From a virus: 56,645 nucleotides of DNA. The DNA lies in IMG/VR virus record IMGVR_UViG_3300000553_000036, positions 1 through 56,645 of that record. One strand, given 5' to 3'. The position numbers and the translations under genes are program-made. Under the pieces are notes generated by a model, which saw only the letters and a list, made by a program, of their open reading frames with translations, searched no databases and had not been told where the DNA came from. Below are positions 1 to 56,645 of the stretch, piece by piece (the first letter of the stretch is position 1; each line of letters opens with the position of its first letter).

Positions 1-3000
1 TTATCGTCCTGTTCCTGTAACTGCCATTTGATTATCCGCACTTGCACTATAAACTACAAATCGCCTTCCACCATTAGTTGTAGTATTAACCATAAACCCT
101 GTACCATCATCATAAGCTGTACTATTGCCTATTGTTGTACTTCCTGTAAACTTAGCTACATAGTTTGTTGTACCACTTATTGTACCAGCACCAGAACTTC
201 CTGAGCTTCCTGACGTACCTGCAGAACCACTTGTTCCTGAAGATCCACTAGATGCTGAGGTACCAGAAGAAGCAGATGTACCACTAGATGCTGAACTACC
301 TGAAGACCCACTGGTTCCTGAGCTTCCTGAAGTTCCAGAGGAACCATTGGTTCCTGATGTTCCATTAGCACCTGATATTCCTGAACTGCCTGATGTTCCA
401 TTAGAACCAGATGAAGCACTCGTTCCACTACTTCCTGAGGTTGCACTTGTTCCAGAAGATCCTGAAGATCCTGATGTACCTGCACTTCCAGATGTTCCTG
501 CAGAACCTGATGTTCCATTAGAACCACCAGTTCCTGCACTTCCTGATGTACCATTAGAGCCAGCTGTACCAGAGCTTCCACTAGATCCAGATGTAGCTGA
601 TGTACCTGAAGATCCACTTGATCCACTACTTCCACTAGAACCACTTGTACCATTAGATCCATTAGTACCTGATGTACCACTAGAGCCATTAGTTCCACTT
701 GATCCACTAGAGGCACTTGTACCAGATGAACCAGAGCTAGCACTAGTACCTGAGGACCCTGAAGATCCTGAAGAACCACTAGATGCACTTGTTCCACTAG
801 ACCCAGAAGATCCACTAGAACCAGAAGTACCAGATGACCCACTCGTTCCACTAGATCCACTTGTAGCACTAGTTCCTGAACTTGCACTAGATCCTGAAGA
901 ACCTGAAGTTCCTGAACTTCCATTAGTTCCACTTGTACCTGAAGTACCAGAAGGAGCTTGGAAAGAAGTGGTTATATAAGAATAGTTAGCTCCATCTTCT
1001 GTATAAAAGTCAAATACAATAGATGGACTTCCTGAATTATTTGCAAGAAGTTGAACATAAATTCTATCAGTGGCATTTAAAGTGGTTCCTGGATAGAATG
1101 AATCAAAATAATATGAAAATGTTGTAGATGTTTGAGATAGTTGTACTGTACCTGTTGTAAATAATAATGTACTTACACCACCTGTTGTATACTTGTACAC
1201 TTTAGCATACACTGTAATTTGTGATGCTTTATTACTATTACATGTAATATTTAAATTAAATCCCCATACACCAGGAGGAATAGTTGTAGTATTTGGCACA
1301 CCTGAATCAGTGGCATAAGTTGCCCAAAGTTGTGCTGAAGCATTTGCTGCTACAGTCACTGTAACATCTTGTTCAGCAGCTGCTGTAGCTATTGGAGATA
1401 ACTCTTTATATGTAGGAGATCCAAAAGCTGTATTTGTATTTGTTGATTGGTTTATATAATATAACTGTCCACCACCTATACCATTTACACCACTTGTTCC
1501 TGTAGTCCCAGAAGTCCCAGAAGTCCCACTACTTCCGCTTGTTCCACTGCTTCCTGAAGATCCACTACTAGCAGAAGTACCACTTGATCCTGATGATCCA
1601 CTAGTTCCTGAAGAACCAGATGTTGCTGAGGTACCACTTGAACCACTTGATCCTGAAGAGCCTGATGTAGCACTGGTCCCACTAGATCCAGAGGTTCCTG
1701 TTGTTCCAGATGATCCACTTGTCCCAGTAGTACCTGATGTTCCATTTTTACCATTAAGTAAATAAGACCATCCCACTTCTGCACCACCTAATATACTTCC
1801 AAGACCTTCTATATCAGCTGAAAACATTACTGTCCATGTACCTGCTCCAACATTATGTGTTACAGCATTTATAACCCAGATACCTCCTTGACCAGTACCT
1901 CCATAACGATTAGCTTGCATAATTGCACTATCTGGACCGTTCAAAGTAATCCATGATTGCAATTTGGTAAACCATGCATCTGTATTTGCACCTTGTGCAT
2001 TTGTTGCATTAAATTCTACTTGTGTAATAGTTCCAATACCTCCACTTTGTGGTGTTGGATAAAAATATCCTGCTATTGGAGGTTCAGTTGTTGGATCAGA
2101 AATCCAAAGCAATACATTACCACCTTCAAGACCATCAATACCACTGGTACCACTTGATGCTGAAGTTCCACTAGAACCATTAGTTCCAGAAGACCCACTA
2201 GTGCCACTAGAGCCTGAAGAACCATTAGTACCATTTGTACCTGATGTACCACTAGTTCCAGCTGTACCTGAGCTTCCTGCTGTACCTGCTGTACCTGAGC
2301 TACCATCAGTTCCAGAGGATCCTGAAGATCCACTAGTACCAGATGATCCATCAGTACCGCTTGTTCCTGAAGAACCATCAGTTCCTGATGTTCCAGTGGT
2401 CCCACTGCTTCCAGAAGTACCTGATGATCCTGAAGAGCCAGAAGAACCATCAGTTCCTGTAGATCCACTGGATCCTGATGTACCACTAGAACCAGAACTT
2501 CCATCTGTACCTGAGGTTCCTGAAGAACCATCGCTACCTGAACTTCCGCTAGAACCATCAGTTCCACTTGTTCCTGCAGAACCTGATGTTCCATTACTAC
2601 CATCAGTTCCAGAGCTTCCATTTGTACCACTTATCCCAGATGAGCCATCTGTTCCTGTTGTACCACTTGAACCATTTGTACCTGATCTTCCAGATGAACC
2701 GCTAGTTCCATTAGAGCCATCCGTACCACTAGACCCATCAATTCCTGTAGTTCCTGATGATCCTGATGATGCTGATGTTCCACTGCTTCCAGATATACCT
2801 GCAGAACCACTAGTTCCACTAGATCCATTAACACCAGCTGTTCCACTAGAGCCATTGGTTCCAGATGAACCTGATGTTCCACCAGTTCCTGATGTGCCAG
2901 AAGATCCTGAGCTAGCTGATGTCCCACTTGTTCCACTTGTTCCATTACCACCTGCTGCACCAGCTAAGTTTATTATCCATGAATTATATGTACCAGAACC

Positions 3001-3645
3001 TTTAACTTCTGTAATATATAATGTCATGAGTCCTGTTAAAGGTTCATAACCTGCTACAGATCCTTCAAAATAATGATTATTATCAAAAGCAACTAATACA
3101 AATTGTGCAGTTGAATATGCTAGTCCTGGTTGTGTAACAAGACTAATACTACCACCAATCATTAATGATGATAAGTTTATACCTGTAGTGGATGTTCCTA
3201 AATATTTATCTCCACTAACTCCTGATGTTCCTGTTGTTCCTGATGTGCCGCTACTTCCACTAGAGCCTGAAGTTCCTGAAGATCCATTGGTACCATGAGT
3301 ACCACTTCTTCCTGAACTACCAGATGATCCAGATGACCCAGAGGTACCATTTGTACCTGCTGTTCCAGAGGATCCTGATGATGCTGAAGTGCCACTAGTT
3401 CCAGAAGATCCTGAAGTACCAGAGGTGCCTGATGTACCACTTGTACCATAACTAAGACCACTAGTACCTGAGGTACCAGATGTTCCTGCTACAGCAGTGT
3501 GTACAGCAATATTTATCTTTTGTAAAGCTAATTCTAGAGTATCATTGGTATTGACACCTATATATATCAAATCCTCACCCTCGTAAAATACACAGGCAGA
3601 ATCTAATAATACAGGGCAGGTTTTTGCAGAACATGTAACATTCAT
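1..3645 (-). CDS. Collagen-like (Gly-X-X) tail or head fibre protein
   Basis: This 1214-residue protein is probably a receptor-binding or decorating virion fibre. A short N-terminal module (about residues 1-52, Cys-containing, with a DLIYIG...DTLELALQKI pattern) is followed by four long Gly-X-X blocks at about 53-144, 233-503, 632-722 and 897-1153. X is nearly always Thr, Ser, Ala or Asn, not Pro as in animal collagen. Three non-repetitive inserts of about 90, 130 and 175 residues interrupt the blocks and look like beta-rich knob domains. The C-terminus has an NYVAKFTGSTTIGNS-type segment, which in Bacteroidota phage fibres often precedes a chaperone domain. Here the protein stops about 45 residues later, so that domain is missing or lies beyond the edge. 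The stop codon is the first three bases of the window. Fibre assignment is confident; location on the virion is not. Confidence 0.8.
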   Translation of the reverse strand: MNVTCSAKTCPVLLDSACVFYEGEDLIYIGVNTNDTLELALQKINIAVHTAVAGTSGTSGTSGLSYGTSGTSGTSGTSGSSGTSGTSASSGSSGTAGTNGTSGSSGSSGSSGRSGTHGTNGSSGTSGSSGSSGTSGTTGTSGVSGDKYLGTSTTGINLSSLMIGGSISLVTQPGLAYSTAQFVLVAFDNNHYFEGSVAGYEPLTGLMTLYITEVKGSGTYNSWIINLAGAAGGNGTSGTSGTSASSGSSGTSGTGGTSGSSGTNGSSGTAGVNGSSGTSGSAGISGSSGTSASSGSSGTTGIDGSSGTDGSNGTSGSSGRSGTNGSSGTTGTDGSSGISGTNGSSGTDGSNGTSGSAGTSGTDGSSGSSGSDGSSGTSGTDGSSGSSGTSGSSGSTGTDGSSGSSGSSGTSGSSGTTGTSGTDGSSGTSGTDGSSGTSGSSGSSGTDGSSGTAGTAGSSGTAGTSGTSGTNGTNGSSGSSGTSGSSGTNGSSGTSASSGTSGIDGLEGGNVLLWISDPTTEPPIAGYFYPTPQSGGIGTITQVEFNATNAQGANTDAWFTKLQSWITLNGPDSAIMQANRYGGTGQGGIWVINAVTHNVGAGTWTVMFSADIEGLGSILGGAEVGWSYLLNGKNGTSGTTGTSGSSGTTGTSGSSGTSATSGSSGSSGSSGTSATSGSSGTSGSSGSSGTSASSGSSGSSGTSGSSGTSGTSGTTGTSGVNGIGGGQLYYINQSTNTNTAFGSPTYKELSPIATAAAEQDVTVTVAANASAQLWATYATDSGVPNTTTIPPGVWGFNLNITCNSNKASQITVYAKVYKYTTGGVSTLLFTTGTVQLSQTSTTFSYYFDSFYPGTTLNATDRIYVQLLANNSGSPSIVFDFYTEDGANYSYITTSFQAPSGTSGTSGTNGSSGTSGSSGSSASSGTSATSGSSGTSGSSGTSGSSGSSGSSGTSASSGSSGSSGSSGTSASSGSSGTSASSGSSGTNGSSGTSGTNGSNGTSGSSGSSGSSGSSGTSATSGSSGSSGTAGSNGTSGSAGTGGSNGTSGSAGTSGSAGTSGSSGSSGTSATSGSSGTSASSGSNGTSGSSGISGANGTSGTNGSSGTSGSSGTSGSSGSSASSGTSASSGTSASSGSSGTSGSAGTSGSSGSSGAGTISGTTNYVAKFTGSTTIGNSTAYDDGTGFMVNTTTNGGRRFVVYSASADNQMAVTGTGR
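180..3490 (-). repeat. Low-complexity repeat DNA coding for Gly-X-X tracts
   Basis: Four tracts (about 185-950, 1480-1750, 2135-2945 and 3212-3490) encode 9-nt and 18-nt variations of Gly-Thr-Ser / Gly-Ser-Ser. Synonymous codons are mixed throughout (GGT/GGA, ACT/ACA/ACC, AGT/TCT/TCA), so the DNA is less repetitive than the protein. Mirror ORFs on the opposite strand (for example 347-979 and 2201-3049) are shadows of this composition. Confidence 0.85.
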
Positions 3646-3719
3646 AGTAATAGGTATGTATGTAAAACAAAAAATGCACAGAGTGCACTAATTGTAACAA
3701 AAGTAGTTAAAAAATCCAT
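3642..3719 (-). CDS. Tiny single-span membrane peptide (25 aa)
   Basis: A 25-codon reading frame starts with ATG at 3719 and ends with a TGA whose bases overlap the fibre ATG (ATGA), the coupling seen elsewhere in this genome. The peptide begins MDFLTTFVTISALCAFF and is almost entirely hydrophobic, enough for one transmembrane helix. It is the only reading frame in the 114-bp gap between the 1640-residue protein and the fibre. A role as a mini-holin or membrane effector is possible but nothing in the sequence proves it. The evidence is position, overlap geometry and hydrophobicity only. Confidence 0.35.
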   Translation of the reverse strand: MDFLTTFVTISALCAFFVLHTYLLL

Positions 3720-3759
3720 CTATCCAATGGGTGGTAGCAAACTATGCTACATAATATAG

Positions 3760-6700
3760 CTATTCTTGTCTAGATTGGGTGGTTGTTTTTACACCCTCTG
3801 CTTTAGATATGTCAGGGAAGAAATAAGGAAGCCATTCGTTCTGTACCTGGTTTGCAGCAGGGAACATATCAACAAAATATTTTGTAGGATGGGTATGGTC
3901 CATAAGCTTTTGATCACCTATAGCTTCTGCATATCCTAATGTAGATGCTGCTTTAATAAACTTAGCAGCTTCTCCTAATATACCTATAGCAGGAAGGAAA
4001 GATCCTTTTGCCATATTTTGGAATGAAAGAGGATTATAATAGAAAGCTAACCTATCTGAAAGTTTATTTGCAAGCTTTGCCCAGAAGTTATATTTATTCT
4101 TATCAGGATCATTTGATCCAGGAGCAGCTGCACCCACTGCAAATATAAGTCCCATAAGTCCTACTAATACACCTAGTTCTTTTGTTTGATTAACAAGCTC
4201 ACGTCTCATTAAATCATAGAATTCTTCTTTTGTAATTTCTAGTTCCTTGCCTTGTTTCTTAAAATAATCATCTTTTTTCTGTTGTAATATTTCATCCATT
4301 ATCTTAAGCCCCTTATCTGTACCTGTCATAACATCTATCATTCTTGCTATTCCTGTAAGTCCTACATGAGCCCATGTCTTAAGGAAAGCTCTAGCTCTAC
4401 CATATTCCCAACTTTCTGTTTCTAAATTTCTTTGTATATCACCAGTTCTAGTTTCTATACCTTTAGGAATCCAGTTTCTAAACATCACAAAACTTCTCAT
4501 CAATGTATCTCTTCTATATCCAGCTTTATCATCTTCACTCATTAGATCTCCCACCTTTCTACCAAAACTAGTAACCATTGTTCTATATTTTGCTAATGCT
4601 TCATCAGAAACACCAGGGATTTCTATAGAATGATCTTTCACTTGAGCTATGTTAGTGAGTGATTCTTTTTCTTTTAATTCCTTCACTCTAGCTTCAAATG
4701 TTCTTTCTAAAGCTCTTCTCTCTTCTTGTGTTGCTTTATATTTTACAGCTCTATCTTGTGCACTCACATAGTCTCTAATGTTTACAATCTTTCCATTTCT
4801 CACCATTGAGTTATCATTGAAAGCTAATGCATTTGTAATCTGAAGCTTTTTAGCAGCAAATGCTGCAGTTGACATTAGAACATCATTAAATGACCAAGCT
4901 GCCATGTAATTATAAAGTCCTTGCTTAGATGCAATCTCTCTTCTTTTTTCTGTAGAAAGATCATCTGTAAGAGGAACTATTTCATTTAATAATAATTTCT
5001 GTGCAATAGAAAGTCCTCCTGGAATTACAGCCTTGATATGGTTTCTTTCCCAGTCTGCAAATGTATAGAACTGTCCACTATTAATAAATCCTTGGAAGTG
5101 TGTACTTAAATAGTGAGGTGCTGCAACTAAAAGCTTTAATCCTACAGCTTGTGCTTGTATGAGTTTATTAGAGTTTCTTAATAGTTTTTGTGCAGATAGT
5201 TGTCTCTGTTCAGCAGTATCACTATCCTTGGCAAACTTTTCAGTGATGCTTTTTATACTAACATTACCTATGGAAGAAAGATTTTCCTTTAGTCCATATA
5301 TACCATCATCAATAATTGTCTGTAGTATCTCAGCATTTTTATTACTACTGTAGTCAATCTTAGGAGCACCATTTTCAAATACAATATTACCATTTTGATC
5401 CACCACCACATGTCCTTTATTTTTCTCAACATTATATAGTGTAAGAAGTGTATTCTCTATTTGTTTATTAGCTTCATATTCTATTAATGCTTTAATCCAA
5501 AGAGTACCCACCTTATTAAGATCTGTAGATAATTGAGATATTGCTCTATCTGTACGAGTGAAAGGTTTAGGTATTTCTTTTCTAAGTGTATGAGTTTCTG
5601 GATCTAACTTAGAATAATCTCTTGCTTCACTAACTCTTACAGTGTATGCATCCTTAAACAAATCTTTTGCCTCAGCAAGTTTATCACCTGAATTAGCTAG
5701 TCTTTGTAATGTAGATGCTTCTATTAATGGGAAGAAAGAACTTCCTTTATTAGATAGATAACCTGCAGCAATTCCTCTATTATTCAATGCTGTTAGAAAA
5801 TTCCACATATCTAAAGCATTCTTACTCTTAGACATTTCTACATACTCTTGAGAGAGATGTTTACTTTCTAACATGTTCTTTTTGAACAAATCATTAAATT
5901 GCCATTCTCTATATCCATTGAATGATGTACGTGTAATATCTAAACTGTTCTTTAGTTTATTCTTTTGACCATCTCTTCTTTTCTCATTCTGCTCATCATC
6001 TTGTGAAAACACTGTATCATCAATATCTTTAATTCCTTTATTAATAATATCAGTTGCTTGTTTCATGTAAGCATCTACATCCATATTATCTAAAAAGAAT
6101 TGCTTGTCTTTGTTAGTCTTTGCATTCTCACTATCCTCATAAAACTTTTTACTAATCTTCTTAATTAGTTCAATATTATTCTCACTAACTTTACCCACCA
6201 TACTAAAAGCAGATTTTCCACGAGTATCAGCTTCTTTTTGTAATGGAATAAGTATATTACTAAAATCATCAATTAGTCTACTAGAATGTATATTGATAAT
6301 ACTCTTAGAGTTCTGAACTAAATTAGAACCAAGCTTAACCAAGTTAGCAGGAAGTTTAGATCCTTCTTTAAATGTCCTAGTTAATCCATCAACTTCTTTC
6401 TCTGCATCTAGAGCACTATATTTAGTATCTTCTGTTGTAAGTCCTTCTTTTAGAGCAAGTTGTACAACAAATTCTCTTTGTAGATCATTGATTTTGGTCA
6501 TCATCCTTTTTGTGGATTCACCTATTGCATCAAGTCTAGAAAGAGTGGCTTGGTCTTCTTTACTCATTCCTTCCTTAGGAAACTGTGATAGGAATGTCTC
6601 ACTTAAGGTTGTATATTTCTCAGCACTGTTTTTAATCTCTAATAAGTTTGCTAGCTTATTATTTATATCATCTTTAGATAACTTAGTGTAGTCTATGTTT

Positions 6701-8682
6701 TCAAAACTCTTAAATGTTTCACTAGCATCTTTTAAGAAGTTCACACCCACATTAGTTAATGGAGCAAAGTTTAGCTGCACTTGCAAATGACGAGTGGCTT
6801 TAGAAAGTTCTTGCAGTCTTAGAAATTTCTTAAACTTATCTTCAGCAGCAGTGTCTGCTTTATAAAGTTTTTCATATTGAGCATTCAAAGAAGTTACAAG
6901 CTCATTTATTCTTTTGTTTCCTGTATTTTCTGTATTAATAGGAACAGGAAGTAAGTATGTTTTAGTTTCTTTTACATTATCAAACTTACCCACCTCAATA
7001 GAAGATAGAAGTAGTTTGCTTTTATTATCACCTTTTATAGAGTTTCTATAGTTAGCAATAAATGGAACCATTCTAGCTCTTCTCAACTGATTAGGTTTAA
7101 TCCCATAATTATATAAGATTTTAGAACACTCTCCCATTTGCTCTTTCCATTCTTTTTTCTTTAATGGTTGAATATCTTCATTAGTGGTTTTATCTAAATT
7201 TGAGAACTTCCAGTAATATATATCCACTTTAATGCCAGTGGTTACATCTGGTGCAATTGCAATTAAATCTATTGTAGAAGCTAGCATACCTTTCACCTTT
7301 TCATTCACCACCTTTCTTTCAACAAGAAATCTTGTACCTTCAGGATATGAACTTACTAAATCTTCTATATATGATCTTACACTTTTTTGTATAGTGGAAT
7401 TTAATGGACTATTAATAGTTGTATTAGTAAACACAGGTTTACGATAACCATCTTTATCAATCAAGTCATTAATTATTACATTCTCTATAAACCCATGTCC
7501 TTGCGATTCCCATTCTTGCATCTGACTATCTTGATTCTTTTGAAAGTCAGTACGTTCAATGTTATTCTTACCCTTTACTTTTTCAGTAACACTTAATGCG
7601 ATTTTCTTAACACCATCAAGTAAATAATGTCTTTTATCTGTAGCAGTGGCAGGATTTAATACTAAACGATTATCCATACCTGAAACTTTATCATAAAAGT
7701 CATCCACTTGATCTTTATTCAAGCTAAGATATACACCATCTTCTTTAATATCAGATACAGTTCCTTTCACCTTACCAGCAGCTATATCTTTAGCTGTCTT
7801 ACTAAATATATCTACATTACTTTTATTATATAAGCCTTTGACAAAGTCTAATACAGAATCCCAAAGTCTTTGAGCTAAGTTTCTATTAGCCTTTTCCACT
7901 GTAGTGGGTTGTTCTGTATTTCCTTCTGTTTGATTTACAATATGTCTTGTAATCAATTGATCTACAGCTTCTTTCTTTATCTTACGAATATTTGGTTTAC
8001 CATCAGATAATTGGTATTCTGGTCTAGTGCTATATTTATCAAACACTTCTTTATATATCTGATATTTACCAATCTCACTAATCATCTTAGTCATTAACTG
8101 AGGAGCAGTTTGTTCTACAATAGCTGTAGCTATGTGAACTACTTCTTCTGTTAATGCTGCATTTTCTCTACCAACAGCAAGTGCTACAACACCTCTAACA
8201 GTATCTGCAACACCATTCACTCCATCAATATCAAGTCCAGTTTCTTTAGCATATTTATTTAAATCCTGGAAATCAATACCCATTTGCTTTCCAGCCTCTT
8301 TCATTATATTAAGAGTTTCTTGAGAAGCCTTAGGTCCATATTCATCATTTAACTGAAAGAATTCACCTCTCTGTTCTGCTGTATATCCACCTCTTTCCAT
8401 CTCAGCTCTTTGTTCTGGAGAAAGTTCTGTGGATTTTCTATTATACACATCTAGATATTTCTGTGCTAGTTCATTAGAAGGGTCAATGGTAAAAGATCCT
8501 TTTTCACCTTCTTTTATTACTATATCTTTAAAATCTCTATTAATTTTACTAATAGATGCAGATGACTTACTGGGGTTTGGAAAAAAGCCAGTGGTATCTG
8601 AAAGGATAGCACCATCTTTAGCAAGACTAATCTTTACTGAATCTGTTATATCTTTCTTAATATCTAATAAACATTTTGCCAT
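3760..8682 (-). CDS. Giant virion protein, probable ejected cargo (1640 aa)
   Basis: This 1640-residue, Lys/Glu/Asn-rich, mostly helical protein lies directly after the giant RNA polymerase. Its ATG overlaps the polymerase stop codon (TAATG), indicating translational coupling. crAss-like phages typically encode several very large proteins beside the virion RNA polymerase that are packaged in the capsid/tail and ejected with DNA, and this protein fits that slot. A hydrophobic stretch at about residues 1500-1520 (LGVLVGLMGLIFAVGAAAPG) could insert in a membrane during ejection. Near residue 185 is an EEVVH segment followed by a helical region, which faintly resembles the degenerate metallopeptidase-like segments of phage giant proteins; I do not call an active site. 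No enzymatic motif was recognised elsewhere. Confidence 0.65.
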   Translation of the reverse strand: MAKCLLDIKKDITDSVKISLAKDGAILSDTTGFFPNPSKSSASISKINRDFKDIVIKEGEKGSFTIDPSNELAQKYLDVYNRKSTELSPEQRAEMERGGYTAEQRGEFFQLNDEYGPKASQETLNIMKEAGKQMGIDFQDLNKYAKETGLDIDGVNGVADTVRGVVALAVGRENAALTEEVVHIATAIVEQTAPQLMTKMISEIGKYQIYKEVFDKYSTRPEYQLSDGKPNIRKIKKEAVDQLITRHIVNQTEGNTEQPTTVEKANRNLAQRLWDSVLDFVKGLYNKSNVDIFSKTAKDIAAGKVKGTVSDIKEDGVYLSLNKDQVDDFYDKVSGMDNRLVLNPATATDKRHYLLDGVKKIALSVTEKVKGKNNIERTDFQKNQDSQMQEWESQGHGFIENVIINDLIDKDGYRKPVFTNTTINSPLNSTIQKSVRSYIEDLVSSYPEGTRFLVERKVVNEKVKGMLASTIDLIAIAPDVTTGIKVDIYYWKFSNLDKTTNEDIQPLKKKEWKEQMGECSKILYNYGIKPNQLRRARMVPFIANYRNSIKGDNKSKLLLSSIEVGKFDNVKETKTYLLPVPINTENTGNKRINELVTSLNAQYEKLYKADTAAEDKFKKFLRLQELSKATRHLQVQLNFAPLTNVGVNFLKDASETFKSFENIDYTKLSKDDINNKLANLLEIKNSAEKYTTLSETFLSQFPKEGMSKEDQATLSRLDAIGESTKRMMTKINDLQREFVVQLALKEGLTTEDTKYSALDAEKEVDGLTRTFKEGSKLPANLVKLGSNLVQNSKSIINIHSSRLIDDFSNILIPLQKEADTRGKSAFSMVGKVSENNIELIKKISKKFYEDSENAKTNKDKQFFLDNMDVDAYMKQATDIINKGIKDIDDTVFSQDDEQNEKRRDGQKNKLKNSLDITRTSFNGYREWQFNDLFKKNMLESKHLSQEYVEMSKSKNALDMWNFLTALNNRGIAAGYLSNKGSSFFPLIEASTLQRLANSGDKLAEAKDLFKDAYTVRVSEARDYSKLDPETHTLRKEIPKPFTRTDRAISQLSTDLNKVGTLWIKALIEYEANKQIENTLLTLYNVEKNKGHVVVDQNGNIVFENGAPKIDYSSNKNAEILQTIIDDGIYGLKENLSSIGNVSIKSITEKFAKDSDTAEQRQLSAQKLLRNSNKLIQAQAVGLKLLVAAPHYLSTHFQGFINSGQFYTFADWERNHIKAVIPGGLSIAQKLLLNEIVPLTDDLSTEKRREIASKQGLYNYMAAWSFNDVLMSTAAFAAKKLQITNALAFNDNSMVRNGKIVNIRDYVSAQDRAVKYKATQEERRALERTFEARVKELKEKESLTNIAQVKDHSIEIPGVSDEALAKYRTMVTSFGRKVGDLMSEDDKAGYRRDTLMRSFVMFRNWIPKGIETRTGDIQRNLETESWEYGRARAFLKTWAHVGLTGIARMIDVMTGTDKGLKIMDEILQQKKDDYFKKQGKELEITKEEFYDLMRRELVNQTKELGVLVGLMGLIFAVGAAAPGSNDPDKNKYNFWAKLANKLSDRLAFYYNPLSFQNMAKGSFLPAIGILGEAAKFIKAASTLGYAEAIGDQKLMDHTHPTKYFVDMFPAANQVQNEWLPYFFPDISKAEGVKTTTQSRQE

Positions 8683-11600
8683 TATCCGCAGTTATTTTCG
8701 TTATTATTTTCAATTGGAGGTAATCCTTCTGGTGTGATGGTTGTATCTACTTCTGATTGTGTAAATAGATCTTCATCTTCTAATAGACCTTCTACATTTT
8801 GTATTCCACCAAAGTAAGCCATGATGTTTTCATTTGGTATAGTCTCATCAGATGTGATAAATCCATTATCTATTACAGACTTTCTTGGTGTAAGATAGAA
8901 CTCATTAGCAAACTTACCATCACCCCAAGCATTAATTGCTTTGTAAATATAGTTTAATTTTCCATCACCTCTATCATATGAACCAATTTTTTTGAACAGT
9001 CCTTTGTTTTTATAAGACAAATCTCCTTCTTTTCTCATCTTAGCTTTTTCAGCTTGAGATATATTCTTTTCCCATGTATATACAAGAACATCACTGTCTG
9101 ATTCTTTAGATAAAGCACTGATTCTTAATAGCTGAGGAATATCACCAGCCTTCATAGCATTGTATACATCTGCATGAAATGCCATGTTTTCATTGTATGT
9201 ACGCTCATTATATATAGGATCATACTTAGCTTTAGCTGACATGTGAGGAACAACATCACTATAGTTCCAGAATGTTCTTTCAAATACATTTAGTTTCTCG
9301 AAATCTGGAAGAGTTGATAACTGTTCCAAATCTGATAATGTATCATTATACACTCTCTTAATATCTTCATAAGGAAGGAATGATGTAAATGATATATTAG
9401 AATCAGTAAGACCTGATTGTAATACAGATAGATTAACAAGTTTGTTATATAAATCTTCTTTATCTTCCCCTTTCAAATATTCTTTTAACTCTTGGAATGC
9501 ATGTATCAATTGGTTTTGATCATACACTTTATTGTTCTTATTTCTAATTTGAATGTTATTAACCTCACCAGGAGCACCAAAATGTGGCTTTAAGATGTTA
9601 ATCACCTGATTATTATATAAAGGATGGTTAGTATCTTTTTTAACCTTCTTAACAAAGTTCCAAACCTTCTTAGCTGTATTATCATTTCCTATTAACTGAG
9701 ACTTAATTTTCTTATTCAATCCTTCATTAGTTTGAACAGCCCAGTCAAATAATGTAGCTACAGCTCTTTGAGAAGTTCTTACAAAGTCTCTATCATTCAT
9801 ATCTATATAAGGAGTGAGAACTTTTTCTAATATGTCTCTTGTTCTTCCTTGATCAGCTTTTAATATTGTAGATAGAGCATTTCTTACATCACTTATATTT
9901 TCCATTAACTTTCCAAGGAACGAATTCTTTAATAAAGAATCTGCAGAATTAAATATACTATCTCTAGCAGCATCCAATTGTTGCATTTTTCTGAACAATA
10001 AGAATGGATCATTGAATGAAGCTGTATCAAAGTTAGTACCTTGTGTAAGCTTAAACATATGTTCAGCCATCTTAGCATATTTCAAGAACTCATTAAGAAT
10101 AAATCTTTGCTCAGACTTATCCACCTTACTAAGATTAGTTTTTCCTACATTATCAAGTAGCTTTTCTTTAGAAGGCATTTTACTAGTGAAATATCCACTA
10201 CTAACATATCTCTTCTGAACTTTATTAAGTATTGTTGTATTAAATAACCATGTATACCCATTCTTTTCTAACTCACGTAAGTAATCACGAACAATTGGTT
10301 GGTTCATGAAATAAGCTGTTGTATCAATAGGTACTCCAATCTTAGTTAAGAACATCCATGTAGACGCTACATTTGGTGTAGCACCTAATTCCATAATCCA
10401 TGGACCTTTAGATATATCCACATAACCATCAATAAATTGTCCAAGAATATCAGAGATGAATTCACCATCTGCATTCTTAATCATTGATAATGTAGGTTTG
10501 CCATCTATTTGATTATACTTATCAAACTTAATTTTACCATCTCCTAAGAACTTAGCATCTGCAGCACTTAATAATCCTTTCTTAGCATTGAAATCTAGAA
10601 CAATAGGAGATCTCTGATTTAAAGAATGATTTGTTTGGTTCACAGCTGCAATACCAATTGCATATTTACCAGTTACAAATGCATGTCTTAATGTAGACAT
10701 AAATCTTCTACTCAACATGTTACCAGTGGATTCATAATCAAATGATCCAAGTCCCATTTTATCTACAATTGTTTTAGCTAAACCTTTTAATTGATCAGCT
10801 GAGTTAGGGGTCGTAAGTCTTTCAAAGTTTAAAGGATGACTAATTAGATTCTGTAAAGATTGAATATAAGCATTCTCTAAATTTCCTTTACCTTCACCTT
10901 TTAAAGATAACATTCTAGGAACACCCCTTTCACTATCATCTACATTTTTTAAGTAGATAGATAGTTTATCTATATCAAAATCCGATCCAACCTTCTTCAC
11001 TAAAGCAGAAGGGATTACCACAGAATCACCAAACTCTTCAGGAAGAAATCTAGCTATTTTAAATACATCAATTGAGTTCTGTTTCTGTGTAGGAATACGA
11101 AAAGCTACACCTTCTAATATACCAGAATCTTTTAATTCTTTAATAAGTTCTTCATCAGATAGATCTGACTTAAACCATCTACCCACCATAATCTCACATG
11201 TGCGTTGACCATCTTTATCTTCATAGAACTTAAGAGTATCAGATGTATATGCATTCTTACCATTCACCTTTACAGCTTCCACCTTATTAGATTCTAATAA
11301 TGTAGAAGGAACTTGCACTTTCATACCACCATTAATCTTAGGACTAATTACTTCTCTATCAGCAATAGAATATAAAATGTTTCTAATTTGTTGGTAAGCA
11401 GGAGTGGCTTCAATCACTACATCACCATCTTTAAATCCTTGTAATGCATCAATGATATTGTCATTAACTTCTCTTCTAGTTAACTCTCTTCTTAATGTAT
11501 CAGCTAACTTATCAACATTAGTTAACTTATATCCTCCATCTACTTTCTCGATATTAAATGTTTTCAATAGTGAGTTAACACCACTTTCAATCATTCTCTC

Positions 11601-14600
11601 AAGAATATTTTGGTTATTCTTTATCTCTTTATATAAAGGAGAAGCTTTTTCTCTTTCAGCTTCTGTTTTCAAACTGTACCAATCTTCATAACTTCCTTTG
11701 TAATCAATAGGAACACCTGCTGCCATGAAATCTAATGTAGAAAGCTTGGTCATTTGAGATCCTCTTGTCACTTGGTTATCTTCTTTAGAAGGAACCTCAG
11801 ACTGTACACTCATGATAGAGAATGGTACATTTACTATTCCATTAAATGGAGCTTCATTAAAATCTCCAGTGTTTGGATCATATAAGTTATGAACTTCTTC
11901 AGCTCCTACCTTTCTACCACTTTTATATACAGCATAGTCAATACCTTCAGCTTGCATCTTGTTATATAACTTAACAGCGTTAGATTCAGCATTAAGTTCT
12001 TTTGATGCTCTATAAGATAGGACAGTTAAGGCAAACTTATCTAATACAATATCATTATAGTTTTGACCATTTGCTTTATTACCAGTTACAATAGGTTTAC
12101 TAGGAGTGTATGTACGTCTGATTTGAGGATTGGCATCTCTTAATGTTCTCTTTTCAGCACTAGTTAACTTTTCACCTTTATCTTGTTTCTCCCATGCAAT
12201 ATCATATTCATATTGTCTTTCTTGTTGTGTATCCCACTCACCAGCTCTAATTTTAAAGTTACGATGTGCAGGTAGAGCAATAATACCACCACCATCTGTT
12301 TCTTCCCATGCACCATAATTAGGTAGATCATTAGTAGCAAATACATCACCAAGAGTTATTGTTTTGAAAGAATCTACATTAAAGTCTGTATGACCAATTT
12401 TACCCTTTGCAAATTTCTTATTCCAAACATTATCTAAAGCTGTATTCATTTCTACAGAATCAGCAATGATAGATTGTCTAGGAGAGTTAAAGCTTTTGAT
12501 ACGTTTTAATTCATCAGAGTATTGATATGGATCAGAATACAGCACCTTATGAAGCTCTATATTATTCATAATATAGTTAGCAGATAATGTAGCTAATTCT
12601 CTTTCTAATTCTTCTGGTTTCATTAATTCTTTACCAAATGATAAACCTTCTGTCTTAAAGCCATTATCATATGCCTTTAATAAGTTGTAATCAATTAGTG
12701 TTTTCTTTAATGATTCTTTTTCTTTATTTATAAAGTCTGTAACTTTTTCAGCAATCTGATTAACTTTAGTATCTGCATCAGTAAAACTATCATACACTTG
12801 TTCAGCTGTACCAAGTCTAGAGATGACATCATTGTGCAACTCTTCTCCTAGAATAGCCTTGAAGAAACGTAAGTCATTAGTGTTTCTATTTTTTGCTACA
12901 GTACGATCTTCCTTAGCTAAGTTAAACTCATCTATAAAATATCCTCTGAATTTATCATGTATAGCTTTATAGTCTGTAAGAATATCACTAGTATTAATTC
13001 TATTACCCATGAATAACATCCACTCAAGAGCAGCATCACCAGGAATTAGATTTAAATAGTATCCTTCTTTATTAAGATTGATCTCTTGTAACAGTCTATC
13101 TTTATAAGTTAATTTAGATGATTCTTTCTGTTTACCAGTTTCTTCATCAATAACACCACCAGCATATCCAGTGTGCATTAGTTGTTTAGCATCAAATTCT
13201 GCATCCTCATCTGTCTCAATTCTATCTCCAGATTCTTTATCAAACATTGAATACAGTAAGTCAGAATTCTTGCTAAATGTATCAGTTAGTAAGTATTCAT
13301 ATTGTGTACCTGTAAGTTCGCTTAAGTTATCAATTTGTGATAGATGATCATATAAATCACTAGCAGCATTTGTTCCAATAAATGATTGAGTCATCTCACC
13401 ATTAATATTGTAGAATGTACTACTAAATTCAGGATTATCCATCTTAGCTTTAATCTCAGCTAATTGACGCAAACGCTTATCAATATCTAATGATTTACCA
13501 GAGAAGCTCACCACCTGTTTAGCTTGAGCAATACTCTGTCTAATACCATTCACTGCCTTAGAGAATAATGATTTCTCAGGCATTGTTGATAGTTTCTTAT
13601 AGTCAAATTCAATACCAAGTTCTTTTAAGAAGTCTACTTGTGATTGTAAACTATCAAGTTTTACTTCTGTAATAGCACTTGCATTACCATAATATATATT
13701 CTTATATGAGTTGTAAGTAAAGTACTTACTTCCATTATCTATAGATCCTTTAATATCTTCAATAAAATCTTGTTGTGTTTGTCTAGCAGCTGTAGAAAAG
13801 TTAGCATCTCCCACCTGTACATCACCATTTGCTAATAGATATACATTCTTAACTGTAGGAGATTGTTTCTTAAATGTTTTCCATAAAGAAGCCAATAGCT
13901 GTAAATCAGTCTTATTATCTAATTCATCTAAGTTTCTCATCTTACTAAGACGATTATAAAGCTTAGTGTACTTAGAATCTTTTATAGACATGTCTTTAAT
14001 TCTGTTCACCATTTCAGTGATGTTACGAGAATTATGTGTATTATTCATTACACTAATAAATGTCTCACTCATTGGAACTAATGTATAGCCTCCAATAGAA
14101 GATAGTTTATTAGTACCATCTATATTAGTAACAGGAAGACTAGCTAGCAATAATTTAATTGCTGCACTAGCTTTTTTCATATGATCTATTTTACTAGCAT
14201 CACCATATGCATCATCTTTAGACCTATCCATTGTAGGAATTAACTCATCATTCTCATCAAACTCAATACCATAAGACTTGATATATTCTTCATGTTTAGC
14301 TTGAATAGCTTCCCAGTTATCTAATATATTTCCATATAAAGTGTTATTTGCCTCAATTGCTGCATTTACTTCTTCAGGAGATTCATCAGTCATCTTTTCT
14401 AACTGAACAACATTCTCAGCAATTAAATCACCTAATTCATCTTGAAGCTTTTGATAAACTTCTGCTTTATTAGTGGTACCACCTACAAGATCAAATAATC
14501 CTTTATTAGATTCAAATAAATCTTTTACAGTGGTATAAGTCATGTGTTGCATGATATCATTAATCTGTCCACCTGTAAATCCAGCTAATTTAAACTCACT

Positions 14601-17600
14601 GTTTTCATCACCAATAGCACTATCTATATTCACTATACCCTGTTGAGCAAATGATAATCCAGCTAAGTTTGGAGAGTATTCTGCATAATAACCTGTACCA
14701 ATATTCTCAAATAATCTATTTGTATTCTCTTCTGCTTTAGTTCCAACAAAGAATGTTTTAATCCAGTCTATAATCTGTGAGAAGATTCTAGATATTAATG
14801 ACTTACCTTCTTGAGCATCTTGTTTTAATGTACGATCTCTGAACTCTTCAGCTAGTTTTTCTTTAATATCTTGATCTGTAGCTTCAGAATAATTAATCTC
14901 TCTAGCAGTGAATACATCTGTATAAGAACCTTTTCTGTTTCTAAATTCAGTTCTTATAGCATCTTGTTCAGCTTGAGAAGTAAACATCTTCCATACAGCT
15001 TCAAACACCTCATGATAAGCTGTTCCCACTTCTGCATTTTGATATAAATAGATAGCACCATCCTTTAACATACCCCAAGCTAATTTACCATTAGTTGCTT
15101 GAATAATGTTATTCACTTTATATACAGGAATATTTGGTATGGTTTTACCTATCCATTGTTCTACCTTCTTCCAGTTTTCTGTTTGAAAATTATTTAAGTT
15201 ACTATTAATCTGTAGTCTATAATCACTTCCTCTCTTGCTATCTCCTTGTTGCTTTCTCTGATTAATCTTTTGCTGTAAGCTAGGATTCACCTTAGGAGCT
15301 TCAGCAGTAATAGGGGCTTCAGGAGCAATGGCTGCTTGTTCTTTAAGTTGTTTAGCTATAATATTTCTAATAAGATTCTTAGCTATAGCAAATGCTTCTT
15401 CATCAGTTGAATCTGCTGTAACACCAGTGCCAGGAATTTCTGCTAATTTACCAGTGATTGTTTCTAATGTTATCTTAAATGCACCATCTTCATTCTCATC
15501 AGGAAGTTTTATACCTTCAATAATTGCAGCATTAGGATCAAACTTTTCTGGATCAACACTAAATGTAATAGCTACATTTCCAAGTTTATCAGAAAGTTTA
15601 ATTGTATTCTTTTCTCCATTAGTATCAAACTTCTTACTCTCTTCTTTAGTGGTAGTCACCTTAGTTTCTTTAGCTGGTAAAGCTTCTGCAGAACTACTAC
15701 TATTCTTATCTGCTAATGTAAAATAGATTCCTTTTCTATTAGTATCTGTAGCATTTTTAAGAGGTCTGATTTGTGTTGTCAAAGGAATATCTACACTAGA
15801 TCTTTTTCTTCCTTCTGGATCATTAGGAGATAATAAATATGATTGATAGTTCTGCCACTCTCTGGTTTTAATACCATCAGCATCAATATCTGTAATTTCT
15901 GTATACTTAGAGTTCCAAGGTTTTGTTTTAGAACCTTTTGTTAAAGATGAATTAACATTATGGTATAATCCAGCAAGTCTATCTATAATAGCTTCTTTAT
16001 TCTTATCAAGCTCTTTAGGATCAAGATAAAACTCTTGTTCATCTTTACCAATCTTTAATTTCATGTTCTCAAAGAACACACTACTATATCCAGCTTCTTT
16101 TCTATTTCCTTGAGCATCTGTAGGAGTGCCCCAATACACAACTGACTTTAACCAGTTGTATAACATTTGAGATTCTCCAGATTTAAGATTACCATCATTA
16201 ATTAAGTTAGTGGCAAGCTTATTAATAGCATTATATATTAATGTAGCTTCTGTACGAGTGAATTGTCTATTATCCACTTTAACCATTCCGTTAGCAGTGA
16301 ATACTGTAGGCAATCCTTTGATGTTATTCATAGTGACAGATCCTCTTGTTTGAGCATCATCACTTGTAGCAACACCTATCACTCTCTTTGTTCTTAGTTG
16401 TTTATCAGTAACTAATCCAGCATCTGTTACAGGAGTTCTAGCATTATAATCTCTTTCAAACTTACCAGAAGCACTTAATTCTCCTACATAATCAGGAGTT
16501 CCAAAAGATGCTTGTATTTGGTATAAGTTAGATGTAGGAGAATCTAATGTTTGTTTTCTCCAGTTATTATATTCTTTTGTAAGAGCTTCTACATCTTCTT
16601 CTGATGTTGTATCTCTAAACATAGAGCCACCACCAGACCAAGTTAAAGTTTTAGGAAACACTTGATATATAGTGTTCTCTAATGTAGGTTTAGTTAATTT
16701 TTTACCATTAACATCTACAAAATATTTCTCACCACTAACAGGATCTACTCCCATTACAACTAATGCAATAGTTTGTTTAGGATCAATATCTTCACCACCT
16801 GTACCTTTATCTTTCAACCATTGTGTAAGACCAGGTACACCAATTATAGCTTCATTACCTGATGTAACAATAACACCACGAAAGTTATCATTACCAGGTA
16901 GGTCATAAAAGTTAGCACCAAACTGATTAGCACGCACATGATGTGCTGCTAAAGGAGTCTTTTGAGAATATCCTTCAACAGGAGCACTAGTACTATTAAC
17001 TACTTGCTCATCTGTTTTTTTAGGATCTATTTCATAAGGTCTATCAAAATCAGCTGTAGGAACACTATCTGTATCTGCAGTAGTTTTTAACTCTTTAGAG
17101 AGATTATCGTTTTGTGTAAGTTTTTGCTTGGTAAGTCTTTCATCTAACTCAGCTTGACTATCTTCTTTAAACTTCTTCTCTATAGCATCAGTTAACTCTG
17201 CATTGTTTAATGCATTAATATATTGTAACTTATCAGTTCCTTCTGTAGGCTTTTCAATACTAGAGAACTTCTCATCTTTTAAAGTTTCATCAATGGCATT
17301 ATCCATTGTTTTCTTAAGCTCTTCAGGATCATGTTCTGTATTGGCTATATTATATCCTGTAAATTCTTCTGGAGTTAGATATTCTGTAGTTCCATTAGGG
17401 TTGGTTATCTGATATTTACCATCAACTAGTCCTGCATTAAGAGTTATCTTAGGAGCAAGAGTTAATGTATTATCTTCTCTATGAACAAGATCAGTTAAAG
17501 GATATGTATCTCCAACATTTAATTCTTTGTCAACTGTTTTATCAGTGTCATTTAAATCCACTTGTTTTATAGATGCAGCAGTGTTAGGAGTGCTAGGACT

Positions 17601-19949
17601 GTTCTTAAGATCTTCAACTATTTTCTTATTAGCTTCTGTTTGTTTTTTTACAGCATCAAATGTATTTCTAAAATTAGTCTTATCTATAGATGATCTATAT
17701 CCTTCTTTAGTAATTTCTAAAGACTTTTCTAATGCTTCATTTTCATCTAGTAATCTATTTGCTCTAACTTCTTGAGGAGATGATGGTTTTTCCACCTTCT
17801 CTAATATTCCTAATCCTGCTAATTCAGCAGTGTTCTTTCTCAACTGAGAGTTAAAGAATATCTGATCTGCTGCATTGAAGTATTGATAATTCTTTACACC
17901 TTCAATATATTGACCTGCAAGTTTAACTTCATCAGGATTATTCTTATCTACATTAAGACTAGTGAACCCAGCATGTCTTTGATCAATAGCATCGTGTGCC
18001 TTTTTCAATTCTAATGCATGAGTGATGTTTCTTTGTAGTTGAATTTCAGGAGTAATTTCTATACCTGCTTCATTATCATTCACTCTATTAATATCTTCTT
18101 TTTGATTCTTAGCTTCAAACCTTAATAGATTATTTAAATATTCCATTCCATTAGGATCATCAAAGAAGTTCTGACCTAATGCAGCTAATGAATTAAAGTT
18201 TAATTGATCTAATGCTAATTTATTACCATCTTTAATAGCTTGTACCTTTGCTAATATTTCAGTTTGAGAATCCATTAAAGATGCTCCTAATGAAGCAAGT
18301 CTTTCTTGGTTAAACTTAGGTTGAGGTTTTCCTTCATTATCAACAGTTGTAACTATAGCACCTTTCTCATCTTTTTCAAAAATATCATCTGGTGTATTAA
18401 AATATCTTCTTCTAGCAGTTGCTTGCAGTATTCCTTTTTTAAAGTTTTCTGCAGCTTCATCTTGTTTTGTATATTCTTTTGTAGCTATACTTTTAGCATG
18501 TCCACCTAAGGTCATTAACATACCTTGAATAGTACCTAGAGCAATATTGTTCTGACCATTAGGATCATTAACATTATCTATCCAGTCTGTCATGATACTA
18601 GCAAATCCACCTTGGTCTTTCTTTATACTACCATTTTTTACTTTACCAGCAATAGAGTCTTCTAAATATCTACCAATGGCTACTTGAGCACTTTCATTTT
18701 GACCATGCTCTAACCCTGTTAAAAATGTCTTTCCTAATAATTTACCTATTGTAGGTTTAGAACTAGTCACTGTAGTTTCTAAAGCTTCAAGTGTTTCTGC
18801 ATTAAAATATTTCTTTAATGCACTTTGAGCAGTTTTTGCTGTAGAAAATATCTGAGGAAGTTCATATAATGATGCACCTATACTTAAAGGAAGTGTATAA
18901 ACAAATCCTTTCATTGCACCCTCTGCTGCTTTTTGTTCTATCTCATCATTTGATACATTAATTAATCCTTGATCTCTTTGTTCTTGTAAAGATTTTCTAA
19001 TTGCCACTTGAGCTTCTTTACCATTCAATCCAGACTGACCAATTACATTCCAAGTGTATAATTCTGCTTTTTGAGCACCTTGTATAAGTCCTTTAAATCT
19101 TAATGCTGTAGCAGCCTCTAAATCAGAAGCTCCTGTACCAGCCACTTTATATATTTGGTTACCTAGCATTTTACCAAGCTTACCATATAATTCAGGATTT
19201 TCAGAAAGAGCTTGAATTCCTTTTGCTCCAAGTCCTGTAGCTCTTAATCCTCCAGCTTCTTCCATTGCTCCAAATAATCCAATCCCTTTAGCTTCTAATG
19301 CTCCAGGAGCAATCATAGATGCTGTAAGAGCAAGACGATCTGCAGCATCATCTAACCACCAACTAGAAGTAGTTAACTTACTCCAGATGTTACCATTAGT
19401 GTATTTAGCACTTTTATATATAGGATTGGTTTCTTCCACTTTGTTTTTCCAAAGATCTCCTAGGTTAGTCATGAAGTTATCTGTCATTAAAGAGACAGCA
19501 TTTCCATTATTAACAAGATCTCCTTTTCCACCAACTGCTTCATTTGCTAAATTAGCTATTCCACCAATAGCTGCAGGAACTGCACCTAATATAAATCCAG
19601 CATTTTGTAAGAAATATGCTCCTGTTTTATTAACAAAGTTCCATCCAGCATTTGCCACTCTATCTAGTCCAGATTGTCCTTGTGCATGATAATCCTCTTG
19701 ATCTCCAATAGTGGGATTATAAACACCATATCTTTTATTATCTATTAATTCTTTTGTACTATATACAACATCAGGTTTACTATAGTTAGATGTATCACTA
19801 TAATAATCAATTAGGTCCATACCATTAGTGCGTGGTGCAGCACCATCACTATCAAGTTGTGGAATTACTGCAGCTGGATTGTAAGCAGACTTACGTTCTA
19901 CAGGAGTATCAGGAGTTATTATTGGATCTAAACCTTGAAAATCTGGCAT
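8682..19949 (-). CDS. crAss-like virion RNA polymerase, giant multidomain protein (3755 aa)
   Basis: The largest gene of the window. The C-terminal third carries the crAss-like virion RNA polymerase signature: a VGSDFDIDKL segment with D2990, D2992 and D2994 as the predicted Mg2+-binding DxDxD loop. It is preceded by an IPTQKQNS...FLPEEFGDSVVIP segment and by a QVTRGSQMTKL segment around G2730 of the first barrel region. This family, characterised in Cellulophaga phage phi14:2, is a single-chain double-psi beta-barrel polymerase that is packaged in the virion, ejected and transcribes early genes. The characterised enzyme is about 2180 residues, so this protein carries a long N-terminal extension. 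The extension contains a hydrophobic segment (about 111-139) and an HEVFE motif (H1646, E1647, E1650) in a region resembling phage metallopeptidase domains. It could be processed after synthesis. Polymerase identity is strong; the function of the extension is unknown. Confidence 0.9.
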   Translation of the reverse strand: MPDFQGLDPIITPDTPVERKSAYNPAAVIPQLDSDGAAPRTNGMDLIDYYSDTSNYSKPDVVYSTKELIDNKRYGVYNPTIGDQEDYHAQGQSGLDRVANAGWNFVNKTGAYFLQNAGFILGAVPAAIGGIANLANEAVGGKGDLVNNGNAVSLMTDNFMTNLGDLWKNKVEETNPIYKSAKYTNGNIWSKLTTSSWWLDDAADRLALTASMIAPGALEAKGIGLFGAMEEAGGLRATGLGAKGIQALSENPELYGKLGKMLGNQIYKVAGTGASDLEAATALRFKGLIQGAQKAELYTWNVIGQSGLNGKEAQVAIRKSLQEQRDQGLINVSNDEIEQKAAEGAMKGFVYTLPLSIGASLYELPQIFSTAKTAQSALKKYFNAETLEALETTVTSSKPTIGKLLGKTFLTGLEHGQNESAQVAIGRYLEDSIAGKVKNGSIKKDQGGFASIMTDWIDNVNDPNGQNNIALGTIQGMLMTLGGHAKSIATKEYTKQDEAAENFKKGILQATARRRYFNTPDDIFEKDEKGAIVTTVDNEGKPQPKFNQERLASLGASLMDSQTEILAKVQAIKDGNKLALDQLNFNSLAALGQNFFDDPNGMEYLNNLLRFEAKNQKEDINRVNDNEAGIEITPEIQLQRNITHALELKKAHDAIDQRHAGFTSLNVDKNNPDEVKLAGQYIEGVKNYQYFNAADQIFFNSQLRKNTAELAGLGILEKVEKPSSPQEVRANRLLDENEALEKSLEITKEGYRSSIDKTNFRNTFDAVKKQTEANKKIVEDLKNSPSTPNTAASIKQVDLNDTDKTVDKELNVGDTYPLTDLVHREDNTLTLAPKITLNAGLVDGKYQITNPNGTTEYLTPEEFTGYNIANTEHDPEELKKTMDNAIDETLKDEKFSSIEKPTEGTDKLQYINALNNAELTDAIEKKFKEDSQAELDERLTKQKLTQNDNLSKELKTTADTDSVPTADFDRPYEIDPKKTDEQVVNSTSAPVEGYSQKTPLAAHHVRANQFGANFYDLPGNDNFRGVIVTSGNEAIIGVPGLTQWLKDKGTGGEDIDPKQTIALVVMGVDPVSGEKYFVDVNGKKLTKPTLENTIYQVFPKTLTWSGGGSMFRDTTSEEDVEALTKEYNNWRKQTLDSPTSNLYQIQASFGTPDYVGELSASGKFERDYNARTPVTDAGLVTDKQLRTKRVIGVATSDDAQTRGSVTMNNIKGLPTVFTANGMVKVDNRQFTRTEATLIYNAINKLATNLINDGNLKSGESQMLYNWLKSVVYWGTPTDAQGNRKEAGYSSVFFENMKLKIGKDEQEFYLDPKELDKNKEAIIDRLAGLYHNVNSSLTKGSKTKPWNSKYTEITDIDADGIKTREWQNYQSYLLSPNDPEGRKRSSVDIPLTTQIRPLKNATDTNRKGIYFTLADKNSSSSAEALPAKETKVTTTKEESKKFDTNGEKNTIKLSDKLGNVAITFSVDPEKFDPNAAIIEGIKLPDENEDGAFKITLETITGKLAEIPGTGVTADSTDEEAFAIAKNLIRNIIAKQLKEQAAIAPEAPITAEAPKVNPSLQQKINQRKQQGDSKRGSDYRLQINSNLNNFQTENWKKVEQWIGKTIPNIPVYKVNNIIQATNGKLAWGMLKDGAIYLYQNAEVGTAYHEVFEAVWKMFTSQAEQDAIRTEFRNRKGSYTDVFTAREINYSEATDQDIKEKLAEEFRDRTLKQDAQEGKSLISRIFSQIIDWIKTFFVGTKAEENTNRLFENIGTGYYAEYSPNLAGLSFAQQGIVNIDSAIGDENSEFKLAGFTGGQINDIMQHMTYTTVKDLFESNKGLFDLVGGTTNKAEVYQKLQDELGDLIAENVVQLEKMTDESPEEVNAAIEANNTLYGNILDNWEAIQAKHEEYIKSYGIEFDENDELIPTMDRSKDDAYGDASKIDHMKKASAAIKLLLASLPVTNIDGTNKLSSIGGYTLVPMSETFISVMNNTHNSRNITEMVNRIKDMSIKDSKYTKLYNRLSKMRNLDELDNKTDLQLLASLWKTFKKQSPTVKNVYLLANGDVQVGDANFSTAARQTQQDFIEDIKGSIDNGSKYFTYNSYKNIYYGNASAITEVKLDSLQSQVDFLKELGIEFDYKKLSTMPEKSLFSKAVNGIRQSIAQAKQVVSFSGKSLDIDKRLRQLAEIKAKMDNPEFSSTFYNINGEMTQSFIGTNAASDLYDHLSQIDNLSELTGTQYEYLLTDTFSKNSDLLYSMFDKESGDRIETDEDAEFDAKQLMHTGYAGGVIDEETGKQKESSKLTYKDRLLQEINLNKEGYYLNLIPGDAALEWMLFMGNRINTSDILTDYKAIHDKFRGYFIDEFNLAKEDRTVAKNRNTNDLRFFKAILGEELHNDVISRLGTAEQVYDSFTDADTKVNQIAEKVTDFINKEKESLKKTLIDYNLLKAYDNGFKTEGLSFGKELMKPEELERELATLSANYIMNNIELHKVLYSDPYQYSDELKRIKSFNSPRQSIIADSVEMNTALDNVWNKKFAKGKIGHTDFNVDSFKTITLGDVFATNDLPNYGAWEETDGGGIIALPAHRNFKIRAGEWDTQQERQYEYDIAWEKQDKGEKLTSAEKRTLRDANPQIRRTYTPSKPIVTGNKANGQNYNDIVLDKFALTVLSYRASKELNAESNAVKLYNKMQAEGIDYAVYKSGRKVGAEEVHNLYDPNTGDFNEAPFNGIVNVPFSIMSVQSEVPSKEDNQVTRGSQMTKLSTLDFMAAGVPIDYKGSYEDWYSLKTEAEREKASPLYKEIKNNQNILERMIESGVNSLLKTFNIEKVDGGYKLTNVDKLADTLRRELTRREVNDNIIDALQGFKDGDVVIEATPAYQQIRNILYSIADREVISPKINGGMKVQVPSTLLESNKVEAVKVNGKNAYTSDTLKFYEDKDGQRTCEIMVGRWFKSDLSDEELIKELKDSGILEGVAFRIPTQKQNSIDVFKIARFLPEEFGDSVVIPSALVKKVGSDFDIDKLSIYLKNVDDSERGVPRMLSLKGEGKGNLENAYIQSLQNLISHPLNFERLTTPNSADQLKGLAKTIVDKMGLGSFDYESTGNMLSRRFMSTLRHAFVTGKYAIGIAAVNQTNHSLNQRSPIVLDFNAKKGLLSAADAKFLGDGKIKFDKYNQIDGKPTLSMIKNADGEFISDILGQFIDGYVDISKGPWIMELGATPNVASTWMFLTKIGVPIDTTAYFMNQPIVRDYLRELEKNGYTWLFNTTILNKVQKRYVSSGYFTSKMPSKEKLLDNVGKTNLSKVDKSEQRFILNEFLKYAKMAEHMFKLTQGTNFDTASFNDPFLLFRKMQQLDAARDSIFNSADSLLKNSFLGKLMENISDVRNALSTILKADQGRTRDILEKVLTPYIDMNDRDFVRTSQRAVATLFDWAVQTNEGLNKKIKSQLIGNDNTAKKVWNFVKKVKKDTNHPLYNNQVINILKPHFGAPGEVNNIQIRNKNNKVYDQNQLIHAFQELKEYLKGEDKEDLYNKLVNLSVLQSGLTDSNISFTSFLPYEDIKRVYNDTLSDLEQLSTLPDFEKLNVFERTFWNYSDVVPHMSAKAKYDPIYNERTYNENMAFHADVYNAMKAGDIPQLLRISALSKESDSDVLVYTWEKNISQAEKAKMRKEGDLSYKNKGLFKKIGSYDRGDGKLNYIYKAINAWGDGKFANEFYLTPRKSVIDNGFITSDETIPNENIMAYFGGIQNVEGLLEDEDLFTQSEVDTTITPEGLPPIENNNENNCG

Positions 19950-19963
19950 CTTGAATTCTTTTT

Positions 19964-22486
19964 TTAAAATAATTTACCTTTGAAATTAGGATTGTAATAT
20001 CTAATTATATCTATTATACTAGCATCATCTAATCCACTAAAAAATTCACTGGCTTTATCAATTGACATTCCTTTATCAATTTGTATTGGCATCCATCCAT
20101 CTTTTGTTTTTATCTGAATTTTTGGAAACACTTTATTATTATTACCATACTCTTCATGAAGATCTCCCACTACAGTTATACGTTTAGCAAGTGGGAAGGC
20201 AGACTGTTGCCATTTAGCTCCTTCTGGGCTTTCATTAGCAGCATTTGTTGTACCGCCTGTCATCATCATCTCGCCTTTAATTTGAACTGAATTGTTTGTC
20301 TGAGCTTCTGGAAGTTGGGCTATATCTGTATAACTTAATGTTCTTTTTTGAACACTTCCATCAGGACCAGTTACCCAAAGTTGTTTAGTGACACCATCAT
20401 TATATATACCATATTTAAGTCCAGCTGCTACAGATTTATCAGCTAACCATGAATTTACTTTATTCTTATCCCAACTATCGTACCCACCCACATCATGTCT
20501 ATCTACCTTACTTAAAGCATCTGCTATTCCTGACCATCTTGATTGTGCAGTTGGTGAAGGGGTATCAATAGGAGTTACTGTAGGAGCATATTGTGGAGTT
20601 TTAGAAGCAATTATTTCATTATATTTTTCATTATATTTATCAAGAGCTTCATGTCTTTTTGCAAGTATAGGATTAGTCCATGCTATAATTTTATTTTTAT
20701 CACTATTTTTATTTAATAGTAATTCTTTATCAGTAAGTCTACTTAAATCTTCTATAACAAATTCACCTTGACCCCATGCTCTTCCAGAAAGAATTTTTGT
20801 TTTAGGCTTTTGGGCAAAATCAAAAAGTTCTCTTGGTGTAAATGTAACATCTCTACCTGACTCATCTTTGATAGTAATTGATTTTTGACCAGCTATAGAT
20901 TGATTAACTTCATTTTGAAGATTCTTCATCTCAGGATCATTCTCTACTTGCTCATGTGCTGTATTCAAAACAGCAGCATTTAACCCTGCTTGTCTTCTAT
21001 TTTCTAAAATAGAATTTACAGCAGCTTTGTATTCAGGACCAATTGGATTTTTAATAGGACCATGATAAGATCCATTAATCATATTTTCTACATCAGTGGG
21101 TGTAACTACAACTGTTTTATCTGGACCTAGCTTTCTAGCATTCTCTTGAATTTTTGCAGCTAGTGCTGATACACCTGCAGTTGCAGCATTTGTATAAGTT
21201 GCCACTTGACCATTTACAATATCTTCAGGTTTTTTAACTGGTTGTTCATTTCCTCCAACAGCTACAAATGGTTCTCCTGTTCCACCATGAGCTTTCCAAT
21301 ATTCAAGATCATATTGTTTTCCTTGAATATTTCTTATGAATGCATCTTGTTTAACTCTTTCATTAAATTCTTTTTGTTTTAATCCATAATCAGCAGTCCA
21401 ATGATCTGCATCTAATATTGGATTATTTACATATTTTAATACACTTTCTTCCCAAGAATGAGAATTTGCAAATTCTTTTATAGTTCCTTCTTTATATAAA
21501 TCTGCCTTAACTTGATTAGGATCTCTAGCAATAGCTGCTAGTTGACTGTTTAATTTTTGTGTTAGTTCTCCTCTATATGCTCCACCTTCTCCAATTTGTT
21601 TCTGTAATTCTGCTATAGCTGTTTTAGATTGATTAACTATATTTGCATTAGCTGAATTTGTTGCAGCATATTTCTGTAATGCTGCAATCTTATCTGTAAC
21701 TGTTTGTATACCAGCTTTATATTGATCTTGTGCATGATTAGCTAAATCTTCTGGAGTGTAGTTTCTAAACTGGTACATACCAGATATTTGCATTTGACGA
21801 AGATCATTTGCATCAAGAGAAGATCTTATTGCATTTTCTATTTTTGCAGAAGTGATTCCTTTGAACCCATTCTCAACCATTGCCTTAGCTGTCTTATTAT
21901 AATCTATATTTCCATTAGCATCAGTTGCCCAAGGAACTTCTGTATCTGAACCACTTTCATGAAGACTTTTAAGCACCTCAATCATTTTTGGTTGTAGATC
22001 TCTATGTTCTATATATCCTCCTGAATATGAAGCATTTACATCTGTATTACTCAAATAAGCATTAGCTCCTTGATCAAAAAACCAATCATTATCAACTGAA
22101 CCTTTTCCTGATTTATTGGCAGCTTGTTTATCTGAAACTCCTTGTTTTAATCTCTGTGTAGATGCAGCAGCATTTTGTACAATAGGATCCTTGATAATAG
22201 ATGTGGCCATCCCTCCTACAGAATTAACAAGCTGTTGATTAGAGAAATCTCCAGCAGCAACTGTTCTTAGATTATTACCTAAATCATCAAGTTTTGATTG
22301 TAAATATTTTTTTTGAGACTCATTAGCAATGTCCATACCAGCCACATTATCTATCTGTGTCTGAATTTTTTGCACTCCTTGATCATATTGCTGTTGCTTC
22401 CATTGACCCACTTCTGTCATAGCCTGTATAGGAAGCTGTGAGATGTAAGGATTAAATTGTGATATTTGATCTGTAAATGATGCCAT
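19964..22486 (-). CDS. Conserved crAss-like virion/cargo protein (840 aa)
   Basis: This 840-residue Gln/Asn/Lys-rich, largely helical protein is encoded immediately before the RNA polymerase gene, 14 bp away. The N-terminus (FNPYISQLPIQAM, then WKQQQYDQGVQKIQTQIDNV and FSNQQLVNSVGGMA) matches, from memory, a conserved opening of large structural proteins in crAss-like phages. Heptad-like Gln/Leu patterns at about residues 230-330 suggest coiled coil. No enzymatic motif was seen. By position it is likely packaged with the polymerase and ejected or used in tail assembly. A candidate promoter lies just upstream, so this gene, the polymerase and the 1640-residue protein may form a transcription unit. 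Virion role is inferred from family memory and context. Confidence 0.65.
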   Translation of the reverse strand: MASFTDQISQFNPYISQLPIQAMTEVGQWKQQQYDQGVQKIQTQIDNVAGMDIANESQKKYLQSKLDDLGNNLRTVAAGDFSNQQLVNSVGGMATSIIKDPIVQNAAASTQRLKQGVSDKQAANKSGKGSVDNDWFFDQGANAYLSNTDVNASYSGGYIEHRDLQPKMIEVLKSLHESGSDTEVPWATDANGNIDYNKTAKAMVENGFKGITSAKIENAIRSSLDANDLRQMQISGMYQFRNYTPEDLANHAQDQYKAGIQTVTDKIAALQKYAATNSANANIVNQSKTAIAELQKQIGEGGAYRGELTQKLNSQLAAIARDPNQVKADLYKEGTIKEFANSHSWEESVLKYVNNPILDADHWTADYGLKQKEFNERVKQDAFIRNIQGKQYDLEYWKAHGGTGEPFVAVGGNEQPVKKPEDIVNGQVATYTNAATAGVSALAAKIQENARKLGPDKTVVVTPTDVENMINGSYHGPIKNPIGPEYKAAVNSILENRRQAGLNAAVLNTAHEQVENDPEMKNLQNEVNQSIAGQKSITIKDESGRDVTFTPRELFDFAQKPKTKILSGRAWGQGEFVIEDLSRLTDKELLLNKNSDKNKIIAWTNPILAKRHEALDKYNEKYNEIIASKTPQYAPTVTPIDTPSPTAQSRWSGIADALSKVDRHDVGGYDSWDKNKVNSWLADKSVAAGLKYGIYNDGVTKQLWVTGPDGSVQKRTLSYTDIAQLPEAQTNNSVQIKGEMMMTGGTTNAANESPEGAKWQQSAFPLAKRITVVGDLHEEYGNNNKVFPKIQIKTKDGWMPIQIDKGMSIDKASEFFSGLDDASIIDIIRYYNPNFKGKLF

Positions 22487-22500
22487 ATTAGTAGAATTAG

Positions 22501-22531
22501 CAAATGTAATTTAAAATATTATATATACCAA
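22501..22531 (-). promoter_or_regulatory. Candidate Bacteroidota-type promoter before the 840-aa gene
   Basis: On the minus strand a TTGG (22528-22531) is followed after 19 nt by TACATTTG (22501-22508), an exact match to the TAnnTTTG -7 element of Bacteroidota sigma factors. The start codon is about 15 nt downstream. A TATACCAA/TTGGTATA inverted repeat covers the upstream part of the 86-bp gap. It is a pattern match only. Confidence 0.35.
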
Positions 22532-22572
22532 GAGAAATAACTATTCCGATTAATTTGGTATAATAAGATTGA

Positions 22573-25500
22573 TTAGATAGTTTTTAAAGCTTTTACAATA
22601 GCACCATTTCTTGCAGGTTTTGTATCTTTTTTAAGCTGTGATTCAAACTGATTCACCATTGCTTTAGCTTTTTCATAATCAGCTAATGTAGAAGGCTTAC
22701 TGCTCACTTGATCCACTGAAGGGGTTCCTTCTCCTGCAGTAGGGATATTGAATGTAGCAGGACTATTTACATTATAAGCCTTTCCAGTTGTAGGGTCAAA
22801 TCTAAAGTTATATTTGTTTTGTTCTACACCTGACGCTAGATTTTCTAGCTTATTTTGAGCAATTTTAGAACTGATGGAATTAAGAGCAGCAATATTTTGT
22901 TCCTTAGTCTTACTTTGAGCTGTAGTTTGTCTAACATATTGTTGATCAAGAATATTTAGATTCTGTAACTGAGCTTGATTCATTAAGTCCCTATTCTTAC
23001 CATACACTTGAGCTTTCTGAGCCTGATTTGCTCTAAACTGTTCTCCTAACACTTTATTCTTCATTTCTGCAGCACTAGCCATAATTTGAGCCTGAGCAGC
23101 AGGATTTCTTCCAGCACCTCTAATAGCAGCATTAGCCTGTTGATCTATAGAGTTTATTTGATCTTGTAAAGAAATGTTATAAGGAGTATCTAACATAGGT
23201 TGATACGTTTGAGCTTTTACAGGTTCTACTTGATTATGACCTAGAGCATACATTTCACCCATTAACTGATTAGTATCTAAAGGCATTTGGTTAGTAGGTC
23301 TAGCAAAGTCATATATACTAGCAAGTGCTGCAGCAATAGCATTCTTTTTATCAAACTTCTTAGTACCTTTATCTTTAGTTGGACTAGCTAATCCTGGAAG
23401 ATCTTCTTCTTTAGGATATGCTGGACCTCTTTTAGAACTAGTAACTGTTACATTTCCTAAGTCAGCATTTCCAAAAGATGGATTACCCAATCCCAATGCT
23501 TGCATTCTAGCATCAGCTGCATCAGCATCACTTTGAGGAGCTGATTGTGTACCAGTGTGATCAAGATAATAATCTTCTCCTATACCAATTCCATTTTGAG
23601 CCATAGGAATACTTGCTCCTAATTTGGCCATATTTTTAACCTTACCTTTCATAACATCTTGATTAAACTTATCAGAGTCTTCATAACCAAATTCTTTAGC
23701 TGTATCTAGAATAGCATTCTGAACACGAGCTGCTGCTTCTAATTTAGCTGCATTAGCTTTTTGTTTAGCTGTTGCACCCATCATCATAGCCTTGCCAGAG
23801 TTTAAAGCTAATTGATCAAATACAGTGTTATCTTTTGAACTGTTCACTATATCTGTAGCTTTATTGATAATTTGATTTTGCTTCTTATCATTTAATGCTA
23901 CATCATTAGCATAATGTTTAAACTTCCTTCCTTCAGAATCTTTATCCCCTATTTCATTAGCACCAAATTTAGGAATCTTCATATTACCATACACTACTAG
24001 ATTACTTCCAGTGGGACTTCCACCATCTTGTAATTTTGTAGCTGGTTCACCACCTTCCACTTCTACACCATTATCTCCATATGTAACAGGCATTCCACCA
24101 TTGTCATGAGAAGGACCTCTAAACATAATAGTTTCTCCACCATGAGGTAGGAATGGATTATAAGATAGAGTTTCAGCTTTTCCACGATGTACTTGCAAAT
24201 CACCACCCATAGCTAACTGTGTACCATCTTCAGCAATAGGCATAAGTCCTCTTTCTGTAGATAGAGCACTTGCACTAGGGTTTACATAATCTTCTTTAAG
24301 ATGTCCACCACTTCTTAACATATCTGCATCATGTGGAGGATGTAATAAATCTTTTAAATTGTGTTCACCAAACTTAGTGATTAGTTGTGGTTGCCATGTA
24401 TGACTATTCCATTCGTATGGAGAGGTTTTACCACCATCTTCCATAAATGAAGCATTTTGTCCTTGTATACCTTGTGCTCCTGATGCCCATGCTGATCTCA
24501 TTGCATTAGTTTGAGCTTCAGCTTGTTTAGCTTTAAGTGCGTTAGCATCTTTTGCACCACCAAGTAAATTACCTGCAACAGTACCTACAAGTTTACCAAC
24601 TTCTCCACCCACTGGACCAAAGAATGCAGAACCTATAGCACTTCCCACTCCTGAACCAATACTAGCTTGTCCTGAAGATTGGAAATAGTCTCCAAACTCT
24701 GCCTGTGGTAAAACACCACCTCTTCTGTATTGTTTAGGATTACTTTCTTCTAAAGGCTCATATCCAAGATCACCATATAGATTGTTAGGAGCATATGTAT
24801 TTTGTACCTGTGTTGGATTACCACTTATTCTAGTTCCGTATTGAGCTAGATAGTTGGTGCCCACTCCTGTAGGACTTCCCATCTGTCCAGGTTGTAATAA
24901 CTGATCTTCAGGTCTTACATATTTATTTTGCACTCTTTCTTTACGACCAGAAGCAGCTTGAAGTGTTAAACCAGAAATATCAGCAGCTTGATCAGCTTTC
25001 AACATGTTTTGTTTCTGCTGTTTAATTTGCTGAACTCCTTGTAATATTTGAGGAGCAGCATTCACTATACCAATACCAGCAGCTTCAGAACCTGCACCAA
25101 ATCCTGCACCACCTTGACCAAGAGCTCCTTGAGGACCAACGTTTGTAAGTTTATTTGCTGTACCTTTACCACCAAATATATTTGCAAACTCACTACCAAG
25201 TCCACCTTGTCCTTGTGTAGCAGTTCCAAGAGCAGTTCCTAAATTACCCCAGTTAAATCCTCCAGGAGTAGTTCCACCACCTTGAAATATAGGAAGTTCA
25301 CCACCTTCTTGGAATGAAGGAGCTGTATCTATTGTTGTGAAATCTAATGAAGGAGCAGATGAACCACCACCACTAGGCATCATTTTACCTAATATAGAAC
25401 CAATCTGACTACCTATACCACCACTAGAAGATTTAGCATTAGCAGCATCCATAGCTGTTTGTCTAGCTGCATCTTCTTTCAATTGCTCATCGTATTGCTT

Positions 25501-25749
25501 TCTACTTATTCCTTGGTTTGTAGCATTTGCATTTGCTAACAAATCATTGAATCCCATACCATTCTGAGCTATAGGAGGATTACCAAAGTCTGTAAGTTGG
25601 TGTAACTGTGTGTTCACCATCTTAGTACCCATTTCAGCTTTCTTTAAAGCTTTACCATGAGCTTTCATAAATGATTCTTCTGTAGGATATTTACGGTAGA
25701 ACTCAGCCTCGTTCTTAACCTTAGCTATTTTAAGGATTTGATCTTTCAT
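22573..25749 (-). CDS. Large Gly/Gln-rich crAss-like virion protein (1058 aa)
   Basis: This 1058-residue protein opens with a motif seen in crAss-like large structural proteins (FYRKYPTEESFMKAHGKALKKA). Its centre has an internal signature at about residues 530-560: NPFLPHGGETIMFRGPSHDNGG, then VEVEGGEPATKLQDGG. Gly/Ala/Gln-rich low-complexity stretches dominate the first 450 residues, with several AQNG/EGGEL-type turns. A small Gly/Val/Ala-rich stretch near residue 390 is weakly hydrophobic. The C-terminal half is helical and Gln/Asn-rich. It lies between the 852- and 840-residue cargo-type proteins in one leftward run. It probably forms internal tail or capsid cargo; no catalytic motif was recognised. 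Confidence 0.65.
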   Translation of the reverse strand: MKDQILKIAKVKNEAEFYRKYPTEESFMKAHGKALKKAEMGTKMVNTQLHQLTDFGNPPIAQNGMGFNDLLANANATNQGISRKQYDEQLKEDAARQTAMDAANAKSSSGGIGSQIGSILGKMMPSGGGSSAPSLDFTTIDTAPSFQEGGELPIFQGGGTTPGGFNWGNLGTALGTATQGQGGLGSEFANIFGGKGTANKLTNVGPQGALGQGGAGFGAGSEAAGIGIVNAAPQILQGVQQIKQQKQNMLKADQAADISGLTLQAASGRKERVQNKYVRPEDQLLQPGQMGSPTGVGTNYLAQYGTRISGNPTQVQNTYAPNNLYGDLGYEPLEESNPKQYRRGGVLPQAEFGDYFQSSGQASIGSGVGSAIGSAFFGPVGGEVGKLVGTVAGNLLGGAKDANALKAKQAEAQTNAMRSAWASGAQGIQGQNASFMEDGGKTSPYEWNSHTWQPQLITKFGEHNLKDLLHPPHDADMLRSGGHLKEDYVNPSASALSTERGLMPIAEDGTQLAMGGDLQVHRGKAETLSYNPFLPHGGETIMFRGPSHDNGGMPVTYGDNGVEVEGGEPATKLQDGGSPTGSNLVVYGNMKIPKFGANEIGDKDSEGRKFKHYANDVALNDKKQNQIINKATDIVNSSKDNTVFDQLALNSGKAMMMGATAKQKANAAKLEAAARVQNAILDTAKEFGYEDSDKFNQDVMKGKVKNMAKLGASIPMAQNGIGIGEDYYLDHTGTQSAPQSDADAADARMQALGLGNPSFGNADLGNVTVTSSKRGPAYPKEEDLPGLASPTKDKGTKKFDKKNAIAAALASIYDFARPTNQMPLDTNQLMGEMYALGHNQVEPVKAQTYQPMLDTPYNISLQDQINSIDQQANAAIRGAGRNPAAQAQIMASAAEMKNKVLGEQFRANQAQKAQVYGKNRDLMNQAQLQNLNILDQQYVRQTTAQSKTKEQNIAALNSISSKIAQNKLENLASGVEQNKYNFRFDPTTGKAYNVNSPATFNIPTAGEGTPSVDQVSSKPSTLADYEKAKAMVNQFESQLKKDTKPARNGAIVKALKTI

Positions 25750-25767
25750 ATCTTATGTTTGTATGAT

Positions 25768-28326
25768 TTATTTATATTTTTCTAACCAGCCACCTTTAGG
25801 TGTTTCAGTGACATAATCTCCATCAAATTTATATTTCTTTCCTGGTTTCATCAACTTTTTATCTCCAGTGTTACTTTCTCCTATAACATCATAATTCACT
25901 CCTTTCATTGTTATTTCATTAGAAGGAATAATAGTTGTCTCACCTGGATGTGCCCATTGTCCCATAGGATCTATAATAGCTCCACCATGTTGATATTTAT
26001 TATCAGTGGCAGCTTGATCAGCAGCATATGCTCCTCCTGCCACCACTGGTGCAGTGGTTAAAAGTTTATTGATATTTTTAGACAGCACCTTAGTATTTTT
26101 CTCTATTTTATTAGGATCCATAATATCATACATTCGTAATGGATATTGTTCTCCCTCAGTATTTATATAGTCTTTATAATGACTTTTTATCATTTCAGGA
26201 CTAATTGGATCATAAGGATGACTGATTACTCCTTTGTTTAACATATCACTTCTTACCTCTTCTAACATTGCCATCTTTTCTTGACCACCACTTCCTTTTT
26301 CAAAATAATCTTTTGCGTCTTTTAAATAATCTTTTCCACCAAATATATTACTCTTAGAATAAGATGATACATCACCAGCATCTTTTAATTTCAAATTACG
26401 TAAGCTATAGTCAATGTTAGTTGGACTTGTATATTGTTGAAGATGACTAATTTCATGCTCTGCAATATTTTTAGCTTGTTCAGGAGAAAACCCTTCTCCT
26501 ATAGAAATAACAGGACTTCTATTTGTAGTGGGTATTTCACTCGAAGGATACATTTGTTTATGAATAGCACCTGTTCCACCAAAAGGATCTACATCTTTTA
26601 CAACTTCTGCTTTTTGTAAATCACCTAATAAAGATTCAGGAGTTACATTATATTTACTAAACTCTGTTAATGCTGGAGATCCTCTCCACCATTGTGTGTT
26701 AGCATTTACAAAATTCTTTAATCTAGATTGTCCTTCAGGAGTTTGTAATCTTGCTATTCTTTCATTCAATGCTTGCTTTACAACATCTATGTTTTTACTA
26801 GATCCAGAAGCTCCTGCTCCTGGAATACTTTCTTCTGATATTCCAGCAATTCTAGGTAATGCATTTTCTACACTTCCACTTCCTACAGCATATTTACCCA
26901 ATGCTCCCAATCCTTCACTTAAAGCTCCTACACCTTCAGCAGCTGCCATTGTGTTAAGAGCAAAGTTTCCTGCTTCAGCTATATTAGCTGCTGCTTTGCT
27001 AGAGGCTGCTCTATTAAGAGCACCTTCATTATAATTTCCACTTTCATCAACAGACCCACCATGTATATCTGCATATGCTTGGTTTCTAGCAGCTCTTGCA
27101 GCAGTATCTCCTTTTTTATATACATCTTTAGAAAGAGTTGGTTGAGAAGCTATTTTATTAATTTCTTTTTGATTTTTAATATCTTGTTGTAATGCTAATC
27201 TTCTTTCTATATCAGATCTATTAAGAACTCCTGGAGAAGAGGATATATCACCTCTCATCATAGAGCCATTCTGACTAATAGTTTTAGGAGTCCAATCAAG
27301 ACCTTCTTGATAGAACTTCATCTCTTGTCCATTCTGTGCAGAAGCTTTTGTCTTCTTTGTATATTTACCATTAGCTGGAGCAGAACCTGCTACTCTTCCA
27401 TAACTAAATCCTACAGCACCTGGCATGCTTCCACCCATTTGAAATTGTCCACCCCATGCAGGAGAATAGTTTCTTCCTTTTGTATTATATCCAAGTCCTA
27501 CAAATCCAGGACCTGTAGAAGCAGAAGCATCATTATAATTACCATGTTTACCATAGTTATCATGTATCTTCTCTAGATTCATTCCATCCTTAGCCTTACT
27601 ATTTCCTTTAGATTCTTTCTTTAACTCTTCAAACTTTTTAGTGGTGGCATCTGTCCATTGACCACCTGTACTATGTAAAGCTTTAAATGCTCTTGTCACT
27701 TTACTATGTGTAACTACATCATCAGTCTTAGGAGCATTCTCAACAAAGTCAAAAGCTTTCTCCATTCTTTGTTTAAAGTTATCAAAAGACTCTCCACCTG
27801 GAATAGAAGCATTAGGATGTTTTACCCAATCCTTTTCTTTAAAGCTTCCTTCAGGAGCTCCATCATATTCACCAATATCCCATGTTCTTAATAATGGATT
27901 AGTATACACTGGTAAGTTAGCAGTTTGTCCAATTACATTTGCTGTTTGTTTAGCTCTTTCTATATCACTAGTGATAATATTTTCTTTTCCTCTCTTTAAT
28001 GCTTCTTTACCAATTCCTTCAGCATATTTAATTCCTTTCTTAGTTAGATCGGTGGGATTTACACCATTCTCTAATCTATCTGCAGTTGCTGTATCTTCAC
28101 CATGTTCAAACACTTCTGTACCATCTACCTTCACTGGAGCAACCTTAGGTCCTTGTAATTCTCCACCTGAAGCAAATTTATCTAACCATCCTCCTTGTTT
28201 ATAAGGTTTTGCACCACCAGCTATAGCACCAAAGAACTTTCTTTGCTGGTCTGTAATAGGATGTCCATGCACAGTTTTATCATGCAGGATTTCTTTAGCT
28301 TTATTTGATGTTAACTTTTTTGCCAT
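25768..28326 (-). CDS. Virion protein with histidine-phosphatase-like and HExxH domains (852 aa)
   Basis: This 852-residue multidomain protein begins with a short motif known from large phage structural proteins (EILHDKTVHGHPITDQQRKF, then GGWLDKF). Residues about 68-220 match the histidine phosphatase (phosphoglycerate mutase-like) fold: EHGED at 74-78 where the family has RHGE, SDIERAKQTA at 120-129, LLRTWDIGEYDG at about 145-156, and VTHSKVTRAF at 205-214. The nucleophile-type H75, second pocket Arg R124, E153 and second His H207 are present; only the Arg before the first His is changed, to Glu. A zinc-protease motif HEISH lies at 624-628, followed some 80 residues later by LEEVRSDML, a likely source of a third ligand. 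The C-terminus repeats GGWLEKY. It sits among probable ejected proteins. Domain assignments are from motifs; activity is unproven. Confidence 0.7.
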   Translation of the reverse strand: MAKKLTSNKAKEILHDKTVHGHPITDQQRKFFGAIAGGAKPYKQGGWLDKFASGGELQGPKVAPVKVDGTEVFEHGEDTATADRLENGVNPTDLTKKGIKYAEGIGKEALKRGKENIITSDIERAKQTANVIGQTANLPVYTNPLLRTWDIGEYDGAPEGSFKEKDWVKHPNASIPGGESFDNFKQRMEKAFDFVENAPKTDDVVTHSKVTRAFKALHSTGGQWTDATTKKFEELKKESKGNSKAKDGMNLEKIHDNYGKHGNYNDASASTGPGFVGLGYNTKGRNYSPAWGGQFQMGGSMPGAVGFSYGRVAGSAPANGKYTKKTKASAQNGQEMKFYQEGLDWTPKTISQNGSMMRGDISSSPGVLNRSDIERRLALQQDIKNQKEINKIASQPTLSKDVYKKGDTAARAARNQAYADIHGGSVDESGNYNEGALNRAASSKAAANIAEAGNFALNTMAAAEGVGALSEGLGALGKYAVGSGSVENALPRIAGISEESIPGAGASGSSKNIDVVKQALNERIARLQTPEGQSRLKNFVNANTQWWRGSPALTEFSKYNVTPESLLGDLQKAEVVKDVDPFGGTGAIHKQMYPSSEIPTTNRSPVISIGEGFSPEQAKNIAEHEISHLQQYTSPTNIDYSLRNLKLKDAGDVSSYSKSNIFGGKDYLKDAKDYFEKGSGGQEKMAMLEEVRSDMLNKGVISHPYDPISPEMIKSHYKDYINTEGEQYPLRMYDIMDPNKIEKNTKVLSKNINKLLTTAPVVAGGAYAADQAATDNKYQHGGAIIDPMGQWAHPGETTIIPSNEITMKGVNYDVIGESNTGDKKLMKPGKKYKFDGDYVTETPKGGWLEKYK

Positions 28327-29192
28327 TATTTGTAAGAGATTTGATCTTCTGCAACAATAAACTGACTAACTAAATGAGCTGTAGAAGTGTTATCTAGAAT
28401 ATGTCTCACCTTTAAACTTTTTGATCTAATAGGTTCTTTCCTAAAGCTTCTCTTTCCATAATCCATATTAGCTTGATTAAGCACCTTATCTATAGACATT
28501 GATTCACAGGTAGTTATGAACAAAGGTACGTTTTTATCTCTAACAAGTCCCCAGAATGTATTATATTGATAGAAGTTATCACTCTTAGTATATGTAATAG
28601 TTTTACTGTAAGTGTTATATATAGGATAGTTTAAATAGCTCTGTAGGTTATTTATGGGTTTAGGAACTAATTCAAGTAGTCCTGAAGTTTGTTGACCGTT
28701 GTATAGAATAGCTTTATTAAACCATTGGTCATCTGTTTCTATTCTGTTTGTTGTACTATACACTCCTTCTGTACTAGGGAAATATCTATAGGCCTTAGTG
28801 AAATCTTTTACACTTTGTAATATCTCATCATAAGATTGGAATGAGAATGGATATTCTATAATATAAGGCTCTATGTTTCCATAGTAGTTGTTATATAAAG
28901 TGATGTTAGTTAAATGTCTCCAAAGAGATGCAGTGTTACAAGGAGTGAATGTAATAGCTGCTATTTGATCTACATTAAGACTTTCAATAGACATTTCTAT
29001 TATAGTCTGACATTTACCAACAGATTGTAAAACAATAATATTCACTGAGTCACTTACAGACACACTGTACCCATCTATAAGGTCATCCTTAGAGATGTTG
29101 GTACCAAGAACATTTCCTAGATCATCATAGACATCAAAAGGACCAGTTCTATAGCCAGCACAAGTTAATTTTACTATTATTGTTTTAGACAT
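28326..29192 (-). CDS. Tail-associated protein with a GPFxxY N-terminal domain (288 aa)
   Basis: The reading frame extends to 29231, but I choose the ATG at 29192 (MSKTIIVKLT). The longer form would overlap the upstream gene by 20 nt, and the chosen start aligns with the start of the homologous domain in the protein at 37738-38268. The first 70 residues contain GPFDVYDD, NISKDDLIDGY and SVGKC, matching GPFNLYSD, GISRTALLAGY and STGTC there. The rest is Tyr/Asn-rich and probably beta-structured, with no recognised motif. The stop codon overlaps the ATG of the 852-residue gene. It follows the muzzle-type tail gene, so a tail accessory or adaptor role is inferred. Confidence 0.6.
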   Translation of the reverse strand: MSKTIIVKLTCAGYRTGPFDVYDDLGNVLGTNISKDDLIDGYSVSVSDSVNIIVLQSVGKCQTIIEMSIESLNVDQIAAITFTPCNTASLWRHLTNITLYNNYYGNIEPYIIEYPFSFQSYDEILQSVKDFTKAYRYFPSTEGVYSTTNRIETDDQWFNKAILYNGQQTSGLLELVPKPINNLQSYLNYPIYNTYSKTITYTKSDNFYQYNTFWGLVRDKNVPLFITTCESMSIDKVLNQANMDYGKRSFRKEPIRSKSLKVRHILDNTSTAHLVSQFIVAEDQISYK

Positions 29193-29211
29193 CTTTAAAT
29201 TATATTTTAGA

Positions 29212-32200
29212 TCAAATTGAACACTCAACACCTTTTAATAACAATGCAGCATCACCACCATATGGTGAATTATTAATTGCACAAATTGCACTATTTACAT
29301 CTATAGTTTGATTAGAGAAAACAGTTCCATTACAATCTGTATAGTTTACACCAAGTAGTGGATTAGCAGTTTCATTAGTATAAGTGTAACATACTGTAGG
29401 AGGAGTTGTTGTTGTTGTTGTTGTTGTGGTTGTAGTGGTAGTAGTGCATTCAACACATACAGCAGTTCCTGCTGCTGCACAACTATCTGATATAAATACA
29501 GCAGCTCCTGCTACAGCACAGTTTGATATAATGGTAGTTGTAGTGGTGGTGGTTGGTGTAGGTATTTCATTTATAGCTACAGCTTGTAAATTACATCCTT
29601 CATTTAATCCAGAATAAAAGAATGTTTGATCTGTTACATAGAAGTTTGGAAGATAGCTATGGAAGCTCACCCAGCTCTTACTATTGAAATTAAATGAAAT
29701 AGTGAAGCTCTTATTACAGAAGTATTGTCTATCTGTAAGCTGTACCACCTTTCTTAATGTAGTGGATCCATAAGTCTTATTTACATAAAACTCTTGTGTA
29801 GATGAATCATATTGTACACCACTATTGCTAAGAGGAATATAATCAAGCTTTGTAATAATCACTCTATCATACTTGGCATCATATACACCATGTAGTCCTA
29901 ATCCATTATAATGATTATCTGTGTTTACTGTAGGGAAGTAGTTGAGAATTTGGAATGGTAAGTAGTTTGAAAAGAACCTATTCATTCCAGATCCAAATGC
30001 AGCCATGTCTGTAGGCATATATCTACCATACATACTTAGACTAATTAGAAATATTTGACCTCTTTTAGCATCTACAGATATTTGTCCTTCAGGTATTTTT
30101 ATCAGAAGTTTATTCTGAGTACCCATATATCCTATATCTGTTTCAGCAAAATCTTGTGGAGGAGCAGATTTAAATAATTGATCATTACCTAAATAAGCAG
30201 CTTGAGGATTACTTGTATTAATTGTAAGTAGAGAGTTATATACAAATCCTTTGTTCTCAAATCTAGCCAATATCCCTTTGTTCTGAATACCATCTAATGC
30301 TACAAGCTTACCATAATTCTCAGGGAAGTCAAAGAAAGATACTGGTCTGTATATCAACCAGTTATTCACTCTATTATCTACATAGCTTTGTTGAGGATCA
30401 GAATAGATTGCTCTAAATGGAAAATTAGTATAACATTGATCATCAGTCCAGTTTATAGGCAAGTGGGAGAAATAGTTCTCTTTATTCTGCTTAGAAAAAG
30501 TTACATTATATGTATATGTATTATCAAAAGCAATTGGTACAAATGTTTGTTGTAACCAGTTATCAGGAATACCTGTGCTTACATGTGGATAGAAATCTCC
30601 TTCTTGATTATTAAATGCTTGACGTAAGTCTACATTAATAGAAGACTCTGTATAATAGTAAGGAATACCATATGCAAATAAATACATCTTACCAGTGTAA
30701 GTGGCATTTAATGGAGCAGATGTTACATTACCATTAGGAGAAGCTGTAGTGGAACTTGTTGTTGTAGTGGTTCCTTGTAACACTGTACCTCCAGTGGAGC
30801 AATCAAAGTTATGAGCTTTAATTGATATGATATTATTAAGTAGTACGTTATTAGGAGTGGTCCAGTTGTACAAAATAGATCTAGCAGAATGCCAGTATTG
30901 TGGAAATGCTACATTACCAATCTCATCATAAAATATATCACTATCATCAGGAGCATTCACTCTATTATCTATAAAGAAAGGAAGCTTTGTTTTAAATGCA
31001 AATCTACCAATGAATGTATCTCCACCAAATATCATTCCTGGATCAGATGCAGGAAGTGCTTTGAATATTCTTTGGAATCCTGTATCAATTGTTGTATATG
31101 AATACATTTCTCCCCATTGATCAGGAGATATCACCTTTATAGATCCATAATAAGAAACAACATCAATTGGATTTAAAAACTCTGGAGTATCACAATGTCC
31201 ACTTTGAGAAAGTGTAAATCTAGATGAATCAGAAATTAAACTTCCATTATTACCAATTAAAGATGGAGTGGCATTAGGAAAAGGAAGACTAGTAACAGGT
31301 AGAGAGTTTCTATTGTCTAATGTTTTCATGTAGACAGAAGATTCTCTTTGATAGTTATTTACATTCCATACATCTCCTACAGATTCAACACCAGGAATAA
31401 GATATTGACATATGTCAAGTTCTCTTTGTTTAACACCTAGATTATTATTTATATCAGAAGAGTAGTCATAATTAGCTACAGAGTTAAAAGAATAAGCATA
31501 GTTTTGTCTACTGATACCGTTGATATATATTTGTATATATGCTTGGTATGCTGTAAACATTGCTGTTGCATTAAATCCTCCTAAGTTAGCAATAGCATAA
31601 CTTGAAATCAATGCAGCCAATTGAGCATCTCTAGTGAGAAGCTTATATTGTGCATTATTTCTCACTGGTACAAAATGAGCTTGTCCAGCACCATATAGTA
31701 CATTCTCTAACTTAAGAACAGTTCCTAATGTAGGTTGTCCAAAAGAAGTTTCAGGAGAATTAAATACCATTCTATATTTAGAGTCATCTTGAAATCCATT
31801 TAATTCAGAAGGATAACAAGCTACATTCTTATCACTTTCTAAAACACTATACTTACTTGATCCACCTACACGAATAGGTATAGTGGATGAGTTTATTGTT
31901 TGAGGAACATTATAGTTTACTCTAATGTTTAAAGAAGCATTTGAAACTGGATCATTATATTGAAAATCTGTATAAGTAACAGTTCCATCAACATATGAAG
32001 TTAATACAAATGATATAGATGTAACATTAGTGATTGTTGCTGTTCCAGACAATACCACTGGATAGCTGATGGAACACACTTGTGTTAATATAGTTGGCAT
32101 ATTAACAGTAATCAATTTTCCATCATTACAATCATTATATTGTATTGTGCCAGGTGTTGTTACTACTAATTTATAGGTTTGACACTGTTGATTAAATGCA

Positions 32201-34062
32201 TTGTTCTGTGTAAGAAGGAATGGATCTGGATCAAGGTCATTATAAGGATAGTTTGGATAATAGTAGTAAGTTGGTGAAGGATTGTTTAATGTATTACTAT
32301 CTCTTGTATACTTACCTACATTTCTTAATATACCTTTACCTATAATAGATCTATTAGTTGATCTATCTCCTCTAACTATTTTAAATCCAATAATCTGAGC
32401 TTTTTGTTCTGCTGTAAGATTAGATGCAGTGATTAATTCTGTGATTTGTTCTGGATCTATCTTAACACCAATAGGATACACAGCATCTGCTGTTTGCATC
32501 TCTACATGATACTTATTATCAACAATAGTAGGATTAGCACTTTCAAATGCAGGACTCACTAATATATCAGGAAACTTATGATGTCTGATATGTTGACCAG
32601 CAAGATCTCCCCAAACTAATGTATCACAAGGATAAGTATCTATTGATTCCCAATATGCAAACTCACCATATTGATATGGAGTGGCATTACCAATTTTAGG
32701 ATCTGTAGCATCACCTAATACAGAAGCTGTATTATATATTTTCCAATAAGGTGCACTAGTTCCATTACCAATAAAGTCAGGATTTGTACTAGGTACATCT
32801 GGTTGAGAGAACTCATTGTAGTTCTTTGCTCTACCAGGAATATGAAAACCATCTGTTTGCTTGCCATTATCTAATAGAAATACTATCTCAAAAGGATATA
32901 TCTCATCTCTAAGATAACCTCTTAAGTTAGTAGCATTGAATGGATCTGCATAATTCTCTGTAGTAGGAATTCTATAGGTTTCCCATAATAGAGTGATCTG
33001 ACTAGCAATAGACTGATAATTAATCTTATCTATAGATGTAAGATTGTCCCATATAAGTATATCTCTTGCAGTGGTTAAATCTTGTGCAATATCGTAGTAT
33101 GGAAACTTTTCAAATATATCATCAAGTGTAAGAGGAATAGAAGTTACATTCTGTCCTGTATAGGTTATTTGTTTTGTTGTATTATCAATAAAATAAGTAC
33201 CTACTAATTCAACAGAGGTAATATCATTTATTGTTTTTATTACAGCTATGTTATAATATTGAAAGTATCCTGTAACATCTATATTACTGATATCCAATAC
33301 AATAGACTTACTCACTGGATAATTAAAATCAGGAGTGGTTAATTGTGGATTAGCAATTGGTGTAGGGTTAGTTATAGAGTAGTAGGATGTATAAGGATCT
33401 CCAAAAGCTGTACCATATTGTATTGCAAATTGGTATGTACCAGCAAGTAAATTACCACCATTAACAACACTATTTACAGAGAGTTCTGGAATAGCAAAGT
33501 TAGGTTGTACCTTTAATTTGTTGCAATCAACAACTCCTGTATCAGGAGTGTTTTCACAAATAGTTTCTCCTGGGATTGTTACCCAAGGTGGATTTTGTAA
33601 GTCTATAAATCTTCTAGGATTATATCCATCTGTCCAATAAACTTCTGTTGTACAGTTGGTAATTTTGTGTACAGCTTTAAGAATTGGATAGTTTATATTA
33701 AAATTAAGACAAGGAGCATTAATGTATGTAACATAATTACAATCATTATTTACCATATATCCTATTTCACAATCTCCTGTTTCAGGATGTGTTAGAAAGA
33801 ATACATGTTTATTTTGTTCTGGAATAAAATGCTCTCCAAGAACATGATAATTTGCAGGGAAGTTTAGACATAACTCATTACCTGGCTCATTCTGATAGTT
33901 AACAGAAGCTGAGTCATAGTTTTCTAAAGCAGCATTTAGTGCATAAGTGAGACTACCTTTCTCTATCTGGTTCACAGATAGATCCATGTTTAATCCTTTT
34001 CTACCTAGATTAAACTCACTTCTAACATTACCTTGTTGTGGTTGTTGTTCTTGTTCAGCCAT
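29212..34062 (-). CDS. Giant tail (muzzle/hub-like) structural protein (1616 aa)
   Basis: This 1616-residue protein opens with a conserved crAss-like N-terminus (FNLGRKGLNMDLS, then IEKGSLTYALNAALENYD and NYQNEPGNELCLNF). It is rich in Tyr, Asn, Thr and Pro, with the beta-propeller/beta-sheet look of large tail proteins. Its place just after the tail-tube gene fits the muzzle or tail-hub protein of crAss-like virions, which plugs the short tail and contacts the receptor-binding parts. The C-terminal 120 residues differ: two poly-Thr linkers flank a Cys-containing segment (SNCAVAGAAVFISDSCAAAG), then a final small domain (YTDCNGTVFSNQTIDVN). The poly-Thr linker is encoded by a GTT/GTA microsatellite-like tract near 29404-29450. 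The role is inferred from position and family memory. Confidence 0.75.
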   Translation of the reverse strand: MAEQEQQPQQGNVRSEFNLGRKGLNMDLSVNQIEKGSLTYALNAALENYDSASVNYQNEPGNELCLNFPANYHVLGEHFIPEQNKHVFFLTHPETGDCEIGYMVNNDCNYVTYINAPCLNFNINYPILKAVHKITNCTTEVYWTDGYNPRRFIDLQNPPWVTIPGETICENTPDTGVVDCNKLKVQPNFAIPELSVNSVVNGGNLLAGTYQFAIQYGTAFGDPYTSYYSITNPTPIANPQLTTPDFNYPVSKSIVLDISNIDVTGYFQYYNIAVIKTINDITSVELVGTYFIDNTTKQITYTGQNVTSIPLTLDDIFEKFPYYDIAQDLTTARDILIWDNLTSIDKINYQSIASQITLLWETYRIPTTENYADPFNATNLRGYLRDEIYPFEIVFLLDNGKQTDGFHIPGRAKNYNEFSQPDVPSTNPDFIGNGTSAPYWKIYNTASVLGDATDPKIGNATPYQYGEFAYWESIDTYPCDTLVWGDLAGQHIRHHKFPDILVSPAFESANPTIVDNKYHVEMQTADAVYPIGVKIDPEQITELITASNLTAEQKAQIIGFKIVRGDRSTNRSIIGKGILRNVGKYTRDSNTLNNPSPTYYYYPNYPYNDLDPDPFLLTQNNAFNQQCQTYKLVVTTPGTIQYNDCNDGKLITVNMPTILTQVCSISYPVVLSGTATITNVTSISFVLTSYVDGTVTYTDFQYNDPVSNASLNIRVNYNVPQTINSSTIPIRVGGSSKYSVLESDKNVACYPSELNGFQDDSKYRMVFNSPETSFGQPTLGTVLKLENVLYGAGQAHFVPVRNNAQYKLLTRDAQLAALISSYAIANLGGFNATAMFTAYQAYIQIYINGISRQNYAYSFNSVANYDYSSDINNNLGVKQRELDICQYLIPGVESVGDVWNVNNYQRESSVYMKTLDNRNSLPVTSLPFPNATPSLIGNNGSLISDSSRFTLSQSGHCDTPEFLNPIDVVSYYGSIKVISPDQWGEMYSYTTIDTGFQRIFKALPASDPGMIFGGDTFIGRFAFKTKLPFFIDNRVNAPDDSDIFYDEIGNVAFPQYWHSARSILYNWTTPNNVLLNNIISIKAHNFDCSTGGTVLQGTTTTTSSTTASPNGNVTSAPLNATYTGKMYLFAYGIPYYYTESSINVDLRQAFNNQEGDFYPHVSTGIPDNWLQQTFVPIAFDNTYTYNVTFSKQNKENYFSHLPINWTDDQCYTNFPFRAIYSDPQQSYVDNRVNNWLIYRPVSFFDFPENYGKLVALDGIQNKGILARFENKGFVYNSLLTINTSNPQAAYLGNDQLFKSAPPQDFAETDIGYMGTQNKLLIKIPEGQISVDAKRGQIFLISLSMYGRYMPTDMAAFGSGMNRFFSNYLPFQILNYFPTVNTDNHYNGLGLHGVYDAKYDRVIITKLDYIPLSNSGVQYDSSTQEFYVNKTYGSTTLRKVVQLTDRQYFCNKSFTISFNFNSKSWVSFHSYLPNFYVTDQTFFYSGLNEGCNLQAVAINEIPTPTTTTTTTIISNCAVAGAAVFISDSCAAAGTAVCVECTTTTTTTTTTTTTTPPTVCYTYTNETANPLLGVNYTDCNGTVFSNQTIDVNSAICAINNSPYGGDAALLLKGVECSI

Positions 34063-34069
34063 AGTTTAT

Positions 34070-35101
34070 TTATTGAGTGCCACCATAGTAAGAATTTCCA
34101 CTATATCCATATCCACCATTTACGCTAGAATATCCATAATCTCCATTAGGACTAGCATTTGGTAATTCATACATCTGATTTCTATTAAGATCATTTTTAA
34201 TTCTTCTTTGTTTTTCCCAAGAAGTTTGTTTCTTAATTTCAATATCAGCCATTATGAATGCTTCATCATGTAGTCCTTTATAATATCCTAACTTCTGTTG
34301 TATCTGAACAAATGTCTCATCATTAATCTGATTTGATAATGTTTCAAACATTTTCCATTTAATGAATGCTTCCACAAACTCTCTAACACGATAGTTATCA
34401 GGAACTAATTGATTACCAATTTGATCATATTCTGTTACATAGAACACAAGATGCACTATGCCAGATCTAAAGTTTGTAACAAATTTATTATCTCTAATGT
34501 CAAATGAATCATAGCTAGCAGCTCCTGGAGTGAACTCACGTAATGGGGGAGCATAGTTTACAAATTCCCAAGCATCAGTATATTGTACATCACAATTCTT
34601 TTTTACAGATATATTACCTGGCTTAAGTAAGTATTGTTGTTGATAAGATCTAGGAATGGTACCATTTGTTTTATATACAGCTTGTACAAGCTCAGGCATA
34701 CATCTTCCATCACAACCAGGAGTTTGACAATTAGGATTACCAGAAACACAAGGAGCTCCAGCAATTGTTATAGGACTCACCTGTATAGTTGTTCTATCAA
34801 CAGCTTGTGTGTATAGTGAATTAGCTGATTGATAAGGGTAATTAGGAATCTCTGCACACATCCAAGCTTCTCTTACAGCAATAAAATTGTCTGGAAGTCT
34901 AGCTTGAAAATCTTCAATGTATAAAGGTTGTTCTTGTATAACATAAGATGACTTGCCCAACTTTCTAAGACATTTGTCTAAGTAGGTTGGAAACAATAGA
35001 TCATCTATTGCTCCTGTATCAAAATAACTTTTTAATTCTTCCCTAACTGTTGAATAAATTGGTTCAGGGGAGACAAAGTTGTACTTGTAATAATATGACA
35101 T
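34070..35101 (-). CDS. Tail-tube / neck ring protein, crAss-like (343 aa)
   Basis: The protein begins YYYKYNFVSPEPIYSTVREELKSYF, then LPDNFIAVREAWMC, a conserved opening I associate with the tail-tubular (connector ring) protein of crAss-like phages. The central part is Cys-containing (GNPNCQTPGCDGRCMPEL). The section VREFVEAFIKWKMFETLSNQINDE is helical, as in podovirus gp4/gp11-type adaptors. The last 35 residues are Tyr/Gly/Asn-rich (YGYSSVNGGYGYSGNSYYGG), a flexible tail perhaps contacting the muzzle protein encoded just 8 bp downstream. The assignment rests on conserved sequence and gene order. Confidence 0.7.
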   Translation of the reverse strand: MSYYYKYNFVSPEPIYSTVREELKSYFDTGAIDDLLFPTYLDKCLRKLGKSSYVIQEQPLYIEDFQARLPDNFIAVREAWMCAEIPNYPYQSANSLYTQAVDRTTIQVSPITIAGAPCVSGNPNCQTPGCDGRCMPELVQAVYKTNGTIPRSYQQQYLLKPGNISVKKNCDVQYTDAWEFVNYAPPLREFTPGAASYDSFDIRDNKFVTNFRSGIVHLVFYVTEYDQIGNQLVPDNYRVREFVEAFIKWKMFETLSNQINDETFVQIQQKLGYYKGLHDEAFIMADIEIKKQTSWEKQRRIKNDLNRNQMYELPNASPNGDYGYSSVNGGYGYSGNSYYGGTQ

Positions 35102-35107
35102 ATTATT

Positions 35108-35584
35108 TTATTTTATCCACTCACAATAAATATGTTGATATTTATCATCAGCGTTTATGTAATGAGATAGTAATCTTGATGTAACTCTAGAGGGTTTAAA
35201 ATACCAAAGGTCTACATTCTTTAGTCTAGCTGACTCTTTAAACCATACCCATCCGAAGAAATATCCTTCTGTATGATAATTAAAATTATATATGCGTTTT
35301 CCTTTCTCTTTGCTTCTTTTCCAATCTACAGGAAGATTAATATATTCCTTACCATTAATATCTTTAAGCTTCTTTCTTTTCTTCTTATTTATAGAGAAGT
35401 CTCCAAAACCAAATGGAAGCTTACACTTTTCACCAGTCTCCAGTATGTAGATTTTAAACTGTTCGTTAAATAGATAGATGATGTTTCTCCACTCATTAAA
35501 TGTTAATTTTAAAGTGGGATTCTTTTTACAAAAGTCATTATAGTTTTCTTTACTTGAGCTTCTCCAATCTATTTTTGTACGCAT
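35108..35584 (-). CDS. Conserved neck-region protein, possibly IHF/HU-like (158 aa)
   Basis: A basic 158-residue protein between two neck ring genes. Its start ATG overlaps the upstream stop, and only 6 bp separate it from the tail-tube gene. The segment YILETGEKCKLPFGFGDFSINKKKRKK resembles the beta-arm region of HU/IHF-type proteins, where a Gly-Phe-Gly turn is followed by Lys/Arg. crAss-like genomes usually carry IHF-like genes near these structural genes. The C-terminal half has Trp/Tyr-rich strands (YFFGWVWFKESARLKNVDLWYF). It could instead be a purely structural ring component. HU/IHF homology is tentative. Confidence 0.55.
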   Translation of the reverse strand: MRTKIDWRSSSKENYNDFCKKNPTLKLTFNEWRNIIYLFNEQFKIYILETGEKCKLPFGFGDFSINKKKRKKLKDINGKEYINLPVDWKRSKEKGKRIYNFNYHTEGYFFGWVWFKESARLKNVDLWYFKPSRVTSRLLSHYINADDKYQHIYCEWIK

Positions 35585-36315
35585 TAATTTGTTGGTTTTG
35601 CATTAGGTGCTTGACCATCTACATTATCTGAAGTCATATCTGATTTAATGTTAAAATATGTACTTAGTAATCTCTGAGAGGTAAGATCTAATACTTGTTT
35701 TTCTAAATATCCAGGACATCCATATTCTTTATCTAAAGGATTTACACACAACTCATCTGTTGTATAGCTTCCACATCCACAACCAATCGTTGGATACATA
35801 ATCTCATTAGGAACATCTTCTTCAAAGAATGCAGAGAATCGTATAGCTTTTAGTAAAGGATTGTTTACATAAACATATCCTCCATTAGCTATCCAATAGT
35901 ATTGTTCATTTTTTATTATAGGAAGCTTTAATAAGTTTAAATATCTATTGATAGTAACCTCTTTAAACTTCCTTCCTTGACCACCCATTGCATTTATTGA
36001 ATAAACACCTTGGATGAGATATTGATAGTTTCCTTCACTCATGCGAGGAAGCTTATACTTACTTCTAGCAACTTGACAAGGATCTGTATATCCACAGCAT
36101 TCAGAAATAGGAACTTCTATCATCTCTAAACAAGGGATGGTAGTAAATAATGTATCAGTAGCCCAAAGCTTTCTGAGATTAGTTTCTCTCTTTATTAATA
36201 ACTGTGTATTGTTTTTAATCTCAGAAGCTATCGCTCTGTTGGTTATTAGACCATCAGAGGATAGCAATTTGTGAGTTGACCTCACATCTGAAACTAATTT
36301 ACGTAATGTTGCCAT
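35584..36315 (-). CDS. Conserved neck / tail-stabilisation protein, crAss-like (243 aa)
   Basis: The protein starts with RKLVSDVRSTHKLLSSDGLITNRAIASEI and continues LLIKRETNLRKLW, then TIPCLEMIEVPISECCGY. This run of residues is strongly conserved in the neck module of crAss-like phages and is usually listed as a tail stabilisation or ring protein. Several Cys (ECCG, GCGCGSY) could bind metal or stabilise the ring. Its start overlaps the phosphoesterase stop, and its stop overlaps the start of the 158-residue gene, so three genes are translationally coupled. The exact ring assignment is not possible from sequence alone. Confidence 0.65.
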   Translation of the reverse strand: MATLRKLVSDVRSTHKLLSSDGLITNRAIASEIKNNTQLLIKRETNLRKLWATDTLFTTIPCLEMIEVPISECCGYTDPCQVARSKYKLPRMSEGNYQYLIQGVYSINAMGGQGRKFKEVTINRYLNLLKLPIIKNEQYYWIANGGYVYVNNPLLKAIRFSAFFEEDVPNEIMYPTIGCGCGSYTTDELCVNPLDKEYGCPGYLEKQVLDLTSQRLLSTYFNIKSDMTSDNVDGQAPNAKPTN

Positions 36316-37565
36316 TATAAGTATTGTTTAAATATATTTGTCATTCCTGACACTTCTTCTATTAAGAATCCTGTCACTTCAGCTTTAGACATTGTGTGAC
36401 CATTTTTATCATCCCAAAGACTCTTAGCATTAGAGAATGCTGGAATTTGATAAAATTTAATACCATTGAAGTCATGACTCACTTCATGATGCTTATCTCC
36501 TGTGAAGATATAAAAGTTCTGGTGGAAAGACCAACCATCTTTAAACTCCATTGGAAATAAAGCTGCTAACTTAGCAGGCTTGATAGCATCTCCATGATTG
36601 AACATTAATGCTGAGTTACCATATGTTACATACTTTCTATACTTAGGACTAATGTCAAACGTAAGTCTATTTGTATTTCTGAAATAAGCCTGTAACCATG
36701 TAATCATATGCCATCCTACAAACTCATCATGATTACCTGCTACATACACTACATTCACATTTTGAGCATACTGTAATAACATTGTAATTACGAATATCTC
36801 ATGTTCACATATAAACTGAAAAGAATCCTGATATGTATGTGTGTTTGTTTGAGGAGTTCCTTTTGTTGTAGTTCCTGTGAACTCACTATTAAACTCATCA
36901 GATCCAATGATGTATGTAATTTGATCTAGGTTATTTGAAAGTTGTGCTTGGTTAGCAATTACTTCTAACTTATATACAATCTCACCTAATCTTTTAGAAA
37001 TGTCATTATTACCATCAATGTCATATTTATTTAGATGAGCATCTTGCTTATTGATAACTAACATTGCAGGGCATTTGCCTACAGAGAACTTAGGACTCAT
37101 GATCTCCTGACTAATAGGCTCATATGAACTTAAAAAGTCTACAAACGAATCTTGAAAAACTTGTTCTGTAGACTTCTTACCTAACCATGCTTTAACTTGC
37201 CAATGTGGCTGTCCAGAGTTTCCCCAGAAGTTCTGTACGTATTTAGTTACTTCCCACTTCTCTGTATCTATATTACATTTTTCAATTAGATCTTCTAAAC
37301 TCTTAATCTCTTCTTTAACATTAGCTACCACTTCACCTGTTCCTTTAACCACATCTTCTGTAAACTTAACTACTAGGTCTTCTAAATCACTTATGTAGTT
37401 TCCTATCTCTGCATCATCTTCTGCTTGTTCTTTTGTCTTCATACCATTTAGTAACTCCTCTATCTCATTTTCTGTGATTCCAAGCTTTTCAGCATAGAAT
37501 TTCTTTGATTTTTTCCAGTGTAACATTTGTTGAAGCTGCTGAAGAAGTGATTGGTTTTCAGACAT
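36315..37565 (-). CDS. Metallophosphoesterase (calcineurin-like), 416 aa
   Basis: The C-terminal 250 residues carry the binuclear metal motifs of calcineurin-like/Mre11-like phosphoesterases in order: D175-A-H177, GSDEFN with D223 and N226, GNHDE at 277-281, FNHGD at about 316, and GDKHHE at 356-361. The first 110 residues form an accessory region with an HTH-like stretch (FYAEKLGITENEIEELLNG) and a helical acidic segment. Substrate could be DNA ends, cyclic nucleotides or phosphoproteins; the motifs do not decide. It is the first gene after the terminator at 37672-37707 and is coupled by overlap to neck genes, so it is expressed late. Enzyme family is confident; role is unknown. Confidence 0.8.
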   Translation of the reverse strand: MSENQSLLQQLQQMLHWKKSKKFYAEKLGITENEIEELLNGMKTKEQAEDDAEIGNYISDLEDLVVKFTEDVVKGTGEVVANVKEEIKSLEDLIEKCNIDTEKWEVTKYVQNFWGNSGQPHWQVKAWLGKKSTEQVFQDSFVDFLSSYEPISQEIMSPKFSVGKCPAMLVINKQDAHLNKYDIDGNNDISKRLGEIVYKLEVIANQAQLSNNLDQITYIIGSDEFNSEFTGTTTKGTPQTNTHTYQDSFQFICEHEIFVITMLLQYAQNVNVVYVAGNHDEFVGWHMITWLQAYFRNTNRLTFDISPKYRKYVTYGNSALMFNHGDAIKPAKLAALFPMEFKDGWSFHQNFYIFTGDKHHEVSHDFNGIKFYQIPAFSNAKSLWDDKNGHTMSKAEVTGFLIEEVSGMTNIFKQYL

Positions 37566-37671
37566 ATATGTTTTTTTTTGGTTAAAATTACTGTAAAGAT
37601 ATACTATTATTAGGTAATTACCAAATTTAATTAACTGATTAGGTTAAACTATATAATCAAATTAATTAGAA

Positions 37672-37707
37672 ATTAAATAAAAACTCCCAGCCTAGAAAGG
37701 CCAGGAG
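37672..37707 (-). terminator. Rho-independent terminator after the appendage genes
   Basis: On the minus strand, CTCCTGGCC - TTTCTA - GGCTGGGAG forms a 9-bp stem with two G-U wobbles, followed by TTTTTATTT. It lies about 30 bp after the stop of the 176-residue gene and separates the appendage operon from the phosphoesterase operon. The remaining gap (37566-37671) is AT-rich and must hold the next promoter; a TTTG and a TATCTTTA element are present there but are not convincing. Confidence 0.8.
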
Positions 37708-37737
37708 AACTTCCTGTAAACCAACAAACAGGGTTTT

Positions 37738-38268
37738 TTAACAAGTTCCTGTAACTGAAACTAAACCAACTGAACTAATGTTACCATAGTTTACATTTGC
37801 CCAATAGATATGTCCAGTGCCATTAAATGGAGTTGCATTAATATTATATAAGATGTCTCCATCAACTAAATAGGTATAATTATAGGAATACACTATAGTT
37901 GTTTGTTCTTGACTACATGCATCAGGACCGCTTATATTTGAAGGAGATATAAAAAATGAATTAGGAGGTGCTGGTACTGCTGTTGTAGTAGTTGTTGTTG
38001 TACTACTACTTGTACTACTAGTTGTAGTGGTGGTAGTAGATGGAGCACCTACAATAGGCATATAAAGATCTCTAACACAAGTTCCTGTAGACATTGCAAG
38101 GATGGTTGTACTACCATCTGGAACCACTGTAGAAGTGTAACCAGCAAGTAAGGCTGTTCTAGATATTCCTGTAGCAAAAGGAGTTGTATACCCATCTGCA
38201 TCTGAATAAAGATTAAATGGTCCTACATCTGTTCCTGCTAGTGTGAAAGTTATTGTTACTGTGTACAT
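37738..38268 (-). CDS. Thr-linker appendage protein with a GPFxxY domain (176 aa)
   Basis: Residues 1-75 form a small beta domain homologous to the N-terminus of the 288-residue tail protein (GPFNLYSD, GISRTALLAGY, STGTC). A Thr/Ser linker at about 77-95 (TTTTTTSSTSSSTTTT) follows, then an 80-residue C-terminal domain (NSFFISPSNISGPDACSQEQ) with two Cys. There is no signal peptide, so it is likely a virion surface protein. It is last in its operon, 30 bp before a strong terminator. Thr-rich linkers recur in three other virion proteins of this window. No database family is recognised. Confidence 0.6.
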   Translation of the reverse strand: MYTVTITFTLAGTDVGPFNLYSDADGYTTPFATGISRTALLAGYTSTVVPDGSTTILAMSTGTCVRDLYMPIVGAPSTTTTTTSSTSSSTTTTTTTAVPAPPNSFFISPSNISGPDACSQEQTTIVYSYNYTYLVDGDILYNINATPFNGTGHIYWANVNYGNISSVGLVSVTGTC

Positions 38269-38287
38269 ATATTAAATGTTAAAAAGA

Positions 38288-38983
38288 TTAAGGGGTACAG
38301 TTACTAGTTACAGATCTTGCTGTTATATTAGAATGATTATAAGTATCTCTTAAAGCATTCCACCAAGTACCATTTGGTTCATTTTCGTATGTAAATGAAT
38401 TACTTCCAGGTGATACACTCTGCCAAGATGTTGCAGCAAGTGCAGCAGCTTCTGAAGAATAATATCCTATTGTTATATCAAAATCACCGCTACCTCCAGC
38501 AAGTGATGTTGCTAACCAATTATTTTCTGTTCCATTACAAGATGCAGCAATTGAAAAACTAACTGGAACTACAGCATGAGTTGTTGTTGTTGTTGTAGTT
38601 GGTGTTGCAGTGGTTGTTGTACTAGTTGTACTAGTGGTACTTGTTGTACTTGTAGTAGTGGTAGATGATGTGGATGATGTAGAAGAGGTAGTAGTTGTAG
38701 TTGATGTACAGTTACTAACTAATGTACAAAACTCTGCACTCAGTGATGGACTAGCTGCAATTGCAGCTAATATAGTTGCTGGGTTAAGGGCATTATCTAT
38801 TTTTTGAAAAGCTAATGTAGCACAATCACCAGTTTTAATTCCTGTATAAGGAAGATTAGTACCTGTATATATTACATCATTTGTACTATATACAAAAGAT
38901 GCACAGCCAGGACCTCCTGGAGGTAATACTAAATATTTACCATAGCATGGATCTCCAGGTTGACAAGGAAGAGGTATGTTCAT
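38288..38983 (-). CDS. Thr-linker appendage protein (231 aa)
   Basis: The N-terminal 70 residues are Pro/Gly/Cys-rich and carry the anchor-like pattern CASFVYSTNDVIYTG...TGDCATLAFQKIDNAL, also found at the start of the collagen-like fibre. A Thr/Ser linker at about 95-137 (uninterrupted T/S with a few A and P) leads to a C-terminal beta domain of about 95 residues (FSIAASCNGTENNWLATSL, YYSSEAAALAATSWQ) that looks Ig-like and may bind the host surface. It lies directly after the collar-type fibre gene with a 1-bp gap. Virion appendage is inferred from modular layout; the exact fold is unknown. Confidence 0.6.
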   Translation of the reverse strand: MNIPLPCQPGDPCYGKYLVLPPGGPGCASFVYSTNDVIYTGTNLPYTGIKTGDCATLAFQKIDNALNPATILAAIAASPSLSAEFCTLVSNCTSTTTTTSSTSSTSSTTTTSTTSTTSTTSTTTTATPTTTTTTTHAVVPVSFSIAASCNGTENNWLATSLAGGSGDFDITIGYYSSEAAALAATSWQSVSPGSNSFTYENEPNGTWWNALRDTYNHSNITARSVTSNCTP

Positions 38984-38984
38984 A

Positions 38985-40082
38985 TTAAGAAGGTATATAC
39001 ATTATATAATAAGTAGCAAGTACAGGTTGGATATTATTATGAGATCCATCTCCGCCTGTATTAGAGTTTGTTACAGATGTTGATACAGTTATTCCTGTAC
39101 TCGATGTACTAACAAAACCAGGTACTGCAATACCAGCAGTTGGGTCTGATCCTAATCCTGTAGTACCATCAGTTGCATGTTTCTCGTCTTTATAGAAATA
39201 GTGACTATGTCCAGGATCTGTTACAGTAGAAGTAGCATTACCAGTATGTGTATGTGAAGGTATTTGCGAAGTGGCTAATGTCACTGAATTAGCACCATCT
39301 GTTCCTAAGAAAGTATAATTAGGGTTACCAGCATATATAGGATCCACTGCAGGATTTAAAGGTCCACCAGGAACATTATAAATAGCCCCAACTCCCACTC
39401 TACCTCTTTTATCTGGAGTACCATTTTCACCATTACACAAGTACACTTTATTCCATCCTAGTGAAGAAAGACCTGCACCTGTACCATCGAAGTTGGTTAA
39501 CGGTCCATAATATTCAACCACTGTATAAGGAACCATCTTTGTATATTGTTGAGTTCCTGCATTTATACTATTTAAATAAGATTGTATTAAGCCATTTAAA
39601 TCAGCAATCTTTACATAGTTAGTATTTACATCAAGAGTGAGTGCTGTAAGATTTGTAACAGTGGTACAAAGCTGTGTAATAATAGCTTGTACAACATCAT
39701 GTGTATTTGATGAAGAAGTTACACCACTTAAACATCCCACTGTATATGGAGCATTTAGTGTAGCTATCTGACTATTGATAGTATCAACTTCACCTTGTAA
39801 ATTACAAGCAGCTCTTACCAAAGCTGTTAATACATCAAGAAGAGTAGGAGTTCCTCCTGGTAAATATTGAGTGACAAGACTACAATAATATGAAGGGTTG
39901 ATTGTGATATCAATACCTGTTCCATCTAAAAATGAAACTACTTTCTCAATAAGTGTATTCTCAATACACAAGAGATTAGTTGGTATAGTGATACCTAATG
40001 CAGGTACAGCTGCTCCTGTATAATTAACACATTTATCTGATACACTCTCAGTGCAGCCATTATAACAATTATCACAAGACAT
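38985..40082 (-). CDS. Collar-type fibre protein (phage tail-collar domain), 365 aa
   Basis: The C-terminal 175 residues match the phage tail-collar / microcystin-dependent-like domain: GWNKVYLCNGENGTPDKRGR at 209-228, then QIPSHTHTGN with H277/H279, GHSHYF with H292/H294, and a final SHNNIQPVLATYYIMYI segment. In T4 gp12 and relatives such His pairs bind a metal in the trimer axis. The N-terminal 50 residues are Cys-rich (CDNCYNGCTESVSDKCVNYTG) and resemble the N-termini of the other appendage proteins, so they probably dock on the virion. The middle is helical and likely trimeric coiled coil. It may be a head fibre or a tail fibre. Confidence 0.85.
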   Translation of the reverse strand: MSCDNCYNGCTESVSDKCVNYTGAAVPALGITIPTNLLCIENTLIEKVVSFLDGTGIDITINPSYYCSLVTQYLPGGTPTLLDVLTALVRAACNLQGEVDTINSQIATLNAPYTVGCLSGVTSSSNTHDVVQAIITQLCTTVTNLTALTLDVNTNYVKIADLNGLIQSYLNSINAGTQQYTKMVPYTVVEYYGPLTNFDGTGAGLSSLGWNKVYLCNGENGTPDKRGRVGVGAIYNVPGGPLNPAVDPIYAGNPNYTFLGTDGANSVTLATSQIPSHTHTGNATSTVTDPGHSHYFYKDEKHATDGTTGLGSDPTAGIAVPGFVSTSSTGITVSTSVTNSNTGGDGSHNNIQPVLATYYIMYIPS

Positions 40083-40089
40083 TTTAAAA

Positions 40090-40356
40090 TTATTTATGGA
40101 TTAATACTATCACTCTACTAGCTATCATTTGCACACTAAAGGGCATAGCATAGTCTGGATTACAACTCTTATACGTTAGTATTTGTTTGTAATTTAATAA
40201 GTCGTTAACTAGTTCACCTGATATATATTTGTTTAAAGAAAATACAATATTATTATATTGATCATTAGCTAAATCAGTTAGCTTACAATTAATATCATTT
40301 AATAATGCAGGTATACTAGCACACTCTATACAATCTGTTAATCTTGTGTATAACAT
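40090..40356 (-). CDS. Small unknown protein (88 aa)
   Basis: This 88-residue protein is encoded 7 bp before the collar-type fibre and overlaps the end of the small Cys-rich gene by 41 bp. It begins MLYTRLTDCIECASIPALLNDINCKL, has three or four Cys in the first half and a helical Leu/Asn-rich centre (FSLNKYISGELVNDLLNYKQ). No family was recognised. Its place in the appendage operon suggests an assembly factor, chaperone or adaptor for the fibre. The reading frame is supported by tight spacing and composition only. Confidence 0.55.
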   Translation of the reverse strand: MLYTRLTDCIECASIPALLNDINCKLTDLANDQYNNIVFSLNKYISGELVNDLLNYKQILTYKSCNPDYAMPFSVQMIASRVIVLIHK

Positions 40357-40468
40357 TTTTTATTCTTTGAGCTACTTGTTTTGACTTGTAATTACAAGCT
40401 GAACATAAGCCATTAATTAATTGACATCCACATCCAACTTGGATGCCACATTCTCTACAGTTTGCCAT
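40316..40468 (-). CDS. Small Cys-rich zinc-ribbon-like protein (50 aa)
   Basis: A 50-codon frame starts with ATG at 40468 and ends at TAG (40316-40318). The product has CxxC (CREC), CxC (CGC) and CxxC (CSAC) pairs within its first 25 residues, then a basic helix (KSKQVAQRIKNVIHK). This spacing suits a small zinc-binding knuckle. It fills the otherwise empty space between the 186-residue and 88-residue genes, lies 2 bp after the former, and overlaps the latter by 41 bp in another frame. Small Cys-rich proteins of this style occur among phage structural genes; function unknown. Confidence 0.6.
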   Translation of the reverse strand: MANCRECGIQVGCGCQLINGLCSACNYKSKQVAQRIKNVIHKINRLYRVC

Positions 40469-40469
40469 A

Positions 40470-41030
40470 TTAATAAAAGTTAATTACGTAGTTATTACCA
40501 GTACATCCACAATTATTTCTTATAAAATTGTTTAGCATGTTGTCTGCTTGTACGTATAACTTATTTGCTGTATCTACAGCACAGTTATTAGCAGCAGCAA
40601 CTGCTCCTTGTATCATAAAATAGATTGTACTTAGAGTCACCTTAGATTGTGTTCTAATTGCTGAATCACATTCCATCATGTCAAGTTTCATAAATGCAGA
40701 ATCATACTTCTCTTGTATAATGTCTATACGCATGAATGTCTTTGTTACAAAATTGGTTTGAGCAGGAGCAACAGAATAAGTAGCAGTCCAAACTCCATCA
40801 GGAAGAGGAAGTAAGGGCTGACCTGATGTGCTAAGTCCTAATGTAAGTGAGTTATAAGTATTAAAACTCAACGGTGTAAAAGGAAGAACCACAGGTGTTG
40901 TGTATCCTGGAATAATAAAACTCATACTAGGACTGGTAACACTAGGAGGGTTAGTATCATAAATTGATATATCCGCTATACCTAATGTATTTGCAGTGTA
41001 AGTATTTATTACTAAAAAATCTAAAGTCAT
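40470..41030 (-). CDS. Structural or accessory virion protein (186 aa)
   Basis: The frame is open from 41078, but that start lies inside the terminator hairpin at 41041-41088. The ATG at 41030 (MTLDFLVINTY) has an A/T-rich leader typical of this genome and is preferred. The first 110 residues are beta-rich and Pro/Ser/Thr-rich (PPSVTSPSMSFIIPGYTTP). The last 75 are helical with Cys (MKLDMMECDSAIRTQSKV, ANNCAVDTANKLY). No family was recognised. It opens the appendage-gene run just after the terminator of the abundant 386-residue gene, so it may belong to the fibre assembly set. Confidence 0.55.
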   Translation of the reverse strand: MTLDFLVINTYTANTLGIADISIYDTNPPSVTSPSMSFIIPGYTTPVVLPFTPLSFNTYNSLTLGLSTSGQPLLPLPDGVWTATYSVAPAQTNFVTKTFMRIDIIQEKYDSAFMKLDMMECDSAIRTQSKVTLSTIYFMIQGAVAAANNCAVDTANKLYVQADNMLNNFIRNNCGCTGNNYVINFY

Positions 41031-41040
41031 CTTATTTAAA

Positions 41041-41088
41041 ATAAAAATACCAGAGGATTTGAGAATTAATCCTCTCACCCTCTGGTAT
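41041..41088 (-). terminator. Strong rho-independent terminator after the 386-aa gene
   Basis: Minus strand ATACCAGAGG (41079-41088) pairs perfectly with CCTCTGGTAT (41047-41056), with an inner GAG/CTC pairing in the 22-nt loop, followed by TTTTTAT. It ends transcription of the gene at 41116-42276 and argues against the longer start of the next gene. Confidence 0.85.
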
Positions 41089-41115
41089 AGGTTATATGAT
41101 ACCTACTTTATTCTA

Positions 41116-42276
41116 TTAAGGAATCAAAGTAGTTGTTGAAGTTGTTGTACTAGTACTAGAAGTAGAGCTGGTAGTGGTTGTTGTTACACAAGCATTATCA
41201 GAAGCTACAGCACCTAAAGCAGCAACTAAGATAGCTTCGATTGCAGAAGTGTATCCTTGAGGAACAGCAATTATTGAACTACTATCTTCTTGAATATAAG
41301 CACCCCATTCGTAAGCAGATTTGTCAAACGCATTATACTTAATGTAATAAGTATCGTACGTAGTACCAGTTGATACCCAAGATTCAAAGTTCTCATTGTA
41401 ACCAACCATTCTGTATAAATGTTTCAAATATCCAGCTTGGTAGCTATAAAAGTTCTTTTCTAATTGTTGAATCTCAGCAGCTGTACCAGTTGCATAAGAA
41501 GAACGTTGAATGATAACAGGTTCAGCAACAAAGTTACATCTGTCAGCAACAATAAAGTCAGCAGTTGTAGCAGGACCAGAATAAACGAAGGTACGGAAAT
41601 AGAACCTATCGTATTCAAAAGGATCTGCAGCAACATCACAAGGTTGTCCATAAACAGTTAATGGTTTACCAGTGATTTGTAAAACAGCAGTTTGATCATC
41701 ACCAATTCTTTCAAATGTGTAGAAAGTGTTGAAGCTAATGTTATCTGGGTTGTCACCAGGAGCTTGTTGTGTTAACTTAATGATGAAAGCATCAATTAAA
41801 GCAGGAACATCAACATCAGTGCAAGGGTTTCCACCACAATCGCAACAAGGAGCTTGAACAGTTACACTACGAGTGAAACCATTAAAGTACAATGTGTCAA
41901 CATAGCTAGAAAATCCACGTAAAGTTAAAGTTACAATATCACCACATTTAACTGTCCAACCACCAACTTGAGTGATTTGGTTAGCTGCTGTAGGACATCC
42001 ATTAACTTTGTACCATTGAGTTACGTTAGTACCGTAAGCTGAATTGTTGATACCAGAGATTTTGTCTGAACGTTTAGATCCTTGTAAATAGGTATTAACT
42101 CTACCTTGTGCTAAATAGAAGTAGGGAGATGCAGCAATGTTACCTGAAGTGGCAACTGTGTAATCGCTTTTGAAAATCCCAAACTGACCAGCTGTTAAAT
42201 TTTGTGTAGATCCAGAGCTAGGTAGAGTATTTCCTACTGGAACCACAAAGAGCGTGGTTAATGAAAAATCGGCCAT
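41116..42276 (-). CDS. Probable abundant virion protein with Thr-rich C-terminus (386 aa)
   Basis: A 386-residue Thr/Ala/Tyr-rich, beta-type protein lies in the head/neck part of the structural block. It has a Cys cluster (APCCDCGGNPCTDVD, about residues 142-156) that could bind metal and a C-terminal Thr/Ser tail (TTTTTSSTSSTSTTT, then LIP) that resembles the linkers in neighbouring appendage proteins. Codon choice is more varied than in most neighbours (for example more CGT for Arg), as in the major capsid gene, and it has its own terminator; both suggest high expression. It may be an auxiliary head protein or major tail component. No named family was recognised. Confidence 0.6.
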   Translation of the reverse strand: MADFSLTTLFVVPVGNTLPSSGSTQNLTAGQFGIFKSDYTVATSGNIAASPYFYLAQGRVNTYLQGSKRSDKISGINNSAYGTNVTQWYKVNGCPTAANQITQVGGWTVKCGDIVTLTLRGFSSYVDTLYFNGFTRSVTVQAPCCDCGGNPCTDVDVPALIDAFIIKLTQQAPGDNPDNISFNTFYTFERIGDDQTAVLQITGKPLTVYGQPCDVAADPFEYDRFYFRTFVYSGPATTADFIVADRCNFVAEPVIIQRSSYATGTAAEIQQLEKNFYSYQAGYLKHLYRMVGYNENFESWVSTGTTYDTYYIKYNAFDKSAYEWGAYIQEDSSSIIAVPQGYTSAIEAILVAALGAVASDNACVTTTTTSSTSSTSTTTSTTTLIP

Positions 42277-42301
42277 TGTTTTTTATTTAAATTGTAAAAA
42301 A

Positions 42302-43033
42302 TTATTCGTTTGTTTGTATTCTATATATTGAACTTTGCATAGCACCTTGGTTCTCTGTATACATTGCTAGGTTCTGAACTGTTAAATCTAATAGTTCATC
42401 CTCTAAATATAATTCAAGTTCACAATCACTATCTATTGAATCTGTTCCATCAAATCTTACATAACCAACTTTATCTATATACTGAGGATACCTCATATAT
42501 GAAATGTTAATTGAAGTTGGTGTGAATGTTCCATCTGTGTATATATTCACTTCATCTGTTGACAAGAAGATAAATGTTTCTTGATATTCAAAAGATGGCT
42601 TATAGTGATCGTTAGTTAAAAGAAACTGTAAGTCAGAATGTTTAGCTAAGTCTCTATTTATAAATACTTTTCTGTTAACACATGGACCTTTATCTGCTAA
42701 TAAATAAGCATCAATATAAAACATATACATTGGAACCAATGAATGTATATCCGCACCCCACTGATTCAAGTCAGCATTCTTTAGATATAAAGGAAGGGGC
42801 TGGTGATTATATGTAATGATTAAACTTTGTAGGTCTTCATAACGCTTTCTAAAAGCATCTAAACCTAAACCCGAAGCTGTACTAAACCCATCAACCTTTT
42901 GCTTAATCAACTTGATCTGAGCTTCATTTAAAGCTAATATTTTATCTTCTAAGTTAATCTGTTGATGTTCGTTTGTTGATAGTTTATTTAGTTTCTGGTC
43001 AATTTTATATAATAAACTATCTACAGGGATCAT
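42302..43033 (-). CDS. Head-to-tail connector / ring protein, crAss-like (243 aa)
   Basis: The protein has a helical N-terminal third (VDSLLYKIDQKLNKLSTNEH) and a beta-rich centre. It ends with a helix (DELLDLTVQNLAMYTENQGAM) and a short tail, an arrangement typical of head-completion or neck ring proteins. It overlaps the start codon region of the upstream 322-residue gene by 4 bp. Together they follow the capsid gene, where crAss-like phages encode conserved neck proteins. Family assignment is by gene order and general resemblance. Confidence 0.55.
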   Translation of the reverse strand: MIPVDSLLYKIDQKLNKLSTNEHQQINLEDKILALNEAQIKLIKQKVDGFSTASGLGLDAFRKRYEDLQSLIITYNHQPLPLYLKNADLNQWGADIHSLVPMYMFYIDAYLLADKGPCVNRKVFINRDLAKHSDLQFLLTNDHYKPSFEYQETFIFLSTDEVNIYTDGTFTPTSINISYMRYPQYIDKVGYVRFDGTDSIDSDCELELYLEDELLDLTVQNLAMYTENQGAMQSSIYRIQTNE

Positions 43034-43998
43034 ACAGAAGCTAGTTTTTTAGTTTTTAATTTACCTTCTAGAGTTAATAGTTGATCTTGGTTATCTTCAT
43101 CAGCAAGTATTTTCACTAAATCATCTTCATCTTTTGCTATTTCAAAATCACCTTCATAAACTTTACCATTAGGCTTTGATCTATATATTGAGTGTGCGAT
43201 TGCTTGTTTTACTAAATCTTTAATATGGAGTAAGTTTTCTTTCATGTCTGCAAATCTACCAAAGATTTCTACAGGGTTTAAGCCTGCATATTTGCCATTC
43301 TTGAATTCTGTTTGTTTCAATAGGTTATCCACTTGGTTATACACCACTTCTTCTTTAGTATCATCACTAACAGGAAGTCCTAATAAGCGAGCTACCTTCT
43401 TCTTTTTCTCAGGAGTCATAGCATCAAACTTAATGATTGCTTTATTGATCAACTGTTTCTTCTTATACATCACTGCATTTTCAATCTCATCATCAGCTAC
43501 ATAGAACTGTATATCTGCAGGATATTCACCACGTTCCCAAGCTTGATAGCTGGAAGCAATTGTTGGATGAACTCTTAACCATGCAAAAGCTAACTCTTGA
43601 AAAGGTTGTGAAAAATCAAAATAGTTATCACCATCCATAAGTTTCACAGGCTGTACATGCATAGGATCATCTGTAGAAGTTGATAAACCATAGTTCCAAA
43701 ATGAAGATCTAGGACCTAAGTCAATATCACCTAAAGCAAGTTCAAGCTTCTTTCTTAAATCTGTTACTCTTTCTATTTCTAATTCTCTTTCTACTTTATC
43801 ACCAATACGTCTAATATAAGAAGCATTAGCATCAAGTCCTGTTCTGTACTGACCATCTAGTTCTTTGTAAGGATATTTGAAAACTCCTGTACCAGGAATT
43901 CTTGTCATACCTTTCTGAGCAAGGCCACCTTGCATTGTTTGTAACTGAGAACTGTTGTAATCTTTCTTAATAGTTGAGATTTTTCCTATTTTTCCCAT
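43030..43998 (-). CDS. Conserved structural protein downstream of the capsid gene (322 aa)
   Basis: A 322-residue charged protein. The N-terminal part has conserved-looking stretches (GMTRIPGTGVFKYPYKELDG, GPRSSFWNYGLST, DNYFDFSQPFQELAFAWLRV). The C-terminal half is helical and Lys-rich with MTPEKKKKVARLLGLPV. In crAss-like phages a protein of this kind follows the major capsid gene and is thought to be an auxiliary head or portal-vertex component. Here an HNH endonuclease gene lies between it and the capsid gene. No enzymatic motif was seen. Confidence 0.55.
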   Translation of the reverse strand: MGKIGKISTIKKDYNSSQLQTMQGGLAQKGMTRIPGTGVFKYPYKELDGQYRTGLDANASYIRRIGDKVERELEIERVTDLRKKLELALGDIDLGPRSSFWNYGLSTSTDDPMHVQPVKLMDGDNYFDFSQPFQELAFAWLRVHPTIASSYQAWERGEYPADIQFYVADDEIENAVMYKKKQLINKAIIKFDAMTPEKKKKVARLLGLPVSDDTKEEVVYNQVDNLLKQTEFKNGKYAGLNPVEIFGRFADMKENLLHIKDLVKQAIAHSIYRSKPNGKVYEGDFEIAKDEDDLVKILADEDNQDQLLTLEGKLKTKKLASV

Positions 43999-44019
43999 AA
44001 TGTAATTGTTTGTTTTTTA

Positions 44020-44328
44020 TTATTGGTTTATTTTATTATTTCTTCTTTCATGTGTAACAATTCTATGACAATTACAACATCTTATTTCACATTTATCAAT
44101 TTCATCTTTTATAAGTTCTAATTTGTAAGCTTTTGTTACCATATGAGAAACATGATATAATTTAACACCTCTTACATGATCAAACTCTAAAACTCTAATA
44201 TCTGAATTCCCACAGTCTACACATGATTTATTTTCCAAATAATTTTTAACATACAATTTATTTCTGAGAATGGACTTATCCCTACTTCTTTTTTGAATTT
44301 CGTAGGTATTCCATTTTTCCTTACCCAT
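44020..44328 (-). CDS. HNH homing-type endonuclease (102 aa)
   Basis: A 102-residue basic protein with a zinc-stabilised HNH (beta-beta-alpha metal) motif: C36-x2-C39, then EFDH with D50/H51, C84-x2-C87-H88, and a terminal THE with H93. This is the minimal free-standing HNH nuclease common in phages, which nicks or cuts DNA and spreads by homing. It is inserted between the capsid gene and the next structural gene, and is preceded by a GC-rich structured segment unlike neighbouring DNA, so it is probably a mobile insertion. Confidence 0.85.
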   Translation of the reverse strand: MGKEKWNTYEIQKRSRDKSILRNKLYVKNYLENKSCVDCGNSDIRVLEFDHVRGVKLYHVSHMVTKAYKLELIKDEIDKCEIRCCNCHRIVTHERRNNKINQ

Positions 44329-44356
44329 ATGTAGTTTATTTTATTTGGTTTGTTTG

Positions 44357-44459
44357 CAGATGGTGTTCGGTGAAGAACAGGGCAGCAAACCTATAATTTG
44401 TTCCCCCATCTGTATTTGAGAAGACTCCCCCAGGGGTTGCCTGGGGGGTAATTCTTCTC
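44357..44459 (-). ncRNA. GC-rich structured RNA segment between capsid gene and HNH gene
   Basis: On the minus strand, CCCCCAGG (44440-44447) pairs with CCTGGGGG (44427-44434) across a 5-nt loop, and GAGAAGA (44453-44459) pairs with TCTTCTC (44418-44424) outside it. A second structure closes CAGATGG (44406-44412) on CCATCTG (44357-44363), with an inner GTTC/GAAC hairpin. The segment is far more GC-rich than its neighbours and lacks an immediate U-tract. It may be the 3' end of the capsid mRNA (stability or termination) or part of a mobile element with the HNH gene. Confidence 0.5.
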
Positions 44460-44510
44460 GGTATGTTGACTAGTGAGCTGTTCTTATGGTAAGCCACACC
44501 AGTACTGTTA

Positions 44511-46064
44511 TTAGAACTGTGGTATTTCTTCAATCAAAACTGTACGAGACAAATCTTCAATGAATACATCACAACGATCCTTCATCCAAATTTCATAACC
44601 AGGAAATTTATTAGCAGAACTCATACCCTGAGATTTAGCAAAACCTAAGTGGTGACGAGTACCATCAATATAACCCCAAGTCATAGAAGGAGCACCTTTC
44701 ATACGTACTTCACGAATGTTATTAACCATTGAACCATCGCTCATAGGACTAACATCAAATACCATGAATACAGGTGTAGATTTTTTGTTCTGACCAAACT
44801 CTAAGTTTGTTTGTGGTAAATCTAATTCTTTTAAGTGAATCAATTCAACACGACCAGTTTCACGAGTAACCATTGCATCAAATGCAAAGTTATAAGTGAT
44901 ATGCTGACCTTCACCTTGCATATAACGGTTACCGCTATCTGCCATGAAAGTTAAACCAGAATTTAAAGCGTCATTCTTTAAAGCTTGTTGGAATACATCA
45001 AAACCAGCTTCATTAGTGTACATCTTAACTCTACGATCCTTAACATCAACACGTCTGTAGAACAAATCACCAAAAACCGAACGAATCAAGTTAGCAGTGA
45101 ACTCACCACGATTGTATTGTACTAAGTTACCATTGTTACGCATTCTGTGGTATACACCAGCAGATGTACGTTTTAATTCTTGTTTAGAACCATTAGTTTT
45201 AACGGTACCAGGTCTAGCCCAGATCATACGTTTAACTTTTAATTCTAACATAGATTTACGCATCCAGAATTCAATGAACGGTTCCCATTTAACATCATTA
45301 CGAGTTAAAGGTAATTGGTTCCTACGTTGAGGAGCATATACTAAGATGTCTAGTGGTTTACCAGAAGCATCACGCATCATTTTATCATCAGCCCATTCAG
45401 TAATTTTGTGCTCATAACCATATGCAGAACCTAAAGATTCAAACATTGTGATTTGTTCACCCAAACGAGGAAGACCTAATAAATCTTGGTCAAACTCACC
45501 GATAGCAGCATCAACTAGTTCTAATTCGATACCCACTTTCAAGAAGGTTGAATTTACATAGTCAACTGTTGGATTATCAGTTACAAGAGTAAAGCTGTAC
45601 AAATATCCTACGTTCCAAGGAACTGGATCTTTAACTACATAGAAACGAGGACCATATTGACGAGTACCTACAGATACAATTGCATTTTTAGAGAACTCAT
45701 TAGTGTCAATCACTAAAGAGAATTCTTGTCCATCAATACCAGGTTTGTCTAAATCTAGAGTGCTGGTAGGAACATCAATAATCTTAGGGAACTTGTAAGG
45801 TACTTGTACCTGCCACTTCCAAGCATCACTGTTGTTATCAATATAGTAAGGAGTGCTCTTGTTAATCATATCCAAGAAGTCATTACTGTAAAGAGAACTC
45901 TGAGTGTACAAACTGATAATTTTCTTATCATAGTCTGCTGGTTCAGTTGAGTGAAAGCTTTCCAAGTGGTTTGAATCTGTTAATTTACCTACAGCACGCT
46001 TATCCATTGAAGCGACCCTAGCGTAAGTAAAACCAGTTAAACCTGGAATTGTCTGAATTGCCAT
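44511..46064 (-). CDS. Major capsid protein, crAss-like (517 aa)
   Basis: This 517-residue protein lies immediately after a scaffold-like gene and two genes after the portal, the expected place of the HK97-fold capsid protein. Its length fits crAss-like capsid proteins. Segments such as YYIDNNSDAWKWQVQVPYKF, GFDVFQQALKND, RYMQGEGQHITYNFAFDAMV and GYEIWMKDRCDVFIEDLSRT have the conserved look of this family. Codon use is shifted from most neighbours, with frequent CGT for Arg, as expected for a highly expressed gene. The leader is A/T-rich (AAAAAATAACACAATGG). The stop is TAA followed closely by a GC-rich structured segment that may protect or end the transcript. Confidence 0.85.
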   Translation of the reverse strand: MAIQTIPGLTGFTYARVASMDKRAVGKLTDSNHLESFHSTEPADYDKKIISLYTQSSLYSNDFLDMINKSTPYYIDNNSDAWKWQVQVPYKFPKIIDVPTSTLDLDKPGIDGQEFSLVIDTNEFSKNAIVSVGTRQYGPRFYVVKDPVPWNVGYLYSFTLVTDNPTVDYVNSTFLKVGIELELVDAAIGEFDQDLLGLPRLGEQITMFESLGSAYGYEHKITEWADDKMMRDASGKPLDILVYAPQRRNQLPLTRNDVKWEPFIEFWMRKSMLELKVKRMIWARPGTVKTNGSKQELKRTSAGVYHRMRNNGNLVQYNRGEFTANLIRSVFGDLFYRRVDVKDRRVKMYTNEAGFDVFQQALKNDALNSGLTFMADSGNRYMQGEGQHITYNFAFDAMVTRETGRVELIHLKELDLPQTNLEFGQNKKSTPVFMVFDVSPMSDGSMVNNIREVRMKGAPSMTWGYIDGTRHHLGFAKSQGMSSANKFPGYEIWMKDRCDVFIEDLSRTVLIEEIPQF

Positions 46065-46096
46065 TGTGTTATTTTTTTAATTTTTGTTATATAAAT

Positions 46097-47365
46097 TTAT
46101 TGAAACCATGATGTATTCTTGACAGGAGCTTTAGATTTAATAGCACTCTTACTCGCCTGTCTAGCTACTTCTCCAAACAATTCATTAGATTTTTTGGTGA
46201 TACCAGCCTTTTGAATTGTAGAGAGAGTAGGATCTTTTTCTAATATCTTCATTAGTAAAGCCATCTTAACTTTCTTTTCATGATTCTCAGGACGTTTAAG
46301 TTCCAGAATAGTACGATCGAAATCTGTGAGTGTTTCTCCAGTGGGTGTTTTGTACTTATCTGTTACTAAGAAATCTTGTAGTTCACCAGCCAATTTAGGA
46401 TTGAGAGCAATACCATCAAACTCTTTAGCTTTCAACTTCTCTTGTAGAATGTTACTTACATTCTGCTGATACTGTTGTTTAATAGCTTGTTGTTGTTGTA
46501 ATTGTACTTCTCTTTGTTGTTCTAGTTGCTGAAGCTTTGCAGCTTCTTTTTTAACCAACACTTTATGATTTCTAGTTGCAACTGTTTCTAGATCACCATA
46601 ATTTTTAAGTCTTTCTATTTCTGTTGTAACATCTTCAGGTTCATAACCTTGATCAGCTAGAGCCTGTTTGATCACTGATATTTGATTTGCTTCATCAGCA
46701 AGATCCATTTCAGCAAAAGATTGTATTTTATTGAATGTACCAAAGTATTCTTTAGGATCAACTCCCTTTACAAATATGGCATCAAATGCTTGTTGATAAT
46801 CTTCTCCAAATTGACCTATGAAGTTATTTACCACTTCAATAGCTCCTTTCTTTTTCTCTGCATTGAATCTTTCTAAGAATTCTTCAGGAGTAGAAACTAT
46901 TGCTTCTTCTTCATCATCATCTTTAGAAAACACTCCTAACTTATATAGATCTTTTGAAAGAGCTGCGAACTGATTAGGTTCTTCTTCTCCTTCTGTATCT
47001 TCTTCAGATGTACTATCAGCTACTTCCTGTAAAGTTTTCTTTGCAGGTTTAGCTGGTGTAGTTTCTTCCTCTCCTTCTTCCTCATCTTCATCTCCTAATA
47101 GGAAATCTTGAATTGATTTAGATGCATCTTCCTTTTCATTTGTATCTTCTGCTTTTGTATCTGGAATAACAGATTTAGCAGGAGCTTTCTTTGCAGGAGC
47201 TGCAGGAGCAGGTTCGTCTTTAATATCTTGAATATCGTCAGGATTAGTTGTGGATGTTTCTGGTGCAAACAAGTCATTTAAAAGTTCTTGACTTCCTGTA
47301 CCAAACTCCATAGTATTTTCAATACTGAAGTTTCCCATTTGGGGAGTATCTAGATTTTCAGCCAT
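46097..47365 (-). CDS. Capsid scaffold-like protein (422 aa)
   Basis: This 422-residue protein has a strongly acidic, Glu/Asp-rich and Pro/Ala/Lys-rich N-terminal half (DEDEEEGEEETTPAKPAKK) and a helical, Gln-rich coiled-coil region at about 275-305 (QLEQQREVQLQQQQAIKQQY). The C-terminus is basic. Such composition directly upstream of the major capsid gene is typical of scaffolding proteins, which guide shell assembly and are removed. No protease motif was seen, so a separate protease or exit without cleavage would be needed. Confidence 0.7.
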   Translation of the reverse strand: MAENLDTPQMGNFSIENTMEFGTGSQELLNDLFAPETSTTNPDDIQDIKDEPAPAAPAKKAPAKSVIPDTKAEDTNEKEDASKSIQDFLLGDEDEEEGEEETTPAKPAKKTLQEVADSTSEEDTEGEEEPNQFAALSKDLYKLGVFSKDDDEEEAIVSTPEEFLERFNAEKKKGAIEVVNNFIGQFGEDYQQAFDAIFVKGVDPKEYFGTFNKIQSFAEMDLADEANQISVIKQALADQGYEPEDVTTEIERLKNYGDLETVATRNHKVLVKKEAAKLQQLEQQREVQLQQQQAIKQQYQQNVSNILQEKLKAKEFDGIALNPKLAGELQDFLVTDKYKTPTGETLTDFDRTILELKRPENHEKKVKMALLMKILEKDPTLSTIQKAGITKKSNELFGEVARQASKSAIKSKAPVKNTSWFQ

Positions 47366-47439
47366 ATGTAGTTATATTTATTTGGTTTTCAAGTTGTAAA
47401 AGTATATTACTTAATGTTAATAGCAAAGAGATAAGTGGT

Positions 47440-47454
47440 ATAATGAATCATTAT
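47440..47454. repeat. Short perfect palindrome upstream of the scaffold gene
   Basis: ATAATGA-A-TCATTAT is a perfect 7-bp inverted repeat around one base in the 137-bp gap between the SPFH-type gene and the scaffold-like gene. It could be a regulator site near the capsid promoter. No clear promoter was found in the gap, and a chance origin in AT-rich DNA is possible. Confidence 0.3.
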
Positions 47455-47502
47455 TCAGGATAATATAGCATTAATATTTTTTACTCTAATGAAAAATGTT
47501 TA

Positions 47503-48030
47503 TCATTCTTTAAAAACTGTAAACATCTTAGTGGTTACAATCCTTCCAAAGTACACTTTAAGAACAGCAACACCCATATCATCACACTCACCTTTGAGCT
47601 TATTCTTAATTTGTGTAAGGGTTTTTCTATCCTTTATCTCATCAAAGGTGCAGTCTGTTAAGTGATCTGCTATCACTCCTCTAGCTATATCGTGTAGATT
47701 ATCAGCTGCATTGTTTGTATCTATTAGATACTTCTTAAAGTCAACTATATCAAATTTGATAATAGGTTCTACACTCACCTGTTTGTTATCAGCAGTGGTG
47801 ATGTCTACAGCTGCTACATGAAAGGTGTCTGTAGTCTTTATCACTGTATGTATCTCATCAATGAACGGTAACTTGAAATTCAATCCTTCCTTCAGCTCAT
47901 GCTTATATTTACCAAGTCTAAGTAACACTCCTCCCTCATAACATCTAAGGATGGACCAGGGAGATAAGTAGTCTTTCCACTTCTCTCCCAGCCATTCCAG
48001 GGAATTTATTATAATGTTACCATCAATCAT
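47503..48030 (-). CDS. SPFH / band-7 (prohibitin-like) domain protein (175 aa)
   Basis: This protein matches the SPFH (stomatin/prohibitin/HflK-C) domain in order: CYEGGVLLRLGKYKHELKEGLNF (about 30-52), LPFIDEIHTVIKTTDTFHVAAVDITTADNKQVSVEPIIKFDIVD split over the next strands, YLIDTNNAADNLHDIARGVI, and VLKVYFGRIVTTKMFTVF at the end. Family members form membrane-associated rings and modulate proteases or channels. Here the usual N-terminal membrane helix is absent; only an amphipathic Trp-containing N-terminus precedes the domain. The gene lies 3 bp after the portal gene inside the capsid module, an unusual place for this fold. The fold call is good; the role is unknown. Confidence 0.75.
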   Translation of the reverse strand: MIDGNIIINSLEWLGEKWKDYLSPWSILRCYEGGVLLRLGKYKHELKEGLNFKLPFIDEIHTVIKTTDTFHVAAVDITTADNKQVSVEPIIKFDIVDFKKYLIDTNNAADNLHDIARGVIADHLTDCTFDEIKDRKTLTQIKNKLKGECDDMGVAVLKVYFGRIVTTKMFTVFKE

Positions 48031-48033
48031 AGG

Positions 48034-50616
48034 TTATTTTTTGTTTCGGCCACTAGCATTTATCTTAGCTATCTCTATATCATCTTTGTGGTTCTTTCTT
48101 TCATTATCTAGTTTCTCTCTTTCCACTTTTAATTTTTCCATGGCCATATTGCTCTTACTCTGTATATCCATAGTCTTCAATCTATATTCATTTGCAGCTT
48201 TAGTTTGCTCATGCATTAATCTATTATTTTCTAGGATGTCAGGAATGGCATTGTTATTTGTATCCAAAGGAACCTTCTCAACACTTTCAGCTTTAATAGT
48301 AGCAATTTGTTCCTTGCTGATTCTATCAAGTTGTTTTTGGTATTCATCATGAGCCATTTGTTCTTCATGTTGTCTCTGAGCTTCTTGTATCTGAGCATCA
48401 GTGGCATACCTTTGTTGATCGATCTCTTGTTGTTTTTGTTGCATTTGTTGTTGCTGAATAGTAGATTGCTTATCTTTAAGATCCTTGAATATCTTCTTCA
48501 TCTGACGTACAGAGTTAGTACTGTACAATTCAATGATGTCATATAAGCTACCACCATTCTGAATAACAGCTTGAGATAGCTGTCTAATCTCAGCAAACAT
48601 TTTCTGATCTTCAGGTCTGTTAGTTAAGAACACTTTCAAGTCTCTGAACTTAAGATCATTACCATTAACAGAAACAAAAGCAGATTCACCTGCACTTGTT
48701 ACATAGGATATTGTTGATTCAGGTTTTTTACTTTCTACATATAAAGCAGCATCAATAATAGCTTGATAGAGCTGGCCTAATACATATTCATGAGCTACAA
48801 ACAAAGGTTCTGTCTGTGAATAGCTTTGACTGATGGCAGTGTTTGTACCTGTAGCAGTTTCACTAGCTGATACACTTCCAAGTCTTTGCTTAGACATACC
48901 TACCAATTCCCAACACTCGTTCTTAAGCTGCATAGCAAGCTGATAGCGAGACTGAATTTCCTGGGTACGTGTAAGGTCAATATCCCTAAATTGATTAAAG
49001 CTAGAGGGGCTTTTTAAGTTCTCAGGGCTATCATCAATGAACATCACTCCTCTATTACGTGCTTCCATCTCCCATACATCTAATGCATCTTGTGCATCAC
49101 CATCTTTAGGAATAGGAATATGCCTAATAGATGTTAAATAAACCTTACCCACTTCTTTCTCAAGTAGTTTGTAAAGCTGGTTCATACATACATTGTATAA
49201 CACCTGGAAAGGCTTCATCAAATCTACCAAGCTTTTAGCTTCTGTATTCTTCACCTCATGCACCACTCCTATAATAGGACAGTAGTCTAATAGTTTGTAT
49301 GGTTTAATATTGTATATGTCTGGACCAATCTTCACTCCTTGGTACCACTGGTTAATCCATCCCCATTCTAAAGATTGTTCTGTAGGAATAGTTTTAGATT
49401 TATAGTTTTCATCTACAAGTAGAGATTGTTCATTACCTAGTTCATCTGTATATATAAGTTTACCTATCTTCTTTTTAGAAATCCAATATGCTCTCACCAC
49501 CACATACTTATAACCAAATGAAGATACATTAGATGTAAGTCCTAAGAAGTCTCTTAGTCCATCATTGTTCTCTTTCATTTCTGATTCAATCATCATCCTT
49601 GTCTGTAAAACAAGAGGATCATATGTATCATATGTTACAGAGTCTATACCTGGAGTGGCATTAGCATTACCTAAATTAGATTCACGTACGTTGATTAATC
49701 CATAATCTTGTAAAGAACTTCTTAGGTGATCTATCTCATCCTTAGTTATATCAGGGAAGGTTTCAATAATCTCAGATAGCTCCATCACTTGTACAGTACC
49801 TGCAGCATATGCTCCCTGTGCTCTACCTGTAGGATCTGATATCCATTTCTTATCTGGAGTGGTTAAGAACCAAACATTCTTAGGATTGGCCACCTCAACA
49901 TTAAATCCAAGCTTTGAATTATCCTCATATATATGAAAGAACTCTCTAGAAGAAATTAATAAATCTCTAAAGGCATCTTCTGATTTCTCCTTCATTACAA
50001 ACTCAGCCTTCTGAGATGTTAATACATGATTAGCCCATTTCTCAGCAACAGATGTATATGAATCAAGTTGATCCTTTACACTATCAAGAGTCATCTGCTG
50101 AACCTGTGGATCAGTTTCATCTAACTGTTGTCCTTTTAATAAAGCTTCTATTTGTAACTTCTTCTTGGCTTCATTGATAACATAATCTTGTAATATCTGT
50201 GTCTTGAACTCAAGCTCTTCAGATTGACTATCATCATCAAACGCTTTCACTCTAAAAGAATCTGGTCTCTTAGATATCTCACCCACTAACTCATTTAAAG
50301 GAGTGGTTACAATAGAATACATCTTTACATAAGCTGGAAGCTGAAGATCTGCTGTAAGTACGTCAGTGAAGCTTCTCACTTGTGGCTCTTGGTAAAAGTC
50401 TTCCATTCTAAGGATTCCTTTTACAAGATCATAGTTCTTAACAAATGTATCTCTATTCTTTACATATTCGGCATAAGATCTATTTGCGAAATAGTCCATG
50501 GTATTCTTTACCCAACTCTCATCTTGCTTCTCCTTATCAGTCTTAAACTGATCAGGGAATATATTCAAATAGGCATACCTAATTGTCGCATCTTTTGTAT
50601 ATCTTATAATTGCCAT
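48034..50616 (-). CDS. Portal protein, crAss-like (860 aa)
   Basis: An 860-residue protein directly after the large terminase gene, with 2 bp between them. The N-terminus (ATIRYAYLNIFPDQFK, then WVKNTMDYFANRSYAEY) and the region PAYVKMYSIVTTPLNELVGEISKRPDSFRV have the look of crAss-like portals. The central ring region contains long helices (VDLMKPFQVLYNVCMNQLYKLLEKE). The C-terminal 150 residues form a long Gln/Lys-rich coiled coil (QQQQMQQKQQEIDQQRYA), the portal barrel, which extends into the head. It forms the dodecameric DNA gate and docks the terminase and neck rings. Confidence 0.85.
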   Translation of the reverse strand: MAIIRYTKDATIRYAYLNIFPDQFKTDKEKQDESWVKNTMDYFANRSYAEYVKNRDTFVKNYDLVKGILRMEDFYQEPQVRSFTDVLTADLQLPAYVKMYSIVTTPLNELVGEISKRPDSFRVKAFDDDSQSEELEFKTQILQDYVINEAKKKLQIEALLKGQQLDETDPQVQQMTLDSVKDQLDSYTSVAEKWANHVLTSQKAEFVMKEKSEDAFRDLLISSREFFHIYEDNSKLGFNVEVANPKNVWFLTTPDKKWISDPTGRAQGAYAAGTVQVMELSEIIETFPDITKDEIDHLRSSLQDYGLINVRESNLGNANATPGIDSVTYDTYDPLVLQTRMMIESEMKENNDGLRDFLGLTSNVSSFGYKYVVVRAYWISKKKIGKLIYTDELGNEQSLLVDENYKSKTIPTEQSLEWGWINQWYQGVKIGPDIYNIKPYKLLDYCPIIGVVHEVKNTEAKSLVDLMKPFQVLYNVCMNQLYKLLEKEVGKVYLTSIRHIPIPKDGDAQDALDVWEMEARNRGVMFIDDSPENLKSPSSFNQFRDIDLTRTQEIQSRYQLAMQLKNECWELVGMSKQRLGSVSASETATGTNTAISQSYSQTEPLFVAHEYVLGQLYQAIIDAALYVESKKPESTISYVTSAGESAFVSVNGNDLKFRDLKVFLTNRPEDQKMFAEIRQLSQAVIQNGGSLYDIIELYSTNSVRQMKKIFKDLKDKQSTIQQQQMQQKQQEIDQQRYATDAQIQEAQRQHEEQMAHDEYQKQLDRISKEQIATIKAESVEKVPLDTNNNAIPDILENNRLMHEQTKAANEYRLKTMDIQSKSNMAMEKLKVEREKLDNERKNHKDDIEIAKINASGRNKK

Positions 50617-50618
50617 TA

Positions 50619-52649
50619 TTAAAACAATTTACTTTTATAGTTTCTAGGACGTGATTTAAACATCCCTCTTGATTCTGTGAATAACATGTTACCATTTTTC
50701 TTAAGAAACATAGATGCCACCCTTTCATCAGACGATCCTCCAACCTTTCCAAGGATGGGATCCATCTTAAGTGCCTGGGCAATAGCTAGTTCTGCAGCAA
50801 TGATTCTATCAAAGTTACCTTGATCATTGTATTGAATAATCTCTTCAAGGAGTACAGGATCAAATATCTTACTCACCCCATACACTTCTTTAATAGTTTC
50901 TCCTGCATCATTTGTTTCTTTGTATACAGTGCCTTCTAAATACTTCTTTAAGCAGGTGTGAAGATACTCAATTATCTTATCACTTGAACGATGTATACCA
51001 TAATCTCTTTTAACAGTGGTATTTGGTACTATCTCCTTTAACCATTGTGGTTGTTTCTCTAGATAATGAGCATCACCTTTCGCTTTCATATACTCTATAA
51101 AAGATATATCATCATTCTCACAGAGTGTTCTGGCATTGTAATACTTAATAAGTAGACGAGCTTGTTCTTCCCATGTATCTTTCTTATCAGGTCTAGCTGA
51201 ATAGGAAGCAACAAACATATCTTGATATTTCTCACCTGTCAAATCATGCATACGTTTATATATGTATACAGATCCTAGAGATGAGCTATATGCAGATTTA
51301 CCCTGTCTGTAGGGATCCACTCCTGCTGTGTACAATCCATATGGAGGATTTTCTACAGGGAATTCATATATAATTATAGGAGCATCCTTTGAGTCACTGT
51401 TCTTTAAAGGGAAGTTTGTAATAGGAAGTTTGTCTGTAAACTCATGTTTAATCCCTGTATCATCAGTGTATAATATTACAGGAATCCCTGTTCTCTCTTG
51501 TTGTAACAGTCTGGTTTTCTGTCTCTTAGCTCCTTCAATCTCAAATATATTAGTATCTTCATTTAAGAATATATCATCCACATCAAATGGATAGTACATC
51601 TTTTCTTTTAAATAGGCTATTCTATCACCAGCTTTCTTAAGTCTGTCTAGGTCCTTTGTAGTTATTTCATTAGCCTTCTCTTCATTACTCACTAACATCT
51701 TTATATTATGTAAGTCACTAGAGGTAGGTTGATCTAAATAGGCACCTAACGTACTATCTTCCTTGGCTTCCATTCTATATTTATTAGAAATGAATAGTCC
51801 ATGGATCCTTTTATCATCATTATTGTTATTGTATTCTAGGAAATTGAAGTTGGCTACATCGAACATTAAGCTCTTTGCATCCATAAATTTCTTCATATCA
51901 CCCCCAGTACCAGTAAGAATTGGAGAACATCCCCAACCATAAGGAGTTGTAAACCCTGGAATAGCAGCTTGTAAGCCTCTAAGAAAATTCCCTTTACCAA
52001 TCTCATCTATAATAAGTTTACGTGGTTTTGTACCTGCAATTGCTTCTTCATTATTACCCTCATCTAAGTTACGTATTAGAATAGAAGAGAAGGGTATACG
52101 CTCTCCTGATTTAGTTTTAATACCAAGAGTCACCTGGTTTTTCCAGTTATCCTCAATCCTTTGCCACCTCCAATACTCAGGAATAAACCCAAGTCCCTTA
52201 TCTATCTTATCTGTAATCAATTTAATATCTGGTGCATTCAAACCAGCAATAATGTTTTGGGAGTTCTCATCAAACGTAGCTCCCCATGCTATATAAGATG
52301 CCTCAAGAACGGATTTAGCAAAACGTCTAATACCTAGAATAATTAAACCTTTTTTGTCTATTTGAGCTTTATCAATTTCGTTCGTCACAATCCATTCATT
52401 GTCCCTTAACAAAGGGTTGGCATACTTTTGACTTATTCTTCCCCTATCATCTATAACATCCACCTCAGTGTGCCAGATGTTTAGGTGCCAATACAAAAAG
52501 GGGTTAATATACACCCCATTCATCATTGCACCATTTAAGGCTATGTCTTTATGAAAATCAAAGAAAGGTTTACACTCTTCGCTATCCTTATCAGGAATGC
52601 GTTTCTGATTTATGAACCAATCCTTATAGTCTATACTTTTGATTTCCAT
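50619..52649 (-). CDS. Terminase large subunit (676 aa)
   Basis: The packaging ATPase-nuclease. The Walker A-like P-loop is G106-IRRFAKS-113, with the RRFxKS form typical of crAss-like terminases. Walker B is LIIDEIG with D215 and catalytic-type E216. The C-terminal RNase H-fold nuclease begins with AGVDPYRQG, D445 being the first metal ligand, followed by TLCENDDISFIEYM about 90 residues later. The gene is tightly linked to the portal and to a chain of small upstream genes. It cuts and pumps concatemeric DNA into the prohead. Confidence 0.92.
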   Translation of the reverse strand: MEIKSIDYKDWFINQKRIPDKDSEECKPFFDFHKDIALNGAMMNGVYINPFLYWHLNIWHTEVDVIDDRGRISQKYANPLLRDNEWIVTNEIDKAQIDKKGLIILGIRRFAKSVLEASYIAWGATFDENSQNIIAGLNAPDIKLITDKIDKGLGFIPEYWRWQRIEDNWKNQVTLGIKTKSGERIPFSSILIRNLDEGNNEEAIAGTKPRKLIIDEIGKGNFLRGLQAAIPGFTTPYGWGCSPILTGTGGDMKKFMDAKSLMFDVANFNFLEYNNNNDDKRIHGLFISNKYRMEAKEDSTLGAYLDQPTSSDLHNIKMLVSNEEKANEITTKDLDRLKKAGDRIAYLKEKMYYPFDVDDIFLNEDTNIFEIEGAKRQKTRLLQQERTGIPVILYTDDTGIKHEFTDKLPITNFPLKNSDSKDAPIIIYEFPVENPPYGLYTAGVDPYRQGKSAYSSSLGSVYIYKRMHDLTGEKYQDMFVASYSARPDKKDTWEEQARLLIKYYNARTLCENDDISFIEYMKAKGDAHYLEKQPQWLKEIVPNTTVKRDYGIHRSSDKIIEYLHTCLKKYLEGTVYKETNDAGETIKEVYGVSKIFDPVLLEEIIQYNDQGNFDRIIAAELAIAQALKMDPILGKVGGSSDERVASMFLKKNGNMLFTESRGMFKSRPRNYKSKLF

Positions 52650-52981
52650 TACTTTCTTGTCTTTAAGAACTCTTCAGCTTGTCCACCTAAGTTTCCTTTA
52701 CCTCTAATCTCCACCTTAGCTTCTTCCATACTTCTTAGCTTATCTACCACTTCCACTAGGGCTAAATAGTTCTTCATTGTCTCTTGTACAAACTTACCTT
52801 GAGCTTCAATGCTGGCAATCACCATAGGTAACATGCCTCCTTTAGCTGTAGGCTTCCATTCAATTCTATCCTTAAGTTCATGTAAGGGATTTGCATTTAC
52901 ATAAGCTTTCCAGGAGATGAGTTGTTGCTCAGCCCATTCAAGCTCTGTATTTATATATGTAGTTTTTTTAATAGTCGCCAT
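52649..52981 (-). CDS. Small helical protein, possible terminase partner (110 aa)
   Basis: A 110-residue helical protein encoded immediately before the terminase; its stop overlaps the terminase start. It has an N-terminal helix (LEWAEQQLISWKAYVNANPL), a Gly-containing turn (AKGGMLPMVIASIEAQGK) and a charged C-terminal helix. Size and position suit a small terminase subunit or terminase cofactor, but no DNA-binding helix-turn-helix is clear. It is named by context only. Confidence 0.5.
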   Translation of the reverse strand: MATIKKTTYINTELEWAEQQLISWKAYVNANPLHELKDRIEWKPTAKGGMLPMVIASIEAQGKFVQETMKNYLALVEVVDKLRSMEEAKVEIRGKGNLGGQAEEFLKTRK

Positions 52982-53246
52982 CTTCTTCTTCCTCTTCGTT
53001 TAATATGTTATCAAGGTCCATACCTTCTTTAACTATCTTATCTATTTCAGAATCATCAGCATGTTGAACATCTAGATCTAATTGACTCTTATACTTACTT
53101 AAAGCAAATACCATTTCCTTGTCTGTCATTCCCCATACATCTCCATACTCATCTAGAGCTGTAGATATATGCCTTCCCATATTGTAGGAAGGGAAGTTCT
53201 TATGTAACTCCTCAAGAATAAGTATTATATTGTTATAATTACTCAT
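52968..53246 (-). CDS. Small acidic protein (92 aa)
   Basis: A 92-residue protein with an acidic Glu/Asp tail (ILNEEEEEDGDY) and a helical body (NIILILEELHKNFPSYNMGRH, MTDKEMVFALSKYKSQL). It overlaps the next gene by 14 bp, indicating coupled translation. The family is not recognised. It belongs to the run of small genes in front of the terminase and may be a packaging or assembly helper. Confidence 0.55.
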   Translation of the reverse strand: MSNYNNIILILEELHKNFPSYNMGRHISTALDEYGDVWGMTDKEMVFALSKYKSQLDLDVQHADDSEIDKIVKEGMDLDNILNEEEEEDGDY

Positions 53247-53247
53247 T

Positions 53248-53430
53248 TTAGTTAGTTATAATACCAGCTTGTGTAGCTGATAATTTGATTAAGCTAGGAG
53301 ATATCACATTGTTTAAAAGGTTGGTTATCTGCGTATTAGCTATAATTTTTACATCATCTGATACACCTTCTGTAGTACATAGAGCAGCAAGCTTCTCTAT
53401 TACAATCCATGATTCTATTACTGGGTTCAT
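53248..53430 (-). CDS. Small unknown protein (60 aa)
   Basis: A 60-residue protein (MNPVIESWIVIEKLAALC, then VKIIANTQITNLLNN), probably helical, filling exactly the space between two neighbouring genes with a 4-bp overlap on one side and a 1-bp gap on the other. No motif was recognised. Support comes from position and spacing. Confidence 0.5.
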   Translation of the reverse strand: MNPVIESWIVIEKLAALCTTEGVSDDVKIIANTQITNLLNNVISPSLIKLSATQAGIITN

Positions 53431-53723
53431 ATTAATTGGTTTAAATCTTCGTCTGTTAATGGTTTTTCTTCTGCTATCTCTTCCTCTTCCTCCTCATAAT
53501 CTTCATCCTCTTCCTCTTCATCCTCTTCTTCCTGTTCTTCTTTCATGGCTTTTGCAGCCTCCTTATTCATATATTCTATTCCATATTCTATTTGCATCTT
53601 ATCCTGTATCTCACCTTTCTCTGCTACAATATCTATAAAATCTACACCACCATTATATAATGACACTAATGCTGCTATCAGCTTGTGAAGTGGTATCTTC
53701 TTTATAATAGTTTCATCACTCAT
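53427..53723 (-). CDS. Small protein with long acidic tract (98 aa)
   Basis: The first 55 residues look folded (IPLHKLIAALVSLYNGGVDFID, then IQDKMQIEYGIEYMN). A run of about 25 acidic residues (EEEDEEEEDEDYEEEEEE) and a short end segment follow. Acidic tails of this kind occur in DNA mimics and in assembly chaperones that shield basic partners, but no identity is claimed. It overlaps the neighbours on both sides by 4-8 bp. Confidence 0.55.
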   Translation of the reverse strand: MSDETIIKKIPLHKLIAALVSLYNGGVDFIDIVAEKGEIQDKMQIEYGIEYMNKEAAKAMKEEQEEEDEEEEDEDYEEEEEEIAEEKPLTDEDLNQLI

Positions 53724-54012
53724 TTTTCATAGCAGTTTTAAGTTCATCTTCCTTATCACCATCTATCAAGGCTACCCATTTCTTTATTGGGCAATCACAA
53801 GAGAGACATTTTGTTTTAGCAGATAGTGTACATCCGCAATTTGTACAATGGTCATCGAGTCTTAATGTCTTATGATGCTTGGAATGGAACTCACATTGTT
53901 CACAAATGGCAGTTCTTTCCTTGCTGATTTTACTAATTAAAGGCCTGAGTTCTTTGGCTGGAAGGAGGTTGTTCTTCCATCCTTCGTACACCTGTGAGAA
54001 ATCAATCTTCAT
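53716..54012 (-). CDS. Zinc-ribbon protein (98 aa)
   Basis: A 98-residue protein with three Cys clusters: CEQC at about residue 37, CTNCGC at about 57, and CLSCDC at about 69, ending in a PIKKW motif. Small multi-Cys proteins with this arrangement are recurrent in crAss-like and related Bacteroidota phages near the terminase. The fold is likely one or two zinc ribbons. It may bind nucleic acid or support assembly. It overlaps the HU/IHF-like gene by 11 bp. Confidence 0.65.
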   Translation of the reverse strand: MKIDFSQVYEGWKNNLLPAKELRPLISKISKERTAICEQCEFHSKHHKTLRLDDHCTNCGCTLSAKTKCLSCDCPIKKWVALIDGDKEDELKTAMKNE

Positions 54013-54355
54013 ATTTAGTTCTAAGTTTAAGTTGGTTTATACTTATCAATGTCTTTTCAAGTGTGACATTTGCACTTCTTTTCTTTTGTTCTGTAGTTTG
54101 ATCACTAGCAATAATCTTCTCCATTGCTTCTTTCTTCACAATCAACGTCTGTATCTTCTTTAGAGCTTTCTTATTATTAAAGAACAACTTACCAAACCCT
54201 GATATCTCCAAACTGTCATTTAAATCCATTGCCTGATTGGCAGATTGAAACTGATGGTTCACTACAGCCTCTATTGTCTTTTCACTTGTTAACATCTTCA
54301 CTGCCAGGATTCTAATAAGATAGTCCTTGACAGACATACTCACTGGCTTATCCAT
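54002..54355 (-). CDS. HU/IHF-like DNA-binding protein (117 aa)
   Basis: The first 65 residues fit the HU/IHF fold: helix SVKDYLIRILAVKML, helix TIEAVVNHQFQSANQAM, then the beta-turn LEISGFGKLFFNNKKALKKI, where HU/IHF proteins have the conserved GFG turn at the base of the DNA-bending arm. The C-terminal 50 residues form an extra basic helical region (EKTLISINQLKL). crAss-like phages usually carry IHF-like genes near the terminase. It may bend DNA for packaging or late transcription. The fold call is moderate because the DNA-contacting arm is short. Confidence 0.6.
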   Translation of the reverse strand: MDKPVSMSVKDYLIRILAVKMLTSEKTIEAVVNHQFQSANQAMDLNDSLEISGFGKLFFNNKKALKKIQTLIVKKEAMEKIIASDQTTEQKKRSANVTLEKTLISINQLKLRTKYED

Positions 54356-54704
54356 GACTTATAGTTATTTGTAACACAATATTATTATCAAAGTTTAATA
54401 GAATAACTGGGTTCACCTTTATCTTCGTTCCATCCTTCACGAGAATACCAAGCTTCTTAAGCTTAGAAATCATGTTATTAATTGTAGGAGTGGAGCTATT
54501 GTGTTTGTTACAAAACTCCTCCCGTATATTAGCATAACTTATATTCCCCTTAATAGCAGCAAAGGCTATAAGCTGTATTTCCCTTTGTGTAAGCTTTAAA
54601 TCATTTAAGGCTGACAACAACGTGTAATACTTCTCTGCACAGGAATAATTATCCCCTACAGGTTTCTTAAGCTTTTGAACTACTATCTTCTTATTGGTTT
54701 CCAT
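54348..54704 (-). CDS. Winged-helix DNA-binding protein (118 aa)
   Basis: Residues about 35-95 have a winged helix-turn-helix layout: LKLTQREIQLIAFAAIKG, then NISYANIREEFCNKH, then STPTINNMISKLKKLGILVKDG as recognition helix and wing. The N-terminus is basic. Such proteins are conserved near the start of the capsid module in crAss-like phages and are probably transcription regulators of late genes. It overlaps the HU/IHF-like gene by 8 bp. DNA target unknown. Confidence 0.6.
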   Translation of the reverse strand: METNKKIVVQKLKKPVGDNYSCAEKYYTLLSALNDLKLTQREIQLIAFAAIKGNISYANIREEFCNKHNSSTPTINNMISKLKKLGILVKDGTKIKVNPVILLNFDNNIVLQITISHG

Positions 54705-54783
54705 AATTAGTTAGAGCAAAGATATACATTATATACATACCCACAAATAACTATATTGGTTATTTAAAATATCTAATGCTATA

Positions 54784-55020
54784 TTATGCACTATTTCTAT
54801 AGAACAAGATGTAAACATTAACAATCAACATACCTATTCTGAACTCTTTTTCCTGTCCTCCATCCTGTAGAGTGTATGTCCTATTAGATATTCCTAGCTC
54901 AAAATCAAAAGCTGAAAGACTAATAAGCTCAATACCCATTTCCACTTCCTCAGAACCTGTCCATGCCTTAGCAATAGCAAACAGAAGAAACACAACAATA
55001 ATAACATATATCATATACAT
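54784..55020 (-). CDS. Small membrane protein (78 aa)
   Basis: The first 20 residues form a hydrophobic helix (MYMIYVIIVVFLLFAIAKAW), followed by a 55-residue charged domain (GSEEVEMGIELISLSAFDFE, TLQDGGQEKEFRIG) and a second, weaker hydrophobic end. It is the first gene of the leftward block, just downstream of the divergent control region and of a candidate promoter. A holin or spanin component is possible, but a signal-anchored host-modifying protein is equally likely. An ATG two codons later could be the start. Confidence 0.55.
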   Translation of the reverse strand: MYMIYVIIVVFLLFAIAKAWTGSEEVEMGIELISLSAFDFELGISNRTYTLQDGGQEKEFRIGMLIVNVYILFYRNSA

Positions 55021-55054
55021 AGAATTTAGTTAATACTAACCCACCCAACCACCC

Positions 55055-55087
55055 CAAAGGTAGTGGTAAAAATAAATACCAACCAAA
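55055..55087 (-). promoter_or_regulatory. Candidate Bacteroidota-type promoter for the leftward block
   Basis: On the minus strand TTTG (55084-55087) and TACCTTTG (55055-55062) are separated by 21 nt, fitting the TTTG-N19-21-TAnnTTTG pattern of Bacteroidota primary sigma factors. It lies about 35 nt before the first leftward gene. It is a pattern match without experimental support. Confidence 0.4.
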
Positions 55088-55104
55088 TTTATTTTTTATA
55101 TGCT

Positions 55105-55146
55105 TTAAGATATAATTTGTCATTAAAGGCACAAATTATATCTTAA
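55105..55146. repeat. Perfect 16-bp inverted repeat in the divergent region
   Basis: TTAAGATATAATTTGT (55105-55120) and its exact reverse complement (55131-55146) flank a 10-nt spacer. It is the longest perfect inverted repeat I found in the non-coding DNA of this window. It sits between the leftward candidate promoter and the parS-like site. It may be an operator or an origin hairpin; it lacks the GC-rich stem expected of a terminator. Confidence 0.7.
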
Positions 55147-55222
55147 TGCGTATAATATGACACATTATGTAAACCTATAGCTTGACAATATGTAAAGAAA
55201 AGTAAAGCTATTGATTGACAAA

Positions 55223-55238
55223 TGTTCCATGTGAAACA
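55223..55238. promoter_or_regulatory. parS-like centromere sequence
   Basis: TGTTCCATGTGAAACA differs from the bacterial ParB-binding consensus TGTTnCACGTGAAACA at one position (C to T in the centre). The palindrome extends to AATGTT...AACATT (55221-55240). Finding a site this close by chance in a window of this length is unlikely (a hand estimate is a few in a thousand under uniform base composition). It is a sequence match only; no parA or parB gene lies in this window. Confidence 0.5.
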
Positions 55239-55260
55239 TTTTACAAAATTTTTTTCTAAA

Positions 55261-55360
55261 CCCCCATACCCCCTATATCAAAGGGAGATGAGGCTACTTC
55301 CAGCCACAACCCCTCCACATGTTGCCAGGGTTGGGGGTATCCCCCATTCGATATAACCTG
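55261..55360 (+). promoter_or_regulatory. GC-rich structured leader of the 128-aa gene
   Basis: A roughly 100-nt GC-rich segment in AT-rich DNA ends about 22 nt before the rightward start codon. Possible pairings are TATATC (55274-55279) with GATATA (55350-55355) as outer stem, GGCT with AGCC (55292-55295 / 55302-55305), CAACCC with GGGTTG (55307-55312 / 55328-55333), and GGGGG-TAT-CCCCC (55333-55345). Some are mutually exclusive, which could allow switching. It may be a regulatory 5' leader or part of an origin; no known riboswitch was recognised. Confidence 0.45.
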
Positions 55361-55382
55361 ATAAAAATCAAAATCTAAAATC

Positions 55383-55769
55383 ATGAAAAAAGAAATTAAA
55401 GGTAGAGACGTACTAAAGATCAAGTTAATCTCTAAAGGCAAAGCTTACCAAGTTGAAGAAGGTCATTCTTTCTACGGTCAAACGTTCAATACTTATCAGT
55501 ATAACGGTACTGCGTTCACTGTTAATAGTAATGATGAGTTTGCTCAATGGAAAGATAACGCTAAATTATATAGTGTTACGTTCGATGAAGGAACTCGTGA
55601 TAGAGAAATCAATGGTGAACTAGTTAAGGTGCAAACTTTACAATTGGCTAGCTGTACTAATATTGACCAAGAAATCTCTATGGCTCAAACTGAAAAGACT
55701 TTAAGTGATATCTTTAAAGATGAACCTGCAGAAAAGGTTAGTGAATCTTTATTGAATGCTCTTAGTTAA
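55383..55769 (+). CDS. Unknown, probably abundant early protein (128 aa)
   Basis: This is the first gene of the rightward block. It begins MKKEIKGRDVLKIKLISKGK and continues with beta-type segments (HSFYGQTFNTYQYNGTAF, KLYSVTFDEGTRDREINGEL). It ends with an acidic helix (EKTLSDIFKDEPAEKVSESL). Codons are richer in CGT and less repetitive than in most neighbours. It has its own structured leader and a strong terminator, the profile of a highly expressed, separately regulated product. The acidic C-terminal tail recalls single-strand DNA-binding proteins, but no OB-fold signature is evident, so no function is assigned. Confidence 0.75.
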   Translation: MKKEIKGRDVLKIKLISKGKAYQVEEGHSFYGQTFNTYQYNGTAFTVNSNDEFAQWKDNAKLYSVTFDEGTRDREINGELVKVQTLQLASCTNIDQEISMAQTEKTLSDIFKDEPAEKVSESLLNALS

Positions 55770-55776
55770 TGTAAGT

Positions 55777-55810
55777 AAAGGCTCTCTGTTAATTCAGGGA
55801 GCCTTTATTT
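55777..55810 (+). terminator. Rho-independent terminator after the 128-aa gene
   Basis: AAAGGCTCTCTG (55777-55788), a 6-nt loop and CAGGGAGCCTTT (55795-55806) form a 12-bp stem with one U-G pair, followed by ATTT. It starts 7 bp after the stop codon. Confidence 0.88.
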
Positions 55811-55875
55811 CATATATAAGGGTGGGAAAGAATAGCTTCTTTGGGTGGGCATATATGCACAACAGCATTAAACCA

Positions 55876-55994
55876 GCAGAAACCTGCAACTATTAAACTT
55901 TTCTATTAGGAGAAAATAAACTTTTGTGGTGTATTTATGCAGGAATGTGCAGGTATTAGCATAAATGTTGCAGGAATGTAGAATAAATCCTGCA
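55876..55994. repeat. TGCAGG iteron-like repeat cluster
   Basis: Five copies of TGCAGG or its complement CCTGCA occur in about 112 bp (55883, 55938, 55948, 55969 and 55989 as first bases), including an 11-bp direct repeat TGCAGGAATGT at 55938 and 55969. A GCAG/CTGC hairpin starts the cluster. The 300-bp gap 55807-56107 holds no gene I can support. The cluster resembles origin iterons or regulator sites. Confidence 0.5.
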
Positions 55995-56107
55995 GATTTA
56001 TGAGTGTAAATGAGGTGGTGTGAGACCCCTCAAGCTCTAAGACATACAATTTACATAGTGTAAAAACCAAGCTACAAGGGAAATATATAGCATTAAACAA
56101 CAATTAT

Positions 56108-56338
56108 ATGGAAGGAGAAGTAAAACTTACTATTAGGATAGATGAGAAAGGTATAGAACATATTATATATAATCCTAAACATATTCCTCATAAAGGAGAA
56201 TGTATTTCTTTTAGTTATATTAAAGATGATGAGGATAATCCTGATTCTATATCTTTACCATTTGAAGTGGACTTTATAAATTATGAATATAATATAGAGA
56301 ACAACACTCTTAATGTTCTTATTCTTCTTGAATCATGA
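56108..56338 (+). CDS. Small unknown protein (76 aa)
   Basis: A 76-residue protein (EGEVKLTIRIDEKGIEHIIY, then PHKGECISFSY) of beta type with an acidic middle (DDEDNPDS). Its stop overlaps the start of the next gene (ATGA), so the two are coupled. No family was recognised. It belongs to the rightward, presumably early, gene run. The A/T-rich leader (AACAACAATTATATGG) is like that of other genes here. Confidence 0.6.
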   Translation: MEGEVKLTIRIDEKGIEHIIYNPKHIPHKGECISFSYIKDDEDNPDSISLPFEVDFINYEYNIENNTLNVLILLES

Positions 56339-56499
56339 CAATTACATACTATGACACACTGCTTAATAAAACAGTTAGTATAATAGCAAAAGATATACAA
56401 CGTAAAAGAAAGTATGATAAAGAGTATATTTATTGTTATTTAAGATGTAATGGTTATTGTAATGTTCATCCTACATATAAACTAACTATTAAACGATAA
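56335..56499 (+). CDS. Small basic Cys-containing protein (54 aa)
   Basis: A 54-codon frame from the ATGA overlap with the preceding gene to TAA at 56497-56499. The product (MTITYYDTLLNKTVSIIAKD, then a basic IQRKRKYDKEYIY stretch and CYLRCNGYCNVH) has three Cys and a His in a short segment that could bind zinc. It is too short for family recognition. Coupled overlap and a 4-bp gap to the next ATG support it as a real gene. Confidence 0.55.
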   Translation: MTITYYDTLLNKTVSIIAKDIQRKRKYDKEYIYCYLRCNGYCNVHPTYKLTIKR

Positions 56500-56503
56500 T
56501 TAT

Positions 56504-56645
56504 ATGAGAATAGAACTAATATACAATATAAACAATTTTTGTGTAGGATACACTATACTTCCTGATAATGATGATGATAAATCTGTTATTAGGGAGATAA
56601 TAGACTTACATTACTTTTTTGAGCCTATAGAATATCAAGACAAAG
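56504..56645 (+). CDS. Unknown protein, cut by the window edge
   Basis: An open frame starts with ATG at 56504, 4 bp after the previous stop, and remains open to the last base (47 codons). The visible part, MRIELIYNINNFCVGYTILP followed by an Asp-rich turn and EIIDLHYFFEPIEY, looks like a folded small protein. Function and full length cannot be seen. Confidence 0.5.
   Translation, partial: MRIELIYNINNFCVGYTILPDNDDDKSVIREIIDLHYFFEPIEYQDK

Follow-up and report, generated by a model that had tools for sequence, protein, structure and literature searches.

The window analysed here is a stretch of 56,645 nucleotides, positions 1 to 56,645 of the 62,647-base IMG/VR virus record IMGVR_UViG_3300000553_000036, in which two opposed gene blocks diverge from a non-coding control region. 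The features of this region and its surroundings are as follows.

50619 to 52649, minus strand: terminase large subunit (TerL), used as the query for relatives
54002 to 54355, minus strand: HU/IHF-like DNA-binding protein (PF00216, above cut-off), near the control region
54348 to 54704, minus strand: 118-aa protein with weak winged-helix-like similarity (Phage_rep_O 0.006, HTH_Crp_2 0.05, all below cut-off)
54784 to 55020, minus strand: gene opening the leftward (late) block, with a 78-aa product of no known family
55021 to 55382: divergent control region, the gap between the two opposed gene blocks
55223 to 55238, plus strand: parS-like palindrome TGTTCCATGTGAAACA, seen in the sequence, recurring in relatives and of the type found as Bacteroidota parS beside mnmG
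55239 to 55255: A/T tract TTTTACAAAATTTTTTT (AAAAAAATTTTGTAAAA on the minus strand), abutting the palindrome in the window's subclade (alignment of 23 relatives)
55283 to 55302: conserved G/C-rich block GGGAGATGAGGCTACTTCCA, from the alignment, retained in a relative without the palindrome
55333 to 55345, plus strand: inverted repeat GGGGGTATCCCCC in the 5' leader of the first rightward gene, seen in the sequence and conserved in relatives
55383 to 55769, plus strand: gene opening the rightward (early) block, with a 128-aa product of no known family

The Palindrome and Its Control Region

The palindrome TGTTCCATGTGAAACA lies between the leftward gene starting at 55020 and the rightward gene starting at 55383, and a sequence-only reading of the window had described it as a near-consensus ParB-binding site in non-coding DNA. 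This description is confirmed, as the site departs from the parS consensus TGTTNCACGTGAAACA by a single mismatch, a C to T change in the central CG. The opposite strand of the site, TGTTTCACATGGAACA, carries two mismatches to the same consensus, and the half-site GTTTCAC is unbroken on the minus strand. No other match with zero or one mismatch is found within the record holding the window, and the same site is present in G001, a 94.7-kb record approximately 98–99.7% identical to the window's record where the two align. One copy of the degenerate palindrome TGTTNCAYRTGNAACA is found in the window, compared with none in 30 second-order Markov shuffles, although the comparative evidence for the site is much stronger than such single-sequence statistics.

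Two TTGACA boxes stand near the site in the divergent promoter region, and the whole leader of the first rightward gene folds with only a modest advantage over shuffles (z −1.75). A terminator reading was discarded, since no terminator-like match was found. The 118-aa protein, encoded next to the divergent region and conserved in 82 searched sequences, represents a candidate rival binder and a possible early/late regulator. In the near-identical G001, 143 bp separate the site from the cumulative GC-skew minimum, and in the complete relative G036 this distance is 42 bp, a placement resembling that of parS near the origins of bacterial chromosomes; because the coding strand switches at the same point, this minimum is suggestive of an origin rather than independent proof of one. 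Regarding the claim that origin-like elements neighbour the site, the elements themselves (A-tract, C/G-rich blocks, hairpin, and GC-skew minimum) are present, while their role in an origin stays putative.

Identity and Probable Host of the Phage

The assignment to the crAss-like phages was borne out by the terminase (phrog_6681, 3.9e-84), the major head protein (phrog_11589, 2.3e-31), the two opposed gene blocks, and terminase matches to crAss-like phages. The best named terminase matches are Leptolyngbya phage Lbo-JY46 and Cellulophaga phage phi4:1, both of which are listed in their records without the order Crassvirales; the nearest named phage by terminase is Lbo-JY46 (PP438436; L304, L381), at 40% identity and recorded from Leptolyngbya. 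The late block also holds a single open reading frame of 3755 aa (8682 to 19949, minus strand).

Genes without Shine-Dalgarno motifs are expected in phages of Bacteroidota. In the window phage and its relatives, these motifs are no commoner than in shuffles (slightly more so in G036), a condition shared with Cellulophaga phage phi4:1 and unlike that of lambda, and a Bacteroidota host thus fits. A cyanobacterial host was also considered; evidence against it comes from the same lack of Shine-Dalgarno use and from the photosystem gene family psbA, which was not found in 41 records. Based on these phylum-level hints, Bacteroidota is the likely host phylum of the lineage. A terminase search of 396 Bacteroidota genomes returned one distant match only and, therefore, no host assignment. 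Lbo-JY46 likewise makes no use of Shine-Dalgarno motifs, and the cyanobacterium recorded as its host is therefore worth re-checking.

Recurrence of the Site Among Relatives

Eighty terminase relatives were compared across their control regions, which lie 1.7–4.5 kb upstream of TerL. The flanks there diverge strongly, yet a palindrome with GTTYCA...RAAC arms turns up repeatedly. Among 48 non-redundant control regions, TGTTYCACGTGRAACA is found within one mismatch in 13 and within two mismatches in 17, compared with means of 0.03 and 0.2 (maxima 6 and 13) for 300 permuted palindromes of equal composition. When all 6+6 palindromes were counted without prompting, GTTCCA-N2-TGGAAC also ranked among the top (9/48; shuffles, at most 3), some of the higher-ranking palindromes probably lying in genes.

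On the terminase tree, the site is present in canonical, near, or centre-variant form in about 39–42 of the 57 scorable relatives, the variant labels of three of the 42 (L053, L063, and L088) being weak, and the distribution implies approximately seven gains or losses, with fully canonical copies located in separate parts of the tree. Perfect matches to TGTTNCACGTGNAACA occur in relatives L068 and L072, and the canonical core is found in 10 loci. There is usually one site per phage genome, with two in L072.

Measured against the refuting condition set in the sequence-only reading, the outcome is mixed, as the exact 16-mer and its position are not fixed, but most relatives retain the palindrome class and the region. 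In L010, the nearest distinct relative (92% terminase identity), the block containing the site is deleted from an otherwise conserved control region, another relative (L011) carries a site displaced beyond the first early gene, and the central bases vary. The loss of just the site block in the former, together with the displacement in the latter, argues for selection on function rather than on position. None of 14 named crAss-like phages, the prototype crAssphage not among them, has a site within one mismatch, which suggests that the site belongs to this mostly environmental lineage and is not a property of gut crAss phages at large. From these phages, the deletion in L010, and roughly 15 relatives in which the site is missing, it can be concluded that the site is not essential. 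Taken across the lineage, the site is conserved beyond chance at a non-coding place close to a putative origin, the latter predicted from GC skew only.

Several other palindromes were encountered in these scans. GGTTACACGTGAAACA, present in many relatives within the major head protein gene (44511 to 46064, minus strand, in the window), reflects coding conservation (VTRETGRV), was excluded from the counts, and constitutes a trap for parS scans. A perfect TGTTTCACGTGGAACA occurs in relative G017 (L377, about position 7914) within an ORF predicted to be coding, at a distance of 12 kb from the terminase, either by chance or as a moved site, and a distinct palindrome, TATTTAACGTTAAACA, is shared by L060 (at −3182 relative to TerL) and L068 (at −3781). 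When viral contigs in general were scanned for this exact sequence class, the loci among the matches listed did not resemble this lineage's proteins, and the result has no bearing on enrichment within the lineage.

Comparison with Bacteroidota Chromosomal parS

The exact palindrome TGTTNCACGTGNAACA is found in 224 of 297 Bacteroidota genomes, compared with about five for the reversed pattern, and a site with at most one mismatch is present in each of the 15 Bacteroidales tested. The gene adjoining the canonical Bacteroidota parS was identified as MnmG/GidA. This location explains why a search reaching 10 kb from parB found no parS in 80 Bacteroidales loci, which had been reached with an approximate ParB query and matched it at 73–82% identity. 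Positions 1/16 and 5/12 are variable in host and phage sites alike, and the central CACGTG is constant in the regions around exact Bacteroidota sites.

The centre first looked like a difference between phage and host, because about half of the phage sites, including that of the window, have another centre. However, the window's form, GTTYCATGTGRAAC (CATGTG), is found in 31 of the 297 Bacteroidota genomes. The exact canonical site is missing from 18 of these 31 genomes versus 55 of the 266 others (Fisher p = 2.5e-5). Seventeen genomes with CATGTG but no exact canonical site were examined, and in 15 of them the CATGTG form lies beside mnmG. The centres counted near mnmG were CACGTG (44), CATGTG or CACATG (19), CACGGG (2), and CACAAG (1), in proportions that are biased since the loci were picked for having sites. 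One host cluster carries TGTTCCACAAGGAACA (the CACAAG form), which is the centre of phages L016, L020, and L026, while CATATG and CATGGG were seen in phages only. As CATGTG and CACAAG also occur beside host mnmG, the centre spectrum of the phages largely overlaps that of the hosts.

In the comparison with Bacteroidota proposed in the sequence-only reading, the phage palindrome conforms at sequence level to the pattern of a chromosomal-type parS, and the central mismatch of the window is itself a variant seen at predicted host parS loci. The likeness extends to the 16-bp palindrome, the free positions, the centres (CACGTG, CATGTG/CACATG, and CACAAG), the intergenic location, and the proximity to an origin-like point. 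The phage copy differs in being usually single, in having its central CG replaced in about half of the sites, which is more often than in host sites, and in the lack of parAB from the same replicon.

Partition Genes in the Phage Lineage

The statement that no par genes lie in the window holds more widely. In 28 records (the window's record, the near-identical 94.7-kb G001, and 26 others), the ParA ATPase family (PF13614) was found in none, with 14 of 14 control genomes positive, and the ParB helix-turn-helix domain HTH_ParB (PF17762) was likewise found in none, with 9 of 14 controls positive; on these two predicted markers, a phage-encoded ParABS is not detected in any of the 28. The records include G036 (113.7 kb), which is complete by a 233-bp terminal repeat, contains exactly one site, and encodes beyond that site a replication block with a DnaB-like helicase and RecA. 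None of the phage proteins tested was recognised as a plasmid replication or lysogeny function. A 243–268-aa protein with weak ParB_N similarity (PF02195, below cut-off) and no HTH is encoded in 5 of 41 records (L089–L093), in some relatives at a distance of approximately 3.5 kb from the site. With no ParA or parS-binding ParB in the 28 records, a host protein is the likely reader of the site, and the interpretation offered in the sequence-only reading is partly supported.

Interpretation of the Phage Site

In our assessment, there is a good probability that the palindrome represents a genuine parS of the Bacteroidota chromosomal type that is read by host ParB, and these phages probably rely on the host segregation protein for placing, maintaining, or controlling their own DNA. 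Once the DNA has been injected, or while the phage is carried as an episome, host ParB would load at the phage site as a CTP-dependent clamp and slide over the flanking control and early region, upon which host ParA, and perhaps SMC, could position or partition the phage DNA with the chromosome. The possible outcomes of such loading would include partition or tethering of an episome, SMC loading, control of early promoters by spreading, and titration of ParB; that partition or positioning is the main benefit, rather than another ParB effect, falls slightly short of an even chance. More tentatively, this integrase-free crAss-like lineage may persist as an episome carrying a host centromere, partitioned or tethered by host ParABS at no genetic cost, with site gains, losses, and centre variants tracking the parS preference of current hosts. 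Several observations speak against this explanation: the single site per phage, the greater degeneracy of the phage centre, the dispensability of the site shown by its loss in L010 and its absence elsewhere, the lack of plasmid replication and lysogeny genes among the proteins tested, and the cyanobacterial record of the nearest named phage. As to the degenerate centre, Pseudomonas ParB binds half-parS sites, although Bacillus subtilis ParB was not seen to do so, and the arms GTTTCAC or GTTCCAC, intact in most phage sites, suffice for binding by the Pseudomonas protein (PMC10419367); since some ParB proteins bind half-sites, imperfect phage copies are plausible.

The palindrome could also be the operator of a phage-encoded dimeric regulator of the divergent promoters, resembling parS by convergence. 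Its place in the divergent promoter region near the TTGACA boxes, its constant arms and variable centre, and the conserved 118-aa winged-helix-like protein encoded alongside in nearly all relatives would suit this role. Nevertheless, relatives without the site encode the 118-aa protein just as often, and an unfixed position relative to the genes, with clean loss from L010 although the remaining control region is kept, is awkward for an operator. Agreement with host parS in the arms, at the free positions 1/16 and 5/12, and in most central variants would not be expected from convergence, and on balance the operator is regarded as unlikely. A reader encoded by the phage itself, for which the ParB_N-like protein is the candidate, is the least probable explanation, as that protein lacks HTH_ParB, is encoded neither by the window's phage nor by the complete G036, and shows no correspondence with the presence of the site.

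A chance match was rejected on the permuted-palindrome controls. When the view is broadened to chance or a decaying, functionless relic, the deviation of the window copy at the central CpG, the missing site in the closest relative, and the one exact match inside a coding ORF (G017) lend it some colour; recurrence across diverged relatives far above the permuted controls, together with a window centre that is itself a host parS variant, makes it very improbable. A stronger contender, though still somewhat unlikely, accepts the palindrome as a host-ParB site and places its benefit elsewhere than in partition, namely in titrating ParB or disturbing host segregation as a decoy, or in silencing or tuning early promoters through ParB spreading. 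The copy number of the site climbs during lytic replication, the site sits within the control region, and the parS mimics of SGI1 both stabilise that element and expel its helper plasmid (PMC10954446). However, a single site per genome would add little before replication, and the origin-like location fits partition equally well.

Relation to Known Systems

Reading by host ParB, the preferred explanation, has a precedent in SGI1, whose parS mimics hijack the ParABS system of IncC plasmids, stabilising SGI1 and destabilising the rightful owner (PMC10954446). Similar to SGI1, the phage lineage appears to carry the parS of a resident replicon without par genes, as a mobile element relying on the ParB of another replicon. 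The two differ in that SGI1 borrows a plasmid system, as established by experiment, whereas the donor for the phage would, on sequence evidence, be the host chromosome. Phage-plasmids of the P1 type and those of actinophages encode their own ParA and ParB (review PMC11652158), neither of which was found in the window's lineage, although both kinds of phage have a centromere-like site on their DNA and episomal persistence as a plausible benefit. Carjivirus communis, the prototypic crAssphage, is presented in passages of two articles as a phage-plasmid recognised via plasmid-type genes such as repL (cited in PMC11652158, PMC11844821), and is thus a crAss-like phage with a proposed episomal carrier state; in the parts of the literature searched that deal with it, no parS is reported.

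No earlier report of parS in crAss-like phages, or of phage use of host ParB, was found in the literature searched, with preprints and most subscription papers outside its range. The persistence of virulent gut phages has been called a mystery (PMC11844821), and a host-type centromere on crAss-like phages would offer one directly testable answer to how persistence without integration is achieved. If true, it would extend parS hijacking from SGI1 and a plasmid partition system to phages and the system of the host chromosome. The comparison also yields a description of Bacteroidota parS as a site beside mnmG/gidA with CACGTG or CATGTG centres, as exemplified by L357, L363, L370, and L371.
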